A DNA stretch of 64,000 nt from Pseudotabrizicola formosa (GTDB lineage Bacteria; Pseudomonadota; Alphaproteobacteria; Rhodobacterales; Rhodobacteraceae): the NCBI RefSeq assembly GCF_002900965.1, contig NZ_PJOM01000002.1, forward strand, positions 62,001 to 126,000, written 5' to 3'. The first letter of the stretch is position 1. Every line of letters starts with the position of its first letter. The notes below the pieces were generated by a model. It did no database searches. It saw only the letters and a list, made by a program, of their open reading frames with translations, and was not told where the DNA came from. Of the stretch, positions 1-64,000 are shown piece after piece. Made by a program: the position numbers and the translations under genes.

Positions 1-21
1 TGCATTGAAAAGGGCGGCAGG

Positions 22-702
22 ATGATCGGGAAAATTTCGGGCCGGTTGGACTGGCGGGGCACCGGCGAAGTGCTGATCGACGTGCGCGGCGTGGGCTATA
101 TCGTGCATGTGTCAGACCGCACCATGGCCGCGCTGCCGCTGCTGGGGGAGCCGGTGGCGCTTTATACCGAATTGCTGGTGCGCGAGGATCTGCTGCAACT
201 GTTCGGCTTTCCCACCATGCTGGAAAAGGAATGGCACCGGCTGCTGGTCACGGTGCAGGGCGTGGGGGCCAAGGCGGCGCTGTCGATTTTGGGCGCTTTG
301 GGGGCTGAAGGTGTGGCGCGCGCCATCACGCTGGGCGATGCGCGGGCGGTGCAGGCGGCCCCCGGTGTGGGGCCGAAACTGGCGCAGCGGGTTATTCTGG
401 AGTTGAAGGCCAAGGCCCCGGCGGTGATGGCGGCTGGGGTCAGCCTGTCGGCCCGGGCCGAGGTGGACGACTCTGTGATCGAGGATGCCGCCCCGGTGCC
501 CGCCCCGAAAAAGCCCGCAAAGCCCGATGCAGGCCCGGCAAGGCGCGCCGGGGCCACTGCCGATGCGCTGTCGGCCCTGCTGAACCTGGGCTATGGCCAT
601 GGCGACGCCGCGCAGGCGGTGGCCACTGTGGCGGGTGAGGAGCCCGAGGCCGAAACGGCCGCCATCATCCGCAAGGCCTTGCGCCTGCTGGCACCCAAGT
701 AG
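22..702 (+). CDS. ruvA: Holliday junction branch migration protein RuvA
   Basis: RuvA binds four-way DNA junctions and loads RuvB for branch migration during recombination repair. The protein has 226 residues. The N-terminal OB-fold opens [13 protein letters not shown], and the central helix-hairpin-helix region is visible ([17 protein letters not shown] and [13 protein letters not shown]). An Ala/Pro-rich linker of about 30 residues leads to the C-terminal RuvB-interacting helices ([21 protein letters not shown]). The upstream GGGCGGCAGG is an adequate ribosome site for the ATG at 22. ruvC would be expected just before the window. An htpX homologue separates it from ruvB. Confidence 0.97.
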
Positions 703-836
703 GGGGCGCTGTCCCCGCCTTCGGCCTGCCCCCGGAATATTTGGAAAAGCTGCGATGCACAGAGCAATCTGGCCCATTGCCCTTTTCAAGCGCGCCGGGG
801 TTTCCCATATCCTTGCGAGGAAACGTGAGGGGACCA

Positions 837-1760
837 ATGGGCGGCTACGTCAAGACATTCATGCTGATGGCGGCGCTGACCGCGCTGTTCATGGGGTTGG
901 GCGCGATGCTGGGCGGGGCCAGTGGCGCGGCGATTGCGCTTGCCATTGCGGCGGTGATGAACCTCTTTGCCTATTGGAACTCGGACAAGGCCGTGCTGTC
1001 GATGACCGGGGCCAAGGCGGTGGACGAGTCCAGCGCGCCCGGTCTGGTGCGGATGGTGAACCAGATGGCCGATGGTGCGGGCATGCCGCGCCCCAAGGTC
1101 TATGTCATCGACACCGACCAGCCGAATGCCTTTGCCACCGGGCGCAACCCGCAGAATGCGGCGGTGGCGGCGACCACCGGGCTGTTGCGCCGCCTGACCG
1201 AGGAGGAAGTGGCGGCGGTGATGGCGCATGAACTGGCGCATATCCGCAACCATGACACGCTGATCATGACCGTCACCGCGACCTTTGCCGGTGCCATTTC
1301 GATGCTCGCCAATTTCGCGCTGTTCTTTGGCGGTGACCGGGAAAGGCCGGGCGGGATGATCGGGACCATCGCGTTGATGATCCTTGCACCCCTTGCGGCG
1401 GCACTGGTGCAGATGGCGATTTCGCGGTCACGCGAGTATGAGGCGGATCGGGTGGGGGCCGAGATCTGTGGCGAGCCGTCCTGGCTGGCGAGCGCCTTGC
1501 GCAAGATCGAGGCCTTTGCCAAGGGCATCGACAACAATGCGGCTGAGCGCAATCCGGCCATTGCACATATGTTCATCATCAATCCGTTGCATGCCCATGC
1601 GCATGACAAGCTGTTTTCCACCCATCCCAACACTGCCAACCGGATTGCCGCATTGGAGAAGATGGTGGTGACGCGGCAGCCGGTGGCGCGGAGCTCGATC
1701 CCGCGCGCGGGCGGGCGGCCCCTGTCTGGATCAGCACCGAAGTCGGGGCCGTGGGTCTGA
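837..1760 (+). CDS. htpX: Zinc metalloprotease HtpX (M48 family)
   Basis: This is a membrane-bound M48 protease for quality control of misfolded inner-membrane proteins. It has 307 residues. Two N-terminal hydrophobic segments (about 5-25 and 28-45) precede the zinc motif HELAH (His131-Glu132-His135), two further membrane segments follow, and [13 protein letters not shown] supplies the third zinc ligand. The ATG at 837 is preferred over an in-frame start at 741 because GTGAGGGGA sits just upstream and the family usually begins with the first membrane helix. It lies between ruvA and ruvB on the same strand. The C-terminal 30 residues are basic and low in complexity. Confidence 0.95.
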
Positions 1761-1818
1761 GGCTTTCGGTCTGATCTGACGGCTTGCAAAAGCCTGCGCG
1801 TTCGGGGATTGTTCTGCC

Positions 1819-2850
1819 ATGTTGCAGCCAGACCCCGCCTTGCGCCCCGAGCGCCTGCCCGAAGACACGGACCGCGCCCTGCGCCCGCAGGGGTTGGACG
1901 AATTCATTGGTCAGGCCGAGGCGCGGGCCAATCTGCGCGTGTTCATCGAAGCCGCAAGGATGCGGGGCGAGGCGATGGACCACACGCTGTTCCACGGCCC
2001 GCCGGGCTTGGGCAAGACCACGCTGGCGCAGATCATGGCGCGCGAGCTGGGGGTGGGGTTTCGCATGACCTCCGGCCCGGTGCTGGCCAAACCGGGTGAT
2101 CTGGCGGCGATCCTGACCAATCTGGAACCGCGCGATGTGCTGTTCATCGACGAGATTCATCGGCTTTCCCCGGTGGTGGAAGAGGTGCTCTATCCGGCGC
2201 TGGAGGATTTTGCGCTGGATCTGGTGATTGGTGAGGGGCCGGCCGCGCGCACGGTGCGCATTGAATTGCAACCCTTCACGCTGGTGGGGGCCACCACGCG
2301 GCTGGGTCTGCTGACCACGCCGTTGCGCGACCGATTTGGCATTCCGACACGGCTGGAATTCTACACCGAAGCCGAGTTGTTCGAGATCGTGACCCGGGGC
2401 GCGCGGCTTTTGGGCGTTCAGGCCGAGCCCGACGGTTGCCGTGAGATCGCGCGGCGTGCGCGCGGCACGCCGCGGATTGCCGGGCGCCTGCTCCGCCGGG
2501 TGGTGGATTTCGCGCTGGTGGAAGAGGGCGGGCGGATCAGCCGGGCCCTGGCCGACCGGGCGCTGACGCGGCTGGGGGTGGATCACCTTGGGCTTGACGG
2601 GGCTGACCGGCGCTATCTGGTGCTTCTGGCCGAGAATTACGGCGGCGGCCCGGTGGGGGTGGAGACGATTGCGGCGGCGCTGAGCGAGCCGCGCGATGCC
2701 ATCGAAGAGGTGATCGAGCCTTACCTGCTGCAACAGGGGCTGATCCTGCGCACCCCGCGCGGGCGCATGTTGGGGACCAAGGCCTGGCGGCATCTGGGGC
2801 TGGAGGCCCCACGGGCCGCGGGGCAAAGTGATTTGTTTGCAGAAGGGTAG
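1819..2850 (+). CDS. ruvB: Holliday junction DNA helicase RuvB
   Basis: RuvB is the hexameric AAA+ motor that drives branch migration with RuvA. The 343 residues include Walker [10 protein letters not shown] (about 60-68), Walker B FIDEIHRL, the sensor 1 region [19 protein letters not shown], and a C-terminal winged-helix domain ending in the conserved TPRGR motif. Length and motifs are normal. The start lies 58 bases after htpX. The next gene begins 8 bases after the stop, so co-transcription is likely. Confidence 0.98.
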
Positions 2851-2857
2851 CGGGATC

Positions 2858-3652
2858 ATGCTGAGGACGGTTCTGGCCCTGTTGGCCTGTGTCGCGGGGC
2901 CTGTGCAGGCGCAGGATAGCCACAACCGGATCGACACGCCGTCCGGCACCGCCACGATCACGCAGCAGGGGATTGATTCCGTGCTGGCGATCGCCGGGCA
3001 AAGCTTTGTGTTTGAGGGCATGCCTTACGCGTCTTTTGGCGACCGGCTTGGTGATGTGGTGCTGGTGTCGGTATCGGCGGGCGGATCGGCCTGTCCGGCG
3101 CAGTTTGTCTGGCTGGACACGCGCCCCGGTCTGGTCCGCCTGACCGAGCGCTTTGGCACCTGTTCGGATCTTGCCGAGGTAAGCTGGGACGCCGAGTCGC
3201 TGATTGTCACGCTGCCGTCGATGCGGCCCGGTGAGGGGCCTGTGGCCTTTCATTGGGACGGAAAAACGCCGCAAGTCCGGGAGGTTGCCTTGGCCCCGCC
3301 CGCAAGTGGCATCCCGGCGACCGCGCCGCCAATGGCCTGGCTGGGCCGCCACCCAAGCGCGTTTCTGTCGGCCCCGGAACAGCGCGACAGGCTGGTGGCG
3401 CAGATGGGTGCGGATGGATTGCTGGATGCGCAGCGGATCATCGGGGTTGCCACCAATTTCGAGTTGGTGGGCGATTGGGTGGTGGCCAGTGGCTGCCAGC
3501 CGCATGCCTGCGATGTCACGGAAGGCGCTGTCGCGATGTACCGTGAGTGGTTGCTGGTGGCCCTGTGGGAGCGGGGAAAGGGCGTGCGGGTCTTTGGCGA
3601 CCAGACCGGGATGATGCCCGCGGCCATTGCCAAGGTGATGGCGCGGCAGTGA
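2858..3652 (+). CDS. Secreted protein of unknown function with an Ivy-like C-terminal motif
   Basis: I do not recognise the full-length family. The 264 residues begin with a clear signal peptide (MLRTVLALLACVAGPVQAQ). The body is mixed beta with few charges. Near the C-terminus, residues 207-218 read WVVASGCQPHAC, which resembles the CKPHDC loop of Ivy-type periplasmic lysozyme inhibitors, followed by strand-like sequence as in that fold. The rest of the protein is longer than Ivy. The start at 2858 is chosen because it gives the signal peptide; an in-frame start at 2828 would put ten residues before it. It is tightly coupled to ruvB (8 bases). Confidence 0.75.
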   Translation: MLRTVLALLACVAGPVQAQDSHNRIDTPSGTATITQQGIDSVLAIAGQSFVFEGMPYASFGDRLGDVVLVSVSAGGSACPAQFVWLDTRPGLVRLTERFGTCSDLAEVSWDAESLIVTLPSMRPGEGPVAFHWDGKTPQVREVALAPPASGIPATAPPMAWLGRHPSAFLSAPEQRDRLVAQMGADGLLDAQRIIGVATNFELVGDWVVASGCQPHACDVTEGAVAMYREWLLVALWERGKGVRVFGDQTGMMPAAIAKVMARQ

Positions 3653-3691
3653 CACCGCTCGGCGGGGCGTATGTGTAAACACTGCAATGGA

Positions 3692-4783
3692 TTAGATGCG
3701 GGTCCAGTGTGTCAACGCGTCCGGGCCAAGGGCTTGCCGTGCGCGCAGCCGGAAGGCGGGGGCATCGGCCAGACGGGGCAGGGTGAGCGGGCCAAGGGCG
3801 GGGGTGCCATCGGCGCCGATCAGCTTGCCGGCCGTCAGATGGATCAGGTCATCCACCAGACCCGCCGCGATCAGGGCGGCGGCGATGCTGCCGCCGCCTT
3901 CGCTCAGGATGCGTGTAAGGCCTTCGGCTGCAAGGATTTTCAGGGCGGCGGTCAGGTCCAGATGGCCCTGCGCCAGGGGGCAGGGCAGCAGCCGCGCGCC
4001 GGTGTCTTGCCAGGCTTGCCGTGCCTGTGCCGGGGCGTCGGCGGCGTGGATGACCCAGACCGGATGGGTCCGCGCGGTCTGGCCGAGGCGGCTGTCGGGG
4101 CGGTGGCTCAGGGCGCGGTCCAGCAGGACGCGGACGGGCTGATGCGTGGCACCTATGTCGCGTGCCGTCATGTCCGGGTCATCGGCGCGGGCGGTGCCGG
4201 AGCCAACCATCACCGCATCATGGCTCAGCCGCAGGCCGTGGACGAAGCGACGGGCCTGCGGGCCGGTGATCCAGCGCGATTCCCCACTGGCGGTGGCGAT
4301 GCGCCCGTCAATGGTGGTGGCGAGTTTCAAAGTGACGAAGGGCAGGCCTTGGGTCACGCGTTTGAGGAAGCCTGCGTTTAGCTGAGTGGCTTGTTCTGAA
4401 AGGATATTTTCGGTGACTGTGACGCCGGCTGCGCGCAGCATCGCGTGGCCTTTGCCGGAAACACGCGGGTCCGGGTCGGTCAGCGCCGTGATCACGCGGG
4501 TGACCCCCGCCGCGATCAGCGTCCCGGCACAGGGCGGGGTCTGGCCGTGGTGGGCGCAGGGTTCCAGCGTGACATAAGCCGTGGCCCCGCGCGCATCACC
4601 GGCCTGATCCAGCGCCCGGCGTTCGGCATGGGGGCGGCCACCCGGTTGGGTCCAGCCCCGGCCCAGGATGCGCCCCTCACGCAGGATCACGCAGCCCACC
4701 GCGGGGTTGGGCCAGGTGCGGCCCAGGCCCCGCGCCGCAAGGGCGAGCGCATGGGCCATATGGGCTTCGTCAGATGCAGTCAC
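3692..4783 (-). CDS. ribD: Bifunctional riboflavin biosynthesis deaminase/reductase RibD
   Basis: RibD carries out the second and third steps of riboflavin synthesis: deamination of the diaminopyrimidine and NADPH reduction of the ribose side chain. The protein has 363 residues. The N-terminal cytidine-deaminase-like half has the zinc and proton-shuttle residues PHAE and [10 protein letters not shown]. The C-terminal reductase half starts near [16 protein letters not shown] and carries [14 protein letters not shown]. The start is a GTG whose GTGA overlaps the nrdR stop, giving translational coupling; an internal ATG at 4759 is less likely. The other rib genes are not nearby, and I saw no FMN riboswitch upstream. 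Confidence 0.96.
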
Positions 4784-5247
4784 TCTTCGGGTTTCTCACC
4801 CGGGCGCAGCTCGCTCACGAATTTGTCGAAATCGTCAGCGGCCTGGAAGTTCTTGTAAACGCTGGCGAAACGGACATAGGCCACGGTGTCGATCCGGGCG
4901 AGGCTTTCCATCACGATATCGCCGATGGTGCGTGACGGAATGTCGGTGTCACCGATGGATTCCAGTCGCCGCACGATTCCGCTGATCATCTGGTCGATCC
5001 GCTCGGGGTCGATCGGGCGTTTCTGCATCGAGATGCGGATGGCGCGTTCCAGTTTGTCGCGGTCGAAATCTTCGCGCTTGCCGCTGGATTTGATGACCAC
5101 AAGGTCCCGCAACTGCACGCGTTCATAGGTGGTGAAGCGGCCGCCGCAGGCCGGGCAGAACCGCCGGCGCCGGATGGCGACGTGATCCTCGGCCGGGCGC
5201 GAGTCCTTTACCTGTGTGTCGATATTGCCGCAGAATGGGCAGCGCAT
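4780..5247 (-). CDS. nrdR: Transcriptional repressor NrdR
   Basis: NrdR represses ribonucleotide reductase genes according to the ATP/dATP ratio. The 155 residues are typical. The N-terminal zinc ribbon uses Cys3, Cys6, Cys31 and Cys34, and the ATP-cone domain runs over about residues 46-136 ([22 protein letters not shown]). The start at 5247 (MRCPFCG) is the family start; the longer reading frame to 5337 would add 30 unrelated residues. The reverse strand GAGGGAGCCC precedes the start. It is followed by ribD with a 4-base overlap, a common alphaproteobacterial pairing. Confidence 0.97.
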
Positions 5248-5572
5248 GGGCTCCCTCCTCGCTTGTTCGTTGATGGGCCTGCCTCTGGTCCCGGTAGGCT
5301 CCGAGTGGTTTACCCACAGACTATAGGGGCAAGCCAACGATCTGGGCTAGGGCGAAGTTGGAGCCACATGATCTGGGGGGGAAGGTGTGGCGGCGCGGAC
5401 TCAGGGGGGCTGATCTGCGTCTGGTTTACGGCTGGCAAAGGTATGGCTTTGCGCATGACATGTGTGCGCAGGCGGCCTGCCCTGTGCGGCGGCGCGCGGC
5501 AGGGCAAGACAAGCGTAACCACAGGCGGGCAGGATGCTTGGACCTTGTCATTGCTGTGTTACACTTTCCTGC
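5248..5572. other. Divergent intergenic region between nrdR and a small secreted protein gene
   Basis: These 325 bases contain no convincing gene. They must hold the nrdR promoter on the minus strand and the promoter of the gene at 5573 on the plus strand. Apart from the weak NrdR-box-like sequence listed separately, I see nothing specific. Confidence 0.6.
5314..5329 (-). promoter_or_regulatory. Possible degenerate NrdR box upstream of nrdR
   Basis: The sequence CCACAGACTATAGGGG has the outer half-sites of an NrdR box (roughly CCACAAnATATAGTGG, as I recall it) but an altered centre. NrdR often controls its own gene, and this site lies about 67-82 bases upstream of the nrdR start. The match is imperfect and no second tandem box was seen, so this is only a candidate. 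Confidence 0.25.
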
Positions 5573-5884
5573 ATGAGCAGCAGAATCATTCCCGCTGTGG
5601 CCTGCCTGTGCCTGCTTTGGCCGGTGATGCCGCCTGGAGCCTGGGCGGCCGGGTCGCCGATTGCCGAGGTGATCTGTGCGCCGCGTGCCGAGATGTTGCA
5701 GCGCCTGACCCTGACCTATGGCGCGCAACTGGCAGGGCAGGGGGTGCGCAACCTTGAGATGGTGATGGAGGTCTGGACCACACCACGCGGCGACTGGACG
5801 CTGGTGCAAAGCTACAGCGACGGGCGGGCCTGTATCGTGGCAATGGGTGAGGCCTGGGAAGCAGTGGTGAGCGACCCGGCCTGA
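5573..5884 (+). CDS. Small exported protein of unknown function
   Basis: The 103-residue protein starts with a hydrophobic signal sequence (MSSRIIPAVACLCLLWPVMPPGAWA, with predicted cleavage after AWA). The mature part of about 78 residues has two cysteines, in EVICAPRAEM and GRACIVAMG, which could form a disulfide, and ends in WEAVVSDPA. I do not recognise a family. The start at 5573 is chosen because it gives a normal signal peptide; an in-frame ATG at 5534 would put 13 residues ahead of it. It converges on the hlyU-like gene with only 3 bases between them. Confidence 0.65.
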   Translation: MSSRIIPAVACLCLLWPVMPPGAWAAGSPIAEVICAPRAEMLQRLTLTYGAQLAGQGVRNLEMVMEVWTTPRGDWTLVQSYSDGRACIVAMGEAWEAVVSDPA

Positions 5885-5887
5885 GCG

Positions 5888-6169
5888 TCAGCTGAACAGC
5901 GTATCGCCCAGCTGGTCGATGGCCTGTTTTGCCTTGGCGACCGAGGCCTCGGTCGCCTCCTCCAGCGTGGCCCGGGTGTCGGCGCGGATCAGCTGGTGGG
6001 TTTTTACCCCTGTGTCAAAGGTCTTCTCGACGCGGGCGGCAATGCGGAAGGTGCTGCCCTCCTTGATCGGGTCGGGGAAGATCCGGAAGTCGTTGTGCAG
6101 GATGGGGTCTGCGGGTTTGGCGGGTTCCGTGGTGGAAGCGCCGAACAGTCGGGAGAGGAAGGATGGCAT
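5888..6169 (-). CDS. HlyU family protein
   Basis: The 93-residue protein matches the HlyU family, named after the Vibrio haemolysin activator and common in alphaproteobacteria, where its role is unclear. It has the typical N-terminus MPSFLSRLFG, a short low-complexity linker, and the conserved core HNDFRIFPDPIKEGSTFRIA, then KTHQLIRADT and a C-terminal helix KAKQAIDQLGDTLF. Length is normal for the family. It lies directly downstream of the yoeB-like gene on the same strand (8-base gap), but I see no evidence that they function together. Confidence 0.85.
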   Translation of the reverse strand: MPSFLSRLFGASTTEPAKPADPILHNDFRIFPDPIKEGSTFRIAARVEKTFDTGVKTHQLIRADTRATLEEATEASVAKAKQAIDQLGDTLFS

Positions 6170-6177
6170 GGGGATCC

Positions 6178-6438
6178 CTAGTTCTGATAATGATATCGGC
6201 AGGACAGGATCTCTAGATTATCTCCTTCGACCCGATAGACCAGACGATGTTCGCGGTCGATGCGGCGCGACCAATATCCTGCCAGATTGCCCTTGAGCGG
6301 TTCGGGTTTGCCTGTTCCTTCAAACGGGTGGCGCTGGCATTCGCGCATCAGGGCATTGATCTTCTTGAGCATTGCCCTGTCTGTTTCCTGCCAGAATTGG
6401 ATATGCTCCCAAGCTTTGGGTCGGAACAGCAAATTCAC
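6178..6438 (-). CDS. yoeB: Toxin of type II toxin-antitoxin system, YoeB family
   Basis: YoeB is a ribosome-dependent mRNA endonuclease of the RelE superfamily. The 86 residues carry the catalytic set at the positions of the E. coli enzyme as I recall them: Glu46 (GTGKPEPLKG), Arg65 (DREHRLVY), and His83-Tyr84 in the C-terminal SCRYHYQN. All key residues are present, so the toxin should be active. The start overlaps the antitoxin stop by 4 bases (ATGA), as usual for yefM-yoeB operons. Confidence 0.95.
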   Translation of the reverse strand: MNLLFRPKAWEHIQFWQETDRAMLKKINALMRECQRHPFEGTGKPEPLKGNLAGYWSRRIDREHRLVYRVEGDNLEILSCRYHYQN

Positions 6439-6707
6439 TCTTCTGCCATCGCCTCAAGCTCTTCGATCGTTTTGACGATGCCTTTGCCGGCGGACGCATC
6501 GGCAAGAGATGCCAAAAGAGAGGCCCTGTTGTGAGGGTTTGACAGCAGATAGGTGGTTTCATCCATGCTGGCCCAATCTTCCAGACTGACCATCACCACG
6601 GGCCTGCCCTTGGCGCGATGGATGATGACGGGTTCATGATCATCATTCACGCGGTCCATGACAGCGGAAAGATTGGCGCGGAGTTCGGTGGAGGAGAGGG
6701 TTTTCAT
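6435..6707 (-). CDS. yefM: Antitoxin of type II toxin-antitoxin system, YefM/Phd family
   Basis: The 90-residue protein neutralises YoeB and represses its own operon. The N-terminal Phd/YefM DNA-binding fold is recognisable (MKTLSSTELRANLSAVMDRV, then EPVIIHRAKGRPVVMVSLEDW), followed by ETTYLLSNPHNRASLLASL, which is typical of YefM, and an acidic C-terminal toxin-binding tail. The start at 6707 follows a GGAGG-like site on the minus strand and gives the family N-terminus. The longer reading frame to 6881 adds 58 unrelated residues. A perfect palindrome lies immediately upstream. Confidence 0.95.
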   Translation of the reverse strand: MKTLSSTELRANLSAVMDRVNDDHEPVIIHRAKGRPVVMVSLEDWASMDETTYLLSNPHNRASLLASLADASAGKGIVKTIEELEAMAEE

Positions 6708-6715
6708 GGGAGGTA

Positions 6716-6735
6716 GTGTACGTGATTGCGTACAC
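6716..6735 (-). promoter_or_regulatory. Palindromic operator of the yefM-yoeB operon
   Basis: GTGTACG (6716-6722) and CGTACAC (6729-6735) form a perfect 7-base inverted repeat with a 6-base spacer, 9 bases upstream of the yefM start. The TGTAC half-sites resemble the TGTACA cores of the E. coli yefM operator. Autoregulation by YefM and YefM-YoeB is inferred from position and sequence. Confidence 0.7.
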
Positions 6736-6804
6736 AAGATCAATACTTGTGATGAGCCGGAGCAGGGTGACGCCCCGACAGACAATTGCCCACCCAACGG
6801 CGCA

Positions 6805-7080
6805 CTACAACCCGCGCGCAGCAAGGTTCCGAGCACAGTTCGCGGGTGCTTTGCCTGTCGGAGAATAGGCATGTTCGGCACATGTCTCGCAGGACCACTT
6901 GCTGAGTGTCGGGCCGCCCTTGTGTGCGACCCGCTTCCATCGGCACGGTTTTTCTAGGTGTCGCCGATGCACGAAACGCAAAATGATATGCAACGCGGTC
7001 CAAAGGCACAGGACACCCAACAAGATCGTAACAAAGACAACCCATGGCTCTGGTCCGGAACTGACGTATAACGTCTTCAT
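6805..7080 (-). CDS. Small single-pass membrane protein with a C-terminal cysteine motif
   Basis: I do not recognise a named family. The 91 residues contain one membrane segment (about 13-36, WVVFVTILLGVLCLWTALHI), a basic stretch RFVHRRHLEKPCRWKR, and a compact C-terminal motif with Cys69 and Cys72 (WSCETC) and a later Cys in PANCARNL. This looks like a small zinc-binding knuckle of the kind attached to short membrane proteins in this order. Charge topology suggests the cysteine module is cytoplasmic. The gene sits just after rpoD on the same strand (27-base gap). Overlapping reading frames exist, so confidence is moderate. Confidence 0.55.
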   Translation of the reverse strand: MKTLYVSSGPEPWVVFVTILLGVLCLWTALHIILRFVHRRHLEKPCRWKRVAHKGGPTLSKWSCETCAEHAYSPTGKAPANCARNLAARGL

Positions 7081-7107
7081 GCAAAGCCCTGAGAAGTATT
7101 GCTTTTA

Positions 7108-9120
7108 TTACTGATCCAGGAAACTCCGCAGCTTCCGTGACCGGCTTGGGTGCTTCAGTTTGCGCAGCGCCTTGGCCTCGATCTGCCGGATGCGTTCGCG
7201 GGTCACGCTGAACTGCTGGCCGACCTCTTCCAGCGTGTGGTCGGTGTTCATACCGATGCCAAAGCGCATGCGCAGGACGCGCTCTTCGCGGGGGGTCAGG
7301 CTGGCCAGAACGCGGGTGGTGGTTTCCTTCAGGTTTTCCTGAATGGCGGAATCCAGCGGCAGGATGGCGTTCTTGTCTTCGATGAAGTCGCCAAGCTGGC
7401 TGTCTTCCTCGTCGCCAATCGGGGTTTCCAAGGAAATCGGTTCCTTGGCGATTTTCATCACCTTGCGGACCTTTTCCAGCGGCATCTGCAGCTTTTCGGC
7501 CAGTTCCTCGGGCGTCGGTTCGCGGCCGATTTCATGCAGCATCTGCCGCCCGGTGCGGACCAGTTTGTTGATCGTCTCGATCATATGCACGGGAATACGG
7601 ATGGTGCGGGCCTGATCGGCGATGGAGCGGGTGATCGCCTGCCTGATCCACCAGGTGGCATAGGTCGAGAATTTATAGCCGCGGCGATATTCGAATTTAT
7701 CGACCGCCTTCATCAGACCGATGTTGCCTTCCTGAATGAGATCAAGGAATTGCAGCCCGCGGTTGGTGTATTTCTTGGCGATGGAGATCACCAGACGCAG
7801 GTTGGCCTCGACCATTTCCTTCTTGGCCTGACGCGCCTCTTTCTCGCCCTTTTGCACCTGATTGACGATGCGGCGGAATTCGGAAATGTCGACGCCGATA
7901 TACTGGCCGACCACGGCCATTTCGGCCCGCAGCTCTTCGACCTTGTCGCGCGAGCGTTCCATCAGCGCCTGCCAGCCACGACCGCCCTTGGCGGCCATGC
8001 GGTCGCACCAGGACGGGTCCAGCTCGTAGCCCTGATATTCGTCGATGAATTCGCGGCGGTTGATACGGGCGGCATCGGCGAGTTTGACCATGCCGGAGTT
8101 GATGGTCATGATCTTGCGGTTGATGCCGTAGAGCTGGTCGATCAGCGCTTCGATCCGGTTGTTGTGCAGGTGAAGTTCATTCACCATCACCACGATTTCC
8201 GAGCGCAGTTTCTGGTAGGCGGCTTCGTCCTTGGCGGAGAAGTGGGATTTTTCCGACAGGGTGGCGGTCATCCGCGCCTCTTGCATGTCGGCCAGCTTGA
8301 CATAATCGCGGGCGATGATGGCCAGCGTTTCCAGAACCTTGGGCTTGAGCGCCGCCTCCATCGCGGCCAGCGACATGTTGGAGGCTTCGTCATCATCATC
8401 GTCGTCATCGCTGCGCATCAGCGGGTTGCCGTCAGCGTCCAGCTCGGGTTCCGAGGATTCGCTCCGGCGCGGGGTCGTGGCAGCGGTGACATCGACGCCG
8501 TCCAGATCGGGGGCGCCGATCGGGCCATCCATGTCTTCTTCGCCATCAAGGCTGCGGCCAAAGGTGGCCTCAAGGTCGATCACGTCGCGCAGCAGGATGT
8601 CTTCGTTCAGAAGTTCGTCGCGCCAGATGGTGATGGCCTGGAAGGTCAGCGGGCTTTCGCACAGCCCGAGGATCATGGTGTTGCGGCCCGCCTCGATCCG
8701 CTTGGCGATGGCGATTTCGCCTTCGCGCGACAGCAGTTCCACCGAGCCCATTTCGCGCAGATACATGCGCACCGGGTCATCGGTGCGGTCGAGCGTTTCG
8801 GAGGTGGAGCCGGCAACGGCCACGTCGCGCGAGGTGGAGGAGGTTTCCACCAGCGCGCCGCCCAAGGGGGCTTCGCCGTCTTCGACCTCGTCATCCTCGA
8901 TCACGTTGATGCCCATTTCGGACAGCATCGACATGACATCTTCGATCTGTTCCGAAGACACCTGTTCGGGCGGCATGACCTGATTGAGCTGTTCATAGGT
9001 GATGTACCCACGCTCGCGCGCGTCGGCGATCATCTTCTTGACGGCCGTCTGGCTCATGTCGAGAGAGACATCGGCCTCGTCTGCTTCGGGTTTGCCGTCG
9101 TCAGTGTCTTTCAGGGCCAT
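7108..9120 (-). CDS. rpoD: RNA polymerase sigma factor RpoD (sigma-70)
   Basis: This is the primary sigma factor. The 670 residues contain region 1.1 (about 20-100), an acidic non-conserved region with an Asp run near residue 240, region 1.2 ([22 protein letters not shown]), region 2 ([21 protein letters not shown], then [20 protein letters not shown] and [11 protein letters not shown]), region 3 ([13 protein letters not shown]) and region 4 ([19 protein letters not shown], then [17 protein letters not shown]). AAGGAGC precedes the ATG. dnaG lies upstream in the same direction, the classic macromolecular-synthesis order but without rpsU. Confidence 0.98.
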
Positions 9121-9243
9121 GGGTGCTCCTTGAGGCGCGTAGGGCGAATCGGTGCGCTCGTTTTCGAATCAATACCGAGAATCACACCGGATTACAGGTC
9201 GTAAGGCAGTTTTTCTTGCCCGATAGGTCGGGAAAAGGGTTAC

Positions 9244-11226
9244 TCATTGCTTACCACCGCGCCCACCCCGGGTGAAATCGATGGAGTCGTGCAGGGAACG
9301 GGCGCGGTTCAGCTCGTCCCGGTCCAGTTCGATGCCGTTCGGGGCGATCACTGATTCGCCCTTGGCGTCCTGGGGGCCGCGCGCGGCAGAATGGCGGGCC
9401 TCGGCGGCTTTGGACACGCGCCAGGTCAGGCCTTCATCGGCCACACCTGTTACATCGTCTTCGGCCTCGGCAATTTCAAGGCGGTGCGCGCGATCTGCCT
9501 GCAGGCGGGCCAAAGCCTCGGCCAGACAATGTTCGGCGGCGTCATCTGGGGCGGTGGCGCTGATTGCGGCGGTGATGCGGACATGGGGGTGCAAAAGGAC
9601 GGCTTCGGTCGGCATCGGGGCTTCGGCCATCAGGACAGCCCTAAGGTCCGGTGCGGATTGGTGATAGAGGATCAGGCTGCGCAGCATGTCATGGCCATGG
9701 CCCAGAAACTCGAGCCGTTCGAGAGCGGATTCGAAGCGCGGGATCAGGCCGGGATGATGGATGCAGGCGGCCAGCACCACTGCTTCGCGCAAGGAATCCT
9801 GCACCAGATCGGCCGGGGTGGCGAGCAGGGATTGCTTGGTGCTGGCCATCGGGGCGACCGGCTGAAAGGGTTTGCCGCGCTGGCCCGGTTGCCAGGGCGC
9901 GCGGGGGGCGCGTGCGGGAAAGGGCGTGAAGGGGCGGGCATTGGTGCCGAACAGATCGGCGCGCAGGCGTTTGATTTCTTCGCCGTAATGGCCGCGAATT
10001 GAAAGGTCGGTGATCCGCATCAGGGCGGCGCGCAGGGTTTTGTCCAGCGCCGCCTTGCGTTCGGGGCTGTCGAAGGTCCGGCCTTCGGTTTCGCGCCGCC
10101 ACAGCAGGCTGACCATCGGCTGCGCCGTGTCGATCACCTTTTGCATCGCAGGCGCGCCCTGCTGTTTGATCAGATCATCCGGGTCCAGCCCCGGCGGCAG
10201 CACGGCAAAGCGCAGGCCCTTGCCGGCCTCCAGGAGCGGCAGGGCAAGGTCGATGACGCGCAGGGCGGCGCGGATGCCGGCCGTATCGCCATCCAGCGCG
10301 ATCACCGGTTCATCGGAAATGCGCCAGATCAGGCGCAGCTGGTCTTCGGTGACGGCGGTGCCAAGGGGGGCGACGGTGGCGCCAAACCCGGCCTCGGACA
10401 GGGCGATCACATCCATATAGCCTTCGGCCACGATCAGCGGCTGGCCCTTGCCCGCCGCTTCGCGCGCAGGCGCGTGGTTGTAGAGGTTGCGGCCCTTGTC
10501 GAAGAGATCGGTTTCCGGGCCGTTGAGGTATTTGGCGTTGTCCTTCGGGTCCATCGCCCGGCCACCCAGCGAAATCGCCCGGCCTCGAGCATTGCGGATC
10601 GGGAAGATGATGCGGTTGCGAAAACGGTCATAAGGCTCACCGCCCTTTTCGGATTTGGCGCAAAGACCGGAAGCCACCAGAAGGTCATCGGACACCCCCT
10701 TTTGCTTCATGGCCAGTTGCAGCCCGTGCCAGCCATCCGGAGCAAAGCCGATCTCCCACCGCTCTACCGCCGCCTCGGACAGGCCGCGTTTGGCGATATA
10801 GGCGCGCGCCTCTGCTGCGGCCCCGGTTTTCAGCTGCAGGCGGAACCATTTCACCGCCTCTTCCATCACCTGCGCCAGCTGGGTGCGGTGATCCTGCTTC
10901 TCTGCCGCCTTCGGGTCGCGGGCGGGCATCGGCAGCCCGGCCTCGCGGGCCAGAATCTCGACCGCTTCCATGAAGCCGGTGTTTTCCGACTCCTTGATGA
11001 AGGTCAGCACATCGCCTTTGGCATGGCAGCCGAAGCAATAGTAAAACCCCTTGCGGTCATCGACGTGAAAGCTGGCGGATTTTTCCTGATGAAACGGGCA
11101 GGGGGCCCACCAGTCGCCCTTGGCCATGTTGGATTTGCGCATGTCCCAGGTGACCTTGCGCCCCACGACCTGTGAGAGCGAGATCCGGGTGCGCAATTCA
11201 TCGAGGAATCCGGGTGGCAGGGACAT
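9244..11226 (-). CDS. dnaG: DNA primase DnaG
   Basis: DnaG makes RNA primers for replication. The 660 residues have an N-terminal zinc-binding domain (CPFHQEKSASFHV, then YYCFGCHAKGD), the catalytic core with the TOPRIM signature VAEGYMDVIALSEAGF and the acidic DGDTAG, and a C-terminal helicase-interacting domain. The start at 11226 (MSLPPGFLDELRTRISL) matches family N-termini. Extension to 11313 would add 29 unrelated residues. It precedes rpoD by 123 bases; that gap holds a short inverted repeat but no clear terminator. Confidence 0.97.
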   Translation of the reverse strand: MSLPPGFLDELRTRISLSQVVGRKVTWDMRKSNMAKGDWWAPCPFHQEKSASFHVDDRKGFYYCFGCHAKGDVLTFIKESENTGFMEAVEILAREAGLPMPARDPKAAEKQDHRTQLAQVMEEAVKWFRLQLKTGAAAEARAYIAKRGLSEAAVERWEIGFAPDGWHGLQLAMKQKGVSDDLLVASGLCAKSEKGGEPYDRFRNRIIFPIRNARGRAISLGGRAMDPKDNAKYLNGPETDLFDKGRNLYNHAPAREAAGKGQPLIVAEGYMDVIALSEAGFGATVAPLGTAVTEDQLRLIWRISDEPVIALDGDTAGIRAALRVIDLALPLLEAGKGLRFAVLPPGLDPDDLIKQQGAPAMQKVIDTAQPMVSLLWRRETEGRTFDSPERKAALDKTLRAALMRITDLSIRGHYGEEIKRLRADLFGTNARPFTPFPARAPRAPWQPGQRGKPFQPVAPMASTKQSLLATPADLVQDSLREAVVLAACIHHPGLIPRFESALERLEFLGHGHDMLRSLILYHQSAPDLRAVLMAEAPMPTEAVLLHPHVRITAAISATAPDDAAEHCLAEALARLQADRAHRLEIAEAEDDVTGVADEGLTWRVSKAAEARHSAARGPQDAKGESVIAPNGIELDRDELNRARSLHDSIDFTRGGRGGKQ

Positions 11227-11375
11227 GGGGCCTATATCGGGTCTTCGCCCCGCCGAGTCCAGCGCGGGGTGCAGCGGGCGCGCCTCTGGCGGTCCTATTT
11301 GGCAAAGGTGCACGGGCCGGGAGTTGTTTCCGGGAGCCGGTGGCGGTAATTGCGGGCCAGCAAACGGGGGCGGGT

Positions 11376-11993
11376 ATGGACGCGGATCAGATCGGGGCTT
11401 TGTTCACGCGGGGCGATGGCAGCTATCTGTGCGCCCGCTGGGCGCGGCCGATCGTGCCGGTGGTCTTTGGCGTGGAAGACGCGACGCTGGGGGTGATCAA
11501 GGGCGCGGTCGAGGCGGTGGTGGCCCTTGCCGGGCATGAGATGGCCGAGACCGACAGCGAGCTGGGCGCCAATCTGATGCTGTTTTTCGTGCGCGACTGG
11601 GATGAGCTGCGCGAGGTGCCCAAGCTTGACCAGCTGATTCCCGGCCTGCTGCCCTTGCTGGACCGGCTGGAGGCGGCGGGGGCCAACCAGTACCGCGCGT
11701 TCCGGTTCGAGGCGACGGGAGCGATCCGGGCCTGTTTCGTGCTGGTGCGGATGGACGGCCATCTGTCGAACCTGCCGGCCGAGACGCTGGCCCTGTCGCA
11801 AGCGGCACAGGTGATACTGACCTGGGGTGAGGCTGCCTTTGCGGCGGCGTCGCCGCTGGGGCAGGTGGAGGGACGGGCAGTGCTGCGCCCCGAGGTGGCG
11901 GCGGTGATCCGCGCGGCCTATCATCCGGTGATGCCGGTGGCGGGGCGCGATGCCAGCCACGCCTTGCGGCTGGCCGCGCGGATCAGGCTTTAG
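11376..11993 (+). CDS. Conserved-looking protein of unknown function
   Basis: The 205 residues have no signal peptide or membrane segment and I do not recognise a family. The sequence is mixed alpha/beta, with a hydrophobic strand LMLFFVRDWDELREVP and a later repeat-like strand ACFVLVRMDG, which suggests a single cytoplasmic domain. The ATG at 11376 follows GGGGGCGGGT. The reading frame extends upstream to 11172, but that part overlaps dnaG and is unlikely to be coding. Its TAG stop overlaps the creA stop on the other strand. Confidence 0.7.
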   Translation: MDADQIGALFTRGDGSYLCARWARPIVPVVFGVEDATLGVIKGAVEAVVALAGHEMAETDSELGANLMLFFVRDWDELREVPKLDQLIPGLLPLLDRLEAAGANQYRAFRFEATGAIRACFVLVRMDGHLSNLPAETLALSQAAQVILTWGEAAFAAASPLGQVEGRAVLRPEVAAVIRAAYHPVMPVAGRDASHALRLAARIRL

Positions 11994-12436
11994 GGGGCGG
12001 CCAGCGGAATGACCGAGATCGACATCTTGCCCGAGCCTTGCGTCAGCTCATTCGCATGGGCCAGATAGACCAGCGCGTTGTTGGCGCGGTCATAGATCCG
12101 GGTGATGCGCAGGGATTTGAGGATCAGCGACTGGCGTTCGGAAAACACCGTCTCGCCGCTGTCATCATCGTCGATGTCGCCCACCGTGATCGGCCCGGTC
12201 TGCACGCAATCGACGGCGGAATAGGATGGGTCTTCGAACCAGTTGCCGTTGGACAGCCGGTCGATCAAGGACCGGTCGAAATAGGCCAGATGGCAGGTGA
12301 CGCCTTGGACCTTGGGATCGGCCACGCTTTCGATGATGATGTCATTGCCGACCCAGTCCACCCCGACGCGGCCTATTTCTTCCGAGACTGCGGGGGTGGC
12401 GAGGGTCAGGGCGAGGACAAGGGCGGCGCGGTGCAT
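11990..12436 (-). CDS. creA: CreA family protein
   Basis: CreA-like proteins are small exported proteins of unknown function. The 148 residues start with a signal peptide (MHRAALVLALTLATPAVS) followed by the family opening IGRVGVDWVGNDIIIESVAD. The hallmark DPKVQGVTCHLAYFDR and the later DCVQTGPI (two conserved cysteines) are present. Here it stands alone and is not next to the creBCD sensory genes that gave the family its name. It diverges from ybgC (70 bases) and converges on the gene at 11376. Confidence 0.9.
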   Translation of the reverse strand: MHRAALVLALTLATPAVSEEIGRVGVDWVGNDIIIESVADPKVQGVTCHLAYFDRSLIDRLSNGNWFEDPSYSAVDCVQTGPITVGDIDDDDSGETVFSERQSLILKSLRITRIYDRANNALVYLAHANELTQGSGKMSISVIPLAAP

Positions 12437-12506
12437 GGCAAACTCCGGTTATGGGGCTGGGGAACGTGTGGCGGGGGCTTGGGTTCCCGCGGAGTGGAAA
12501 AAGGGG

Positions 12507-12938
12507 ATGGCTGTGGCGCATCGGTTTGAGCTGCGGGTCTATTACGAGGATACCGATCTGGCGGGCATCGTCTACTACGCCAATTATCTGCGGTTCATTG
12601 AACGGGGGCGCAGCGAATGGGTGCGGGCGCTGGGGGTGGATCAGGCGCGGCTGCGGGCCGAGCAGGGAGTGGTCTTTGCCGTGCGGCGGCTGGAGGCAGA
12701 TTACCTGCGGCCTGCGGTGTTTGATGATGTGCTGGTGGTGGAGACCGCGCTGGTGGAACTGGGGGGCGCGCGGATCGTGCTGGATCAGGTGGTCTGGCGC
12801 GGGCAAGAGCGGCTGTTCGCGGCGCGGGTGGTGCTGGTCTGTGTGGGGGCGGGGCTGGGGGCGGTGCGGATCCCGGCCGGGGTGAGGGGTTTGCTGGAGG
12901 GGTGGCTTGTAACACAGGGGGAAGCCGGTACGGGGTGA
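12507..12938 (+). CDS. ybgC: Acyl-CoA thioesterase YbgC (tol-pal associated)
   Basis: YbgC is a hotdog-fold thioesterase linked to the Tol-Pal cell envelope system. The 143 residues carry the active-site motif near residues 13-30 (YYEDTDLAGIVYYANY, then RFIERGRSEW). The ATG at 12507 follows AAGGGG and matches family N-termini. The longer reading frame from 12297 overlaps creA and is not real. In related genomes ybgC directly precedes tolQ, but here two regulatory genes and about 390 non-coding bases intervene, so it is no longer in one operon with tolQ. Confidence 0.95.
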   Translation: MAVAHRFELRVYYEDTDLAGIVYYANYLRFIERGRSEWVRALGVDQARLRAEQGVVFAVRRLEADYLRPAVFDDVLVVETALVELGGARIVLDQVVWRGQERLFAARVVLVCVGAGLGAVRIPAGVRGLLEGWLVTQGEAGTG

Positions 12939-13078
12939 GGGAAATCAAGGGGTTGAGAATTGTTTTTAGGGAATTTTTAACGATTGAGCGTAGGAATGGC
13001 GAGGGGTCTTCAGGTGTCGCCTGTCCCGTGTTCTATCGCCCCGATCAGAGAGAAAGAGCGACAGAAAGCCCCGATGGA

Positions 13079-13477
13079 TCAGTCCGGCACTTTGGTGAAA
13101 GACATGCCGTCGCTGGCAAGCAAGCGGGTCATCACGTCGATGATTTCATGATCATCGTAGGGTTTCGAGGAAAACTGGCTTCCTGATGGCAGGCTGCTTG
13201 CTCCGATGATCGCTGCGCCGGACGCGATAAGCAGCTTTACAGGTGGCCACCGGTCACGGATGTAGTGCGAGAGCTTTATGCCATCCATGGTGCCCGGCAT
13301 CTGCACATCGGTGAAGACCAGATCGATATCGTCCCGCGACTCGAGAATCCGGATGGCTTCGTCTGCATCACAGGCTTCCAGCGCCTCGTAACCGGCAGAG
13401 CGGACAAGGTCGATGGCACCCATGCGAATGAGCGCGCTATCTTCAACCACCAGGACAATGTGCGTACCGTTCTTCAT
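13079..13477 (-). CDS. Single-domain response regulator
   Basis: The 132 residues form one receiver domain and nothing else. The acidic pocket (VVEDSALIR), the phosphoacceptor Asp57 in LVFTDVQMPG, a Ser switch residue in LLIASG, and the Lys in SSKPYDD are all present. There is no output domain, so it likely acts by protein contact or as a phosphate sink or shuttle. It lies 75 bases downstream of a histidine kinase gene on the same strand. The start at 13477 (MKNGTHIVLVVED) is chosen as the normal receiver start; the frame extends to 13540. Confidence 0.92.
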   Translation of the reverse strand: MKNGTHIVLVVEDSALIRMGAIDLVRSAGYEALEACDADEAIRILESRDDIDLVFTDVQMPGTMDGIKLSHYIRDRWPPVKLLIASGAAIIGASSLPSGSQFSSKPYDDHEIIDVMTRLLASDGMSFTKVPD

Positions 13478-13552
13478 CTGTTTCTCATTCCTGATAAAAG
13501 AGCCGGCGTTCGCGGGCACTCTTACAAAGCGCGCCCGCACCCCCTTTGGTTC

Positions 13553-14605
13553 CTATGCCGCGGGCCGGATGTCTTTATGGTGATCGACGCTTCCACAATG
13601 GCTGATCCTGATGGCGGTGCCGGGGTTTGCCTCGGTGAGCTGAAGTTCGCCCCCGAGGTTTTTGGTCAGCGCTTCCACAATCCCGGTTCCGAGGCCGGCT
13701 CTGGGCGCGCTGCTGCCCTCTGGCATCCCAATGCCATTGTCCGTGACCGAAAGGGTCCAGTCGCTGCCCTTTGTCTGGTAACCCACCACTATCTTGCCGG
13801 TCGCCTGATCGGGGAAGGCGTGCTTGAGCGCGTTGATGACAAGTTCGGTCACGATAAGGCCGAGACTGATGGATACCTCTGCCGTAACCGAGCTGTCATC
13901 CACCAAGACGGAGATCGAGAGACGATCAGGGTCGGCGATCATTGAGGCGCCAAGGCTGTTGCAAAGCTGGGTCAGATAGCTGCGAATTTCGACGTCACCG
14001 CCTGGAGAGATGGAAAGCTGTCTTTGCACCGCAGCGATCGACATCACCCGGTGATGGGCGTTGTGCAGGTGACCGCGCACCTCTTCGGACTGGACCTTGC
14101 GTGCGCTCTGCATCAGAACACTGGCAATGATCTGCAGGCTGTTTGCGACCCGATGCTGAACTTCCTGCAGCAGAACGGCCTTTTCCCGGACGAGATCGTC
14201 ATTCAGGCGTGCGTTGGCGCGCGCGTCCGTGACGTCGGTCACGGAAACCAGCAACCGGATATGATCTGTGTCGCCGTCTTCCAATGTGCAGGCGTTGACG
14301 ACCAGATTCCGTGTCTTGCGGTCCGGCCGCTTGAGGTCGATTTCATAGGAGTCGATCTGCGCACTTCCCGCAGCGGTTGCTTCCAGCAACGAGGCAAGCT
14401 TGGGCATCGCCCATTCGCCGTTTCCCACCGCGCCGAGGCGTTTGCCGGGCAATATTGCCAATTCAAGGTCAAAAGCACTGCAAAACGAAGCACTTGCGGC
14501 GATGATCACCTGATCTGCGGTCAGATAGAGCAGGGGTTCATGTGAAGAGAGCACCACGGCAAGCGTGCTTGCCGCTTCGACATGGGCAGCGGGTGTCTTG
14601 GACAT
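13553..14605 (-). CDS. Sensor histidine kinase, HisKA_2/HWE type
   Basis: The 350-residue soluble kinase has a PAS-like N-terminal sensor region (about 20-130, ending in LLVSVTDVTDARA). The HisKA_2-type dimerisation helix has phospho-acceptor His151 in EVQHRVANSLQ. The ATPase domain has the N box TELVINALKHAFP and DNGIGMP. No membrane segment is visible, so the signal is probably cytoplasmic. AAAGGAGG lies just upstream of the ATG at 14605, a very strong ribosome site that fixes the start. It likely phosphorylates the receiver encoded just downstream. Confidence 0.92.
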   Translation of the reverse strand: MSKTPAAHVEAASTLAVVLSSHEPLLYLTADQVIIAASASFCSAFDLELAILPGKRLGAVGNGEWAMPKLASLLEATAAGSAQIDSYEIDLKRPDRKTRNLVVNACTLEDGDTDHIRLLVSVTDVTDARANARLNDDLVREKAVLLQEVQHRVANSLQIIASVLMQSARKVQSEEVRGHLHNAHHRVMSIAAVQRQLSISPGGDVEIRSYLTQLCNSLGASMIADPDRLSISVLVDDSSVTAEVSISLGLIVTELVINALKHAFPDQATGKIVVGYQTKGSDWTLSVTDNGIGMPEGSSAPRAGLGTGIVEALTKNLGGELQLTEANPGTAIRISHCGSVDHHKDIRPAA

Positions 14606-14993
14606 GGCGCGAGCCTCCTTTGGCCGAGAACTTGCGGAGCAAGTCAACACCCGGCACGGATGCAGTCCAAAGGGATTGCTTTGGAGTGACGATCTGTCTG
14701 TGCCTAACACACCCTCTTCGGGCCAGCACCATACTTAATGGACCGGTCAAGGCCTTGCCGGGCGAAGCGTTCATTGAAGGGGCGGTCCCGGCCCAGTGGA
14801 ACCTGCGCGTGGAACCTGCGCGTGGAACCCGCGCGCACGAAGGATGGCGGCGCTGGCATGCACGCTCCCCTGTTACAGCATGTTTCAGCCACCCGCTGCA
14901 TCGTGACGCAGTTGTGTTGGCATTCCCCTTCAAATCCGGATAGAATCAGGTCAACAGGCGGTCACCAAGGCCCCGATAACAAGAGCAGGCGTA
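14606..14993. other. Intergenic region between the kinase gene and tolQ
   Basis: These 388 bases lie between divergent genes. Reading frames here show no recognisable protein and overlap each other on both strands. The region contains a short 13-base tandem repeat (listed separately). It should hold the tolQ operon promoter and the kinase promoter. A decayed mobile element cannot be excluded. Confidence 0.5.
14796..14834 (+). repeat. 13-base tandem repeat, three copies
   Basis: GTGGAACCTGCGC occurs at 14796-14808 and 14809-14821, then GTGGAACCCGCGC at 14822-14834 with one change. The repeat lies about 160 bases upstream of tolQ in non-coding DNA. It may be replication slippage or a protein-binding array. 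Confidence 0.85.
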
Positions 14994-15689
14994 ATGGAAA
15001 CGGAAACCCTTGCGATGGCACAGGAGATTGATTTCTCCTTGATCGCGCTTTTTGCCCGCGCAACGCTGACGGTGAAGATCGTCATGCTGATGCTGGCGGT
15101 CATGTCCTTCTGGTCCTGGGCCACGATTGTGCAAAAGCACATCATGTTCCGCGCGGCCCGGCGCGAGGCCGAGGTGTTTGACCGCGCCTTCTGGTCGGGC
15201 GAACCGCTGGATGAGCTGTTCGAAAAGATCGGCCCGACGCCCGAGGGGGCCAGCGAGAAGATCTTTGCCGCCGGCATGCTGGAATGGCGGCGCAGCCACC
15301 GGCAGGACGGGGCGCTGATTGCCGGCGCGCAGGCGCGGATCGACCGGGCGATGAATGTGGCGATTGCGCGTGAGAGCGAGCGGCTGAACAACGGCCTGTC
15401 CTTCCTAGCCACCACCGGGGCCACGGCCCCGTTCATCGGGCTGTTCGGCACGGTCTGGGGGATCAAGCACAGCTTTGAGCAGATCGCCATTTCGCAGAAC
15501 ACCAACCTTGCGGTTGTGGCCCCCGGCATTGCCGAGGCGCTGCTGGCCACCGGTATCGGCCTTGTCGCGGCGATTCCGGCGGTGGTGTTCTACAACAAGC
15601 TGAATTCCGACAGTGAGCGCATTCTTGGCGGCTATGAAAGCTTTGCCGATGAATTCGCCACCATCCTGTCCCGCCAGCTGGACGCCTGA
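14994..15689 (+). CDS. tolQ: Tol-Pal system protein TolQ
   Basis: TolQ forms the inner-membrane proton channel with TolR that energises TolA for outer-membrane constriction at division. The 231 residues have three membrane segments: about 22-48, then LSFLATTGATAPFIGLFGTV, and EALLATGIGLVAAIPAVVFY. The MotA/ExbB channel signature is present (GLFGTVWGIKHSFE). The ATG at 14994 follows AGAGCAGG. It is the first gene of tolQRAB-pal-cpoB, with a 3-base gap to tolR. Confidence 0.97.
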   Translation: METETLAMAQEIDFSLIALFARATLTVKIVMLMLAVMSFWSWATIVQKHIMFRAARREAEVFDRAFWSGEPLDELFEKIGPTPEGASEKIFAAGMLEWRRSHRQDGALIAGAQARIDRAMNVAIARESERLNNGLSFLATTGATAPFIGLFGTVWGIKHSFEQIAISQNTNLAVVAPGIAEALLATGIGLVAAIPAVVFYNKLNSDSERILGGYESFADEFATILSRQLDA

Positions 15690-15692
15690 GCC

Positions 15693-16163
15693 ATGGGGGG
15701 CGGGGTTCAGCAGAAATCGGGCGGCGGCACGGGCCGGCGGCGGCGCGGCAAGTCGGCGGCGATGAATGAGATCAACATCACGCCTTTTGTCGATGTGATG
15801 CTGGTGCTGCTGATCATCTTCATGGTGGCGGCACCCATGCTGACCGTGGGGGTTCCGGTGGAGTTGCCGCGCACGGCCGCCAGTGCCTTGCCGACCGAGC
15901 AGGAAGAGCCGCTGACCATCACGCTGACGGCGGATGGGCGGACGCTGATCCAGACCACCGATGTGCCGATGGAGGAGCTGATCCTGCGGCTGACGGCCAT
16001 TGCGGCGGAGCGGGACAGCAACAAGGTGTTTCTGCGCGCTGATGGGGCGATCCCCTATCAGCGGGTGGCGGAAGTCATGGGAGCGCTGAACGCGGGCGGG
16101 TTCAATTCCATCGGTCTGGTGACCGATACGGATGGGCCTGCGATGAACGGCACAGGCAACTAG
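15693..16163 (+). CDS. tolR: Tol-Pal system protein TolR (ExbD family)
   Basis: TolR is the single-pass partner of TolQ. The 156 residues have a basic, Gly-rich N-terminus, the conserved NEINITPFVDVMLVLLIIFM membrane segment with the proton-carrying Asp34, and a periplasmic domain (TITLTADGRTLIQTTDV, then VFLRADGAIPYQRV) typical of ExbD/TolR. It is coupled to tolQ (3-base gap) and followed by tolA after 25 bases. Confidence 0.96.
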   Translation: MGGGVQQKSGGGTGRRRRGKSAAMNEINITPFVDVMLVLLIIFMVAAPMLTVGVPVELPRTAASALPTEQEEPLTITLTADGRTLIQTTDVPMEELILRLTAIAAERDSNKVFLRADGAIPYQRVAEVMGALNAGGFNSIGLVTDTDGPAMNGTGN

Positions 16164-16188
16164 GGCCGATTGGGAAAACGCAGGCGGT

Positions 16189-17349
16189 ATGCAGACGGGC
16201 ACCCTCATTTCCGGCGCGGGCCATGCGGCTTTGATCCTCTGGGTGATTCTGGGAGATTGGCTGTTTGAACGCACCGAGCCGGCGGCGGTGGAGGTGGCCG
16301 AAGTGTCGCTGATGTCTGCGGCGGAGTTTGATGCGATGGTGGCGGCGGCCCCGTCGACGCCTGCGCCCGCGCCAGACCCTGCCCCCGAGGAGGCACCAGA
16401 GGAGGCGGCAGAGGAGGCAGCGGTGCAGCCGCCGCCGCCGGTGGTGCCAGATCTGCCCGAGGCCGCGCCCGAACCGGCACCGGAGCCGGAGCCTTCGCCC
16501 GAGCCTTTGCCCGAAAACAACGGGGTGGCGGATGCCTTGCCGCTGCCGGTGAACCCGGACCCCATTCCCGAGGTGCCGCTGCCCTTGACCGAAAGCCCGC
16601 GCCCCCGGCCCGCGCCGCGTGTGGCCCCGGTGCCGGTGGAGGCGCCAGAGCCTGCGGTGGAGGTGGCGGAAGCCCCGGTCGAGGCGGTGACGCCGGACCC
16701 GATCGAGGAACCCGAGGTGGTGGAGCCCGAAGAGCCGGAGGCAGCGCCCGAAGAGGCGGGCACCGTGCTGGAGACCGAAGCCAATCGTGATGAGGAGATT
16801 GTGGCCTCGGGCGCGCCGCCCAGCAGCCCGCGCCCGCGCGGCCGCCCGGTGCAGAGCGAAGCCCCGCCGGTAGAGACGGCGGCGGCGGCCACGCCAGAAC
16901 CCGCGCCGGAGCCTGCACCCGAGCCTGCGACCGATACCGATGCGGATGCGGTGGCCGCGGCCCTGGCCGAGGCGATGGCGGCGGAAACCCCGGCCGCGAC
17001 CGGGGCCACCAATGCGCCGCAAGGGCCGCCGATGACCGGCGGCGAGCGCGATGCCTTGCGCGTGGCGGTGCAGCAGTGCTGGAATGTGGGCAGCCTGTCG
17101 TCGGATGCGCTGAACACCACGGTGGTGGTCTATGTGTCGGTCGGGCAGGATGGGGTGCCGGATGCGGGGTCGATCCGCATGATCGAGGCCACCGGCGGAT
17201 CTGACGCCGGGGCGCGCGGCGCGTTCGAGGCGGCGCGTCGGGCGATCATCCGCTGTGGCGCGCGCGGATTTCCACTGCCGCCCGAGAAATATGACCAGTG
17301 GCGCGAGATGGAGCTGGTGTTCAACCCCGATGGGATGCGGATGCGATGA
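16189..17349 (+). CDS. tolA: Tol-Pal system protein TolA
   Basis: TolA links the inner-membrane TolQR motor to TolB and Pal across the periplasm. The 386 residues have an N-terminal membrane anchor (about 8-25, [17 protein letters not shown]). A long Pro/Ala/Glu-rich spacer runs over about 50-275. The C-terminal globular domain (about 285-386) includes [16 protein letters not shown] and ends in [12 protein letters not shown]. The spacer is acidic and proline-rich rather than the Lys/Ala helix of enterobacteria, which is usual in this order. Identification rests on the fold order and operon position. Confidence 0.93.
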
Positions 17350-17461
17350 TCACATTTGCGCCAATATTTGCCGAAAAGGCACCTTTGCGGTTCCTTTTCC
17401 CCCTAACCCCGGCGATGGCTGCACTATGCTGCCCGCAACAGACCGAGGACAACCCGAGGCC

Positions 17462-18796
17462 ATGATGACAGTAAACCGTTTTCTCATTTCCGCGCTTTCG
17501 CTCGCCGTGACGCTGGCCGGGGCCATGACCCCGGCGCAGGCGCAGACCGGGCCGCTGCGCATCGAGATCACCGAAGGGGTGATTGAACCGCTGCCCTTTG
17601 CGGTGCCCGATTTTGTCGATGAGGGCGGGGCGGGCGACTATGCCCGCAACATCGCCCGGGTCATTGCCAGCGATCTGTCGGGCACCGGGCTGTTCCGCGA
17701 GATCCCGCGCGAGGCCCACATTGCGCGGGTCAGCAGCTTTGACAGCTCGATCGGCTATGAGGACTGGAAGGCGATCAACGCGCAGGCGGTGATCACCGGG
17801 GCGGTCACGGTGTCGGGTGACCGGATCGTGGTGAAGTTCCGACTGTTCGACGTGTTTTCCGGCCAGCAATTGGGCGAGGGGCTGCAATTTGCCGGCACCA
17901 CCCAGACCTGGCGGCGGATGGCGCATAAGGTGGCCGATGCCGCCTATAGCCGGATCACCGGCGAGGGCGGGTATTTCGACAGCCGCGTGGTGTTCGTGAG
18001 CGAGTCCGGGCCAAAGAACCAGCGGCTGAAGCGGCTGGCGGTGATGGATTATGATGGCGCGAATGTGCAGTACCTGACCGACAGCAGTTCCATCGTGCTG
18101 GCCCCGCGGTTTTCGCCCAGCGGCGACCGCATTCTGTATACCAGCTATGCCTCGGGCTTTCCGCGCATCACGCTGATGGATGTGGGGTCTTTGCGCACGC
18201 AAAGCCTGGCGGAGCAGGAGGGCACCATGACCTTTGCGCCGCGCTTTTCGCCCGATGGCAGCCGGGTGGTGTTTTCACTGGAACGGGGCGGCAATTCGGA
18301 CCTGTACATGCTCGACATCGGGTCGGGCGGGTTGCAGCAGCTGACCAATGCGCCATCGATCGAAACCGCGCCCAGCTTTTCGCCCGATGGCAGCCAGATC
18401 GTGTTTGAAAGCGACCGGTCGGGGACGCAACAGCTGTATATCATGCCCGCCAGTGGCGGCGAAGGGCGGCGTGTGTCGGGCGGGCAGGGGCGCTATGGCA
18501 CCCCGGTGTGGAGCCCGCGCGGCGACATGATTGCCTTTACCAAGCAGCATCAGGGCCGGTTCCACATTGGCGTGATGCGCACCGATGGCTCGGAGGAGCG
18601 TCTGCTGACCGCGTCTTTCCTCGATGAAGGCCCGACCTGGGCCCCGAATGGCCGGGTGATCATGTTCACCCGCGAAACCAGCGGTGCGGGCGGCGAGGCG
18701 GCGTTGTATTCGGTGGATATTTCCGGGCGCAACCTGCGCCAGATCCCGACCGAGGGGGCCGCGTCCGACCCGGCATGGTCGCCCTTGCTGCCCTGA
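17462..18796 (+). CDS. tolB: Tol-Pal system beta-propeller protein TolB
   Basis: TolB is the periplasmic propeller that shuttles between Pal and TolA. The 444 residues start with a signal peptide ending AQAQTG, then the TolB N-terminal domain ([16 protein letters not shown]). Repeated WD40-like PD40 blades follow, seen as [39 protein letters not shown] and [13 protein letters not shown]. The ATG codons at 17462 and 17465 are both possible; the first is given. It lies about 112 bases after tolA and 84 bases before pal. Confidence 0.96.
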
Positions 18797-18804
18797 CCCA
18801 TTCC

Positions 18805-18831
18805 GCCGCGCCCCATTTCACAGGGCGCGGC
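18805..18831 (+). other. GC-rich hairpin between tolB and pal
   Basis: GCCGCGCCC (18805-18813) pairs perfectly with GGGCGCGGC (18823-18831) around a 9-base loop. No T-tract follows, so it is not a classic terminator. In this position it could be a partial attenuator or stabilise the pal transcript, allowing the abundant lipoprotein Pal to be made in excess. That role is inferred. Confidence 0.6.
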
Positions 18832-18880
18832 ACATCTGATATGAATCTGGTGCATCGCGCCAGAGAACAAAAGGAAACTG

Positions 18881-19420
18881 ATGATGACGCTTCTTCCCAA
18901 GGCCCTTCTGCTTGTCGCTGTCTTTGGGCTGGCAGCCTGTAACAACCCTGATCGTTTTGGCGCCGGTGGCGCGGGCGCGGGCGCGGGTGGGGCCGGTGGC
19001 ATGAACGGCGGGTTCGTCGACACCACGGGTCTGGGTGACCCGAATGATCCGGCGTCGATTGCCTATTTCAACCAGCGCGTCGGGGACCGCGTGCTGTTCC
19101 CGGTGGATCAGCACACGCTGACCGATCAGGGCCGTCAGGTGCTGTCGGGTCAAGCGCAATGGCTGATGGCCAACAGCTCTTATGCTGTGATCATCGAAGG
19201 TCATGCCGATGAGCAGGGCACGCGCGAATACAACCTGTCGCTGGGCGCGCGCCGGGCGGCTGCGGTGCAGAACTACCTGATTTCGCAAGGGGTTCCTGCG
19301 GGCCGCATGCGCACTGTCAGCTATGGCAAGGAGCGCCCGATCGAGGTGTGCTCGACCGAGGCCTGCTATTCGCAGAACCGCCGGTCGGTGACGGTGCTGT
19401 CGATGGGCGCGGGGGCGTAA
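18881..19420 (+). CDS. pal: Peptidoglycan-associated lipoprotein Pal
   Basis: Pal anchors the outer membrane to peptidoglycan. The 179 residues start with a lipoprotein signal whose lipobox is LAAC (acylated Cys20). A Gly/Ala-rich linker and an OmpA-like domain follow, with the peptidoglycan-binding signature IEGHADEQGTREYNLSLGAR. The C-terminal half contains two cysteines (EVCSTEACYSQNRRS), probably a disulfide. AAAAGGAAACTG precedes the paired ATGs at 18881 and 18884. cpoB begins 4 bases after the stop. Confidence 0.97.
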   Translation: MMTLLPKALLLVAVFGLAACNNPDRFGAGGAGAGAGGAGGMNGGFVDTTGLGDPNDPASIAYFNQRVGDRVLFPVDQHTLTDQGRQVLSGQAQWLMANSSYAVIIEGHADEQGTREYNLSLGARRAAAVQNYLISQGVPAGRMRTVSYGKERPIEVCSTEACYSQNRRSVTVLSMGAGA

Positions 19421-19424
19421 GCGG

Positions 19425-20273
19425 ATGCTGCGTGCTGCCCTGACTGCATGCGTGCTGATGGCGGGGCCTGCCTTCGGGCAGGCCAGCGATCAGACGCTGG
19501 CCGATATAAGGGCCGAGCTTGGGTCTTTGTCGGCCGAGTTCAATCAGTTGAAAACCGAGTTGGTGCAGACCGGCGCTTCGGGCGGTGGGCTGGCCGGTGG
19601 GTCGGCGCTGCAGCGGATGGATACGCTGGAGGCAGAGCTGTCCCGGCTGACCGCGCGGGCCGAGGAGATCGAGCTGCGGCTGAACCGGGTGGTGAGCGAT
19701 GGCACCAACCGGATCGGCGATCTGGAGTTCCGGCTGTGCGAAGTGACGCCGGGCTGCGATATTGCCACCATCGGCACCACGCCGCCCTTGGGGGGGGATG
19801 TCGCTGGCGGGGCGGTTGCCGCGCCGCAAGCGCCCAATGCGGTGGTGATCGAGGAACCGACAGCGCCCTTTGCGGGCGGGGCAGAGCTGGCGATTGGCGA
19901 GCAGGCGGATTTTGACCGGGCCCGGGAGGTGCTCGGTCAGGGTGACTTTCGCACCGCCGCGGACCTCTTTGCGACCTTTACCCAATCCTATCCTGGCTCG
20001 CCGTTGAGCCAGGAGGCACAGTTCAGCCGGGGCGAGGCGCTGGTGCGGTTGGGGGAAACCTCGGATGCGGCGCGGGCCTATCTGGAGTCGTTTTCGGTGA
20101 ACCCGGACGGGCCATTGGCGGCGGACAGCCTGCTGAAACTGGGCGAGCAATTGGGGGTGCTGGGGCAGACGCCCGAGGCCTGCGTGACGCTGGCCGAGGT
20201 GGGCACACGCTATCCCGGCAGCATGGCCGCGACGCAGGCGCAGGTGGCGATGCAAGGCTATCAGTGCCAGTGA
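19425..20273 (+). CDS. cpoB: Cell division coordinator CpoB (YbgF), TPR protein
   Basis: CpoB links peptidoglycan synthesis to Tol-driven outer-membrane constriction. The 282 residues start with a signal peptide (MLRAALTACVLMAGPAFGQ), then a coiled coil (about 25-105) and a C-terminal TPR domain. The TPR repeats are visible as FDRAREVLGQGDFRTAADLF, then SPLSQEAQFSRGEALVRLGE and a third repeat near EACVTLAEVGTRYPGS. It follows pal by 4 bases, and its 3' end overlaps the possible GTG starts of tilS. Confidence 0.93.
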   Translation: MLRAALTACVLMAGPAFGQASDQTLADIRAELGSLSAEFNQLKTELVQTGASGGGLAGGSALQRMDTLEAELSRLTARAEEIELRLNRVVSDGTNRIGDLEFRLCEVTPGCDIATIGTTPPLGGDVAGGAVAAPQAPNAVVIEEPTAPFAGGAELAIGEQADFDRAREVLGQGDFRTAADLFATFTQSYPGSPLSQEAQFSRGEALVRLGETSDAARAYLESFSVNPDGPLAADSLLKLGEQLGVLGQTPEACVTLAEVGTRYPGSMAATQAQVAMQGYQCQ

Positions 20274-20284
20274 GGGATGGGCCA

Positions 20285-21541
20285 GTGCAGGCTGATCCAG
20301 AGCATGATCCGAGTGAAAGCGCCCGTCGGGCGCTTTCGTCATTTCCGCCGGGGCCGGTCGGGCTGGCGGTGTCGGGTGGCGGCGATTCGATGGCGATGCT
20401 GCATCTGATGGCCGGGGTCGCCGGGGCGCGGCCTTTGGCGGTGGCGACGGTGGACCATGGCTTGCGCGCGGCTTCGGCGGCAGAGGCTGCCGGCGTGGCG
20501 CAGGTCTGCGCCGGGCTGGGCCTGCCGCATGAGGTGCTGGTCTGGCAGCATGGCGCGGTGGCGGGCAATCTGATGGATGCCGCGCGGCGGGCGCGGTACG
20601 GGTTGCTGGCCGATTGGGCGGCGGCGCGCGGGATTGGCGCGGTGCTGGTGGCGCATACGGCGGATGATCAGGCGGAAACCGTGCTTCTGGGGCTGGCGCG
20701 GGCGGCGGGTCTTGACGGATTGTCCGGCATGCGGCCCCGGTGGCAACAGGGGGGCGTGTGGTTTCACCGGCCCCTGCTGGGCGTGACGCGGGCGGCACTG
20801 CGGGGGTATCTGCAAAGCCGGGGGCTGTGGTTTGTCGATGACCCGAGCAATGACGATCCGGGCTTTGACCGGGTGAAGATGCGCCGGGCGCTGGCGGGCC
20901 TGGGCGAGGTGGGGATCACGGCCGAAGGCTTGGCCAGCGTGGCGCGCCATCTGGCGGCGGTGCAGGCCGACCTGCGCGGGATGGTGGCAGGGGCCGCCGC
21001 GCGGCTGGTGGTGGAGCGGGGGGGGGCGCTGGAGATTGACCGCGCGGGCTTTGCCGCGCTGCCGGGCGAGGTGGCACGGCGGCTGATGCAGGCGGCGCTG
21101 TTGTGGATGTCGGGGGCGGAGTATCCGCCACGGGCCGAGGCCTTGGCACGGATGGTGCAGGCGATGGCGGCGGGACGGGCGGCGACGCTGTGGGGCTGTC
21201 GTCTGCTGCCGCACAAGGGCGTGATGCTGCTGGTGCGCGAGTCGCGCGGCCTGGGCCCGGAGGTGGCTTTGGGTGCGGTGTGGGACGGGCGCTGGCGGGT
21301 GACGGGGCCAGAACCGGGGCCGGAACCGGGGCCAGAATCAGCGTCGGTCCGGGCGCTGGGGGCACAAGGGCTGGCGCAGGTGCCAGACTGGCGCGCGGCC
21401 GGCCTTGCGCGGGCGGTGGCCATGGCCACACCCGGGGTTTGGCGGGGCGCAGGGCTGATCAGCGCCCCGATCCTGTCGAAAGACAGCGCTTACTCTGCGA
21501 CATTGACGGCAGGTTTCGGCTTATTCCTGTTATCGCATTGA
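20285..21541 (+). CDS. tilS: tRNA(Ile)-lysidine synthase TilS
   Basis: TilS attaches lysine to C34 of tRNA-Ile(CAU), changing its codon specificity from AUG to AUA. The 418 residues have the PP-loop motif SGGGDS (near residue 30), the N-type ATPase signatures VATVDHGLR and HTADDQAET, and a long Ala/Arg-rich C-terminal region. The start is a GTG. 20285 is preferred because GAGGG lies 8 bases before it, but GTG codons at 20264 and 20270, overlapping cpoB, are also possible. This gene between cpoB and ftsH is a common order in alphaproteobacteria. Confidence 0.93.
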   Translation: MQADPEHDPSESARRALSSFPPGPVGLAVSGGGDSMAMLHLMAGVAGARPLAVATVDHGLRAASAAEAAGVAQVCAGLGLPHEVLVWQHGAVAGNLMDAARRARYGLLADWAAARGIGAVLVAHTADDQAETVLLGLARAAGLDGLSGMRPRWQQGGVWFHRPLLGVTRAALRGYLQSRGLWFVDDPSNDDPGFDRVKMRRALAGLGEVGITAEGLASVARHLAAVQADLRGMVAGAAARLVVERGGALEIDRAGFAALPGEVARRLMQAALLWMSGAEYPPRAEALARMVQAMAAGRAATLWGCRLLPHKGVMLLVRESRGLGPEVALGAVWDGRWRVTGPEPGPEPGPESASVRALGAQGLAQVPDWRAAGLARAVAMATPGVWRGAGLISAPILSKDSAYSATLTAGFGLFLLSH

Positions 21542-21619
21542 ACCCGGCGCGGTTCTGTCTATCTTAGGTTACAAGACCGCCACCCCGTTCCGGGCGGCGG
21601 ACATGTGGGGAGATGCCTC

Positions 21620-23527
21620 GTGGGCAATGCACGAAATATCGCATTCTGGGTCGTACTGTTCTTTCTGATCCTTGCGCTGTTCAATCTGTTTGGCGGCAAC
21701 CAGACCACCACATCCTCGCGCCAGATTTCCTATTCGGAATTCGTGCAGCGCGTGGATGCCGGTCAGGTGTCGAGTGTGGTTATTGATGGCGAACGGCTGC
21801 AGGTGCGCGGCAGCGACGGCAACAGCTATGCCGCGATCGTGCCGCAGGGCACCGATGTGACCGACCGGCTGGTGGCCGCCGGGGTGGAAGTGCGGGCCGA
21901 GGCGCAGCAGCAGTCCGGCTTTGTGTCGATCCTGATGACCTTCCTGCCGTTCCTGTTGTTGATCGGGGTCTGGATCTTCTTCATGAACCGGATGCAGGGC
22001 GGCGGCAAAGGCGGGGCGATGGGCTTTGGCAAGTCGCGCGCCAAACTGCTGACCGAAAAGCATGGCCGGGTGACGTTTGACGACGTGGCCGGGATTGATG
22101 AGGCCAAGGAAGAGCTTGAGGAAATCGTCGAATTCCTGCGCAATCCGCAGAAATTCAGCCGTCTGGGCGGCAAGATCCCGAAAGGCGCGCTGCTGGTTGG
22201 CCCGCCCGGTACCGGTAAGACCCTGCTGGCCCGCGCCATTGCCGGCGAGGCGGGGGTGCCGTTCTTTACCATCTCTGGCTCTGACTTTGTGGAAATGTTC
22301 GTCGGTGTGGGGGCAAGCCGTGTGCGCGACATGTTCGAGCAGGCGAAAAAGAACGCGCCCTGCATCGTGTTCATCGACGAGATTGACGCCGTGGGCCGCG
22401 CCCGGGGCGTGGGCATCGGCGGCGGCAATGACGAGCGCGAACAGACGCTGAACCAGCTGCTGGTCGAGATGGACGGGTTTGAGGCGAATGAAGGTGTGAT
22501 CATCGTCGCCGCCACCAACCGCAAGGACGTGCTGGACCCTGCGCTGCTGCGTCCGGGGCGGTTTGACCGCCAGATCCATGTGCCAAACCCCGATATCAAG
22601 GGCCGTGAGAAGATCTTGGGCGTGCATGCCCGCAAGGTGCCTTTGGGCCCGGATGTTGACCTGCGTACGATTGCGCGTGGCACGCCCGGATTTTCGGGGG
22701 CCGATCTGATGAACCTTGTGAACGAGGCGGCGCTGATGGCCGCGCGCGTGGGCCGTCGCTTTGTGGCGATGGACGATTTCGAAAACGCGAAGGACAAGGT
22801 GATGATGGGGGCCGAGCGTCGGAGCATGGTGCTGACGCAGGACCAGAAGGAAATGACCGCCTATCACGAGGCTGGCCACGCCGTTGTGGGCATGGCGCTG
22901 CCGAAATGTGACCCGGTCTACAAGGCCACGATCATTCCGCGCGGTGGTGCGCTTGGCATGGTGATGAGCCTGCCGGAGATGGACCGCCTGAACTGGCACC
23001 GCGACCAGTGCGAACAGCGCATCGCGATGACCATGGCCGGCAAGGCTGCCGAGATCATCAAATGGGGTGAGGATTCGGTGTCGAACGGCCCATCGGGTGA
23101 CATTCAGCAGGCGTCGGCCCTCGCGCGGGCCATGGTGCTGCGCTGGGGGATGTCGGATGTGGTCGGCAACATCGACTATGCCGAAGCGGCCGAGGGCTAT
23201 TCCGGCAATACCGGCGGCTTCTCGGTTTCGGCCGAGACCAAGCGGCTGATCGAGCAGGAAGTGAAGCGCCTGATCGATGAGGGTTATGAGACGGCGCGCC
23301 GCATTCTGTTGGAAAAGAATACGGAGTTCGAGCGGCTGGCGCAGGGCTTGCTTGAGTATGAGACGCTGACCGGCGATGAGATCAAGAAGGTTGTCGCAGG
23401 CGAAAAGCTGGGCGGCGATGATGATGCCGACAAGCCGGCCTCGGGGGGCGGGTTGGCCTCGATCCCGTCGATCCCGAAGCTCAAGCCCAAGGCCGCTGGC
23501 GGGCTGGAGCCGGAGCCGATGGCCTGA
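21620..23527 (+). CDS. ftsH: ATP-dependent zinc metalloprotease FtsH
   Basis: FtsH is the membrane-anchored AAA+ protease that degrades membrane and short-lived regulatory proteins. The 635 residues have two membrane segments (about 6-24 and 103-123), Walker [14 protein letters not shown] (near 195), Walker [10 protein letters not shown], the second region of homology [14 protein letters not shown], and the zinc motif HEAGH (His416, Glu417, His420). The start is the GTG at 21620, preceded by GGGGAGA. An in-frame GTG at 21605 would overlap that site. A strong terminator follows. Confidence 0.97.
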
Positions 23528-23548
23528 TCGGACCGATGATCTGACAGA

Positions 23549-23585
23549 CCCCCGGAACCCGCCAAGGTTCCGGGGGTTTTTCTTT
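23549..23585 (+). terminator. Rho-independent terminator after ftsH
   Basis: CCCCCGGAACC (23549-23559) and GGTTCCGGGGG (23566-23576) form a perfect 11-base stem with a 6-base loop, followed directly by TTTTTCTTT. It lies 22 bases after the ftsH stop and closes the tol-pal-ftsH transcription unit. Confidence 0.95.
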
Positions 23586-23611
23586 GTGACACGTGCTTTG
23601 GGGGGCATGCG

Positions 23612-24211
23612 ATGCCAGCTTTGAAACCAACCGGATTTGTGGGCCGGATCACCTGGCTGGGCGTGGTGCCTGACCGCGACCGGCAGCTGGAGGCAGAGCC
23701 GGTCACCGAGCTGCGGGCCGATTTTGACGGCCCTGCAGGCGAGGCCCATGGCGGGCTGACGCGGCCTGCCTGCAGCCGGGTCAAGGCGCAATACCCGCGC
23801 GATACGGTGATCCGCAACACGCGGCAGTTTTCCCTGCTGGGGGCCGAGGATCTGGCCGAGATTGCCGCGCGCATGGGGCTTGACGCGCTGGACCCTGCGC
23901 TGGTGGGGGCGACCATGGTGATTGCGGGCCTGCCCGATTTCAGCCATCTGCCGCCCTCGTCGCGCTTGCAGGGCGACTCGGGGGCCACGCTGGTGGTGGA
24001 TATGGAAAACCGCCCCTGCGTGTTGCCCGGCAAGCCGATCAATGCGGTGCATCCCGGGTTCGGGGCCAAGTTCAAGGCGGCAGCCAAGGGGCGGCGCGGG
24101 GTTACGGCCTGGGTGGAGCGCGAGGGCGTGTTCACGCTGGGCGAGGCGATCACGCTGCACATTCCCGATCAGCCGGTCTGGGCCCATCTGAAGGAGGCGC
24201 GGCGCGCGTGA
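23612..24211 (+). CDS. MOSC domain-containing protein
   Basis: MOSC domains occur in molybdenum cofactor sulfurases and related sulfur-carrier enzymes. The 199 residues carry typical MOSC features: FDGPAGEAHGGLTRPACSRV with the conserved Cys near residue 54, then RNTRQFSLLGAEDLAEIAARMG, and a later block LQGDSGATLVVDMENRPC, followed by GRRGVTAWVEREG. This stand-alone bacterial type (YiiM-like size) acts on unknown substrates. It follows the ftsH terminator and is probably transcribed separately. Confidence 0.9.
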   Translation: MPALKPTGFVGRITWLGVVPDRDRQLEAEPVTELRADFDGPAGEAHGGLTRPACSRVKAQYPRDTVIRNTRQFSLLGAEDLAEIAARMGLDALDPALVGATMVIAGLPDFSHLPPSSRLQGDSGATLVVDMENRPCVLPGKPINAVHPGFGAKFKAAAKGRRGVTAWVEREGVFTLGEAITLHIPDQPVWAHLKEARRA

Positions 24212-24221
24212 TGCGCCAGGG

Positions 24222-24252
24222 CCTGTCTGCGCCGAATTTTACGGCTGACAGG
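24222..24252 (+). repeat. Inverted repeat upstream of fhs
   Basis: CCTGTC (24222-24227) and GACAGG (24247-24252) enclose a second nested stem CCG/CGG around AATTTTA. The RNA would form an interrupted hairpin about 90 bases upstream of the fhs start. There is no T-tract, so it is a weak terminator at best. It does not match a folate or ZTP riboswitch core that I know. Confidence 0.4.
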
Positions 24253-24342
24253 TCGGAAATGCCTGTGTCTTGAGCCTTCGGGCGGCTAACACTGGGGCCA
24301 AGCGCCGGTAAAAGGCGCATCCTTGCCGTTTGGGAGAGTGAC

Positions 24343-26019
24343 ATGGCCTTGGGATCAGACATCGAAATCGCCCGCGCGGCGAAAAAACTGCCGATTCAGG
24401 CCATCGGCGCAAAGCTGGGCATCCCCGAGGCGGATCTGCTGCCCTATGGCCATGACAAGGCGAAGGTGGGCCAAGGCTTCATCGCCGGTCTGAAGGACCG
24501 CCCCGACGGCAAGCTGATTCTGGTGACGGCCATCAACCCGACCCCGGCGGGGGAGGGCAAGACCACGACGACCGTGGGGCTGGGTGACGGGCTGAACCGG
24601 ATCGGCAAGCGGGCGGTGGTGTGCATCCGCGAGGCGTCGCTTGGCCCCAATTTCGGGATGAAGGGCGGGGCGGCGGGCGGCGGCATGGCGCAAGTGGTGC
24701 CGATGGAGGAGATGAACCTGCATTTCACCGGCGACTTCCACGCGATTACCTCGGCGCATAACCTGCTGGCGGCGATGATCGACAACCATATCTATTGGGG
24801 CAATGCGCTGGATATCGACGCGCGCCGGATTGTCTGGCGCCGGGTGATGGATATGAACGATCGCGCGCTGCGCGATGTGGTGACCAGCCTTGGCGGCGTG
24901 TCGAACGGCTTTCCGCGCCAGACCGGGTTTGACATCACGGTGGCGTCGGAGGTTATGGCGATCCTGTGCCTTGCCCGCGATCTGGCCGATCTTGAGCGGC
25001 GGCTGGGCGATATCGTGGTGGCCTATACCCGGGCCAAGACCCCTGTGACGGCCCGTGACATCAAGGCCGATGGCGCGATGACGGTTCTGCTCAAGGATGC
25101 GATGCAGCCAAATCTGGTGCAGACGCTGGAAAACAATCCGGCCTTTGTGCATGGCGGCCCGTTTGCCAATATCGCGCATGGCTGCAATTCGGTGATTGCC
25201 ACCACCACGGCGCTGAAGCTGGGCGATTATGTGGTGACCGAAGCCGGATTCGGCGCCGATCTGGGGGCGGAGAAGTTCTTTGACATCAAGTGCCGCAAGG
25301 CGGGGTTGCGGCCTGCGGCGGCGGTGATTGTCGCCACGGTGCGGGCGATGAAGATGAACGGCGGCGTGGCCAAGGCGGATCTGGGGGCCGAGAATGTCGC
25401 GGCGGTGCGGGCGGGCTGCCCCAATCTTGGCCGCCATATCGGCAATGTGCGCAAGTTTGGCGTGCCGGTGGTGGTGGCGATCAATCATTTCACCACCGAT
25501 ACGCCTGCCGAGGTGCAGGCGGTGAAGGATTACGTGGCCGGGCTGGGGGCCGAGGCCGTTTTGTGCAAGCACTGGGCCGAAGGGTCGGCGGGGATCGAGG
25601 ATCTGGCGCGCAAGGTGGTGGAGCTGGCCGAAAGTGGCGTGGCCGATTTTGCGCCGCTCTATCCCGATGCGATGGGGCTGTTTGACAAGATCGAGACCGT
25701 CGCCCGCGAGATCTATCACGCCGAAGGGGTGGTGGCCGATGCTTCGGTGCGCGATCAGCTGAAGGCGTGGGAGGAGGCAGGCCACGGGCCTTTGCCGGTG
25801 TGCATCGCCAAGACGCAATACAGCTTTACCACCGATCCGTCGGTGCGGGGCGCCCCGGTGGGCCATAGCATCCCGCTGCGCGAGGTGCGGTTGTCGGCGG
25901 GCGCGGGCTTTGTGGTGGCGATCTGCGGCGAGATCATGACGATGCCCGGCCTGCCGCGCGTGCCATCGGCCGAGGTGATCCGGCTGAATGCGGATGGCGA
26001 TGTCGAGGGGCTGTTCTAA
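24343..26019 (+). CDS. fhs: Formate-tetrahydrofolate ligase
   Basis: This enzyme makes 10-formyl-THF from formate, THF and ATP. The 558 residues match the family length and carry the P-loop [15 protein letters not shown] (about 66-80), the formate/THF site region [20 protein letters not shown], and the conserved [20 protein letters not shown] and [25 protein letters not shown] precedes the ATG. It lies upstream of a chorismate mutase gene and folD, so the one-carbon genes are clustered. Confidence 0.98.
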
Positions 26020-26108
26020 GCGCGCGTTGAGGCAAAACCCCGCGTTGCCCTTTGCGAGGCCGCACTTTATGTCGAAGCCATCTGGCTGATCTGAACGGGA
26101 CACATCCG

Positions 26109-26423
26109 ATGCGCACACCTGCGAACTGCGAAACCATGGTCCATATCCGGGCCGAAATTGACCGGCTGGATGAGGATCTGGTCCGGTTGCTGGCGGAACG
26201 CGCGGGCTATATCGACCGCGCTGCCGAGATCAAGGCCGAGGTGGATCTGCCGGCGCGGATCGGGCCTCGCGTCGAGGAGGTGGTGGAAAATGTGCGCCGC
26301 CATGCGGTGGCCTATGGCCTGCCGCCCGATCTGGTGGAAAAGCTGTGGCGGCGGCTGATCGACTGGTCGATTGCGCGGGAAGAAAACCGGCTGGGACCGG
26401 ATTCGATGCGGAAGGAAGACTGA
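26109..26423 (+). CDS. Chorismate mutase, AroQ class
   Basis: It converts chorismate to prephenate for Phe and Tyr synthesis; some members of this monofunctional type act as isochorismate-pyruvate lyases. The 104 residues are all-helical, with the AroQ pattern [20 protein letters not shown] (active-site Arg and Asp) and a later [13 protein letters not shown] and [14 protein letters not shown]. The start at 26109 is preferred; the longer frame to 26052 has no support. folD begins one base after the stop, so the genes are coupled although their pathways differ. Confidence 0.93.
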
Positions 26424-26424
26424 T

Positions 26425-27315
26425 ATGGCAGGGCAGGTGATCGACGGGAAGGCCTTTGCCGCAGCGGTGCGCGCCCGCGTGGCACAGGGCGTGGCGCGGC
26501 TGCGCGAAGAGCACGGGGTGGTGCCGGGGCTGGCCGTGGTGCTGGTGGGGGAAGACCCGGCCTCGGAGGTCTATGTGCGCAACAAGGGCGTGCAGACGGT
26601 GGAAGCCGGGATGGCCAGCTTTGAGCACAAGCTGTCGGCCGAGACATCGCAGGCCGATCTGCTGGCGCTGATTGCGCGGCTGAATGCGGACCGATCGGTG
26701 CATGGCATTCTGGTGCAGCTGCCGTTGCCTGCGCATCTGAACGCCGATCTGGTGATCAACACGATTGATCCGGCCAAGGATGTGGACGGGTTCCACATTC
26801 TGAACGTCGGGCGTCTGGGTACCGGGCAAAAGGCGATGGTGCCCTGCACGCCGCTGGGCTGTCTGATGATGCTGCGCGACCATCACGGGTCTTTGGCGGG
26901 AATGCATGCGGTGGTGGTCGGGCGGTCCAACATTGTGGGCAAGCCGATGGCGCAGCTGCTGTTGGGGGACAGTTGCACGGTCACCATCGCGCATTCGCGC
27001 ACGAAGGATCTGGCGTCGATCTGCCGGGGGGCGGACATTCTGGTGGCCGCCGTGGGTCGGGCAGAGATGATCACCGGTGATATGGTCAAGCCGGGGGCCA
27101 CGGTGATTGATGTGGGCATCAACCGGGTGGAACGGGATGGCAAGGCGCGGCTGGTGGGCGATGTGGATTTCGCAAGCGTGTCACCCGTGGCGGGGGCGAT
27201 CACCCCGGTGCCGGGTGGGGTGGGGCCGATGACGATTGCCTGCCTGCTGGCCAATACGCTGACCGCCTGCTGCCGCGCGCATGGCTTGCCCGAGCCCGAG
27301 GGGCTGACCGCCTAG
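26425..27315 (+). CDS. folD: Bifunctional methylene-THF dehydrogenase/methenyl-THF cyclohydrolase FolD
   Basis: FolD interconverts 5,10-methylene-, methenyl- and 10-formyl-THF with NADP. The 296 residues include the catalytic YVRNK (Tyr50, Lys54), the signature [11 protein letters not shown], the NADP-binding [17 protein letters not shown], and the C-terminal [18 protein letters not shown]. It functionally follows fhs two genes upstream. Its stop shares the palindrome CTAG with the stop of the convergent gene pdeM. Confidence 0.97.
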
Positions 27316-27968
27316 GGCCGGCGCGGCATCGGGATTGCGCGGGCGACGGTGCCGCCGCACAAGACTGCCAGCGCGCCGGGCTGCATCAGCCCGGTCAGCG
27401 CCGGATCGTGGCACCAGAGCCCGCCGGTATAGGTGCCAAAGGCCGGCAGGATCAGGCGCCCGGCATCTGCGAGAAAGCACCGCCATGCCTTGCCCGCCAG
27501 CCGTGCCTTGGGGTGGTAATGGCCCGACACTTCGCCCTTGGCACCCGGTTCGGCGATGTGGCGGAAGGTGAGGGCACCCAGATGCACCTCGGCCCGGTGG
27601 CTGCCCGCAACATCGAGCGGGCCTGCATCATGGTTGCCGGCGATCCAGATCCAGTCGCGCCCGGCGATCAGACGGGTGAGCCAGAGCCGGTCATCCACGT
27701 CCAGCCCGTCAAGCGCCGCGCTGTCATCGAAACTGTCGCCCAGACAGATCACCCTGCGCGCGCCGGTGGACTCGATCTCGGCCTCCAGCCGCAGCAGGGT
27801 TTCGCGTGTCTCATAGGGCGGCAACAGGGTGCCCGCCCGGCGCGCCATGCGCCCGGATTTGCCAAGGTGCAGGTCTGACACGCACAACAGCTGTTGGTCC
27901 GGCCAGAACAGGGCACCCGAAGGGCGGGCGATCAGGGATTCACCGGCAAGGACAAGGGCAAGGGTCAT
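27312..27968 (-). CDS. pdeM: Ligase-associated DNA damage response endonuclease PdeM
   Basis: This is a calcineurin-like metallophosphoesterase of the PdeM family, which accompanies an ATP-dependent DNA ligase and a DEXH helicase in many bacteria. The 218 residues contain the metal motifs [11 protein letters not shown], then [15 protein letters not shown] and SGHYHPKA. The ATG at 27968 fits the family N-terminus ([20 protein letters not shown]). A TTG at 28004, nearer the helicase stop, is an alternative. It lies directly downstream of the helicase gene, and the usual ligase and exonuclease genes are not adjacent. Confidence 0.9.
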
Positions 27969-28016
27969 GCGCCCCGGCTTGCCCAAAGCGGGCAGGATTG
28001 GCAATCCCCCTGTGAG

Positions 28017-30410
28017 TCACGCCAGCCCTGCCGCCTCCATCAGCCGCCGTGCCGCGTCTTCGGCCAGCCGTTCGCGGCCCATGCCCTGCACCGGGATGCG
28101 GCCGGGCTCCAGAAACAGGGGCGCGGAGAGCGGTGACAGGCGGGGCAGGCGGCGGGTCTCGATCCGGCCCGCGACGCGGGTCAGCATCTCTTCGATGCGG
28201 GAAAAGTCGATCAGCCCGCGCATCGCCTCTTCGCGGGTGATTTGCAGCAGCAGGTGGTCGGGGTCGTATTTGCGCAAGGTGTCATAGAGGATATCGGAGG
28301 AGAAGGTGGCCTGCCGCCCGGATTTGCGGCGGCCCTGATGGCTGCGTTCGATCAGGCCCGCGATGATGGCGCTGGCGCGGAAGGTGCGCTTCATGACCGC
28401 ATTGCCCGCGAGCCAGGTTTCTAGCCCCTCTTGCAACGCCTGCAGGTCGAACAGGGGGGCGGCGTCCTGCACGGCGTCGATGCCCCAGATCAGGGTGGCG
28501 TAATCGGTGGCGACAAAGCCAAGCGGGGCAAGGCCCGCCTCTTCCATCGTCTTGGTCAGCAAGAGGCCAAGGGTTTGCTGCGCGTTGCGGCCGGCAAAGC
28601 CGTAGACCACCAGATGCTCGCGCCCGTCATGCGGGAAGCTTTCGCAGAGCAGGGTGTCCGTATCGGGCAGGCGCGACACCTCGCGTTGCAGGGACAACCA
28701 CTGCGCGGTATGGGCGGGCAGGTCGGGCCAGCTGGATTGCTGGAATATGTCAAGAATCCGCTGGGTGAGCAGGGTGGAGGTGGCAAATTTTGTGCCATTG
28801 AACACCGCGACCTTGGGGTCGCGGCCCGGCTGGTTGGTGACCTCGACCGTCATCTCGCGCAAGCCTTCATAGCGCACGACCTGCCCGCCGATCAGGAACG
28901 TGTCGCCGGGGGTCAGGGTGGCGGCGAAGGCCTCTTCCACCTCGCCCAGCGGTGTGCCCCCGGTGCGGTTTTTCAGGCGGACCTTGAGGGTTTCGGTGTC
29001 GATGATGGTGCCAAGGTTCTGGCGGATCACGGCAGCCGCGCGCGGGTCGCGCAAGGCCCAGAGGCCGCTGGTCTGTTTCAGGCGCTGCCAGCGGTCATAG
29101 GCGCGCAGGGCGTAGCCGCCGGTGGCGACGAAATCGAGCGTGGCGTCAAAGGCGGGGCGGGTCAGGGCGGCGTAGGGGCCGGCGGTGAGAACTTCGGCAT
29201 AGAGGCGATCGGCGTCGAAGGGGCCGGCGCAGGCGGTCAGCAGGATGTGCTGGCACAAGACGTCGCGCGGGCCGGGGCCGCGCGGCTCGCCATCCAGCGT
29301 GCCGTCGCGCACGGCATCAAGCGCGGCTTTGCATTCCACCACCTCAAAGCGGTTGGCGGGCAGCAGCAGCGCCTTGGAGGGCGCGTTGTAGCGGTGGTTG
29401 GCGCGGCCGATGCGCTGGACAAGGCGTTTGACGTTCTTGGGCGCGCCAACCTGAATCACCAGATCGACATCGCCCCAGTCGATGCCAAGGTCGAGGCTTC
29501 CGGTGCAGACGATGGCGCGCAAGGCGCCAGCGACCATGGCGGCCTCGACCCGTTCGCGCTGTTCGCGCGACAGGCTGCCGTGGTGGATGCCGATGGGCAG
29601 GTCTGCGGTATTGGCCAGCCACAGGTCGCGGAAGAACAGTTCGGCCTGCGCGCGGGTGTTGTGGAAGATGAGGGTGGTGCGGTGCTGCGCCACCTGTTCC
29701 AGAATGGCGGCCATGGCATAGCGCCCGCCACCGCCCGCCCAAGGCGGGGCCGTGTCGGTTTCCAGCATCTGGATATCGGGCGGTGGGCCGGGGTCGGCCA
29801 GCAGGATGCCGGTCTCGGGGGCGAGAAAGCGGGCCAGGGCCGGCGGGTCTTCGACCGTGGCCGACAGGCCGACGCGGCGCAGCGTTGGTGACAGCGTTTG
29901 CAGGCGGGCGAGCAGCAGCGTCATCTGATCGCCGCGTTTGGATTCGGCCAGGGCGTGGAGTTCATCCAGAATAACCCGTTGCAGCCCGGCAAAGATACGT
30001 GGGGCATCTTCGTAGGACAGAAGGAGGGCGAGGGATTCCGGCGTGGTCAGCAAGATGTGCGGCGGGTCGGCGCGCTGGCGGCGGCGCTGGGTATAGGTGG
30101 TGTCGCCGGTGCGGTCCTCGACCCGGATGGGCAGGTTTGCGCCCTCGATGGGGGTGCGCAGGTTGCGGCGGATGTCGGCGGCAAGCGCCTTGAGCGGCGA
30201 GATATAGAGGGTGTGCAGGCCCTTGGCGGGGCTCTCGGTCAGCTCGGCAAGGGTGGGCAGGAAGCCTGCCAGCGTCTTGCCGCCCCCGGTGGGCGCGATC
30301 AGCAGGGTGGCCGGGGCCTCGGCGCGGGCCAGCATCTCCCACTGATGCGGGTGCAGGGTCCAGCCCTTGGCGGCGAACCAGTCTGACAATGCGGCGGGGA
30401 GGCGGTTCAT
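28017..30410 (-). CDS. Ligase-associated DEXH-box DNA helicase (Lhr-like)
   Basis: The 797-residue superfamily 2 helicase matches the ligase-associated damage response type. It has the Q-motif region HPHQWEMLARAE, Walker A APTGGGKT (about 39-46), the DEXH box ILDELHALAESKRGDQ, SATVEDP, and in the second RecA domain IGHNTRAQ-like FHNTRAQAELFF and QRIGRANHRYN. A winged-helix and DUF4145-like C-terminal part follows. It is the upstream partner of pdeM. It diverges from the YmdB-type gene with about 98 bases between starts. Confidence 0.9.
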   Translation of the reverse strand: MNRLPAALSDWFAAKGWTLHPHQWEMLARAEAPATLLIAPTGGGKTLAGFLPTLAELTESPAKGLHTLYISPLKALAADIRRNLRTPIEGANLPIRVEDRTGDTTYTQRRRQRADPPHILLTTPESLALLLSYEDAPRIFAGLQRVILDELHALAESKRGDQMTLLLARLQTLSPTLRRVGLSATVEDPPALARFLAPETGILLADPGPPPDIQMLETDTAPPWAGGGGRYAMAAILEQVAQHRTTLIFHNTRAQAELFFRDLWLANTADLPIGIHHGSLSREQRERVEAAMVAGALRAIVCTGSLDLGIDWGDVDLVIQVGAPKNVKRLVQRIGRANHRYNAPSKALLLPANRFEVVECKAALDAVRDGTLDGEPRGPGPRDVLCQHILLTACAGPFDADRLYAEVLTAGPYAALTRPAFDATLDFVATGGYALRAYDRWQRLKQTSGLWALRDPRAAAVIRQNLGTIIDTETLKVRLKNRTGGTPLGEVEEAFAATLTPGDTFLIGGQVVRYEGLREMTVEVTNQPGRDPKVAVFNGTKFATSTLLTQRILDIFQQSSWPDLPAHTAQWLSLQREVSRLPDTDTLLCESFPHDGREHLVVYGFAGRNAQQTLGLLLTKTMEEAGLAPLGFVATDYATLIWGIDAVQDAAPLFDLQALQEGLETWLAGNAVMKRTFRASAIIAGLIERSHQGRRKSGRQATFSSDILYDTLRKYDPDHLLLQITREEAMRGLIDFSRIEEMLTRVAGRIETRRLPRLSPLSAPLFLEPGRIPVQGMGRERLAEDAARRLMEAAGLA

Positions 30411-30508
30411 TCTCGCAAGGTAGCCGTGTGGGGTGCCGCGTCAACCGGGCGCAGGGACCGCTGCGATTTTGCTTGAAGGGCCGTGCTGCGGGGCTTAACC
30501 GGAGGGGC

Positions 30509-31321
30509 ATGCGAATGCTTTTCCTTGGCGATGTGATGGGCCGGACCGGGCGCGCGGCGATTGCCGAGCGGTTGCCGGGGCTGCGGCTGGAATGGAACCT
30601 CGATTTCGTGGTGGTGAACGGCGAGAATGCGTCTTCGGGGGCGGGTCTGACGCCGGAGCACGCGAAACTTCTGCTGGGGGCCGGGGCGGATTGTGTCACG
30701 CTTGGCGATCATGCCTTTGACCAGAAGGACATGCTGAGCTTCATCGAGCAGGAACCGCGGATCATCCGGCCGATCAATTTCAGCAAGGTCGCGCCGGGCA
30801 AGGGGTGGCGGGTGTTCACCGCGACCCAGGGGCGCAAGGTGCTGGTGGCGCAGGTGCTGGGGCAGGTGTTCATGAAGCGCCCGTTCGACGACCCGTTTTC
30901 CGCCATCGAACAGGTGCTGAAGTCGCATCCGATGGGCGGCATGGTGCAGGCTGCACTCGTCGATGTGCATGCCGAGGCCACGTCTGAGAAGATGGCGATG
31001 GGGCATTGGTGCGACGGGCAGGCCAGCCTTGTGGTGGGCACCCATACCCATGTGCCCACGGGGGATGCGCAGATCTTGGCTGGGGGCACCGGCTATCTGA
31101 CCGACGCCGGAATGTGTGGCGACTATAATTCCGTGATCGGGATGGAAAAGCTGGAGCCGTTGCGCCGCTTTATCACCGGCATGCCGAAGGCGCGGTTTGA
31201 ACCGGCGGGCGGGCCGGCCACGCTGTCGGGGGTGTATGTGGAAACCGATGACCGCACCGGCAAGGCGGTAAAGCTGCGGATGATCCGGCTTGGCGGGCGG
31301 CTGGAAGAGGCGCTGCCTTGA
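30509..31321 (+). CDS. YmdB family metallophosphoesterase
   Basis: The family contains 2',3'-cyclic nucleotide phosphodiesterases (Bacillus YmdB, Deinococcus DR1281). The 270 residues have the metal-binding sites FLGDVMGRTGR (Asp8), VVVNGENASSG (Glu39, Asn40), TLGDHAFDQ, and GTHTHVPTGDAQIL. GGAGGGG lies just before the ATGs at 30509 and 30515. The first is chosen by alignment with the usual MRILFLGD opening. Its stop overlaps the TTG start of the next transporter gene. Confidence 0.92.
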   Translation: MRMLFLGDVMGRTGRAAIAERLPGLRLEWNLDFVVVNGENASSGAGLTPEHAKLLLGAGADCVTLGDHAFDQKDMLSFIEQEPRIIRPINFSKVAPGKGWRVFTATQGRKVLVAQVLGQVFMKRPFDDPFSAIEQVLKSHPMGGMVQAALVDVHAEATSEKMAMGHWCDGQASLVVGTHTHVPTGDAQILAGGTGYLTDAGMCGDYNSVIGMEKLEPLRRFITGMPKARFEPAGGPATLSGVYVETDDRTGKAVKLRMIRLGGRLEEALP

Positions 31322-32220
31322 GCGACCACCGGCTGTTTGCCCTTGTGCTGATGGCGCTTGGTCTTGGCTGGGGGCTGACGCAGCCCTTGGGCAAGCTTGC
31401 GACCAGCACCGGCTATCAGCCGTTCGGATTGATCTTCTGGCAATTGGTGATCTGCACGATGGTGCTGGGGGCGCTGTCGCTGGCACGGGGCAAAGGGCTG
31501 GTGGTCACCCGCGACGCGCTGATCTTTGCACTGGTGGTGGCGGTGCTGGGCACGCTGGTGCCCAATGCGACATTCTACACCAGCATTCAGCACCTGCCGT
31601 CGGGGATCATGTCGATCCTGATTTCGGCGGTGCCGATCCTGTCTTTTCCCATCGCGCTGGCGCTGGGCATGGACCGGTTTTCGCTGCGGCGGATTGCCGG
31701 GCTGGGGCTGGGGCTGGTTGGGGTGGCGATGATTGCGGCCCCGGGTGCGGGCTTGCCGGGGCATCTGCTGGTGTTTCTGCCGCTGGCGCTGGTGGGGCCA
31801 CTGTTTTATGCGCTGGAGGCCAATTACGTCGCCCGCGCCGGGACCGGCGGGATGGATGCGGTGCAGGCGATGTTCATGGCCAGTCTGGTGGGGGTGGTGC
31901 TGTGCCTGCCGGTCACGCTTGCAACGGGGCAGTGGATTGACCCGCGCGGGAACTGGGCCGCGCCGGAATGGGCGCTGGTCGGGTCCAGCGTGGTGCATGC
32001 GCTGTGCTATGCGGGCTATGTCTGGCTGGCCGCACGCGCAGGGGCGGTTTTTGCGGCACAATGCTCGTATCTGGTCACCGGGGCCGGGGTGATCTGGGCG
32101 ATGCTGCTGCTGGGCGAGCGGTTGCAGCCCCTGGTCTGGGTTGCGCTTGTGGTGGTGCTGTCGGGCGTGGCATTGGTGCGGCCAAGGGCTGCCGCCCTGC
32201 GCGTGGAACAGGAGGCGTGA
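31318..32220 (+). CDS. EamA/DMT family transporter
   Basis: This is a 300-residue inner-membrane carrier of the drug/metabolite transporter superfamily with about ten membrane segments in two EamA halves. The second half contains the typical LVGPLFYALEANYVARAG and a C-terminal LLLGERLQPLVWVALVVVLSGVAL. The substrate is unknown. The start is a TTG that overlaps the TGA of the YmdB-type gene. Its own TGA overlaps the ATG of the next transporter, so the three genes are translationally coupled. Confidence 0.9.
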   Translation: MSDHRLFALVLMALGLGWGLTQPLGKLATSTGYQPFGLIFWQLVICTMVLGALSLARGKGLVVTRDALIFALVVAVLGTLVPNATFYTSIQHLPSGIMSILISAVPILSFPIALALGMDRFSLRRIAGLGLGLVGVAMIAAPGAGLPGHLLVFLPLALVGPLFYALEANYVARAGTGGMDAVQAMFMASLVGVVLCLPVTLATGQWIDPRGNWAAPEWALVGSSVVHALCYAGYVWLAARAGAVFAAQCSYLVTGAGVIWAMLLLGERLQPLVWVALVVVLSGVALVRPRAAALRVEQEA

Positions 32221-33998
32221 TGCTGGGGATCGAGCTGGATCAGGCGGTGCAGGCCTATGTCGCGCTGGCGATTCTGGCGGGCATGCTGATGCTGTTCGTG
32301 CGCGAAACCTATCCGGTCGAGGTGACGGCGATCGGCGGGGCCTGCCTGATGCTGGCGCTGGGCATCCTGCCGCAGGCCGATGCGGTAAGCGCCTTGTCGA
32401 ACGCGGCACCCTGGACGATTGCGGCGATGTTCATCATTGCCGGCGGTCTGGTGCGGACGGGCGCGCTGGACACAGCCACGCAATATGCGCTGCGCTATGT
32501 GAAGACGCATCCGAAATCATCGCTGGTGGTGATCGCGCTGGGCGTGATTGCGATGTCGGCCTTCATGAACAACACACCCATCGTGGTGGTGATGATCCCG
32601 GTGTTCATGCAGATTGCCCGGCAGCTGGCGCTGTCGCCGTCCAAGCTGATGATCCCGCTGTCCTACCTCGCGATTTTCGGCGGCACGATCACGCTGATCG
32701 GCACCTCGACCAATATCGTCGTGGACGGGGTGGCGCGCGAGCGGGGGCTGGAGCCGTTCGGCATTTTCGAGATCACGCCGCTGGGCATAGCCGCATCGCT
32801 GGTCGGACTGACTTACCTCGCGCTGTTCACCAAACGTCTGTTGCCCGACCGCGACAGCATGGCGATGATGCTGTCAGACCGCAGCCAGATGAAGTTCTTT
32901 ACCGAGGTGGTGGTGCCCGAGGACAGCCCGATCATCGGGCAAAAGGTTGATGCCGTGGGCCTGTTCAAGCGTGACAACATGCGCGTCGTCGATGTGCTGC
33001 GCGGCGATGCGTCCTTGCGGCGTGAACTGGCCGGGGTGGAGCTTGCCCTGGGCGACCGGGTGGTGCTGCGCACGCCGATGTCCGAGGTGCTGGCGCTGCA
33101 GGAGTCGAAAGAGCTGCGGATGGTGGACAAGCTGTCCTCGGTCCAGACCACGACCGTTGAGGTGCTGATCACACCCGGCTGCGCGATGGTGGGGCGGTCT
33201 TTGGGCAGCCTGCGGTTGCGGCGGCGCTACGGTGTCTATCCGCTGGCGGTGCACCGCAAGAACCAGAACATCGGCCGGCAGCTGGATGATCTGGTGGTGC
33301 AGATCGGCGATACCCTGCTGCTGGAAGGCGCGCCCGGCGACATCCGGCGGCTGGCGACAGAGATGGATGTGGTCAATATCTCGGAACCGTCGGACCGGGC
33401 CTACCGCCGCACCAAGGCGCCCATCGTGGTGCTGGTGCTGGCGGCGGTGGTCGGCTTGTCGGCGCTGAACGTGGCCCCGATCCTGATGCTGGCGATGATC
33501 GGCGTGGCCGTGGTGCTGGTGACGCGCTGCATCGATGCGGATGAGGCCTTCGGCTTTGTCGATGGCCGGTTGATGGCGCTGATCTTTGCGATGCTGGCGG
33601 TGGGGGCGGGGCTGGACCATTCCGGCGCGGTGGAGCTGATTGTGGGCTGGATCGCGCCCGTCATGCAGGGGCTGCCGCCCTTCATGCTGATCTTTGTGGT
33701 CTATGCGCTGACCTCGGTGCTGACCGAGATCGTGTCGAACAATGCGGTGGCGGTGATTCTGACCCCGATTGTGATCGGGCTGGCGGCGCAGATCGGGGTT
33801 GATCCGCGCCCCTTTGTGGTGGCAGTGATGTTTGGGGCCTCGGCCTCGTTCGCCACGCCGATCGGGTATCAGACGAACACGCTGGTTTATGGGCCCGGAG
33901 GCTATCGGTTCAGCGATTTTCTGCGGATCGGCGTGCCGCTGAATATCGTGATGATGGTGGGGATCTCGGCCTTGATTCCGCTGTTCTTTCCGTTCTGA
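32220..33998 (+). CDS. SLC13 family permease with two TrkA-C domains
   Basis: The 592-residue protein has an N-terminal membrane half with the signature MNNTPIVVVMIPVF (near residue 117) and FGGTITLIGTSTNIVVDG. A central cytoplasmic insert of about 200 residues looks like two RCK/TrkA-C regulatory domains (FTEVVVPEDSPIIGQKV, then VLITPGCAMVGRSLGSLRLR). A C-terminal membrane half ends with ASASFATPIGYQTNTLVYGPG. This architecture is usual for dicarboxylate, sulfate or related anion carriers. The exact substrate cannot be read from sequence. The ATG overlaps the preceding stop (TGATG). Confidence 0.92.
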   Translation: MLGIELDQAVQAYVALAILAGMLMLFVRETYPVEVTAIGGACLMLALGILPQADAVSALSNAAPWTIAAMFIIAGGLVRTGALDTATQYALRYVKTHPKSSLVVIALGVIAMSAFMNNTPIVVVMIPVFMQIARQLALSPSKLMIPLSYLAIFGGTITLIGTSTNIVVDGVARERGLEPFGIFEITPLGIAASLVGLTYLALFTKRLLPDRDSMAMMLSDRSQMKFFTEVVVPEDSPIIGQKVDAVGLFKRDNMRVVDVLRGDASLRRELAGVELALGDRVVLRTPMSEVLALQESKELRMVDKLSSVQTTTVEVLITPGCAMVGRSLGSLRLRRRYGVYPLAVHRKNQNIGRQLDDLVVQIGDTLLLEGAPGDIRRLATEMDVVNISEPSDRAYRRTKAPIVVLVLAAVVGLSALNVAPILMLAMIGVAVVLVTRCIDADEAFGFVDGRLMALIFAMLAVGAGLDHSGAVELIVGWIAPVMQGLPPFMLIFVVYALTSVLTEIVSNNAVAVILTPIVIGLAAQIGVDPRPFVVAVMFGASASFATPIGYQTNTLVYGPGGYRFSDFLRIGVPLNIVMMVGISALIPLFFPF

Positions 33999-34055
33999 AG
34001 GAGCGTTTTATGCCTGTGTTTCCTCTCTGCCCAGCCGATCTGTGGGTTTGACGCC

Positions 34056-35414
34056 ATGGCACCGAAATTCGGGACAAGCGGGTTGCGCGGGCTGGTGACA
34101 GAGCTGACGCCGGATCTGGTGGCGGATTACACCCGCAGCTTTCTGGCAACATGTCCGGTGGGCACAGGTCTGTGGGTCGGGCGCGATTTGCGCGCGAGTT
34201 CGCCGTTGCTGGCCGAGGGGGTGATCGCGGCGGCGCGGGGCGAAGGGGTGACGGTGACCGATTGCGGGGCGGTGCCGACGCCGGCGCTGGCGATGGCCTC
34301 GATGGCGGCGGGGGCGGCAGCGGTGATGGTGACGGGCAGCCATATCCCGGCAGATCGCAACGGATTGAAATTCTACGTGCCGGGCGGTGAGATCACCAAG
34401 GCAGAGGAGGCGGCCATTCTGGGCGGCCTTGGCCGCGACCCGGCGGGTCTGACGGCCCCGCGCCGCAACTCGTTCGAGATCAGCGGCGACTGGGCGGCGC
34501 GGTATCGCGGCGCGTTCGGGCGCTGCCTGGACGGGATGAAGGTGGGGGTCTGGGCCCATTCTGCGGTCAGCCGTGCCGGACTTGTCGCCTGTCTGGAAGC
34601 TTTGGGCGCGCAGCTGGTGGTGCTTGGCCCGTCGGAGGTGTTCGTGCCGGTCGATACCGAAGCGGTGCCGGCGGAGGTGCGGGCGCAGTTGCCGGGCTGG
34701 GTGCGGGGGCTGGATGCGGTTGTGTCCACCGATGGCGATGGCGACCGGCCCCTGGTGGCCGATGCCGCGGGCCGCATTGTGCCGGGCGATGTGCTGGGCC
34801 AGATCACGGCGGCGCTGGTGGGGGCGGAAACGGTTGTCACCACCGTATCGGCCAATAGCGGGGTGGATCTGTCGGGCCGGTTCGGGCGGGTCATCCGCAC
34901 GCGGATCGGATCGCCCTATGTGATTGCCGCGATGGAGGCGGCCGGGGGGCGTGTGGTCGGCTATGAACCCAATGGCGGCTTTCTGCTGGGATTTGACGCG
35001 GCGGGGCCCTGGGGGCCGTTGCCGCGGCTGATGACCCGCGACAGCCTGCTGCCGATTGTGGCCGCGCTGATCGAGGCACGGCGCACCGGGTCGTTGGCGG
35101 CGCGGGTGGCGCTGGAACCCGCGCGCTTTACCGTGACCGACCGGTTGGAGGGGATCGCCCCCGAAGCGTCGGGCGCGCTTTTGGCGCGGCTGGGCGCGGG
35201 GGAACTGGCGGGGTTCCTCGCACCTTTGGGGCAGGTGGCGAGCGTGGACCGCAGCGACGGGCTGCGTGCCACGCTGGAGGGCGGGGCCATCGTGCATCTG
35301 CGGCCTTCGGGCAATGCGCCGGAATTCCGGGTCTATGCCGAAGCTGAGACGGTCGCGGCGGCAGAGGCGCTGATGGCGCTGGCCTTTGCGCAGGTGCGCA
35401 AGGCCCTGGCCTGA
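34056..35414 (+). CDS. Phosphohexomutase (phosphomannomutase type)
   Basis: The 452 residues belong to the alpha-D-phosphohexomutase family, interconverting hexose 6- and 1-phosphates. Key sites are FGTSGLRGLV at the N-terminus, the catalytic phosphoserine loop VTGSHIPADRNGLKFY (near residue 93), the metal loop STDGDGDRPLV (near 228), and the C-terminal phosphate loop RPSGNAPEFRVYAEA. The phosphoserine loop TGSHIP and its RNG extension suit a phosphomannomutase. It could supply mannose-1-phosphate to the ManC enzyme at the end of the window, but it is not physically linked to the polysaccharide genes. Confidence 0.92.
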   Translation: MAPKFGTSGLRGLVTELTPDLVADYTRSFLATCPVGTGLWVGRDLRASSPLLAEGVIAAARGEGVTVTDCGAVPTPALAMASMAAGAAAVMVTGSHIPADRNGLKFYVPGGEITKAEEAAILGGLGRDPAGLTAPRRNSFEISGDWAARYRGAFGRCLDGMKVGVWAHSAVSRAGLVACLEALGAQLVVLGPSEVFVPVDTEAVPAEVRAQLPGWVRGLDAVVSTDGDGDRPLVADAAGRIVPGDVLGQITAALVGAETVVTTVSANSGVDLSGRFGRVIRTRIGSPYVIAAMEAAGGRVVGYEPNGGFLLGFDAAGPWGPLPRLMTRDSLLPIVAALIEARRTGSLAARVALEPARFTVTDRLEGIAPEASGALLARLGAGELAGFLAPLGQVASVDRSDGLRATLEGGAIVHLRPSGNAPEFRVYAEAETVAAAEALMALAFAQVRKALA

Positions 35415-35483
35415 GCCTTGCAGGCGGCAGGCGGGCTGGTGTAAGGGAACCCATTACCGATCAGACGGGCAGGAGTACGGGTC

Positions 35484-36224
35484 ATGGCAGGCCATTCGAA
35501 ATGGGCGAACATCCAGCATCGCAAGGGCAAGCAGGACAAGCTGCGCTCGAAGATGTTTTCCAAGCTGGCAAAGGAAATCACCGTTGCAGCAAAGATGGGC
35601 ATGCCCGACCCCGAGATGAACCCGCGCCTGCGTCTGGCTGTCAAGGCCGCCAAGGCCGTGTCGATGCCCAAGGACGTGATCGACCGCGCCATCAAGAAAA
35701 GCCAGATGGGCGATGGTGAGGATTACACCGAAATCCGCTATGAAGGCTATGGCGTCAACGGCATTGCCATCATCGTCGAGGCGATGACCGACAACCTGAA
35801 CCGCACCGCCAGCAATGTGCGGTCCTATTTCAGCAAGGCCGGCGGCAATCTGGGCACCACCGGATCGGTCGCGCACAGCTTTGACCGGGTGGGCGAAATC
35901 TCCTATCCCGCATCTGTGGGCGATGCCGACACGGTGATGATGGCGGCGCTGGAGGCGGGGGCCGATGATGTGGAGTCCGATGAGGACGGCCACTGGATCT
36001 ATTGCCCGGTCGAGTCGCTGAACGAGGTGTCGGATGCCTTGGAAAAATCTTTGGGCGAATCGAGTGAATCCAAGCTGATCTGGAAGCCGCAGACCCTGAC
36101 CGAGGTGGATCTGGACACCGCGCAAAAGCTGATGCGGCTGATCGACATGCTGGAAGAAGATGATGACGTGCAGACGGTGACGCATAACTTTGACATTCCC
36201 GAGGATGTCGCGGCACAGTTGTAA
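35484..36224 (+). CDS. YebC/PmpR family protein
   Basis: This conserved family was described as transcriptional regulators, and some members resolve ribosome stalling on proline-rich sequence. The 246 residues begin with the highly conserved [19 protein letters not shown]. They continue with [19 protein letters not shown], then [16 protein letters not shown], and end in a typical acidic domain. GGCAGGAG precedes the ATG. It stands between the phosphohexomutase and a sulfotransferase gene on the same strand. Confidence 0.96.
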
Positions 36225-36309
36225 CCGGCGCTGCGCGCGACAGCGCGGGCGCTGACGGATGGGATGGTGATGCGCCGCGTTGGCGCTGTGTGTTGGTGGT
36301 GGGTGAGTG

Positions 36310-37227
36310 ATGCGACTTTCGTTCTTCAAAAAGCCGCCTGATCCCCCCAAGCCGGTTTTTCTTCTTGGTGTGGGCGCGCAGAAGGCGGCGACCACCTGGC
36401 TTTACCGCTATCTGCGCGATCATCCCTACTGTGCGATGGGGCCGATCAAGGAACAGTCGGTGTTCCAGTCCTATTACCAGCCCGACCGCTTCCGGCTGTC
36501 CGAGGTGGTCAAGATTGAGCGGCTGCGCGACCATCTGGCGGCATCGGTGCGGGGATTTCACAAGGGTGAGGCGGCGGCCGACCCTGCCGAGCTGGTGTCG
36601 CTGCTCGACAATCTGGCGATGAACCATGACATCGACCGCTATTGGGCGTCCTATCGCCTGTTGCGGGCGCAGCATCCGCAGGCCCGCCTGCTGGGGGATA
36701 TCACGCCGGAATATGCGGGGCTGACGGCGGAAAACTTCTCGGACATCCGCGCCCGCATCCTGACGGAGGGCTATGTGCCGCGCGTGGTGTTTCTGATGCG
36801 CGACCCGATCGAACGCTGTTTTTCAATGCTGCGCATGGCAGACCGCAATGCGGCGGAGGCGGGCCATGCCGTGGGGCGGCCAGCGCATGAACGCTTTGAC
36901 ACGGCGGCCAAAAGCGACTGGTGCCAGATGTACACCCGTTATGACCGGACCATGGCGGCGCTGGAGGCGGCGTTTCAACCGGAAGAACTGTTCTACGGCT
37001 TTTATGAAACCTTCCTGACGCTGGAAGAACTGGGCCGCGCCTGTGCTTTTCTGGGCATCGACCGCAGGCATCCGAACTTTGACCGGCGGGTCAACTGGTC
37101 GCCGCGCGAGGGCGATCTGGATGACGGGGCGCTGCAATCGGTCCGCGTGTTTTATGATGAGGTCTATGAGGTGTGCAAACAGCGCTTCGGGGCTGATTTC
37201 ATTGCCAGCATCTGGCGATACTGCTGA
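36310..37227 (+). CDS. Sulfotransferase family protein
   Basis: The 305-residue cytoplasmic enzyme should transfer sulfate from PAPS. The 5'-phosphosulfate loop is recognisable as GAQKAATTWLYRYL (about 22-35), resembling GAxKAGTTSL loops of carbohydrate sulfotransferases. The 3'-phosphate motif is VVFLMRDPIERCFSMLRMA (about 158-176). The acceptor is not predictable; a polysaccharide is plausible given the locus 4 kb downstream. ATG 36310 is chosen; an adjacent in-frame GTG at 36307 is possible. It lies 85 bases after the yebC-type gene. Confidence 0.85.
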   Translation: MRLSFFKKPPDPPKPVFLLGVGAQKAATTWLYRYLRDHPYCAMGPIKEQSVFQSYYQPDRFRLSEVVKIERLRDHLAASVRGFHKGEAAADPAELVSLLDNLAMNHDIDRYWASYRLLRAQHPQARLLGDITPEYAGLTAENFSDIRARILTEGYVPRVVFLMRDPIERCFSMLRMADRNAAEAGHAVGRPAHERFDTAAKSDWCQMYTRYDRTMAALEAAFQPEELFYGFYETFLTLEELGRACAFLGIDRRHPNFDRRVNWSPREGDLDDGALQSVRVFYDEVYEVCKQRFGADFIASIWRYC

Positions 37228-37429
37228 CCGGCTGGTCGGTCGCCGGGCGCGTTTTGGCCTTTCTTTTGCACCGCCCCTTGCAATTTGAGGGAAATCGGCG
37301 CAAGTTAGGGAAGCAAAGTATCTTCTCTTTCGGTCTTCTGTCTGCTTCGGCCCACAGTCACACGATCTAGACGACTCTGGGCCGGGCCATCGCATGCTGT
37401 GGATGGCAGACACTACAGGAGATCTCACG

Positions 37430-37636
37430 ATGGCCAACGGCACCGTGAAATGGTTTAACGCAACCAAAGGCTTCGGCTTCATCGCGCCAGAAGGCGGCCA
37501 GAAAGACGTGTTCGTGCACATCACCGCGCTGGAACGCGCTGGTATCCGTGCATTGAACGACGGTCAGGCTGTGACCTTCGATCTGGAACGTGACCGCAAC
37601 GGTCGCGAATCTGCGACCAATCTGGCACTGGCCTGA
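37430..37636 (+). CDS. Cold-shock protein, CspA family
   Basis: This is a 68-residue single cold-shock domain that binds single-stranded RNA and DNA. Both RNA-binding motifs are intact: RNP1 KGFGFIAP and RNP2 DVFVHI. The protein begins MANGTVKWFNATKG. The ATG follows ACAGGAGATCTC. About 200 bases of upstream non-coding DNA could form a long leader as in other cspA genes. A terminator follows. Confidence 0.97.
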   Translation: MANGTVKWFNATKGFGFIAPEGGQKDVFVHITALERAGIRALNDGQAVTFDLERDRNGRESATNLALA

Positions 37637-37670
37637 TCTGTCAGGTCTGATCCATCGGTCAGACATTTTG

Positions 37671-37706
37671 AAACGGGGGTGGCGCAAGCTGCCCCCGTTT
37701 TGCATT
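37671..37706 (+). terminator. Terminator between the cold-shock gene and argO
   Basis: AAACGGGGG (37671-37679) pairs perfectly with CCCCCGTTT (37692-37700) around a 12-base loop, and the stem runs into a short T-rich tail. The A-rich left and T-rich right arms could also help termination of argO on the other strand. Confidence 0.8.
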
Positions 37707-37719
37707 TTGCAGGAATGTG

Positions 37720-38322
37720 TCAGGCCCCGGCGATCAGGGCGGCGGCGATGATCCACATGGTGCTGCCCACGATCAGTTCCAGCCAGACCCAGGCTTTGGG
37801 GTTGGCAAACAACGGGGCCAGCAGGCGGGCGCCAAATCCCAGGCTTGCGAAAAACACAAAGCTGCCCGCGATGGCACCGGCGGCAAAGACCCACTGGCCG
37901 GGCGCATATTGCGCCGAGATCGCCCCCAGCAGCACCACGGTGTCCAGATAGACATGCGGGTTGGCCCAGGTCAGCACCAGTGCGGTGGCAAGGGTGCGGC
38001 CAAGGCTGGTGCCGGTGCCGGGGGCAGGGCGCAGCGCCTCACCCCCGCGCAGGGCCGCGCGGAACCGCAGCGCGCCATAGACAAACAGGAACAGCGCCCC
38101 GGCATAGAGCATGGCGGTGGTGATCCAGGGCAGAAGGGCGGCGAGCGTGCCGAACCCAGCAACCCCGGCGTAGATCAGCACCGCATCAGACAGGGCACAG
38201 GCCAGAACCACCGGCACCACATGTTCGCGCCGCAGCCCCTGGCGCAGCACAAAGGCATTCTGCGCGCCGATGGCGGCAATCAGCGACAGGGCGGTCAGAA
38301 ATCCGGCAAGGGCGGCGGTCAT
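37720..38322 (-). CDS. argO: LysE/ArgO family amino acid exporter
   Basis: This is a 200-residue, about six-helix exporter of basic amino acids. The N-terminus has the family signature FLTALSLIAAIGAQNAFVLRQG, and the middle contains WANPHVYLDTVVLLGAIS. The divergent neighbour is an ArgP-type LysR regulator, which in other bacteria activates argO or lysE in response to arginine or lysine. The start at 38322 is an ATG giving the family N-terminus. Confidence 0.92.
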   Translation of the reverse strand: MTAALAGFLTALSLIAAIGAQNAFVLRQGLRREHVVPVVLACALSDAVLIYAGVAGFGTLAALLPWITTAMLYAGALFLFVYGALRFRAALRGGEALRPAPGTGTSLGRTLATALVLTWANPHVYLDTVVLLGAISAQYAPGQWVFAAGAIAGSFVFFASLGFGARLLAPLFANPKAWVWLELIVGSTMWIIAAALIAGA

Positions 38323-38375
38323 GTAAGGGGCCTTTCAGCTGCGGTGTGCTGCTTGACTTAGCGTGGGGTGTGATG

Positions 38376-38399
38376 ATCAATCCAGTTCATCTTTCTGAT
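38376..38399 (-). promoter_or_regulatory. Possible ArgP binding site in the argO/argP intergenic region
   Basis: ATCA (38376-38379) and TGAT (38396-38399) form a dyad 24 bases long, 13 bases upstream of the argP start and about 54 bases upstream of argO. LysR-type regulators usually bind such interrupted dyads between divergent genes. The match is short, so only position supports it. Confidence 0.3.
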
Positions 38400-38411
38400 A
38401 GCAGATAAGCT

Positions 38412-39299
38412 GTGCTGATCTTTGACCCTTTGCATCTGGCGGCGTTGACGGCCGTGCACCGGCGCGGGTCCTTCGACCTTGCCGCCGCCGATCTGGGCAT
38501 CACGCAATCGGCCGTGTCACAGCGCATCAGGGCGCTGGAGGACCGGGCCGGGGTGCTGCTGATCCGGCGCGGCAGCCCCAGCGTGGCGACGGCCGCAGGG
38601 CTGCGGCTGATCCGGCATTTCGACGAGGTCGTGCTGTTGGAGCGTCAGGCAGCGGAAGATCTGCCGGGCGTGCAGACGGGCGCGGTGACCTTGCGCATTG
38701 CGGTGAATGCCGATTCGCTGGCCACCTGGGTCATGCCCGCGCTTGTGCAGGTGCCCGACGTGCTGTTTGATCTGGTGATTGATGATCAGGATTTCAGCCA
38801 GGAGTGGCTGCGGCGCGGCGAGGTGGCGGCGGCGGTCACGTCGCATGCCGGACCCTTGCAGGGCTGTGACACGCTGCCGCTGGGCGCGCTGCGCTATGTG
38901 GCAACCGCCAGCCCGGCCTATGTGAGCCGCTGGTTTGCGGATGGCGTTACGGCGCAGGCTCTGGCCCGCGCCCCGGCGCTGACGTTTTCCGACAAGGACC
39001 AGTTGCAGGTGCAATGGGTGGCCGCGCGCGGCTTGGGGGTGCGGGCGGGCTTTCCCAGCCACCGGATCGCCTCGACGCAGGGCTTTGTCGATGCCTGCCT
39101 GCTGGGTCTAGGCTGGGGATTGAACCCTGAACCCCTGGTCGCCCCGCACCTTGCCGCAGGGCGGCTGGTGGAACTGGTGCCCGGGGCGGCGCTGGACGTG
39201 GCGCTGCATTGGCAGTTTGCCCGGCTGACCGCGTCGGCGATCCGGCCGCTGACGCTGGCGATGCGGGCGGCGGCGGCGCAGATGTTACGGTTACAATAA
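38412..39299 (+). CDS. argP: LysR family regulator ArgP (IciA type)
   Basis: The 295-residue protein has an N-terminal winged helix-turn-helix (LAALTAVHRRGSFDLAAADL, then ITQSAVSQRIRALEDRAG) and a C-terminal effector domain. The pattern SFDLAADLGITQSAVSQRI and the DQDFSQEWLRRGEVAAAVTS segment are characteristic of ArgP rather than of generic LysR regulators. The GTG at 38412 is the only reasonable start. It is expected to sense Lys and Arg and to control the divergent argO. Confidence 0.92.
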   Translation: MLIFDPLHLAALTAVHRRGSFDLAAADLGITQSAVSQRIRALEDRAGVLLIRRGSPSVATAAGLRLIRHFDEVVLLERQAAEDLPGVQTGAVTLRIAVNADSLATWVMPALVQVPDVLFDLVIDDQDFSQEWLRRGEVAAAVTSHAGPLQGCDTLPLGALRYVATASPAYVSRWFADGVTAQALARAPALTFSDKDQLQVQWVAARGLGVRAGFPSHRIASTQGFVDACLLGLGWGLNPEPLVAPHLAAGRLVELVPGAALDVALHWQFARLTASAIRPLTLAMRAAAAQMLRLQ

Positions 39300-39339
39300 C
39301 GCGCTTGTCCTTGGCGACAGCGCGCCACAGGGTGCGGCC

Positions 39340-40239
39340 ATGACGACCACATCACCCGATCAGACCAATCCCGTGCAGGCCATTCTGTGGATGCTGGCCT
39401 CTGGCCTGTCTTTCGTGGGGGTGACAGGGATCGTGCGCTATCTGGGAACGGATCTGCCTGCCGTGCAATCTGCTTTCCTGCGCTTTGCCTGGGGCGTGGT
39501 GTTTCTGCTGCCGGCGCTGATCGGGGTGCTGCGCAAGGGGATGCCGGGTCTGCACCTGCGGCTGCATCTGGGCCGGAGCGTGGTGCATGTGGCGGCGGTG
39601 GTGTGCTGGTTCTATGCCATGGCCCGCATCCCGGTGGCCGAGGTGACCGCGATCGGCTATCTGAACCCGGTGTTGCTGACCCTTGGTACGGTGGTGTTCT
39701 TTGGCGAGCGCCTGTCGTGGCGGCGGGTCTTGGCGATTGGGGTGGCCCTGATCGGGGCGCTGATCGTGCTGCGGCCCGGCCTGCGGGAGGTGACCGATGG
39801 CCATATCGCCCAGATCTGTGCGGCGGTGTTTTTTGCCGGCTCTTACCTGTTTGCCAAGCGGCTGGCGGGGATGGCCAGTGCCGGGCAGATCGTGGCCATG
39901 CTGTCCCTGGGGGTGACCCTGGCACTGGCCCCGCTTGCGGCCCTTGTCTGGGTGCCGGTCAGCGTGGCGCAGGTCGCATGGCTGGCGGTGGTGGCGGCCT
40001 GTGCGACGGGCGGGCATTATTGCATGAGCCGCGCCTTTGCCGCCGCCCCGATTGCGGTGTCGCAGCCGGTGGTGTTCTTGCAACTGATCTGGGCCGCCTT
40101 GCTGGGCTGGGCTGCCTTTGGTGAGGCGGTGGATGTCTTCGTGCTGGTGGGTGGTGCGGTGATTGTGGGATCGGTCAGCTATATCACCTGGGCCGAAGCG
40201 CGGCAGAGGCGGCGCAGCCTGGTGCCCGAGGTGCTTTAG
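39340..40239 (+). CDS. EamA/DMT family transporter
   Basis: The 299-residue membrane protein has ten predicted helices in two EamA repeats. The first half contains VCWFYAMARIPVAEVTAIGY and ERLSWRRVLAIGVALIGALI; the second contains HYCMSRAFAAAPIAVSQPVV. This resembles the S-adenosylmethionine/riboflavin-like carriers common in Rhodobacterales, but the substrate is unknown. It follows argP by 40 bases on the same strand and ends 15 bases before the convergent glf gene. Confidence 0.88.
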   Translation: MTTTSPDQTNPVQAILWMLASGLSFVGVTGIVRYLGTDLPAVQSAFLRFAWGVVFLLPALIGVLRKGMPGLHLRLHLGRSVVHVAAVVCWFYAMARIPVAEVTAIGYLNPVLLTLGTVVFFGERLSWRRVLAIGVALIGALIVLRPGLREVTDGHIAQICAAVFFAGSYLFAKRLAGMASAGQIVAMLSLGVTLALAPLAALVWVPVSVAQVAWLAVVAACATGGHYCMSRAFAAAPIAVSQPVVFLQLIWAALLGWAAFGEAVDVFVLVGGAVIVGSVSYITWAEARQRRRSLVPEVL

Positions 40240-40254
40240 GCCACCGCCGCGACG

Positions 40255-41361
40255 TCAGCGGCGGCGGACCAGAAAGGCGCGGGCGGTGTTCAGGGCTTCA
40301 CGGATGGTGACATCCATGTCCAGATAGCGATAGGTGCCCAGCCGGCCGACAAAGGTGACGTTTTGCGCGTCGCGGGCCAGGGCTTCGTAATCGGCCAGCA
40401 GCGTCTGCTCGGCGCTGAGGCGGATCGGGTAATAGGGGATGTCGTCGGGGCCGGCGGCGCGGGCGTATTCGCGGTAGCAGACAGTGCGGGCATGGCTTTC
40501 CCACGGGGCGAAATGCTTGTGTTCGGTGATGCGCGTATAGGGCACATCCGGATCGGGGTAGTTCATGACCGCACAGCCCTGATGGTCGCCAGTATCGGTA
40601 AAGCGCTCAAAGTCCAGCGTGCGGTAGCCGAGCCGTCCCAGCCGGAAACCGAAATAGCCGTCCAGCGGGCCGGACCAGAAGATGTGATCGGCGCTGGCCG
40701 CCATGCTTGGGTCATAGGGCGTGTTCAGCCGTGTGAGGATGGCCGGGTGATCCAGCAGGCGGGCGACCAGATCGGTATAGCCCTGTTGCGGAATGCCCTG
40801 AAAGCGATGGCTGAAATAGTTGTCATCGTAGGTGAAGCGCATCGGCAGCCGCTTGAGGATTGAGGCGGGCAATGCGCGCGGTGACAGGCCCCATTGCTTT
40901 TCGGTATAGCCCTTGAAGAAGGTCTCGTAGATCTCGGGGCCGACCATCTGCAGCGCCTGATCTTCGAAATTGGTGGCGGGCACATCGGCGGGCGCGGCGC
41001 GGCTGGCGATGAAGGCCTGCGCCTCGGCCGGACGCAGGGTCTGGCCGAAGAACTGGTTGATGGTGTGCAGGTTGATCGGCATCGAATAGACTGCGCCGCG
41101 TGCCGTGGATTTTACCTGATTGCGAAACGGCATGAACGTGGCGCGGCTGGTGACATAGTCCCACACTTCGGCATCATCGGTGTGAAAGATATGCGGCCCA
41201 TAGCGGTGCAGCATGACGCCGGTTTCGGCGCAGCGTTCGGTATGGCAGTTTCCGGCGATATGGGGCCGGCTGTCGATCACGGTGCTGGACAGGCCCGCTT
41301 CGGCCAGTTCGCGCGCAATGACTGCCCCGGAAAACCCTGCCCCGACAATCAGAATGGTCAT
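40255..41361 (-). CDS. glf: UDP-galactopyranose mutase
   Basis: This flavoenzyme converts UDP-galactopyranose to UDP-galactofuranose. The 368 residues begin with the FAD dinucleotide fold ILIVGAGFSGAVIAREL and contain RYGPHIFHTDD, the conserved YSMPINLHTINQF, EKQWG, and IFWSGPLDGYFGFRLG, all typical of bacterial Glf. The C-terminus contains FVGRLGTYRYLDMD. The ATG at 41361 is preceded by GGGGGCGG. It predicts a galactofuranose-containing glycan and fits galE and the GlfT1-like gene about 18 kb downstream. Confidence 0.96.
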   Translation of the reverse strand: MTILIVGAGFSGAVIARELAEAGLSSTVIDSRPHIAGNCHTERCAETGVMLHRYGPHIFHTDDAEVWDYVTSRATFMPFRNQVKSTARGAVYSMPINLHTINQFFGQTLRPAEAQAFIASRAAPADVPATNFEDQALQMVGPEIYETFFKGYTEKQWGLSPRALPASILKRLPMRFTYDDNYFSHRFQGIPQQGYTDLVARLLDHPAILTRLNTPYDPSMAASADHIFWSGPLDGYFGFRLGRLGYRTLDFERFTDTGDHQGCAVMNYPDPDVPYTRITEHKHFAPWESHARTVCYREYARAAGPDDIPYYPIRLSAEQTLLADYEALARDAQNVTFVGRLGTYRYLDMDVTIREALNTARAFLVRRR

Positions 41362-41518
41362 GCGCCGCCCCCGACTTGTGTGTGAGTCCTGTCTAGACGG
41401 CGGGAGGGCGTCGCACAACCTGCGGTGTTGTGGTGTAGCCCCCTTGCCCTGTGGCGCGTGATGGTGAAACGTGGGGAAACCCACGCGCGGCAGACGCGTG
41501 CAATACGGCAGGGCTAGG

Positions 41519-42265
41519 ATGACGCAGGCAGATCAGGCGCAGCATCGGCGGTTCATCATCGTGGGTCTGCCGCGCAGTGGCACGACCTATCTGATGACCT
41601 TGCTGAACTCGCACCGCCTGGTGACCTGCTCGGGTGAGTTGTTCAACCCCTACAGCGTGATCGAAACCGCAGAGCCCAATTACGACCCGGATCTGCGATA
41701 CAAGCGCGACTGGGGGCCGCGTTATTTCATGCGGCAATTCTTCGAACGCCATGAGGCGGGACCGTGGCAGCGGATCGGGTTCAAGCTGATGCTGGGGCAC
41801 AATATCAGGGTGCTGAGCCAGTTGCCCGATCTGGCACAGGTGCGGATCATCTATGTTCACCGCGACAACCGGCTGGCACAGGTCGCGTCCTTTCTGAAGG
41901 CAATGCAGACCAAGACCTGGGCGCAAACCCGGCGGTCACGCGCCATGACACAGAAGATTGTCGCAAGTCCCGAGGAGATCAGCCATCGCTGGCATGAATA
42001 TGCGACGATGGACTTCCTGTTTGCCCAATGGCTCGGCACCCTGCCCAATCCGAGCCTGACGCTGGAGTATTGCGAGCTGTTCAAGCCGGGTTTCAATGCG
42101 CGGATCTGCGGCTTTTTGGGCATAGAGACGGACCCGGACATGAACTCTCCGCTGATCAAGCAGGGAAGCAACCGGGTCCTTGACCGGTTTGCCACACCCG
42201 GCCCGATCGAGTCCTACATGCGTTATCTTGGCCGCGCCAACTGGCTGGAGGATGAGCTGGTCTGA
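41519..42265 (+). CDS. Sulfotransferase (Stf0/NodH-like)
   Basis: The 248-residue protein has the PAPS-binding loop IIVGLPRSGTTYLMTLLNSH (about 13-32), then TCSGELFNP, and a 3'-phosphate region RIIYVHRDNRLAQVASFLKA. This order resembles bacterial carbohydrate sulfotransferases of the Stf0 or LPS type. It probably sulfates the polysaccharide made by this locus. The next glycosyltransferase gene begins at the base after its stop, so they are co-transcribed. It diverges from glf with 157 bases between starts. Confidence 0.85.
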   Translation: MTQADQAQHRRFIIVGLPRSGTTYLMTLLNSHRLVTCSGELFNPYSVIETAEPNYDPDLRYKRDWGPRYFMRQFFERHEAGPWQRIGFKLMLGHNIRVLSQLPDLAQVRIIYVHRDNRLAQVASFLKAMQTKTWAQTRRSRAMTQKIVASPEEISHRWHEYATMDFLFAQWLGTLPNPSLTLEYCELFKPGFNARICGFLGIETDPDMNSPLIKQGSNRVLDRFATPGPIESYMRYLGRANWLEDELV

Positions 42266-43798
42266 ATGAAAATCCTGTATGTGAATTGGGTTGATTATCT
42301 TGACCCCGAGGGCCGGGGCGGCGGCGTGTCGCTGTATCAGCGCAATCTGATGCGGGCGATGGCGGCCCTGCCGGGGGCAGAGGCCAGTTTCATCGCCTGC
42401 GGCACGTCTTATGATCCGCTGCGCCCGCGGCCGCGCTGGGAAAAGATGCATCATGGCCCGCAGGAGGCACGGGACCGGCGGTTTGATCTGGTCAATTCCG
42501 GCACGCTCGCGCCGGGGCATGCGTCCTTCGGGCAGGCGGCCCAGATCAGCCATCCGGCGACCGAGGCGGTGTTTTTCGACTTTCTGGCGCGGACCGGCCC
42601 CTATGATGTGGTGCATTTCAACAATCTTGAAGGGCTTCCGGTCGATGTGCTGCACCTCAAACAGCTGTTTCCGGCCACCCGGCTGGTGCTGTCCCTGCAC
42701 AACTATTATCCGTTCTGCCCGCAGGTGAATTTCTGGCAGGATGAAGCCCGCCATTGCACCGATGATGGCGCGGGCGCGCGCTGTGTCACCTGCCTGCCGC
42801 ATCGGTGGAACGCCGGGCAGATCCGGGCCGGGCATGGGTTGGCCTATCGGTTGAAGGTGGCGGGCGTATCGCCGGACAGCGCGATGTTCCGGCAGGCCTT
42901 CCGGGTGATCTTCGGTCTGGGCCGGCGTCTGGGCCGCGTGCAGGGGGCATGGCAGCGGCGTGTGGCGGACCCGGTGGCAGGGGCAGATGCGGCGTCCGGC
43001 TTTGTGCAGCGGCGGGCGGCGATGGTGCGCCAGATCAACGCGCATTGCGACCTGGTTCTGTGCGTGTCAGACCGCGTGCGCCAGATCGCGCTGCGCCAGG
43101 GGATCAGGGCCGACAAGGCCGTTACCAGCTATATCGGCACGGTCGAGGCGCAGGCTTTTGCCAAGGCCCCGGCGCGTGGCCCGATCCTTCGGCCCGATGG
43201 CACGGTGAAGCTGGCCTATTTTGGTTACATGCGGCGCGACAAGGGGTTCTACTTTCTGCTCGATGCGCTGGAGGCGCTGCCGGACGCGGTGCTGAACCGC
43301 CTGCATCTGGTGGTGGCCGCCCGGCGCGGTGAGGCACAGGTGATGGCGCGGCTCGCGGCGCTGGAGCCCCGGCTGGCGGTGTTCCGGCATCAGGATGGCT
43401 ATGGCCATGGCGATCTGGACGGGCTGTTGGCCGATGTGGGTCTGGGCCTGCTGCCGGTGATGTGGGAGGACAACCTGCCGCAGGTGGCGATCGAGATGCA
43501 TGCGCGGCGCATTCCCCTGCTTTGTAGCGACATGGGCGGCGCGCAGGAACTGGGCAACAGCCCGGACTTCGTGTTCCGCGCCGGCGATGTGGCGGCCTTT
43601 GCTGACCGGATCGGGGCAATCCTGTCCGGCGCGGTGGGGCCGCAGGACTATTGGCGCAATGCGATGGTGCCAGAGACGATGGGACCGCATCTCGACAAGC
43701 TGCTGGCGCTCTATCGCGGCGAGGCGGCTTTGCCGCTGGACAGCACCGATTGCACAAAGGGGCTTTCGGTCCAGCGAACCGAGATGGCGGGGTCATAG
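42266..43798 (+). CDS. Glycosyltransferase, GT4-like (GT-B fold)
   Basis: The 510 residues fit a GT-B enzyme. The N-terminal half has a Gly-rich acceptor loop (DPEGRGGGVSLYQRNLMRAM) and VHFNNLEGLP, then LSLHNYYPFCPQVNFW with a Cys cluster HCTDDGAGARCVTCLP that could bind zinc. The C-terminal donor domain has YFGYMRRDKGFYFLLDAL and PVMWEDNLPQVAIEMHA, a variant of the E-x7-E nucleotide-sugar motif. Sugar and linkage are unknown. Its 3' end overlaps the convergent gene at 43711 by 88 bases. Confidence 0.87.
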   Translation: MKILYVNWVDYLDPEGRGGGVSLYQRNLMRAMAALPGAEASFIACGTSYDPLRPRPRWEKMHHGPQEARDRRFDLVNSGTLAPGHASFGQAAQISHPATEAVFFDFLARTGPYDVVHFNNLEGLPVDVLHLKQLFPATRLVLSLHNYYPFCPQVNFWQDEARHCTDDGAGARCVTCLPHRWNAGQIRAGHGLAYRLKVAGVSPDSAMFRQAFRVIFGLGRRLGRVQGAWQRRVADPVAGADAASGFVQRRAAMVRQINAHCDLVLCVSDRVRQIALRQGIRADKAVTSYIGTVEAQAFAKAPARGPILRPDGTVKLAYFGYMRRDKGFYFLLDALEALPDAVLNRLHLVVAARRGEAQVMARLAALEPRLAVFRHQDGYGHGDLDGLLADVGLGLLPVMWEDNLPQVAIEMHARRIPLLCSDMGGAQELGNSPDFVFRAGDVAAFADRIGAILSGAVGPQDYWRNAMVPETMGPHLDKLLALYRGEAALPLDSTDCTKGLSVQRTEMAGS

Positions 43799-46700
43799 AT
43801 GGTCTCGCGCCCTTCGCGGATCAGGGTCAGGTATTTGCGGTATTCCTCGGCATTGTTGAAATGCTGGCCGCGCGCCACCTCGGCCACAGCCTTGGCGCGG
43901 AAGGCGGCGGTATATTTGAAATGGCCAAACAGCAGGGCGCGCGGGGAGGGCCGGGTTTCGGCGACGTAATGCAGCCCGTCGGACAGGCGCATCCAGGGCT
44001 GATAGCGCAGCACGGCGATTTTCTGCGCTACAAAAAGTTCGGGGCGCGAACCCGGCAGCAGGCGGTGCCGGGTGGCGGAGGTATAGGTCTGCGCATTGGA
44101 AAACGGGCCGCGCCCCAGCGCAGTGGTCAGAAACGGATCACGGTCGATGTAGGGGGCTGCGGTAAACGGCGACTGGTCGGCGAACGTTGCGTCTGACAGC
44201 GGCCCGCCCGGATACATGTCGAGCATGAAGACACGGGCGGCATCATGATCCGTGAAGTCGGGGCCCAACAGCAGGTCGGGCAGATTGCCCGTGGCATCGG
44301 CAGTCCATGTCAGCAGCTCATCGGCATCGGCAACCACCGACCACAGGCCGGTCCGCTGGGCCAGCAGCGCCTGTTGCCAGAGCACGCCGTAATGCGATCG
44401 GCGGTAATCGGAGTCGACGGTAAAGAGCGCCACATCCGGTTGATCGGCAAGATGTTCCAGCGTCCCGTCATCCGAGCCATTGTCGGCCATCAGAAAGCTG
44501 GTGACGCCCAAGGCCCGGTAATGGGCCAGAAAATGCGGCAGCATGGTGATTTCGTTGCGCAGACAGGCCACGATGGCCACCGGGGCCGTGCGAGCATGGT
44601 CAAGCCGGGCCGGGGGAGAGATCAGATCCAGCGCGTGGCTTTGCGCGCCAAGCCGGGCCGGGATCAGCGTGGGCCAGAGCTTTGCCGCCGCGGGGCGACG
44701 GGATTTCGCGGTGCGTGTGGCAAGGTCTTGCAGGTCATGCCCGTCCAGATGCGCGAGTTTGACGCCCGACCCGATAAAGGGGAGGCAGGTGTTTTCCCAC
44801 TTGGGCACCAGCATACCACCCGCGCGTGCCCGGCGCAGCACATGGACGCGGTAATCCTCGCCCCTGACGCGGATGCCGGACAGCGCGAGCAGATCGCCCA
44901 CCAGCTTGTCCTCCATGAACGAGGCCTGGATCAGGCGCTGGCCTTCTGCGCTGGCGGCACTGGCCAGCAGTGCAGAGATGGCACGGGGGCTGAGCAGATA
45001 GCCCGATCCGCCATCGGCATAGGTTGACGGCTCGGGCGATTTGTCCAGATCATGACGGCCGCGCAGCGAGCTTGATTTGCCCATGTGCCAGCTGCGGTCC
45101 GTCTGGCCGCGCGCCCGGGCCAGCGGGCGGCCGTAATAATTGGCTTTCAGGCAGGACAGGCTGAAGAAATATTCCTCTACATCCAGAAAGCAGTCGTCAT
45201 CGACCTTCAGCATCCGGCGGCCGGGGAAGTGCTGATGCACATGGGCAATGGCGGCGAGGGATTTCTGCGGCAGGCCTTCGTAATCATCGGGGGCGGTCAG
45301 GCAGACGACATCCGGCGGGGCCGGGCCGGTGGGGTCGCCAACGACGACGATCGCGGGGATGCCGAGACGGGCAAGATCCGCCAGCCAGCCCCGGCGCAGG
45401 GCAGGAATGCGGGTGGCAAGGTTGGGGTGGCAGGACATGACCACGACCACGGCGTTGAACAAGGCGGTTGCCGCATCGGGGGGCGGGAGGGCAGGGCTGG
45501 CTTGGCCTGCGGGCAACGGCGGCAGGCCCAGTGCCGCTTGAACCGGGGCGGCCAGTTGCGGGTTGGCCTGCACCGCTTGCAAGGCAGGTGCCACAGCCGC
45601 ACAGGTCAGCGCGCCGGGCGTGATCTGTGCGACCGCGACCATCCGTCGGAGCCCGGCGAGCAGCAGGCTGATGGCTGCCGGGTCCTCGCGCAGCGCAAGG
45701 ATCAGGCCAAGGCTGACCCCCAGCCCCAGATGCCCGGCTCCGCTGCCTGCCAGTGCCAGGGCATCGGTCAGAACCCTGTCCAGCCGGGCCAGACGCTGGG
45801 CGGGGGGCGTGTCGGGCCAGGCGGTGATCAGGTCAAAGGCGGTCTGGCCGAGCTGGCGTTCCAGCACCTCGAACGCCGCGGAACGCGGGGCGCGGCCAGT
45901 GCCGGACTGGCTGCGGCTGATGGCACTGCGCACATCAAAGCCGGGGTCATCGCTGGCCCCGGGCCGGAACAGATCGCGCAAGGCGAGATCGGGGTGCCAG
46001 GGCGCGCTCTCGCGCAGATCGGGGACAGAGTGCAGGCAGAGTGCGGCGGCGGCCACACCCTGAACGTTGAGGGCGTGAAGCACCGACAGGGCGGCGGCAC
46101 TGCGCGCGGGATCGGTCAGGCGGGCAAAGGCCTGTCCGGCGGCCAGCAGGGCGGGGGCAAAGGCCGACAGGGTATCGCTGTCCGCAGCGGAGGGAAGGAG
46201 GGACCAAAACCGCGGCGACAGGCCATAGGCGGCCAGTGCCGTCTGTTCGATTGACCTGCGCTGGTCGGGCGGCAAGCGGGCCAGTTGGCCCAGCAGGGCA
46301 AGCAGGCCGTCCATCATCCCGTGGCAGGGGGTGCGGCCCCAAGGGTCTTGGGCCTGCGCGGTCAGCAGGGTGCAAAAACCGTCGATGATGCCGAGGCGCT
46401 GATGTTCGGGGATCGGCAGGGTGCCGGGGCATGCCACAGCCCGTGCGATCCAGCCCAGAGCCGCGCTTGCCAGCCAGCCGCCGTGGCGGTTGGCCAGCAG
46501 ATGCATCCGGCTGATGACCTGATCATGTTCGCCATCAAGTAGCTGGAACGGCAGGCGCAGCGAGACATAGCCCACATCATCGCTGGGGCGGACCGGGGGA
46601 AGGCCGCGCGCGGAGACAGCCGCGTGCAGCAGATCAAAGGCATCTCGTTCGCAAAAGCTGGGGCAGAGGGTGAGGGCGAGGTGTTCGCGATCCTCTCCCG

Positions 46701-47856
46701 CCGGCGCTGGCAGGGCGGTGGCGAGCCAGTCGGCAAGGGCGGTGCGGTCGGGCGCGGTGGCCAGCAGGCGCGACAGATCGGCTGTCAGCGCGGCAAGCGG
46801 CGCTGCGGCAGGGGCTGCTGGCGGTGCCAGGACGGGGGGCGTCGGGCCGATGGCTGTGGCCAGAAAGCCTGACAGGCCAAGCCGGGCCGCCGCTGCGACA
46901 AGGGCTGCGTGAACCTGCGGGTCCAGACGGGGCCAGACGCCGGAATGGCAGACATGCTCGATCGCCTGCAGGGCGGCAATATCGTCATTGGCGATGGCAC
47001 CGTTGCGGGTCTGGCGCAGCAGGCCCCGGGCAAGGCCGGTTCGGTCGATGCGCAAAGGCGGGAGGGTGCCGCCGGTCAGCAGGTCGATCATGGCCAGCTC
47101 GGCAGCATCATCGGGGCCTGTGCCCAGCCAGATCCGGCCCGGCAGCAGAACGGCCGCGACGCCCTCGGGCAGGGCAAAGGTATTGGGCAGCGAAGACAGC
47201 GCCTGCGTTGCGGGGCACAAGGCGACCGGTGCCGCTGATCCGGGCAGGATCACCGCATGGCGCGGCGCAGACTGCCCGCGTTGCAGCCGTTCTGCCAGTT
47301 CCATCCGGTCGGTCAGCACCGGACCTGCGCCGGCGCGCAGTTCCTGCCACAGCCGGTCAAAGCTGTGATCCCGGGTTTCGATACTGTCCCAGAGCACGGC
47401 GCCATCGGCGATATAGCCGGTGATCTGGTGCAGCCTTGGATAGCCGCGCCGGAGCAGGAAACGTGCGGTCCGGTCAAACCGGGGCCGGCGGAAAAAGCGG
47501 GCCCGTCGCAGACCGTCGATCTCGACGGTCACGGCATGGGCGTCAAAGGACAGAGTTAAGGGAAAGCGGTGTCTGGGAAAGGGTACGGCAAGGTGGTCTT
47601 CGCGGTGCCAGCCCCTGGCATCTTGCTGGTTGATCACGGCAAGATTGTCGGCAAGGCGCAATGACAGATGGAAGGGAATATCGTTGGGGCCCGCTGCGCA
47701 AAAATTCAGGTTGGCGTAAGGGGTCCAGTCCGGGTCGATCTGGCAGCGGAAGGTGGCACCATTGGTTGTGCGGAACGGGATCATCGGGGGCCTGTCTGCG
47801 GATACTGGTACGGGTACGGATCGGTTATGCGGTGCCGGGCGCAGTGTGGCAATCAT
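43711..47856 (-). CDS. Multidomain protein: galectin-like domain plus two glycosyltransferase domains
   Basis: The 1381 residues show four parts. (1) About 28-145 reads as a galectin-like beta-sandwich: His63 and Arg67 (FHLSLR), Asn76, Trp83 and Glu86 (GWHRED) match key residues of animal galectins with the same His-Arg, Asn-Trp and Trp-Glu spacing. (2) About 150-790 is mostly helical and not recognised. (3) About 800-1050 resembles GT31/Fringe enzymes: VVMSCHPN, the metal motif KVDDDCF (near 886), YADGGSGYLLS, and FMEDKLVGDLLALSGIRV. (4) About 1090-1375 is a GT2-like domain of the PF13704 type: VAIVACLRNEITMLPHFLAH, then MADNGSDDGTLEH and VVADADEL (near 1177). No signal peptide is visible. 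The ATGA start overlaps the stop of the upstream GT2 gene. The galectin assignment is from motif reading only. Confidence 0.8.
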   Translation of the reverse strand: MIATLRPAPHNRSVPVPVSADRPPMIPFRTTNGATFRCQIDPDWTPYANLNFCAAGPNDIPFHLSLRLADNLAVINQQDARGWHREDHLAVPFPRHRFPLTLSFDAHAVTVEIDGLRRARFFRRPRFDRTARFLLRRGYPRLHQITGYIADGAVLWDSIETRDHSFDRLWQELRAGAGPVLTDRMELAERLQRGQSAPRHAVILPGSAAPVALCPATQALSSLPNTFALPEGVAAVLLPGRIWLGTGPDDAAELAMIDLLTGGTLPPLRIDRTGLARGLLRQTRNGAIANDDIAALQAIEHVCHSGVWPRLDPQVHAALVAAAARLGLSGFLATAIGPTPPVLAPPAAPAAAPLAALTADLSRLLATAPDRTALADWLATALPAPAGEDREHLALTLCPSFCERDAFDLLHAAVSARGLPPVRPSDDVGYVSLRLPFQLLDGEHDQVISRMHLLANRHGGWLASAALGWIARAVACPGTLPIPEHQRLGIIDGFCTLLTAQAQDPWGRTPCHGMMDGLLALLGQLARLPPDQRRSIEQTALAAYGLSPRFWSLLPSAADSDTLSAFAPALLAAGQAFARLTDPARSAAALSVLHALNVQGVAAAALCLHSVPDLRESAPWHPDLALRDLFRPGASDDPGFDVRSAISRSQSGTGRAPRSAAFEVLERQLGQTAFDLITAWPDTPPAQRLARLDRVLTDALALAGSGAGHLGLGVSLGLILALREDPAAISLLLAGLRRMVAVAQITPGALTCAAVAPALQAVQANPQLAAPVQAALGLPPLPAGQASPALPPPDAATALFNAVVVVMSCHPNLATRIPALRRGWLADLARLGIPAIVVVGDPTGPAPPDVVCLTAPDDYEGLPQKSLAAIAHVHQHFPGRRMLKVDDDCFLDVEEYFFSLSCLKANYYGRPLARARGQTDRSWHMGKSSSLRGRHDLDKSPEPSTYADGGSGYLLSPRAISALLASAASAEGQRLIQASFMEDKLVGDLLALSGIRVRGEDYRVHVLRRARAGGMLVPKWENTCLPFIGSGVKLAHLDGHDLQDLATRTAKSRRPAAAKLWPTLIPARLGAQSHALDLISPPARLDHARTAPVAIVACLRNEITMLPHFLAHYRALGVTSFLMADNGSDDGTLEHLADQPDVALFTVDSDYRRSHYGVLWQQALLAQRTGLWSVVADADELLTWTADATGNLPDLLLGPDFTDHDAARVFMLDMYPGGPLSDATFADQSPFTAAPYIDRDPFLTTALGRGPFSNAQTYTSATRHRLLPGSRPELFVAQKIAVLRYQPWMRLSDGLHYVAETRPSPRALLFGHFKYTAAFRAKAVAEVARGQHFNNAEEYRKYLTLIREGRETIYDPAISVRWTESPFVQSVLSSGKAASPR

Positions 47857-49583
47857 CCGGCTGGGGGCAAGCGGAAGATTTGGCGCAGGACCGAGGGGGT
47901 GTCGGGGTCAATCACGCCCGCCGTGCCGCACCAGCCGCGCGCTTTGCCAATCTGCCACAGGCGCAGCAGCATCAGCGCGCGTCGCAGGCGGTGCCGGGTG
48001 CCGCGCCGCTGCTCTTGCGCCAGCAAATGGCTGGCCTGGCGCAGGAACAGGCGGCGCGCCCCCCCCGCTGGCAAAAGCGGGGCGAGGGCGGTGCTCCAGC
48101 CGTCAAGCGCTTGCAGGGCGATGTGCAAGGGGGGCGGCGGGACGGGCGGGGGCGCGGCACCCGGGATTTGCGCGCAGGCAACCGGAGCTTGCGCCGCGCA
48201 GAGCCGCAGGGCCCGTTCTGCCAGGCGCAACTGCGGCTGGGGGCTGACGGGTTGGCAGGCGAAGGCCGCCTTGACCAGCAGGGCGTGCCGATCCGGTTTG
48301 AGGTCAAGGGCTGCGTCAGGCGACAGGATGCGGGGCGGCGACAGGGGGCTGGCTTGTGGTTGTGGCGTCGAAGACCGCGTGACCAAGACCGCAGCCAGAT
48401 CGCTGTGCAGCAGGTGACCGGCGATGTCGGCAAGGGCGGCATGATCGACCAGCCCGAACCCGGTCAGGTCAATCATCAGACCTTGCGGAGCCAAGGGCAG
48501 ATCTGCCGTGGCAAGCTGGAAAAGCGGGGCCAAGGGTGACGCAGGGTCTGGCAGAAGGTCAGGCGGGGTGTCTTCCATGCTTTCGCCAAGTCCGGCGGCA
48601 AGGCGGATCGTCACCGGCGGCTGGCCCGACAGGCTGCATGCCTGCAGCGCGTCAAGGTAGCCGTCCCAGGCCCAGTCGGGCGCAAGCTGATGGCGGGCGA
48701 GGAAATCGGCTGCCGCCTGTCGGAACCGTGCGGCACGTTGGGGCGCGCGGATCACCTCCAGCCGTTCGCAGAACAGCCGGGTGGCAAGCCGTGCCAGCCC
48801 GGTATCGGCACCGGATTTGTCGGCGCTGCGAAAAATCTTGGCCGAGCGTTCCAGCACCGGAATCTGTTCAAAAACCCGGTCATCATCGGCGCGGGTGATC
48901 TGGCCGTCGCGGTCCAGCGTGTACAGGTACAGCGGGTCAGACAGATGGTGCAGGACCCGACTTTTGGCAGCAAGGCGCTGAAAGAAGGTGTGATCCTCAT
49001 ACCAGGTGCCTTCATCGAAGCGCAGATCGCCGATGAAGGCGCGCCGGTAGAGCTTGTTCCAGGCAGAGGGAAAATGGCAGATCACCTGCGCCCAATCGTC
49101 CAGCGCAAAGGGCACCGCCTGCGTGCCGGGGCGTGGTTCAGTCTGGCCGTGGATCGCGGAATGCGGATGCCGGCTGCCATCGGGCGTGCAGAAGGCGACA
49201 CCGCTGGCCACCCAATCGGCCCCGGTGCTGTGCAGCGTGTCGTGCAGGCGGCACAGGAAGGTCGGGGCATAGCGGTCGTCCCCGTCCAGAAAGGCAATGA
49301 CCGGGGCGCGGGCGAGATCCAGCCCTGCGTTGCGCGCGCCGGACAGGCCCCGGTTTTCCTGATCGATGAGCCGGAACCTTGGATCGCCGCCAATTGCGGC
49401 AAGGGCCTGCTGGCGGGTGGCGTCGGTGGAACCGTCGTTGATCACCAGCGCCTCGAAGCCCGAAAAGGTCTGGCAGCGGAGCGAGTCAATCGCGGCGCCG
49501 ATGTAGGGGGCCACGTTATAGGCCGGCACGATGACGCTGATCTGAGGGCTGTCGTGCCGGGTCACGTCAGGATGCCGTCGCAC
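47853..49583 (-). CDS. Glycosyltransferase family 2 with an unassigned C-terminal extension
   Basis: The 576 residues begin with a GT-A domain: SVIVPAYNVAPYIGAAIDSL (about 15-34), LVINDGSTDATRQQ, ENRGLSGARNAGLD and the metal motif AFLDGDDRY. The acceptor region GTWYEDHTFFQRLA follows. After about residue 300 the sequence changes to a Pro/Ala/Leu-rich C-terminal region of about 270 residues that I cannot assign (including APPPVPPPPLHIALQALDGW and a basic tail). The start is a GTG at 49583. It is translationally coupled (ATGA) to the galectin-like protein gene, so the two products probably work together. Confidence 0.87.
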   Translation of the reverse strand: MRRHPDVTRHDSPQISVIVPAYNVAPYIGAAIDSLRCQTFSGFEALVINDGSTDATRQQALAAIGGDPRFRLIDQENRGLSGARNAGLDLARAPVIAFLDGDDRYAPTFLCRLHDTLHSTGADWVASGVAFCTPDGSRHPHSAIHGQTEPRPGTQAVPFALDDWAQVICHFPSAWNKLYRRAFIGDLRFDEGTWYEDHTFFQRLAAKSRVLHHLSDPLYLYTLDRDGQITRADDDRVFEQIPVLERSAKIFRSADKSGADTGLARLATRLFCERLEVIRAPQRAARFRQAAADFLARHQLAPDWAWDGYLDALQACSLSGQPPVTIRLAAGLGESMEDTPPDLLPDPASPLAPLFQLATADLPLAPQGLMIDLTGFGLVDHAALADIAGHLLHSDLAAVLVTRSSTPQPQASPLSPPRILSPDAALDLKPDRHALLVKAAFACQPVSPQPQLRLAERALRLCAAQAPVACAQIPGAAPPPVPPPPLHIALQALDGWSTALAPLLPAGGARRLFLRQASHLLAQEQRRGTRHRLRRALMLLRLWQIGKARGWCGTAGVIDPDTPSVLRQIFRLPPAG

Positions 49584-49733
49584 AGCCAGCGTGATGCGAA
49601 ATCGCAGGGGGAACGGGGCGCAGGCAGGTCTGTCATGCCAGCAGACAACACAAAAGCGCGCCGCAATTCCATCAAAAACATGCGCCCGCCGGAACAGGCC
49701 AGCACCAGGGGGGCAGGGTGGGCGGCGGCGGGG

Positions 49734-52256
49734 TCAGATCACCGTGATATGGCTCTCCAGTGCCTGCAGATCGTAAACCCCCAGTAAGTGAACGATCGTG
49801 TCGGACAGGCCGAAATCCAGCACGATGCCATAGGGGGTCACGCTGCCATAGTGCTGCGCGATCTGGCTGCCCGACGGGAAGGTGCCGCGGAACATCCATT
49901 GCGTCAATTGGATCTGGTCGCCTTCGGCCAAGCTGAAATCATGGACAAAGGTATCTTTGTAATAGCGGTAGAACAGGAAAGTGTCCGCGCCGTCATTGCC
50001 CCAGACATGGTCTGTGCCTGCGCCCGAGGCGATCAGGTCGTTGCCGGGGCCGCCCGAGATCACATCATTGCCCGGACCGCCCCAGATCGTGTCATGTCCA
50101 GACCCGCCATGGAGAGTGTCATGGTTCGAGGCGCCGAACAGATCGTCATCGCCGGCAAAGCCGAAGATCAGATCATTGCCGGGACCGCCGCCGATGGTGT
50201 CGAAATGGTCGCCCCCCAGAAGGGTATCATTGCCGGACCCGCCCCAGATTGTGTTCTGGCCGTTGCCGCCGTCCAGCAGGTCGTGCCCCGCGCCGCCACC
50301 GATCAGGTCGTGTCCGTCGCGGGCGCGGATCACATCATTGCCCAGCCCGCCCCAAAGCTGGTTGTTGCCACCGGAGGCAAAGATGAAGTCGTCGCCTGCC
50401 AGACCGAAAACGGTATCGTTGCCCAACCCGCTGTAGATCAGATCATTCCCTGCGCCGCCATCCAGCGAATCAGCGCCCGAGGCACCGGTCATGGTGTCAT
50501 CGCCTTGGGTGCCGGTACGGGTCAGCGGACCTGTGGACCGGTTCTGCCAGCCGGGATCTGTTGACCAGTCTGGCAGACGGGAGAGTTCGGTCGGCCCGTC
50601 GGCCGGGTCGATGCTGCTGCTGCCGGTAAGACCGGTGGCGGGCATGGGCGTGGGCAGAGGGGTGCCGCCATCGTCCCCAGTGCCGCCCGGTTCATCCGGC
50701 GCACCAGGGCTCAGGGCCCCATCACCCTCGCCATGAGCCGAACCGCCCTCGGCGCTTGCGGTGAGGGTGGACACCGGGATGCGCGCCGGGCCGAGCCCGA
50801 CGGGCAAGACCTCCGCCAGCGTCAGCGGGCGGTCGTCGGATGCGAGAATGGTGACCGTCCGGCCATTGAAGGACAGGGTGATGCCGTCGCTGCGGGGCGT
50901 GACGGTCAGCTGCCCGGTATCGCGCAGCATGGGCCAGCCTGTCAGGTCGAGCGCATCGGCCCCCCGTTGGAAATCGGTGATCGTGGTCAGGGTTGCGGCG
51001 TCTCGCAGCACAAAGGTATCGCGTCCTGCGCCTCCGGTCAGACGCGTGCCGGAGGTCTCTGCGATCAGCACATCATCACCGCCGCCCCCGGTCAGACCCT
51101 GATTGGGGGCACCGCTGGTCAGGATATCCGCCCCGCCGGTGCCGGCCAGCGTGGCGCCGTTGCCTGCGCCTGTGATCACGTCACCGAGAGATCCCAGCGG
51201 CCATTCCAGCACCGTCAGCCCGATCTCGGTTTCGCCCCCGACAATGATGAACAGCCGCTCGCCGCTGTGAATGATCTTGACCGCGGTGACATTTGCCAAC
51301 CCGCCGGCAAGGCTGTTTTCCAGCGTCGCAAGGGTTTGCAGGGTGCCGTCCGGCAGCAACCGGAACAGGGTGACGCCATCATCCCCGCCGCCGGCGGCGA
51401 CAAAGACTTGTCCGTTCACGGTCACCGTATCCACCGCGCAGACCGAGGCAAATCGGGTATCGCGGGAGTCGAGCAGGTGATCGGTAATGGTCATCTGCCC
51501 CTGATCCGAGAGACGGATCACGGTCAGGCTGGAGGTGCCGGCAGCAGCCGCGATCACGAAACTCTGGCCGCCCATGGTCACAACATCCAGATCCGAGAGG
51601 GTGGCAACGGCAAGCCCGTCGCTGGCCGCAAGCGATGCGGTGGGGCGCAGGCTGTTTGTCGCCGTGTCATGGCGCAGGGCGGTAAGGCTGTTGCGCGCGG
51701 CATCAATGGCCAGCAGCAGCGGCTGGTCCTGACCGGCGATCTGCACCAGACTGTGGGTACCGCTGGGCATGGCACCGGTGATCGACAGTTCAATCATCGC
51801 GCCACTGCCGGGATCATAGACCGCGACACGGCCGCTGTCTGGGGCCAGAACATAGAGCGGGGCTGCGCTGTCTGGCTGGTCTGCAATCACCATGCGTCCG
51901 GTGAATCCATTTGGCAGGAGCAGCGCAAAGGGCGTGCCGATGCCCCCCGACAGATTGGCGCTCCAGCCGACAAGTCCGCTGCCCGAGGCAAGGCCAAGCA
52001 CAATCGCAGTCGATGTGCCAAGCTGGGCAACCGCCATATCGGTTTCCGCCTGAAGCCCATAGCCGGTGGTCATCGTCCGGACCGCGATCAGGGTCAGGCG
52101 GCCATCTGACCCGATGCCATAGGAGGAAAGGCCCCCGTTGGCTCCGGAATAGGCAAACAGGCGCTCTCCACCCGGTCCGTCCACCAAGGCAAGATCGATG
52201 ATCCCAAGATCAACCGAGTCGTTCCCGCTTGAAAAGCGGTCCACCATGCGCAGCAT
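49734..52256 (-). CDS. RTX calcium-binding protein with N-terminal propeller-like domain
   Basis: The 840 residues have no signal peptide, as expected for type I secretion. About 1-350 contain repeats resembling a beta-propeller (DLALVDGPGGERLFAYSG, then VATLSDLDVVTMGGQSFVI, and FVAAGGGDDGVTLFRLLPDG). A short RTX block lies near 355-420 (GAGNGATLAGTGGADILTSG). A Ser/Gly/Pro-rich linker follows, then a long RTX block near 580-755 with GGxGxDxUx repeats such as GGPGNDLIFGFAGDD. The C-terminus from about 755 (DTFLFYRYYKDTFVHDF) resembles that of the neighbouring protease. The ATG at 52256 follows GGGGGTGG. Upstream in-frame starts to 52478 lack support. No secretion genes are nearby. Confidence 0.85.
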   Translation of the reverse strand: MLRMVDRFSSGNDSVDLGIIDLALVDGPGGERLFAYSGANGGLSSYGIGSDGRLTLIAVRTMTTGYGLQAETDMAVAQLGTSTAIVLGLASGSGLVGWSANLSGGIGTPFALLLPNGFTGRMVIADQPDSAAPLYVLAPDSGRVAVYDPGSGAMIELSITGAMPSGTHSLVQIAGQDQPLLLAIDAARNSLTALRHDTATNSLRPTASLAASDGLAVATLSDLDVVTMGGQSFVIAAAAGTSSLTVIRLSDQGQMTITDHLLDSRDTRFASVCAVDTVTVNGQVFVAAGGGDDGVTLFRLLPDGTLQTLATLENSLAGGLANVTAVKIIHSGERLFIIVGGETEIGLTVLEWPLGSLGDVITGAGNGATLAGTGGADILTSGAPNQGLTGGGGDDVLIAETSGTRLTGGAGRDTFVLRDAATLTTITDFQRGADALDLTGWPMLRDTGQLTVTPRSDGITLSFNGRTVTILASDDRPLTLAEVLPVGLGPARIPVSTLTASAEGGSAHGEGDGALSPGAPDEPGGTGDDGGTPLPTPMPATGLTGSSSIDPADGPTELSRLPDWSTDPGWQNRSTGPLTRTGTQGDDTMTGASGADSLDGGAGNDLIYSGLGNDTVFGLAGDDFIFASGGNNQLWGGLGNDVIRARDGHDLIGGGAGHDLLDGGNGQNTIWGGSGNDTLLGGDHFDTIGGGPGNDLIFGFAGDDDLFGASNHDTLHGGSGHDTIWGGPGNDVISGGPGNDLIASGAGTDHVWGNDGADTFLFYRYYKDTFVHDFSLAEGDQIQLTQWMFRGTFPSGSQIAQHYGSVTPYGIVLDFGLSDTIVHLLGVYDLQALESHITVI
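49985..50510 (-). repeat. RTX nonapeptide repeat block
   Basis: The coding sequence contains more than fifteen imperfect 27-base repeats encoding GGxGNDxIx-type calcium-binding nonapeptides (about residues 582-757 of the RTX protein). These are coding repeats for calcium-induced folding after secretion, not a DNA repeat array. Confidence 0.85.
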
Positions 52257-52530
52257 GCGCCACCCCCGACCCATAACACCCAACCGGCAGGCTTGAGGGG
52301 TGGCGGGCTGCGGGCAGGGCGCAATTCCGGCCAAATCCGGGCCATTGCGCCGTAATTTCGGAAAGGTTGATGAAAGCCCTTTGGTGTTTTGGCCTGCCGG
52401 GCGGGGCCTGTGGGCCCCAAGCTGCGGTGCGACGCTGGATCGCGGTGGCCGGTTTGGCGCTGTTAGCACAATGGCCACCTTTGCCCTTTACGTGGGAGTG
52501 GCGGGTGCATGACAACGGGCTGGATATCTG

Positions 52531-54663
52531 ATGGCGAAAGACAGCGTTCTGGGTCCGGGTCTGCGGGATGCCTGCATGGTCATCCGCCACGCTGGGGTGG
52601 AAATCGGCGATGTCCCAGCATCAGTGGCCACATCGGCGCGGGTTGCGGTGGGTGACACATTCACCGGCAGTCTGACTGCCGGCGACAGGGATTGGGTCGC
52701 GGTCGGCCTGACCGCCGGGCAGGCCTATGTCTTCACAGCCTTTGGCACGGGCGGTGGGGTGGGGCTGTCCGATCCGCAGCTTGTGCTGCGGGACGTCAGT
52801 GGCACGTCAGTTGCGTTCAATGATGATGCGGAAGCCGACAATGCCACGTCGATGCTGCGATTTACTCCTTTGACCAGTGGCACATATTTTCTGGATGTCG
52901 GCGGGACGGGCGGCGCGCAGGGCCAGTACACATTGCGCACGGCGACGGATATATTCACCATTGCGCAAATCGCCAGCCAGCTGACAGAGTCCGGATGGGG
53001 CGTCGCCAGATCGGCCCTGACGCTCGAGGCGATCCGGACTGGTCTTCCGGTCACCGTTGATCTGAGCGCCTTGTCCGCGCAGGGGCAGGATGTGGCACGC
53101 ATGGCGCTGGAGATCTGGTCTGTCACCACCGGTGTGGTCTTTGCTGAGACTGCTGCGGCAGGGGCCACCATCCTGTTTGACGATGATGATCCGCGCTATG
53201 GCAGCGGTCTTTACGCCTTTGCCGGCCCAAATGCGATCTACCCGGATGGAACCTATGGCAGTGCCAAGGTAACGGTCAGCACGGGGTGGCTTGATGCCTA
53301 CGGGGCGAGCTTCGGCAGCTATGGCTATTTCACCTATCTGCATGAACTCGGCCACGCGCTGGGGCTGGGCCATGCCGGCTTTTACAATGGCAGCGCCCGC
53401 TATGGGGTCGACAATCACTATCGCAACGACAGCACCCAGATGACGATCATGTCGTATTTCGATGTGGCTGCGAACAGCTTTGTCGAGGCGACCTATTTTC
53501 AGCCGATCACGCCGATGGCGGCGGATCTTGCGGCGATTGCCTCCCTGTACCCGGGCTTGCCTGCGGTCTTTGCCGGCGACACCGTCTGGGGCGCGCAGTC
53601 CAACGTCTCGGGGCGCTTGGGCACGTCGATGGCGGTGATGTTTGACGGTCTGGCCCGGCCAGCATGGATGGACCCGGCCGAGCCCTTCGGCCTGACAATC
53701 GTCGATCACGGGGGCTGGGACCGGATGGCGTTCGGCGCGACCCATGCCGCGCAGCTGATCGACATGCGGCAGGGCGGGGTGTCGGATGTGTATGGCGCGC
53801 GGGGCACGGTGGTCGTTGCGCTGGGGAGCGTGATCGAGGAGGCCCATGGCGGGCAGGGGGCTGACACCATCCACGGCAACGACGCCGACAACCTGATCCG
53901 GGGCCATGACGGCGCGGATTTCATCATCGGGAATGCGGGGCATGATACGCTCTTTGGCGGCGGCGGGGATGACATCATCTGGGCCTCGCTCGGGAATGAC
54001 AGTGTGGATGCAGGGTCAGGCGCGGATGAGGTCTGGGGCGGTCCCGGCAATGATACGCTGAAGGGTTGCGACGGGAATGACACCCTGGGCGGGGCGGGTG
54101 GCAATGACCGCCTGTCCGGTGACGCGGGCGATGATAGGCTCTGGGGCGGGGCTGGGCGTGATCTGCTCTATGGTGGCAGCGGCGGGGATGAACTGGCGGG
54201 TGGTGCGGGCAATGACACGGTTTACGGCGGTGATGGTCATGACACCGTCTTTGGAGCCATGGCCGATGATCTGATCTTTGGCGAAGCGGGCGATGATCTG
54301 ATCTGGGCCGGTCAGGGCAATGACACGGTTTATGGCGGCGATGGCAATGACACCCTTGCGCCAGGAGGGGGCGATGATGTCGTGACAGGGGGGGCGGGTG
54401 CCGATGTATTCGTGTTCCACGCCAACAATGGCACAACGCAGATCACCGACTTTCTGGCCAGCGACGGCGATCTGCTGCACCTGTCAGCCTGGCTGTGGCA
54501 GGCGCAATTCGGGGCGCTGTCGGTGGAACAGGTTGAGCTGAGTTTTGGCCGGCTGGATGGCGATGGATTCGTGTTGTTGGAATTTGAGGCCGCAAACACG
54601 TGGATTTCGCTGGTTGGCCTGGGTGATCTTGACGGGTTGCATCAGGCCATCGTCATCATCTGA
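52531..54663 (+). CDS. Serralysin-like RTX metalloprotease (M10 family)
   Basis: The 710-residue protein has four parts. (1) Residues about 30-140 look like a bacterial pre-peptidase (PPC) domain (GDTFTGSLTAGDRDWVAVGL, then GTYFLDVGGTGGAQGQYTLR). (2) A metzincin catalytic domain carries the zinc motif HELGHALGLGH (His271, Glu272, His275, His281) and the Met-turn IMSYF (Met307). (3) RTX repeats span about 438-625. (4) A C-terminal domain ends LHQAIVII, typical of type I secretion substrates. No Sec signal is visible. It should be a secreted calcium-dependent protease. The ATG at 52531 is used; an internal ATG at 52576 is possible. Confidence 0.9.
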   Translation: MAKDSVLGPGLRDACMVIRHAGVEIGDVPASVATSARVAVGDTFTGSLTAGDRDWVAVGLTAGQAYVFTAFGTGGGVGLSDPQLVLRDVSGTSVAFNDDAEADNATSMLRFTPLTSGTYFLDVGGTGGAQGQYTLRTATDIFTIAQIASQLTESGWGVARSALTLEAIRTGLPVTVDLSALSAQGQDVARMALEIWSVTTGVVFAETAAAGATILFDDDDPRYGSGLYAFAGPNAIYPDGTYGSAKVTVSTGWLDAYGASFGSYGYFTYLHELGHALGLGHAGFYNGSARYGVDNHYRNDSTQMTIMSYFDVAANSFVEATYFQPITPMAADLAAIASLYPGLPAVFAGDTVWGAQSNVSGRLGTSMAVMFDGLARPAWMDPAEPFGLTIVDHGGWDRMAFGATHAAQLIDMRQGGVSDVYGARGTVVVALGSVIEEAHGGQGADTIHGNDADNLIRGHDGADFIIGNAGHDTLFGGGGDDIIWASLGNDSVDAGSGADEVWGGPGNDTLKGCDGNDTLGGAGGNDRLSGDAGDDRLWGGAGRDLLYGGSGGDELAGGAGNDTVYGGDGHDTVFGAMADDLIFGEAGDDLIWAGQGNDTVYGGDGNDTLAPGGGDDVVTGGAGADVFVFHANNGTTQITDFLASDGDLLHLSAWLWQAQFGALSVEQVELSFGRLDGDGFVLLEFEAANTWISLVGLGDLDGLHQAIVII
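53846..54404 (+). repeat. RTX nonapeptide repeat block of the metalloprotease
   Basis: Imperfect 27-base repeats encode GGxGxDxUx units (for example GGAGNDTVYGGDGHDTVFG and GGDGNDTLAPGGGDDVVTG) in residues about 438-625. They form the calcium-binding beta-roll of the secreted protease. Confidence 0.85.
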
Positions 54664-54692
54664 TCCGCCCCGCGCATTCCTTGCTCCGCAGG

Positions 54693-55346
54693 TCACTTCA
54701 TCAATGCGGCATGCGCGGCGAGTGCGGCTTTGACATCGTCGAAATAGCTGAGCTTGCCCGTGTCGAGCAGAATGGCCGCGTCGCAAAACCTGAGGATATC
54801 CGAGGTGTTGTGGCTGACCAGCACCGCGCTGGAGGTTTTCATGCGCTCGGCAAAGACTGCCGCGCTTTTCTCGCGAAAGCGGGCGTCGCCCACGGCGGTG
54901 ACCTCGTCGACCAGATAAGTGTCAAAGGCGATGCCCATGGAGACGCCAAAGGCGAGCCGCGAATACATGCCAGAAGAATAGGTGCTCATCGGCATGTGGA
55001 AGTGTTTGCCAAGCTCGGCAAAGTCTTCGACAAAGCTGATCAGCGTTTCGGTATCGACGCCGTAAACGCGGGCGATGAACTTGGTGTTTTGCGCCCCGGT
55101 CAGATCGCGGTGAAAGCTGCCCGCAAATCCAACCGGCCATGACACACTGCCCTGCACCAGAACGCGGCCGGTGGTGGGTGGCATCGTGCCCGCGATGATC
55201 TTGAGCAGCGTCGATTTGCCAGCCCCGTTGCGCCCCAGCAGCGCCAGTGATTTTCCGGTGGGCAGCACCAGGTTCAGGTTGTCCAGCACCTGATGCCATT
55301 CCCCCCTGACCCAGAACCCCTTTGACAGGTTTTCGAACACCATCAT
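54693..55346 (-). CDS. kpsT: Polysaccharide export ABC transporter ATP-binding protein (KpsT-like)
   Basis: The 217-residue ATPase powers export of capsular polysaccharide. Walker A is LLGRNGAGKSTLLK, the signature is TYSSGMYSRLAFGVSMG, and Walker B with the D-loop is TYLVDEVTAVGD. The short length and the GMxxRLAF signature are typical of KpsT/CtrD rather than O-antigen Wzt proteins with a long C-terminal domain. GGGAGGG precedes the two adjacent ATGs. It follows the kpsE-like gene by 34 bases on the same strand. Confidence 0.93.
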   Translation of the reverse strand: MMVFENLSKGFWVRGEWHQVLDNLNLVLPTGKSLALLGRNGAGKSTLLKIIAGTMPPTTGRVLVQGSVSWPVGFAGSFHRDLTGAQNTKFIARVYGVDTETLISFVEDFAELGKHFHMPMSTYSSGMYSRLAFGVSMGIAFDTYLVDEVTAVGDARFREKSAAVFAERMKTSSAVLVSHNTSDILRFCDAAILLDTGKLSYFDDVKAALAAHAALMK

Positions 55347-55380
55347 GGCCGGTCACCCTCCCGGCACGGCCATCCAGACA

Positions 55381-56661
55381 TCAGCCCCGGTCCCGCAGGC
55401 TGTAATAGACCAGCGCAGCGGTGGCCCATGCCATCAGCAGAAAACCAAGGATCATCGACAGCAGGATGACACGGCGCGGAAATTCGGCGTCCTGCGCCTT
55501 GGTGGGCGGGATATAGGCCGCCAGATACAGCGACTGGCGATTGGCATTGGACAGCGCCGCCTGCCGCGCCGCAAGAGCAGCGGTGTAGTTGCGCTGCGCA
55601 AATTCAAGGTCGACGCTAAGCCCTTCGAATTGCGCAATCATTTCGGGATATGAGCTATCGGATGCAACATCGGTGGTGGTGCCGAAGAAGTTGCGCTCCT
55701 GATCGATCCGGTCCCGGATCACGGTGATCCGACGGTCAAGCTGTGCGCGCCGGGGATCATCCGCGCGGGTGGATGGGTCGAGCAGATCAAGCTCGACCAG
55801 CGCCTGCGCAAGCTGTTGCTGCAGGTTCGACACCACGCCCAGCCGCCCCTGAATGTCGGCAATCGGATCGACGATCCGGGTTTCGGCGCGGAACACCGTC
55901 AGCGCGCCGCGCGCCACACGCAGGCTTTCAACCGCATCAGCCAGTTCCCGGTCCGCATTGGCCAGCGCATCGCGCCGGGCGGTGTCGTTGAGCTGGTTGA
56001 TCATGGTCTGGCTGGTCTCGAGGATGACCATCGCAATCGCTTGCGCCGTGTCCGGATCAAGGGCCTGCACCGTCAGGTCAATCAGACCCGAGGAGGAATC
56101 GTAGGACAGGCGCAGAACGCGTTTCCAAAAGCCGAACAGCTCTTCCGTCGTCGCATCGGGCCAGATGGAATAGACCGGGTCCCAGGGCCAGCCCTGCCCG
56201 TAATGCGCCCGCAGGTCGATCTGGGCATCGACCTTTTCCATCATGGTCTGGCTTTGCATGAATTCGTGCAGGACCCCGGCATTCACGCCTTGCGAGCCCC
56301 CGGTCAGAAACGACAAGCCGCCCAGAATGGCGCTCGCGCTGTTGCCGTCTTCCTGCCGGATGGTGAACCCCGCACGCGAGGCATATTGGTCATTGGCCAG
56401 CACAAACAGGTACAGCGCGCTGAGGATGACGGGTACCACTACCATTGCCACAAAGGACAGCATCAACCCGTAATGCCGCCGCTTCAACCTGGCGGGGCCA
56501 GCCACAGGCCGCATCGGAACATTTGGCACTGGGGCGGCGGGGGCGGGTTTGGGCGCGGCGGAGGCGGGGGGGACGACAGCGATCGGTCTTGGCGGGGGTG
56601 CCGGCCCTGTGGGGCGAGCCGCCTCGGCTGACGCGTCTTGCGGTTTTGCCGGTTCGGTCAA
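55381..56661 (-). CDS. kpsE: Capsule polysaccharide export inner-membrane protein (KpsE/Wzz-like)
   Basis: The 426-residue co-polymerase-type protein forms the periplasmic link between ABC exporter and outer-membrane pore. It has a Pro/Ala-rich cytoplasmic N-terminus (about 1-60) and a first membrane helix (YGLMLSFVAMVVVPVILSAL, about 64-83). A Wzz-like periplasmic domain follows with a long coiled coil (about 220-380). A second membrane helix near the C-terminus (VILLSMILGFLLMAWATAAL) comes last. The start is TTG with AGGACGG upstream. It is transcribed away from the kpsM-like gene and into kpsT. Confidence 0.9.
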   Translation of the reverse strand: MTEPAKPQDASAEAARPTGPAPPPRPIAVVPPASAAPKPAPAAPVPNVPMRPVAGPARLKRRHYGLMLSFVAMVVVPVILSALYLFVLANDQYASRAGFTIRQEDGNSASAILGGLSFLTGGSQGVNAGVLHEFMQSQTMMEKVDAQIDLRAHYGQGWPWDPVYSIWPDATTEELFGFWKRVLRLSYDSSSGLIDLTVQALDPDTAQAIAMVILETSQTMINQLNDTARRDALANADRELADAVESLRVARGALTVFRAETRIVDPIADIQGRLGVVSNLQQQLAQALVELDLLDPSTRADDPRRAQLDRRITVIRDRIDQERNFFGTTTDVASDSSYPEMIAQFEGLSVDLEFAQRNYTAALAARQAALSNANRQSLYLAAYIPPTKAQDAEFPRRVILLSMILGFLLMAWATAALVYYSLRDRG

Positions 56662-56744
56662 GGTTCGCCGTCCTGAATAATTTGCACTCGTTACACAGAA
56701 ACAGCATATCTGAAGACGGTTTCATCAGACAAGGACGATTTCCC

Positions 56745-57581
56745 TTGGCAGACCTCAGCACAGCGCAGCAGGCACAGTCGCCGCTTTTGCCCATGGATCG
56801 CCCAAGGCCAAGGCGGTCCTGGGCCACGTTCCGCACCGTATCGGCCCTGATGCTGCGCGAGATGTCCACGCGTTATGGCCGGTCGCCGGGTGGCTATTCC
56901 TGGGCCTTGCTGGAGCCGGTGGGGGCGATCATCGTGATGGCGGTCGGGTTCGGGCTGATGTTCAGCGGGCCACCCCTGGGATCGGATTTCCTGCTATTCT
57001 ATGCGACCGGCTACATGCCGTTTTCGCTCTATCAATCGGTTGCCAACACCACGGCGCGGTCGCTGTCGTTTTCCAGACCGCTGCTGACCTATCCGGCGGT
57101 GACCTGGATAGATGCCCTTCTGGCCCGCTTTATCCTGAACACGCTGACCGGGGTTCTGGTCACCATCATCATCTTCTGGGGGATCCTGGCGGTGTCTGAA
57201 ACCACCACCATCCTTGACCTGCCCACGATTGCCCTGGCCATGGGGCTGTCGGCGCTGCTGGGGCTGGGGTTGGGCACGATGAATTGCTATCTGGGCGCGC
57301 GGATCGAGGTTTGGGATATCGCCTGGTCGATCCTGAGCCGCCCGCTGTTCATCGTCTCGGGTGTGTTCTTCATCTACGAAGGTGTGCCGGCGGCGGCGCA
57401 GCAGGTGTTGTATTACCTGCCCTGGATGCACATTACAGGGCTGACGCGGGCGGGATTTTACCCGACCTACCGGCCGGAATATGTGTCAGTCCTGTACGTG
57501 CTGCTGTGGTCGCTGTTGCCGCTTTGCTTTGGGCTGTTGCTGTTGCGGCGCTATCACAAAGACCTGTTGAACCGGACCTGA
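56745..57581 (+). CDS. kpsM: Polysaccharide export ABC transporter permease (KpsM-like)
   Basis: This is the integral membrane partner of KpsT, with about six helices in 278 residues. The N-terminal amphipathic segment ALMLREMSTRYGRSPGGYSWAL and the later LFIVSGVFFIYEGVPAAAQQ, then LPWMHITGLTRAGFYPTY, are characteristic of KpsM/CtrC ABC-2 permeases. A TTG at 56745 is chosen because AAGGA lies 8 bases before it. An ATG at 56793 without a visible ribosome site would give 262 residues. It is divergent from kpsE, with about 83 bases between starts. Confidence 0.9.
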   Translation: MADLSTAQQAQSPLLPMDRPRPRRSWATFRTVSALMLREMSTRYGRSPGGYSWALLEPVGAIIVMAVGFGLMFSGPPLGSDFLLFYATGYMPFSLYQSVANTTARSLSFSRPLLTYPAVTWIDALLARFILNTLTGVLVTIIIFWGILAVSETTTILDLPTIALAMGLSALLGLGLGTMNCYLGARIEVWDIAWSILSRPLFIVSGVFFIYEGVPAAAQQVLYYLPWMHITGLTRAGFYPTYRPEYVSVLYVLLWSLLPLCFGLLLLRRYHKDLLNRT

Positions 57582-57606
57582 CATGGCCTGACCCTTCGGG
57601 AGCCGG

Positions 57607-58590
57607 TCACGACGCGTAGCCCGGCTTGAGCGACCAGTGCCAGGCATCCCGGATCATCTGATCCATTGTCGAATGCCTTGGTGTCCAGCCCAGTTCGCTT
57701 TGGGCGCGGTCACTGCCCGAGACCAGAACGGCGGCGTCACCGGGGCGGCGCGGGCCTTCTGTGATCGGCACGCTTTGGTTGGTAACATGACCGGCATGGC
57801 GGATGACATCGCGCACCGAAAACCCCTTGCCACTGCCAAGGTTAAAGGCGCGCGACCCCTTGCCCGCCAGCAACCAGTGCAGGCCCAGCACATGGGCATT
57901 GGCCAGATCGGTCACGTGCAGATAATCGCGGATGCAGGTTCCGTCAGGCGTGGGATAATTCGTGCCATGCAGCACCAGCCTGTCCCGCCGTCCTGCGATG
58001 GCATCGAGCATCAGGGGAATCAGATGGGTTTCGGGCCTGTGTTGTTCGCCCAACTCCCCTTCGGGGTCGGCCCCGGCAACGTTGAAATAGCGAAAGATCA
58101 CGTGTTGCAGGCCGAAGGCGGCTTCAAAATTTGCCAGCACATCCTCGATGGCGCGTTTCGATGCGCCGTAGGCGTTGATTGGGCGCTGCTGGGTTGCCTC
58201 GTCCAGAACCACGCCATCCTGATCGCCATACGTGGCGCAGGTGGAGGAAAAGATGAGGTTCCGGCAGCCCGCCGCCACCGCCGCCTCGGCCAGATTGAGG
58301 GCCCCGCCCAGATTGACGCGCCAGTAATGCGCCGGATTGGTCATGCTGTCGCCCACCAGTGACAGTGCCGCAAAATGCAGCACCGCGACCGGCGCATATT
58401 GCACAAAGGCGGCATCCAGGGCGGCGCGGTCCAGCAGATCGCCTTCGACCAAAGGGCCGTATCTGACCGCCTCACGCCAGCCGGTCGTCAAGTTGTCAAA
58501 GGTGACCGGGAGGAAGCCCGCCAAAGCCAGAGCCTTGCACGCATGCGAGCCGATATAGCCCGCGCCCCCTGTTACGAGAACATGATCCAA
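57607..58590 (-). CDS. galE: UDP-glucose 4-epimerase GalE
   Basis: GalE interconverts UDP-glucose and UDP-galactose, providing the substrate for Glf. The 327 residues begin with the NAD-binding GGAGYIGSHACKAL, contain the SSTCATYG serine region, the catalytic YGASK, and the substrate-binding FRYFNVAGADPEGELGE. The C-terminal region has NLGSGKGFSVRDVI. The start is a TTG at 58590 preceded by AGGGGAG; a TTG at 58593 is also possible. A longer frame to 58797 adds 69 residues with no family support. It converges on kpsM. Confidence 0.96.
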   Translation of the reverse strand: MDHVLVTGGAGYIGSHACKALALAGFLPVTFDNLTTGWREAVRYGPLVEGDLLDRAALDAAFVQYAPVAVLHFAALSLVGDSMTNPAHYWRVNLGGALNLAEAAVAAGCRNLIFSSTCATYGDQDGVVLDEATQQRPINAYGASKRAIEDVLANFEAAFGLQHVIFRYFNVAGADPEGELGEQHRPETHLIPLMLDAIAGRRDRLVLHGTNYPTPDGTCIRDYLHVTDLANAHVLGLHWLLAGKGSRAFNLGSGKGFSVRDVIRHAGHVTNQSVPITEGPRRPGDAAVLVSGSDRAQSELGWTPRHSTMDQMIRDAWHWSLKPGYAS

Positions 58591-58777
58591 CAAACGCTCC
58601 CCTGCTGTGCAGCTTTGGTGGTGCCATGAGTTGCCCGTTACGACAAGCCCCAATGACGCAACAGGTTTCCCGTCCGCGAGTGCCATAAGGCCAAATGGGC
58701 TTGAGCCCGAAGGGCGGCTGGCCCATACCGCAACAGGTGCCGGCTGCTGGCCGGGCAAGGGGGACGGGCAACCCGGG

Positions 58778-59791
58778 ATGCAGGCAAATGTGAACATCGT
58801 TGCTCTGGTGGTGACCTACAATCGTCTGGCGCAGTTGCAACGGACCGTCGCCGCTTTGCTGGCCTGCCCGCAAGACGTGCTGGGCGCAGTCGTGGTGGTG
58901 GACAATTGCAGCACGGACGGCACATCGGCCTGGCTTGCGGCGCAGACTGATTGCCGTTTGCGGGTAGAGCGGCTGGCTCAGAATCGCGGTGGTGCCGGCG
59001 GGTTTGCCCATGGTATTGACATCGTGCGCGCCCAGGATGATCCGGACTGGGTTGTGGTGATGGATGATGATGCCCGGCCGCTTCCTGGAGCTTTGCAACT
59101 GTTCCACGGCCTGCTGCAGCAGGGCACCTTTGCCGGGGTAGAAGGCGTGGCCGCTGCCGTGCGCCATCCCGATGGGCAGATCTGCCGGATGAACCGACCC
59201 ACGGTGAACCCGTTCTGGCATCTGCCGGTGTTCCTGCGCACCCTGCTGGGTGGCGGCCGGGCGGCGTTCCATCTGAATGATGCGGCATTTGACTCCGCGC
59301 AGGCCCTGCCGATTGACGGGGCGTCCTTTGTTGGGCTGTTCCTGTCGCGGGAGGGGTTGGCGCGGGCGGGTGTTCCGGACGCGCGTCTGTTTCTCTATGC
59401 CGAGGACGCAATCTATACGATGACCCTGACCCGGCGCGGCGGCAGGCTGGTGTTTGCGCCACAGATCCGGTTCGAGCATGACACCGCTTCCCTGTCGCCG
59501 GGTGGCATGGTGATGCCGGTGTGGAAGGTTTACTATTACCACCGCAACCGGCTCTTCTTGTACCGGCTGGCCGCCGGACCTGCGTTCTGGCTGCTGTTGC
59601 CACTGTGGCTGTACAGCTGGCCCCGGCTGGCGCGGCACTATGCACCCACCGACCGCCCGGCCCTTCGCAGGCTGATCTGGCGGGCCTTCCGCGATGCCAT
59701 ACGGGGCGACACCTCGCTGGAGCATGCGGCTGTGCTGCGCCTTGCCTCTGGCGAAGATGACCCCCGGCCATCGACACGCGATAATGGTTAA
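58778..59791 (+). CDS. Glycosyltransferase family 2, GlfT1-like (probable galactofuranosyltransferase)
   Basis: The 337-residue GT-A enzyme has VALVVTYNRLAQLQRTVAAL, VVVDNCSTDGTS, the characteristic loop QNRGGAGGFAHGID (about 69-81) and metal motif VVVMDDDARP (Asp96-98). The middle part DGASFVGLFLSREGLARAGV and RLFLYAEDAIYTMTLTRRGG matches the pattern of mycobacterial GlfT1 and related galactofuranosyl- or rhamnosyltransferases. With glf and galE in the same locus, UDP-galactofuranose is a likely donor, but this is inference. Hydrophobic C-terminal segments suggest membrane association. The ATG at 58778 is used. Confidence 0.85.
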   Translation: MQANVNIVALVVTYNRLAQLQRTVAALLACPQDVLGAVVVVDNCSTDGTSAWLAAQTDCRLRVERLAQNRGGAGGFAHGIDIVRAQDDPDWVVVMDDDARPLPGALQLFHGLLQQGTFAGVEGVAAAVRHPDGQICRMNRPTVNPFWHLPVFLRTLLGGGRAAFHLNDAAFDSAQALPIDGASFVGLFLSREGLARAGVPDARLFLYAEDAIYTMTLTRRGGRLVFAPQIRFEHDTASLSPGGMVMPVWKVYYYHRNRLFLYRLAAGPAFWLLLPLWLYSWPRLARHYAPTDRPALRRLIWRAFRDAIRGDTSLEHAAVLRLASGEDDPRPSTRDNG

Positions 59792-59793
59792 CC
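59784..59793 (+). promoter_or_regulatory. Palindromic CtrA-like half-sites upstream of the DUF2793 gene
   Basis: ATGGTTAA (59784-59791), the reverse complement of the CtrA half-site TTAACCAT, sits within the palindrome GGTTAACC (59786-59793), 96 bases before the DUF2793 start and overlapping the stop of the preceding gene. CtrA controls gene transfer agent and motility genes in Rhodobacterales. Chance occurrence is possible. Confidence 0.35.
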
Positions 59794-59888
59794 AAATCCT
59801 AGCGGTCCCGTCGCAGCGGTAAAACGGCGTCAGCCAGTTTGCGACTACGGTACGGTCTTGCATCGACCTTACCCAGGAGCCCGCAGAG

Positions 59889-61409
59889 ATGCCGGACACA
59901 ACGCCCAATCTTGCCATGCCCTACATCCTTCCGGCACAGGCGCAAAAGCATGTCACCCATAATGAAGCGCTGCAGATCATCGATGCTGTCGCCCAAATGT
60001 GTGTCGAGGCAGTGGACCAGAACACGCCGCCCGCGATAGCGCAGAATGGTCAGGTCTGGGCCATCGGCAGCGCACCGACCGGGGTTTGGACCGGGCGGGC
60101 GGGGCATGTGGCGGTGCATGCCGGGAATGGCTGGCTGTTTGTGCCGGTGCAGGACGGCTGGCGGGTGTGGGACCGCGCCAGTGCCACCTTGCAGGTGTAT
60201 CGGGATGGGGTCTGGGCCCCCTTGCCGATGGACCAGCTGTCGGGGCTGGGGATCGGGACGGACTATGATGCGGTCAACCGGCTTGCGGTGGCGTCGCAGG
60301 CATCGCTGTTTACCCATGACGGGGCGGGCCATCAGCTCAAGATCAACAAGGCGGCCCCGGTCGACACCGCGAGCCTGTTGTTCCAGACCGGCTGGTCGGG
60401 GCGGGCCGAGATGGGGCTGGCGGGCAATGACGGCTTTGCCATCAAGGTCAGCGCCGATGGCGCGCTTTGGTCCGAGGCGCTGAGCACCGTGCCTGCAACC
60501 GGGCAATTGCGCTTTCCCGCCGGTGCGCTGTTGCCTGCGGGCATGGCAGACGACCCATCGCTGGGAATTGAAGGCGATGCCGGCACCGGGTTGTTCAGCC
60601 CCGCCGCACATCAGATCGGGGTAAGTACCGGCGGTATCGCGCGGGCGGTGGTGACCGACACGGCGCTGCACCTGTCGGTCCCGGTCACCGGACCGGCGGT
60701 GACCCAGAGCCCAAGCGATGCAACCCCCGGGCGCTTGCTGAAGGTGGGTGATTTTGGCGTCGGGGCCAGCCTGCTGCTTGAGGATTTCACCCAGGATATT
60801 GCACCGGGTCTCTATACCTATCTTGAGGCATCGGCCATCGGTGCCCCCGGCAGCGGTGCCGCTTTTTCCGGCAACGCCATCGTCAGCCAGACCACAGGCG
60901 GCGGATGTGTGATCATCGCGGCACGGCGGGCTGCGGGCACGGATCTCCGGGTCTGGCATGGCAGCCGAACCGCGGCAACGGGGCCGGTGCTGTGGACCGA
61001 ACTGCTGCATCAGGGCCGGGTGCTGGGGACAGTGGCGCAGACCGCGGGTCTGCCCACGGGCGCGATCATCGAACGTGGCAGCAATGCAAATGGGGATTAC
61101 GCGCGCTTTGCCGACGGGACGCAGATCTGCTGGCGCGACCTGGTCGCACCGGCACTGGCGGTGACCACAGCGCGGGGGGCGCTGTTCACCAACGCCACGC
61201 TGACCGTTCCCAGCTTTCCCATGCCTTTCGTGGCCGCGCCATCCGTGGCGTTGCGGGGGGGCTTTACCGCGTCGGCGGATGGCTGGCTTACGATGAACGG
61301 CAGCCCCACCACCACCACGCTGACAAATGGTGTCATGCGTGTCTATGCGGCTGTGGCGCTGACCGAGGACTTCCGCTGGGGCTATACCGCAATTGGCCGC
61401 TGGATCTGA
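59889..61409 (+). CDS. DUF2793 domain protein, possible phage/GTA head-spike or tail-fibre type
   Basis: The 506-residue protein has an N-terminal DUF2793 domain (about 3-85: PNLAMPYILPAQAQKHVTHN, then VWAIGSAPTGVWTGRAGHVA). DUF2793 is common in rhodobacterial phage and gene-transfer-agent adsorption proteins. The rest is beta-rich and Gly/Thr/Ala-rich, with a middle like tail-fibre repeats (LGIEGDAGTGLFSPAAHQIG). A C-terminal region resembles phage-type pyocin knob or fibre tips (YTYLEASAIGAPGSGAAF). No signal peptide is seen. It lies between a GlfT1-like gene and a coiled-coil protein gene, next to capsule genes rather than other phage genes. The ATG at 59889 follows CAGGAGCC. Confidence 0.8.
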   Translation: MPDTTPNLAMPYILPAQAQKHVTHNEALQIIDAVAQMCVEAVDQNTPPAIAQNGQVWAIGSAPTGVWTGRAGHVAVHAGNGWLFVPVQDGWRVWDRASATLQVYRDGVWAPLPMDQLSGLGIGTDYDAVNRLAVASQASLFTHDGAGHQLKINKAAPVDTASLLFQTGWSGRAEMGLAGNDGFAIKVSADGALWSEALSTVPATGQLRFPAGALLPAGMADDPSLGIEGDAGTGLFSPAAHQIGVSTGGIARAVVTDTALHLSVPVTGPAVTQSPSDATPGRLLKVGDFGVGASLLLEDFTQDIAPGLYTYLEASAIGAPGSGAAFSGNAIVSQTTGGGCVIIAARRAAGTDLRVWHGSRTAATGPVLWTELLHQGRVLGTVAQTAGLPTGAIIERGSNANGDYARFADGTQICWRDLVAPALAVTTARGALFTNATLTVPSFPMPFVAAPSVALRGGFTASADGWLTMNGSPTTTTLTNGVMRVYAAVALTEDFRWGYTAIGRWI

Positions 61410-61516
61410 GACGCGGTACGGCAGGGGGCCACGCCGTTAGGGCCGGCAGTTGATTTTTGCTGCCGGCCCCGGCACAGTCACCGCCGTGTTGTGCCCGTGC
61501 GAGTGAAGGAATCCCG

Positions 61517-62518
61517 ATGCCCAGCCCCCTTGATTCGGATCGGTCGCCCTTGTTGGTGCTGGCCCCTGAAGATCCTTTGGCCCCGCAGATCTTGGCCCAG
61601 CTTTCAGTGCTGTTTCCGGGGCAAAGTTTGGCCCGGTTCGCGGATCTGCACGCAGCGGTCCTCACCGGAGGCGAGGCTGCGATCATCCTTCCCGTAGCGC
61701 ATCCGGCCGAGGCGATTGCCCGGCACCTTGCAGCATCCGGCACTGTCGCGCAGGCGCTTGCGGTCTGGACGGCAGGGGCAGAGCCCATGCTGGCCGCCGC
61801 CCGGAGGGTGCGCCGCAGGTTGCGCCTGGTCGATGCCCGTGCCTTGGCCGAGGGGGAGGCAAAGGTGCTGGCACAGCTTGCACCCGCGGGCAGCATCGTT
61901 CTGGTGCCAGACAGACCATCGCCGCCCGATGCGGTGTTGCTGGTCATCGCCGAGGCGGCCTTGCTGCACGACCCTGACGCTCTGGGTCTTGCCGGTGAAA
62001 TCGCGGCCCTGCGGCGCGGCGGGGAAGGTCGCGGGGTCTGTGCTGAAGGAAGTGAGGCTGCGCTGGACGACTATCGGCAGGCCAAGGCGGCACAACAGAC
62101 AACTGCGCGCTTGCAGGCGGAGGGGGTCGATCTTGCGGCAAAGACCAGCCTTCTGGAAACCGAGGTGAGCCTGCTGCGTGAGAGTCTGGCGCTTCAGATT
62201 GACGACCTTGGCACAGCAGAGCAAACGATCAAGATTTTGGCGGAGGCATCACAGCGCGACCGCGACACCGTCGCCGATCTGAGCCTGCAAACCGCCAAGC
62301 TGCGTGCCCTGGAGCATCAGCTTGAGCGGGCCGCAGAGCGGGCAGCCCGGCGCGAGGCGGTTCTGGCGACGGTGCTGCTGAAAGATCAGCAGGATTTGCT
62401 GGCCAATGCCGCGACCCAGGCACGCGCCGAGGGGCTGGAGCATGAACTGAACAGCGTTTATGCGTCGAAATCCTGGCGCGTCACCGGTCCTTTGCGGGCG
62501 CTGCGCGCAAAAAGCTAG
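61517..62518 (+). CDS. Coiled-coil protein with glycosyltransferase-type C-terminal tail
   Basis: The 333 residues start with an alpha/beta region (about 10-180, LLVLAPEDPLAPQILAQLSV and IVLVPDRPSPPDAVLLVIAE) that I cannot assign. A long coiled coil follows (about 195-310). It ends with SKSWRVTGPLRALRAKS, a motif that in many large glycosyltransferases sits between a coiled coil and a transferase domain. Here the protein stops right after it, so it may be a detached scaffold or a shortened relic. GAAGGAA precedes the ATG. It follows the DUF2793 gene by about 107 bases. Confidence 0.75.
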   Translation: MPSPLDSDRSPLLVLAPEDPLAPQILAQLSVLFPGQSLARFADLHAAVLTGGEAAIILPVAHPAEAIARHLAASGTVAQALAVWTAGAEPMLAAARRVRRRLRLVDARALAEGEAKVLAQLAPAGSIVLVPDRPSPPDAVLLVIAEAALLHDPDALGLAGEIAALRRGGEGRGVCAEGSEAALDDYRQAKAAQQTTARLQAEGVDLAAKTSLLETEVSLLRESLALQIDDLGTAEQTIKILAEASQRDRDTVADLSLQTAKLRALEHQLERAAERAARREAVLATVLLKDQQDLLANAATQARAEGLEHELNSVYASKSWRVTGPLRALRAKS

Positions 62519-62569
62519 GGCAAGGTCTGCCACCGGCCTGTAATTCGCACCGCAGATTTCCTTGCAGCG

Positions 62570-64000
62570 TCAGCCCTTTGCGCCCGGGCCGCGCGAATAG
62601 ACATCCTCATAGCGGATGATGTCATCCTCTCCCAGATAGCTGCCGGTCTGGACCTCGATCAGCACCATCGGCAGTTTGCCCGGGTTTTCCATGCGGTGTA
62701 CTGCGCCAAGTGGAATGTAGATTGACTGATTTTCGGTCAGCAATCTGACCTCGCCGTCCACCGTCACCCGGGCGGTGCCCTGCACCACGATCCAGTGTTC
62801 GGATCGGTGGTGATGCGATTGCAGACTGAGCGCCGCGCCGGGGTTGACCACGATGCGCTTGACCTGAAAGCGCGAGCCGATCACCAGACTTTCGAACATG
62901 CCCCAGGGGCGGTGGTCGGTGGGAAAGGTTGTGGCTTGGGTGGCCCCGCGCGATTTCAGGATGGCAACCGCTTCTTTCACCCGCTGGCTTTGCGATTTAT
63001 GCGCCACCAGAACCGCATCGGTGGTGGCAATGGCAATGATGTCGGACAGGCCGATACCAACGAGTTCGATGCGCGGCGATTCCGAGCGTAAGAGCGTATC
63101 TTCGCAATCAATCGCGGTTGCATTGGCCGAGGCGACGTTGCCCGCCTCATCCGGCCCCGCTTCTTGCCAGACCGCATCCCAGCCGCCGAGATCGGACCAG
63201 CCGGCAGAGAAGGGCATCACCGCCAGATTGGGGGCCTTTTCCATGATGGCATAGTCGATCGAGATGTCGGGCACATCGGCCCAGGCGGCCGGGTCAAGCC
63301 GGGTAAATCCCAGATCGGGCTGTGCCCTTTCAACCGCCGTCTGCACGGGGCCAAGCACCCGCGGGGCATGGGTTTGAAAGGCCCGCACCAGCGTGGCCGC
63401 AGTGAACAGGAAAATTCCTGCATTCCACAGAAAATGTCCTGCATTCAGCATTTTTGTGGCGGTTGCCGCGTCAGGTTTTTCAACGAAACGCGCGAGGGAT
63501 TGTGGCGTTGCGGCCTGCGGATCGGTGCCGGCGGCCAGTTCCAGATAGCCATAGCCGGTCTCGGGGCGGGTGGGGGTGATGCCAAAGGTGATGATATCGC
63601 CCGCCAAGGCGCGCGGGACTGCGGCCTGCACCGCGCTGCGGAAGGCCACATCATCGGGCACCACATGGTCAGACGGGGCCACCAGCAGCAAGGCATCCGG
63701 ATCATGGGCCTGAAGATGCAACGCGGCGGCCAGAACGGCGGGGGCCGTGTTGCGCCCGGCAGGTTCGATCAGAATCGTCTGCGGCGCAATTTCGACCCCG
63801 GCCAGCTGTTCCACCACGATAAAGCGGAAATCATTTCCGGTGATCACGACCGGGGCAGAAAACCCATCCCCCCGCATCCGCCGTGCCGCAGCCTGAAACA
63901 GGCTTTCAGTGCCGGTCAGCTTTGAGAACTGCTTGGGAAACGACTGCCGTGACAATGGCCACAAGCGCGTGCCCGAACCGCCGCACAGAAGAACTGGATG
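62570..64000 (-). CDS. manC: Mannose-1-phosphate guanylyltransferase/mannose-6-phosphate isomerase (partial)
   Basis: This bifunctional enzyme makes GDP-mannose. Within the window it has 476 residues, and the 5' end (start codon) lies beyond position 64000. Reading to the edge gives HPVLLCGGSGTRLWPLSRQS, the nucleotidyltransferase signature. SDHVVPDD, ARFVEKPDAATA and DLGGWDAVW also match. The C-terminal cupin is LQSHHHRSEHWIVVQGTARV. The phosphohexomutase at 34 kb could supply mannose-1-phosphate. It converges on the coiled-coil protein gene, with about 50 bases between stops. Little is missing from its N-terminus. Confidence 0.95.
   Translation of the reverse strand, partial: HPVLLCGGSGTRLWPLSRQSFPKQFSKLTGTESLFQAAARRMRGDGFSAPVVITGNDFRFIVVEQLAGVEIAPQTILIEPAGRNTAPAVLAAALHLQAHDPDALLLVAPSDHVVPDDVAFRSAVQAAVPRALAGDIITFGITPTRPETGYGYLELAAGTDPQAATPQSLARFVEKPDAATATKMLNAGHFLWNAGIFLFTAATLVRAFQTHAPRVLGPVQTAVERAQPDLGFTRLDPAAWADVPDISIDYAIMEKAPNLAVMPFSAGWSDLGGWDAVWQEAGPDEAGNVASANATAIDCEDTLLRSESPRIELVGIGLSDIIAIATTDAVLVAHKSQSQRVKEAVAILKSRGATQATTFPTDHRPWGMFESLVIGSRFQVKRIVVNPGAALSLQSHHHRSEHWIVVQGTARVTVDGEVRLLTENQSIYIPLGAVHRMENPGKLPMVLIEVQTGSYLGEDDIIRYEDVYSRGPGAKG

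Follow-up and report, generated by a model that had tools for sequence, protein, structure and literature searches.

We identified a 1381-residue protein that carries a galectin domain fused to two glycosyltransferase domains, encoded in a 64,000-nucleotide stretch of Pseudotabrizicola formosa DNA (the window, that is, the whole stretch analysed). The presence of galectin-like, GT31 and GT2-type domains in a single chain had been proposed in the initial annotation and was confirmed by Pfam, an AlphaFold model and Foldseek. The protein is probably a sugar-chain-building enzyme, in which we infer a combination of putative sugar binding and enzyme activity. Land plants are already known to fuse galectin and GT31 domains, and the bacterial form with its second glycosyltransferase domain represents a new variant. 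Among the matches listed in the open-access literature, no title concerned a bacterial galectin–glycosyltransferase fusion. The features of the open reading frame (ORF) are as follows:

43711..47856, minus strand: whole ORF, 1381 aa, in the order galectin, mostly helical middle, GT31, GT2-type
47422..47775, minus strand: galectin domain, residues about 28-145 (PF00337, PDB profile search, model and Foldseek)
47656..47670, minus strand: H63-L-S65-L-R67, equivalent of galectin HxNxR (H, S and R each 47/49)
47629..47631, minus strand: Asn76 (49/49)
47599..47610, minus strand: W83-x-x-E86 (W 49/49, E 47/49)
45487..47364, minus strand: middle, spanning residues about 165-790 (in the model, mixed strands followed by a segment made up entirely of helices)
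44749..45453, minus strand: GT31 domain, residues about 802-1036 (PF01762; B3GALT6/B3GALT5; limits from the model)
45193..45201, minus strand: D886-D-D888, GT31 metal-binding motif (44/44)
44905..44916, minus strand: M981-E982-D983-K984, GT31 motif including the expected catalytic base (44/44; motif meaning from PMC11538602, partial text)
43762..44580, minus strand: GT2-type domain (PF13704), residues about 1093-1365 (Pfam, alignment)

The ATG at 47856 and the TGA that ends the upstream GT2 gene overlap in the sequence ATGA. Met25, at 47784, is an alternative start, and conservation begins close to it. The top 19-residue hydropathy mean was 1.71, and a clear membrane span was absent.

Galectin and glycosyltransferase domains

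Judged by homology and predicted fold, the N-terminal domain is a true galectin relative. In the full chain, PF00337 was matched at residues 49-136 (E 2.9e-4) with 20.7 bits, slightly below the cut-off of 22.1. The isolated domain (residues 22-165) reached 26.2 bits and a six-frame search of the organism's own genome 25.9 bits, both above the cut-off, and 0/14 control genomes matched. In a phmmer search against the PDB, the ORF protein matched galectin-9 (5.3e-6) and LEC-6 (3.9e-4). The family profile, also compared with the PDB, matched the galectin of Toxascaris leonina (both domains combined 1.5e-18, best single domain 4.9e-10) and galectin-9 (1.9e-16). Among 49 homologous domains, 40 individually matched PF00337 at E≤0.01 and nine fell short, with no other Pfam family matched at this threshold. 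A chance PF00337 match was ruled out by these 40 domains together with the conservation of the ligand columns.

The AlphaFold model of residues 22-800 showed a mean pLDDT of 85.4; when the galectin domain was divided into 13 blocks of ten residues, 12 stood at 85 or above. Structure prediction, which had been set as the check on the galectin fold suggested for residues 28-145, does give a galectin sandwich. Of 1224 Foldseek matches, the best 50 (E from 1.4e-5) were without exception galectins or galectin constructs, with a target TM of 0.63-0.77 for the single-domain entries. With a pTM of 0.47, the galectin-middle model does not fix how the lectin is placed with respect to other parts of the chain. 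The middle region appears mostly helical in the model and belongs to no recognised family: no match was obtained against PDB sequences at E≤1, and no Pfam family was matched by more than two of 37 members of the protein family.

The galectin ligand signature comprises H-N-R, V-N, W and E-R. Alignments placed His63, Ser65, Arg67, Asn76, Trp83 and Glu86, exactly as originally numbered, opposite the H/N/R/N/W/E residues of animal galectins and in the same register; whether His/Arg/Asn/Trp/Glu lie on one face was judged from strand register only. Asn76 is the counterpart of galectin-1 Asn61, and W83-x-x-E86 that of W68-x-x-E71. Both departures from the signature noted earlier were observed: Ser replaces the HxNxR asparagine in 47/49 aligned domains, and the last arginine, His88 in the window, is missing in 41/49 rows and present in 8/49. 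Because of these two changes, affinity or specificity may depart from beta-galactosides. The domain shares the fold and the HxxxR, Asn and WxxE residues with galectin-9, LEC-6 and the Toxascaris galectin, but it differs from animal galectins in the serine, the usually missing arginine, its fusion to an enzyme and its bacterial origin. Serine at the HxNxR site does occur in an animal galectin, since the first domain of the Toxascaris protein reads H-I-S-V-R in the family-profile alignment.

All six residues (H, S, R, N, W, E) are retained in 45 of the 49 domains. Eight columns were conserved at 90% or more, and these include six of the eight positions that we assume to be galectin-1 ligand contacts (hypergeometric P 7e-8, a value obtained from related alignment rows and with one of the six positions being Ser instead of Asn).

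The two proposed glycosyltransferase domains were likewise recovered. PF01762 (Galactosyl_T, GT31) matched the full chain at residues 849-996 (E 1.8e-5, 25 bits, cut-off 23) and PF13704 at residues 1100-1196 (E 1.4e-20), and each family was matched in 44/44 homologues. The catalytic acids of both domains are invariant across the 44; in the D1177-A-D1179-E1180 motif of the GT2-type domain, both aspartates and the glutamate occur in 44/44 and the alanine in 38/44. For the GT31 part, with its DDD and ED motifs, the model shows a GT-A fold, and B3GALT5 and B3GALT6 were found in both sequence and fold searches. The model of the glycosyltransferase pair (pLDDT 89.5, pTM 0.87) had CHSY3-CHPF as its top Foldseek match (1.4e-13), with B3GALT5 (5.9e-10), B3GALT6 (1.3e-9) and K4CP (1.1e-8) also matched; whole-length TM values of these matches are low, 0.15-0.31. 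Taken together, model, Foldseek and alignment show that a single chain carries a pair of GT-A domains, each with its catalytic acids.

GT31 motifs I-V were scored as given in PMC11538602 (partial text). Motif II (D886-D888) is present in 44/44 homologues, as are Y907 and G909 of motif III, the first position of which is Asn in the window. In motif IV, the listed G949 lies one place ahead, and G950 occurs in 37/44, Y953 in 44/44 and S956 in 34/44. Motif V retains E982, D983 and G987 in 44/44, with Lys replacing Val and Leu replacing Trp/Cys. The fit of motif I, by eye, was limited to the first Arg and the Trp.

Polysaccharide genes in the window

The description of the region as a polysaccharide locus held, with Glf and GalE both above their NCBIfam cut-offs. 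The neighbouring genes are listed below:

40255..41484, minus strand: UDP-galactopyranose mutase Glf (TIGR00031 309.4 bits, cut-off 303.75; homologue in 13/44 loci)
41471..42265, plus strand: sulfotransferase (PF13469; homologue in 8/44 loci)
42266..43798, plus strand: GT4-type glycosyltransferase, convergent, 3' end running 88 bases into the ORF (homologue in 19/44 loci)
47853..49583, minus strand: upstream GT2 gene, 576 aa, stop overlapping the ORF start
54693..55346, minus strand: ABC exporter ATPase, 217 aa, KpsT-like (PF00005 above cut-off)
55381..56661, minus strand: KpsE/BexC-type export protein (TIGR01010 207 bits, below cut-off 437.5)
56445..57581, plus strand: ORF with an ABC-2 permease at residues 132-338 (PF01061 above cut-off)
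57607..58797, minus strand: UDP-glucose 4-epimerase GalE (TIGR01179 389 bits, cut-off 262.3; homologue in 2/44 loci)
58607..59791, plus strand: GT2 glycosyltransferase (PF00535 above cut-off; homologue in 15/44 loci)

For the ABC ATPase, the NCBIfam models among the matches listed (galactan exporter, Vi exporter and others) all scored below their cut-offs. The permease ORF reached 71.8 bits with the KpsM model (cut-off 300), and the GT2 glycosyltransferase at 58607..59791 showed a weak likeness to the galactofuranosyltransferase GlfT1 (53 bits, cut-off 330). Homologues of the KpsT/E/M-like genes were found in 14, 14 and 13 of the 44 loci, respectively, and at 4/5 plasmid loci. The counts for GalE, Glf and the exporter are lower bounds, since no fetched flank exceeded 8 kb and many of the contigs were shorter.

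Proposed function

In our preferred reading, to which we give roughly even odds, the protein is a cytosolic multi-domain synthase of a capsule-type polysaccharide exported by an ABC transporter, with the galectin domain holding the nascent galactose-bearing chain. The GT31 and GT2 sites would each add a different sugar, as tandem GT-A chondroitin synthases do, and at least one of the sugars added would be beta-linked galactopyranose. ABC-dependent polymers are completed inside the cell, so the galectin domain could grip a galactose on the nascent chain and hold the chain near the catalytic sites. The role of the lectin in the synthase may be acceptor docking or processivity. The upstream GT2 enzyme, whose homologue is upstream and on the same strand in 19/43 loci, is a frequent partner. 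The small share of loci in which GalE, Glf or exporter homologues were seen, and the rhamnose genes at three of the five plasmid loci, weigh against this reading.

More tentatively, the family may represent a prokaryotic galectin lineage within a cytosolic polymerase, in which the lectin recognises galactose on the growing chain and thereby actively controls processivity or chain length. If true, such control would be the first functional role for galectin–GT31 fusions, evolved separately from the plant fusion.

Alternatively, the galectin fold may have been retained as a structural module, a protein-protein or scaffold domain that docks the partner GT2 and has lost sugar binding; the galectin fold of mammalian GRIFIN is said to have lost it. 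Chicken GRIFIN is among the nearest Foldseek folds, the Asn and Arg ligand positions are altered, and in 5/43 loci, all of one clade, the galectin end carries the partner GT2 as a fusion. The ligand motif is moreover broken in 4/49 domains (L047, L041, L033 and L024) with glycosyltransferase acids intact. However, the sugar-contact columns are the most conserved of the domain, which is unexpected for a pure scaffold, and we regard this alternative as rather doubtful. The ligand motif is also broken in the plasmid copy L086, and the galectin domain of L046 is not recognisable. Intact acids beside broken motifs, together with L046, suggest that the lectin is dispensable for the enzyme in some homologues.

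It is unlikely that the galectin domain acts as a length or stop gauge, reading terminal or spaced galactose to set chain length or pass the chain to the exporter. It would then substitute for the C-terminal sugar-binding domain carried by Wzt-type exporters, for which the ABC ATPase, at merely 217 aa, seems too short. The domain anatomy is the same as for a synthase with a chain-holding galectin, and the long, mostly helical spacer between lectin and catalytic domains would suit a gauge. A ruler role for spacer length is speculation, however, and to our knowledge KpsT-type exporters have no Wzt-like sugar-binding domain in any case. We consider it improbable that the GT31 site is a galactofuranosyltransferase using UDP-Galf from the mutase encoded nearby (and in 13/44 loci), with the lectin binding another ligand such as Galf: the fungal GT31 galactofuranosyltransferase GfsA is among the Foldseek matches (E 2.6e-5), but Glf is missing from 31/44 fetched loci, whose flanks are short, and Glu982 is kept in 44/44, whereas GfsA has Gly at the equivalent site, a proposed mark of Galf transfer (PMC11538602, partial text).

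Related systems and distribution

With respect to the preferred synthase reading, the chondroitin synthases CHSY3/CHPF and E. coli K4CP resemble the ORF protein in having two tandem GT-A domains per chain, one of which belongs to GT31 in CHSY. The second glycosyltransferase domain of the ORF protein is PF13704, unlike that of chondroitin synthases, and identity in the Foldseek rows is 11-14%. We know of no galectin domain in chondroitin synthases.

The usual description of galectins is as lectins of animals. In plant GALT1-GALT6, the galectin lies on the N-terminal side. The initial annotation, in calling animals the best-known source of galectins and GT31, overlooks the land-plant fusion of both, in which PF00337 and PF01762 share one chain in GALT1-GALT6 (PMC4687291, PMC8667403, PMC5225481; partial texts). 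In PMC5225481 (partial text), which included 52 bacterial genomes, the fused form was reported in land plants only. Compared by description only, the plant proteins resemble the ORF protein in their galectin and GALT domains, whereas the latter is bacterial, 1381 aa long, and has both a middle spanning about 620 residues and a further glycosyltransferase domain, no second one being named in the available portions of these three papers. The plant GALT proteins, three of which have 619, 673 and 681 aa, are predicted to be type II membrane proteins of the Golgi (PMC4687291, partial text); by hydropathy, the ORF protein shows no clear membrane span, and it was not assigned to the GALT family. A survey of lectins also counted PF00337 galactoside lectins among cyanobacteria, and its available portion names no glycosyltransferase fusion (PMC10655256).

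The role of the fused lectin is unknown in land plants, and the bacterial version makes it testable by simple genetics, given the absence of a clear membrane span, the mostly conserved putative site, the natural broken-site variants and one lectin-less homologue. The bacterial family offers a simple system for learning what a fused lectin does for its enzyme, and it also points to a set of polysaccharide loci that may make a galactose-containing product.

Homologue searches covered Pseudomonadota. Almost all of the homologues found came from Rhodobacteraceae-type bacteria; they lie on both contigs and plasmids, and in many cases an ABC exporter and a gene for a GT2 enzyme are adjacent. With the own genome counted, PF00337 was present in 11/394 family-sample and 2/398 phylum-sample genomes, and profile A2 matched at least 2/398 of the latter. 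Profile A3 matched at least 30/385 class genomes; the matches listed, own genome excepted, begin at profile position 268 or later, in the GT2 part. The full protein was unmatched in 50,697 phage records, and a near match was not found in E. coli. Within the bacterial family, for which a tree of the glycosyltransferase part was built, identity to the window galectin domain falls to 17%. A recent transfer from an animal or plant is not supported, the family being too deep in this comparison of bacterial sequences.

At three of the five plasmid loci, the homologue lies next to rhamnose (rfb) genes, an ABC exporter and a gene for replication initiator A, as in Roseobacter biofilm plasmids, for which Michael 2016 is said to be the founding paper. 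The window differs from these plasmids: its contig is at least 1.15 Mb long, and it has galE and glf, with no rfb among the genes scanned. In the five plasmid records examined, the homologues were annotated merely as glycosyltransferase genes.

Galectin domain and domain order of the ORF

On the minus strand of the window, positions 43711-47856 encode an ORF of 1381 residues, the start of which overlaps the stop of the upstream GT2 gene (ATGA). Alignment with most close relatives starts from Met25, which may therefore be the true start. The Pfam domains follow the order PF00337 (galectin), PF01762 (Galactosyl_T/GT31) and PF13704 (Glyco_tranf_2_4); the PF00337 score is slightly below the curated cut-off for the full chain and above it for the isolated domain. 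The convergent GT4 gene (42266-43798, +) shares 88 bases with this ORF (43711-43798).

One profile scan of genome contigs retrieved 44 homologue loci, and an alignment of 49 galectin domains, including the window, was built from 52 homologous ORFs. PF00337 was matched at E<=0.01 by 40 of the 49 domains, the other nine missing this threshold, at which no other Pfam family was matched. Across the family, a Pfam search detected galectin matches in 11 of 394 genomes, own genome counted. Searched against the PDB, the galectin-family profile matched 196 distinct sequences with E<=1. The best 60 comprised galectins or named galectin kin and one "putative fiber protein", and the top match was a Toxascaris leonina galectin (4.9e-10 for its best single domain, 1.5e-18 when two domains are combined). 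The galectin part of the predicted model is confident, and the best 50 of 1224 Foldseek matches were all galectins or galectin constructs. Pfam, the PDB profile search, the model and Foldseek thus agree on the galectin-like N-terminal domain proposed in the initial annotation, which we regard as real on sequence and predicted structure.

Galectin-GT31 fusions are already known from land plants, where the sources describe the function of the lectin as unknown (PMC4687291, PMC8667403, PMC5225481), and galectin Pfam members are reported from cyanobacteria (PMC10655256). None of the open-access titles listed in the literature searches dealt with a bacterial, double-GT galectin fusion.

Putative sugar site and its natural variants

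The ligand-residue places of galectins are taken by His63, Ser65, Arg67, Asn76, Trp83 and Glu86. Asn and Trp are retained in all 49 domains, His, Ser, Arg and Glu in 47 each, and the complete set in 45, so that the putative site is mostly conserved at the sequence level. Eight columns are conserved at >=90% and contain six of what we take to be the eight galectin-1 ligand places (P 7e-8, the rows being related and not independent). In the predicted model, His, Ser and Arg alternate along a strand (model residues 39-46), Asn lies on the next strand, and Trp and Glu stand directly ahead of the one after, as in galectins; the six would share one face. The initial annotation had matched all but Ser65 to galectin residues, and the alignment places them likewise. 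The two departures from galectins that it named also recur: Ser replaces the Asn of HxNxR in 47 domains, a change that the Toxascaris galectin shows in its first domain, and the last Arg is missing in 41 of 49.

Broken signatures were observed in L047, L041, L033 and L024 among the 49 domains. The Roseibaca copies (L047:7980-12059 and L041:7698-12071) carry Glu at the Ser position, and the former also lacks the His. Their glycosyltransferase catalytic acids are still present despite the altered lectin site, which makes them a natural test of its importance. Among plasmid copies, L086 has a broken signature, while L082-L085 show all six residues when read by eye; the automatic assignment of alignment columns puts the Glu in the wrong place for L082, L083 and L085. 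In the Sulfurisoma homologue (L046:7290-11588), the GT31 and GT2-type domains are retained but no galectin domain can be recognised; the N-terminal sequence in its place appears to differ, possibly a natural domain swap.

Glycosyltransferase domains and proposed role

The GT31-like and GT2-like domains attributed to the same chain were recovered, PF01762 and PF13704 each being matched by 44 of 44 homologues. Invariant residues in these 44 comprise D886-D888, Y907, G909, D948, G949, Y953, M981-K984 and G987 in the GT31 part, and D1177, D1179 and E1180 in the GT2-type part. Against the PDB, the glycosyltransferase profile matched B3GALT6 (1.6e-8) and B3GALT5 (1.2e-5). The predicted model of the GT pair (pLDDT 89.5, pTM 0.87) is nearest in Foldseek to the CHSY3-CHPF chondroitin synthases, followed by lysyl hydroxylase LH3, B3GALT5/6 and K4CP; whole-length TM scores are low, and the likeness is therefore of domains, not of their packing. 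The GT2 half of the profile also matches two more genes elsewhere in the own genome (G000:C9:205937-207868; E 4.3e-48 and 2.3e-38).

ABC-exported polysaccharide chains are completed in the cytosol. There, as the anatomy suggests, synthase and lectin would work in one chain, with the galectin domain most likely serving acceptor docking or processivity (probability about one half). A scaffold function is unlikely, and a gauge function somewhat more so. Least probable is a Galf-centred reading: the GT31 galactofuranosyltransferase GfsA is also among the Foldseek matches of the GT pair, but Galf transfer by the GT31 site is argued against because Glu982 is invariant, following the criterion for this position in PMC11538602.

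Gene neighbourhood, tree and plasmid copies

The polysaccharide genes of the window encode a UDP-galactopyranose mutase (Glf), GalE, sulfotransferases, several glycosyltransferases and a KpsT/E/M-like ABC exporter, whose genes score below the NCBIfam cut-offs and above those of Pfam ABC_tran and ABC2_membrane. RTX and M10-RTX proteins are also encoded:

49734-52478, minus strand: RTX-repeat protein, divergent from the M10-like gene and beside polysaccharide genes; homologue in 14 of 44 loci
52531-54663, plus strand: M10-like RTX metalloprotease, likewise next to polysaccharide genes; homologue in 13 of 44 loci

Across the 44 loci, homologues were found of the upstream GT2 (25), GT4 (19), the GT2 gene at 58607 (15), KpsT (14), KpsE (14), KpsM (13), Glf (13), sulfotransferase (8) and GalE (2); these counts, like those of the RTX and M10-like genes, are lower bounds because the flanks are short. 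Rule-based placement finds a fused GT2 partner in 5 of 43 loci and a separate, upstream one in the same orientation in 19; in the remaining 19 the partner was unplaced, one of them (L013) nevertheless containing a homologue.

In the tree of 43 loci plus the window, a branch with support 93/84 sets the five rows with a fused GT2 partner apart from the rest. Labels other than Paracoccaceae and Roseobacteraceae are carried by Methylobacterium (L040), Sulfurisoma (L046) and two rows that have just Pseudomonadota as their label and group inside these families.

The profile matched 19 plasmid records, covering the GT31 part in five. Four of these five copies carry N-terminal extensions of 638-739 residues; KpsT/E/M homologues occur in four of the five loci and rfb rhamnose genes in three. 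On plasmids of Sulfitobacter W027, Tropicibacter oceani and Thalassococcus S3 (L082-L084), the homologue, annotated as a glycosyltransferase, is clustered with rfb rhamnose genes, an ABC exporter and replication initiator A, and these polysaccharide clusters resemble Roseobacter biofilm plasmids.
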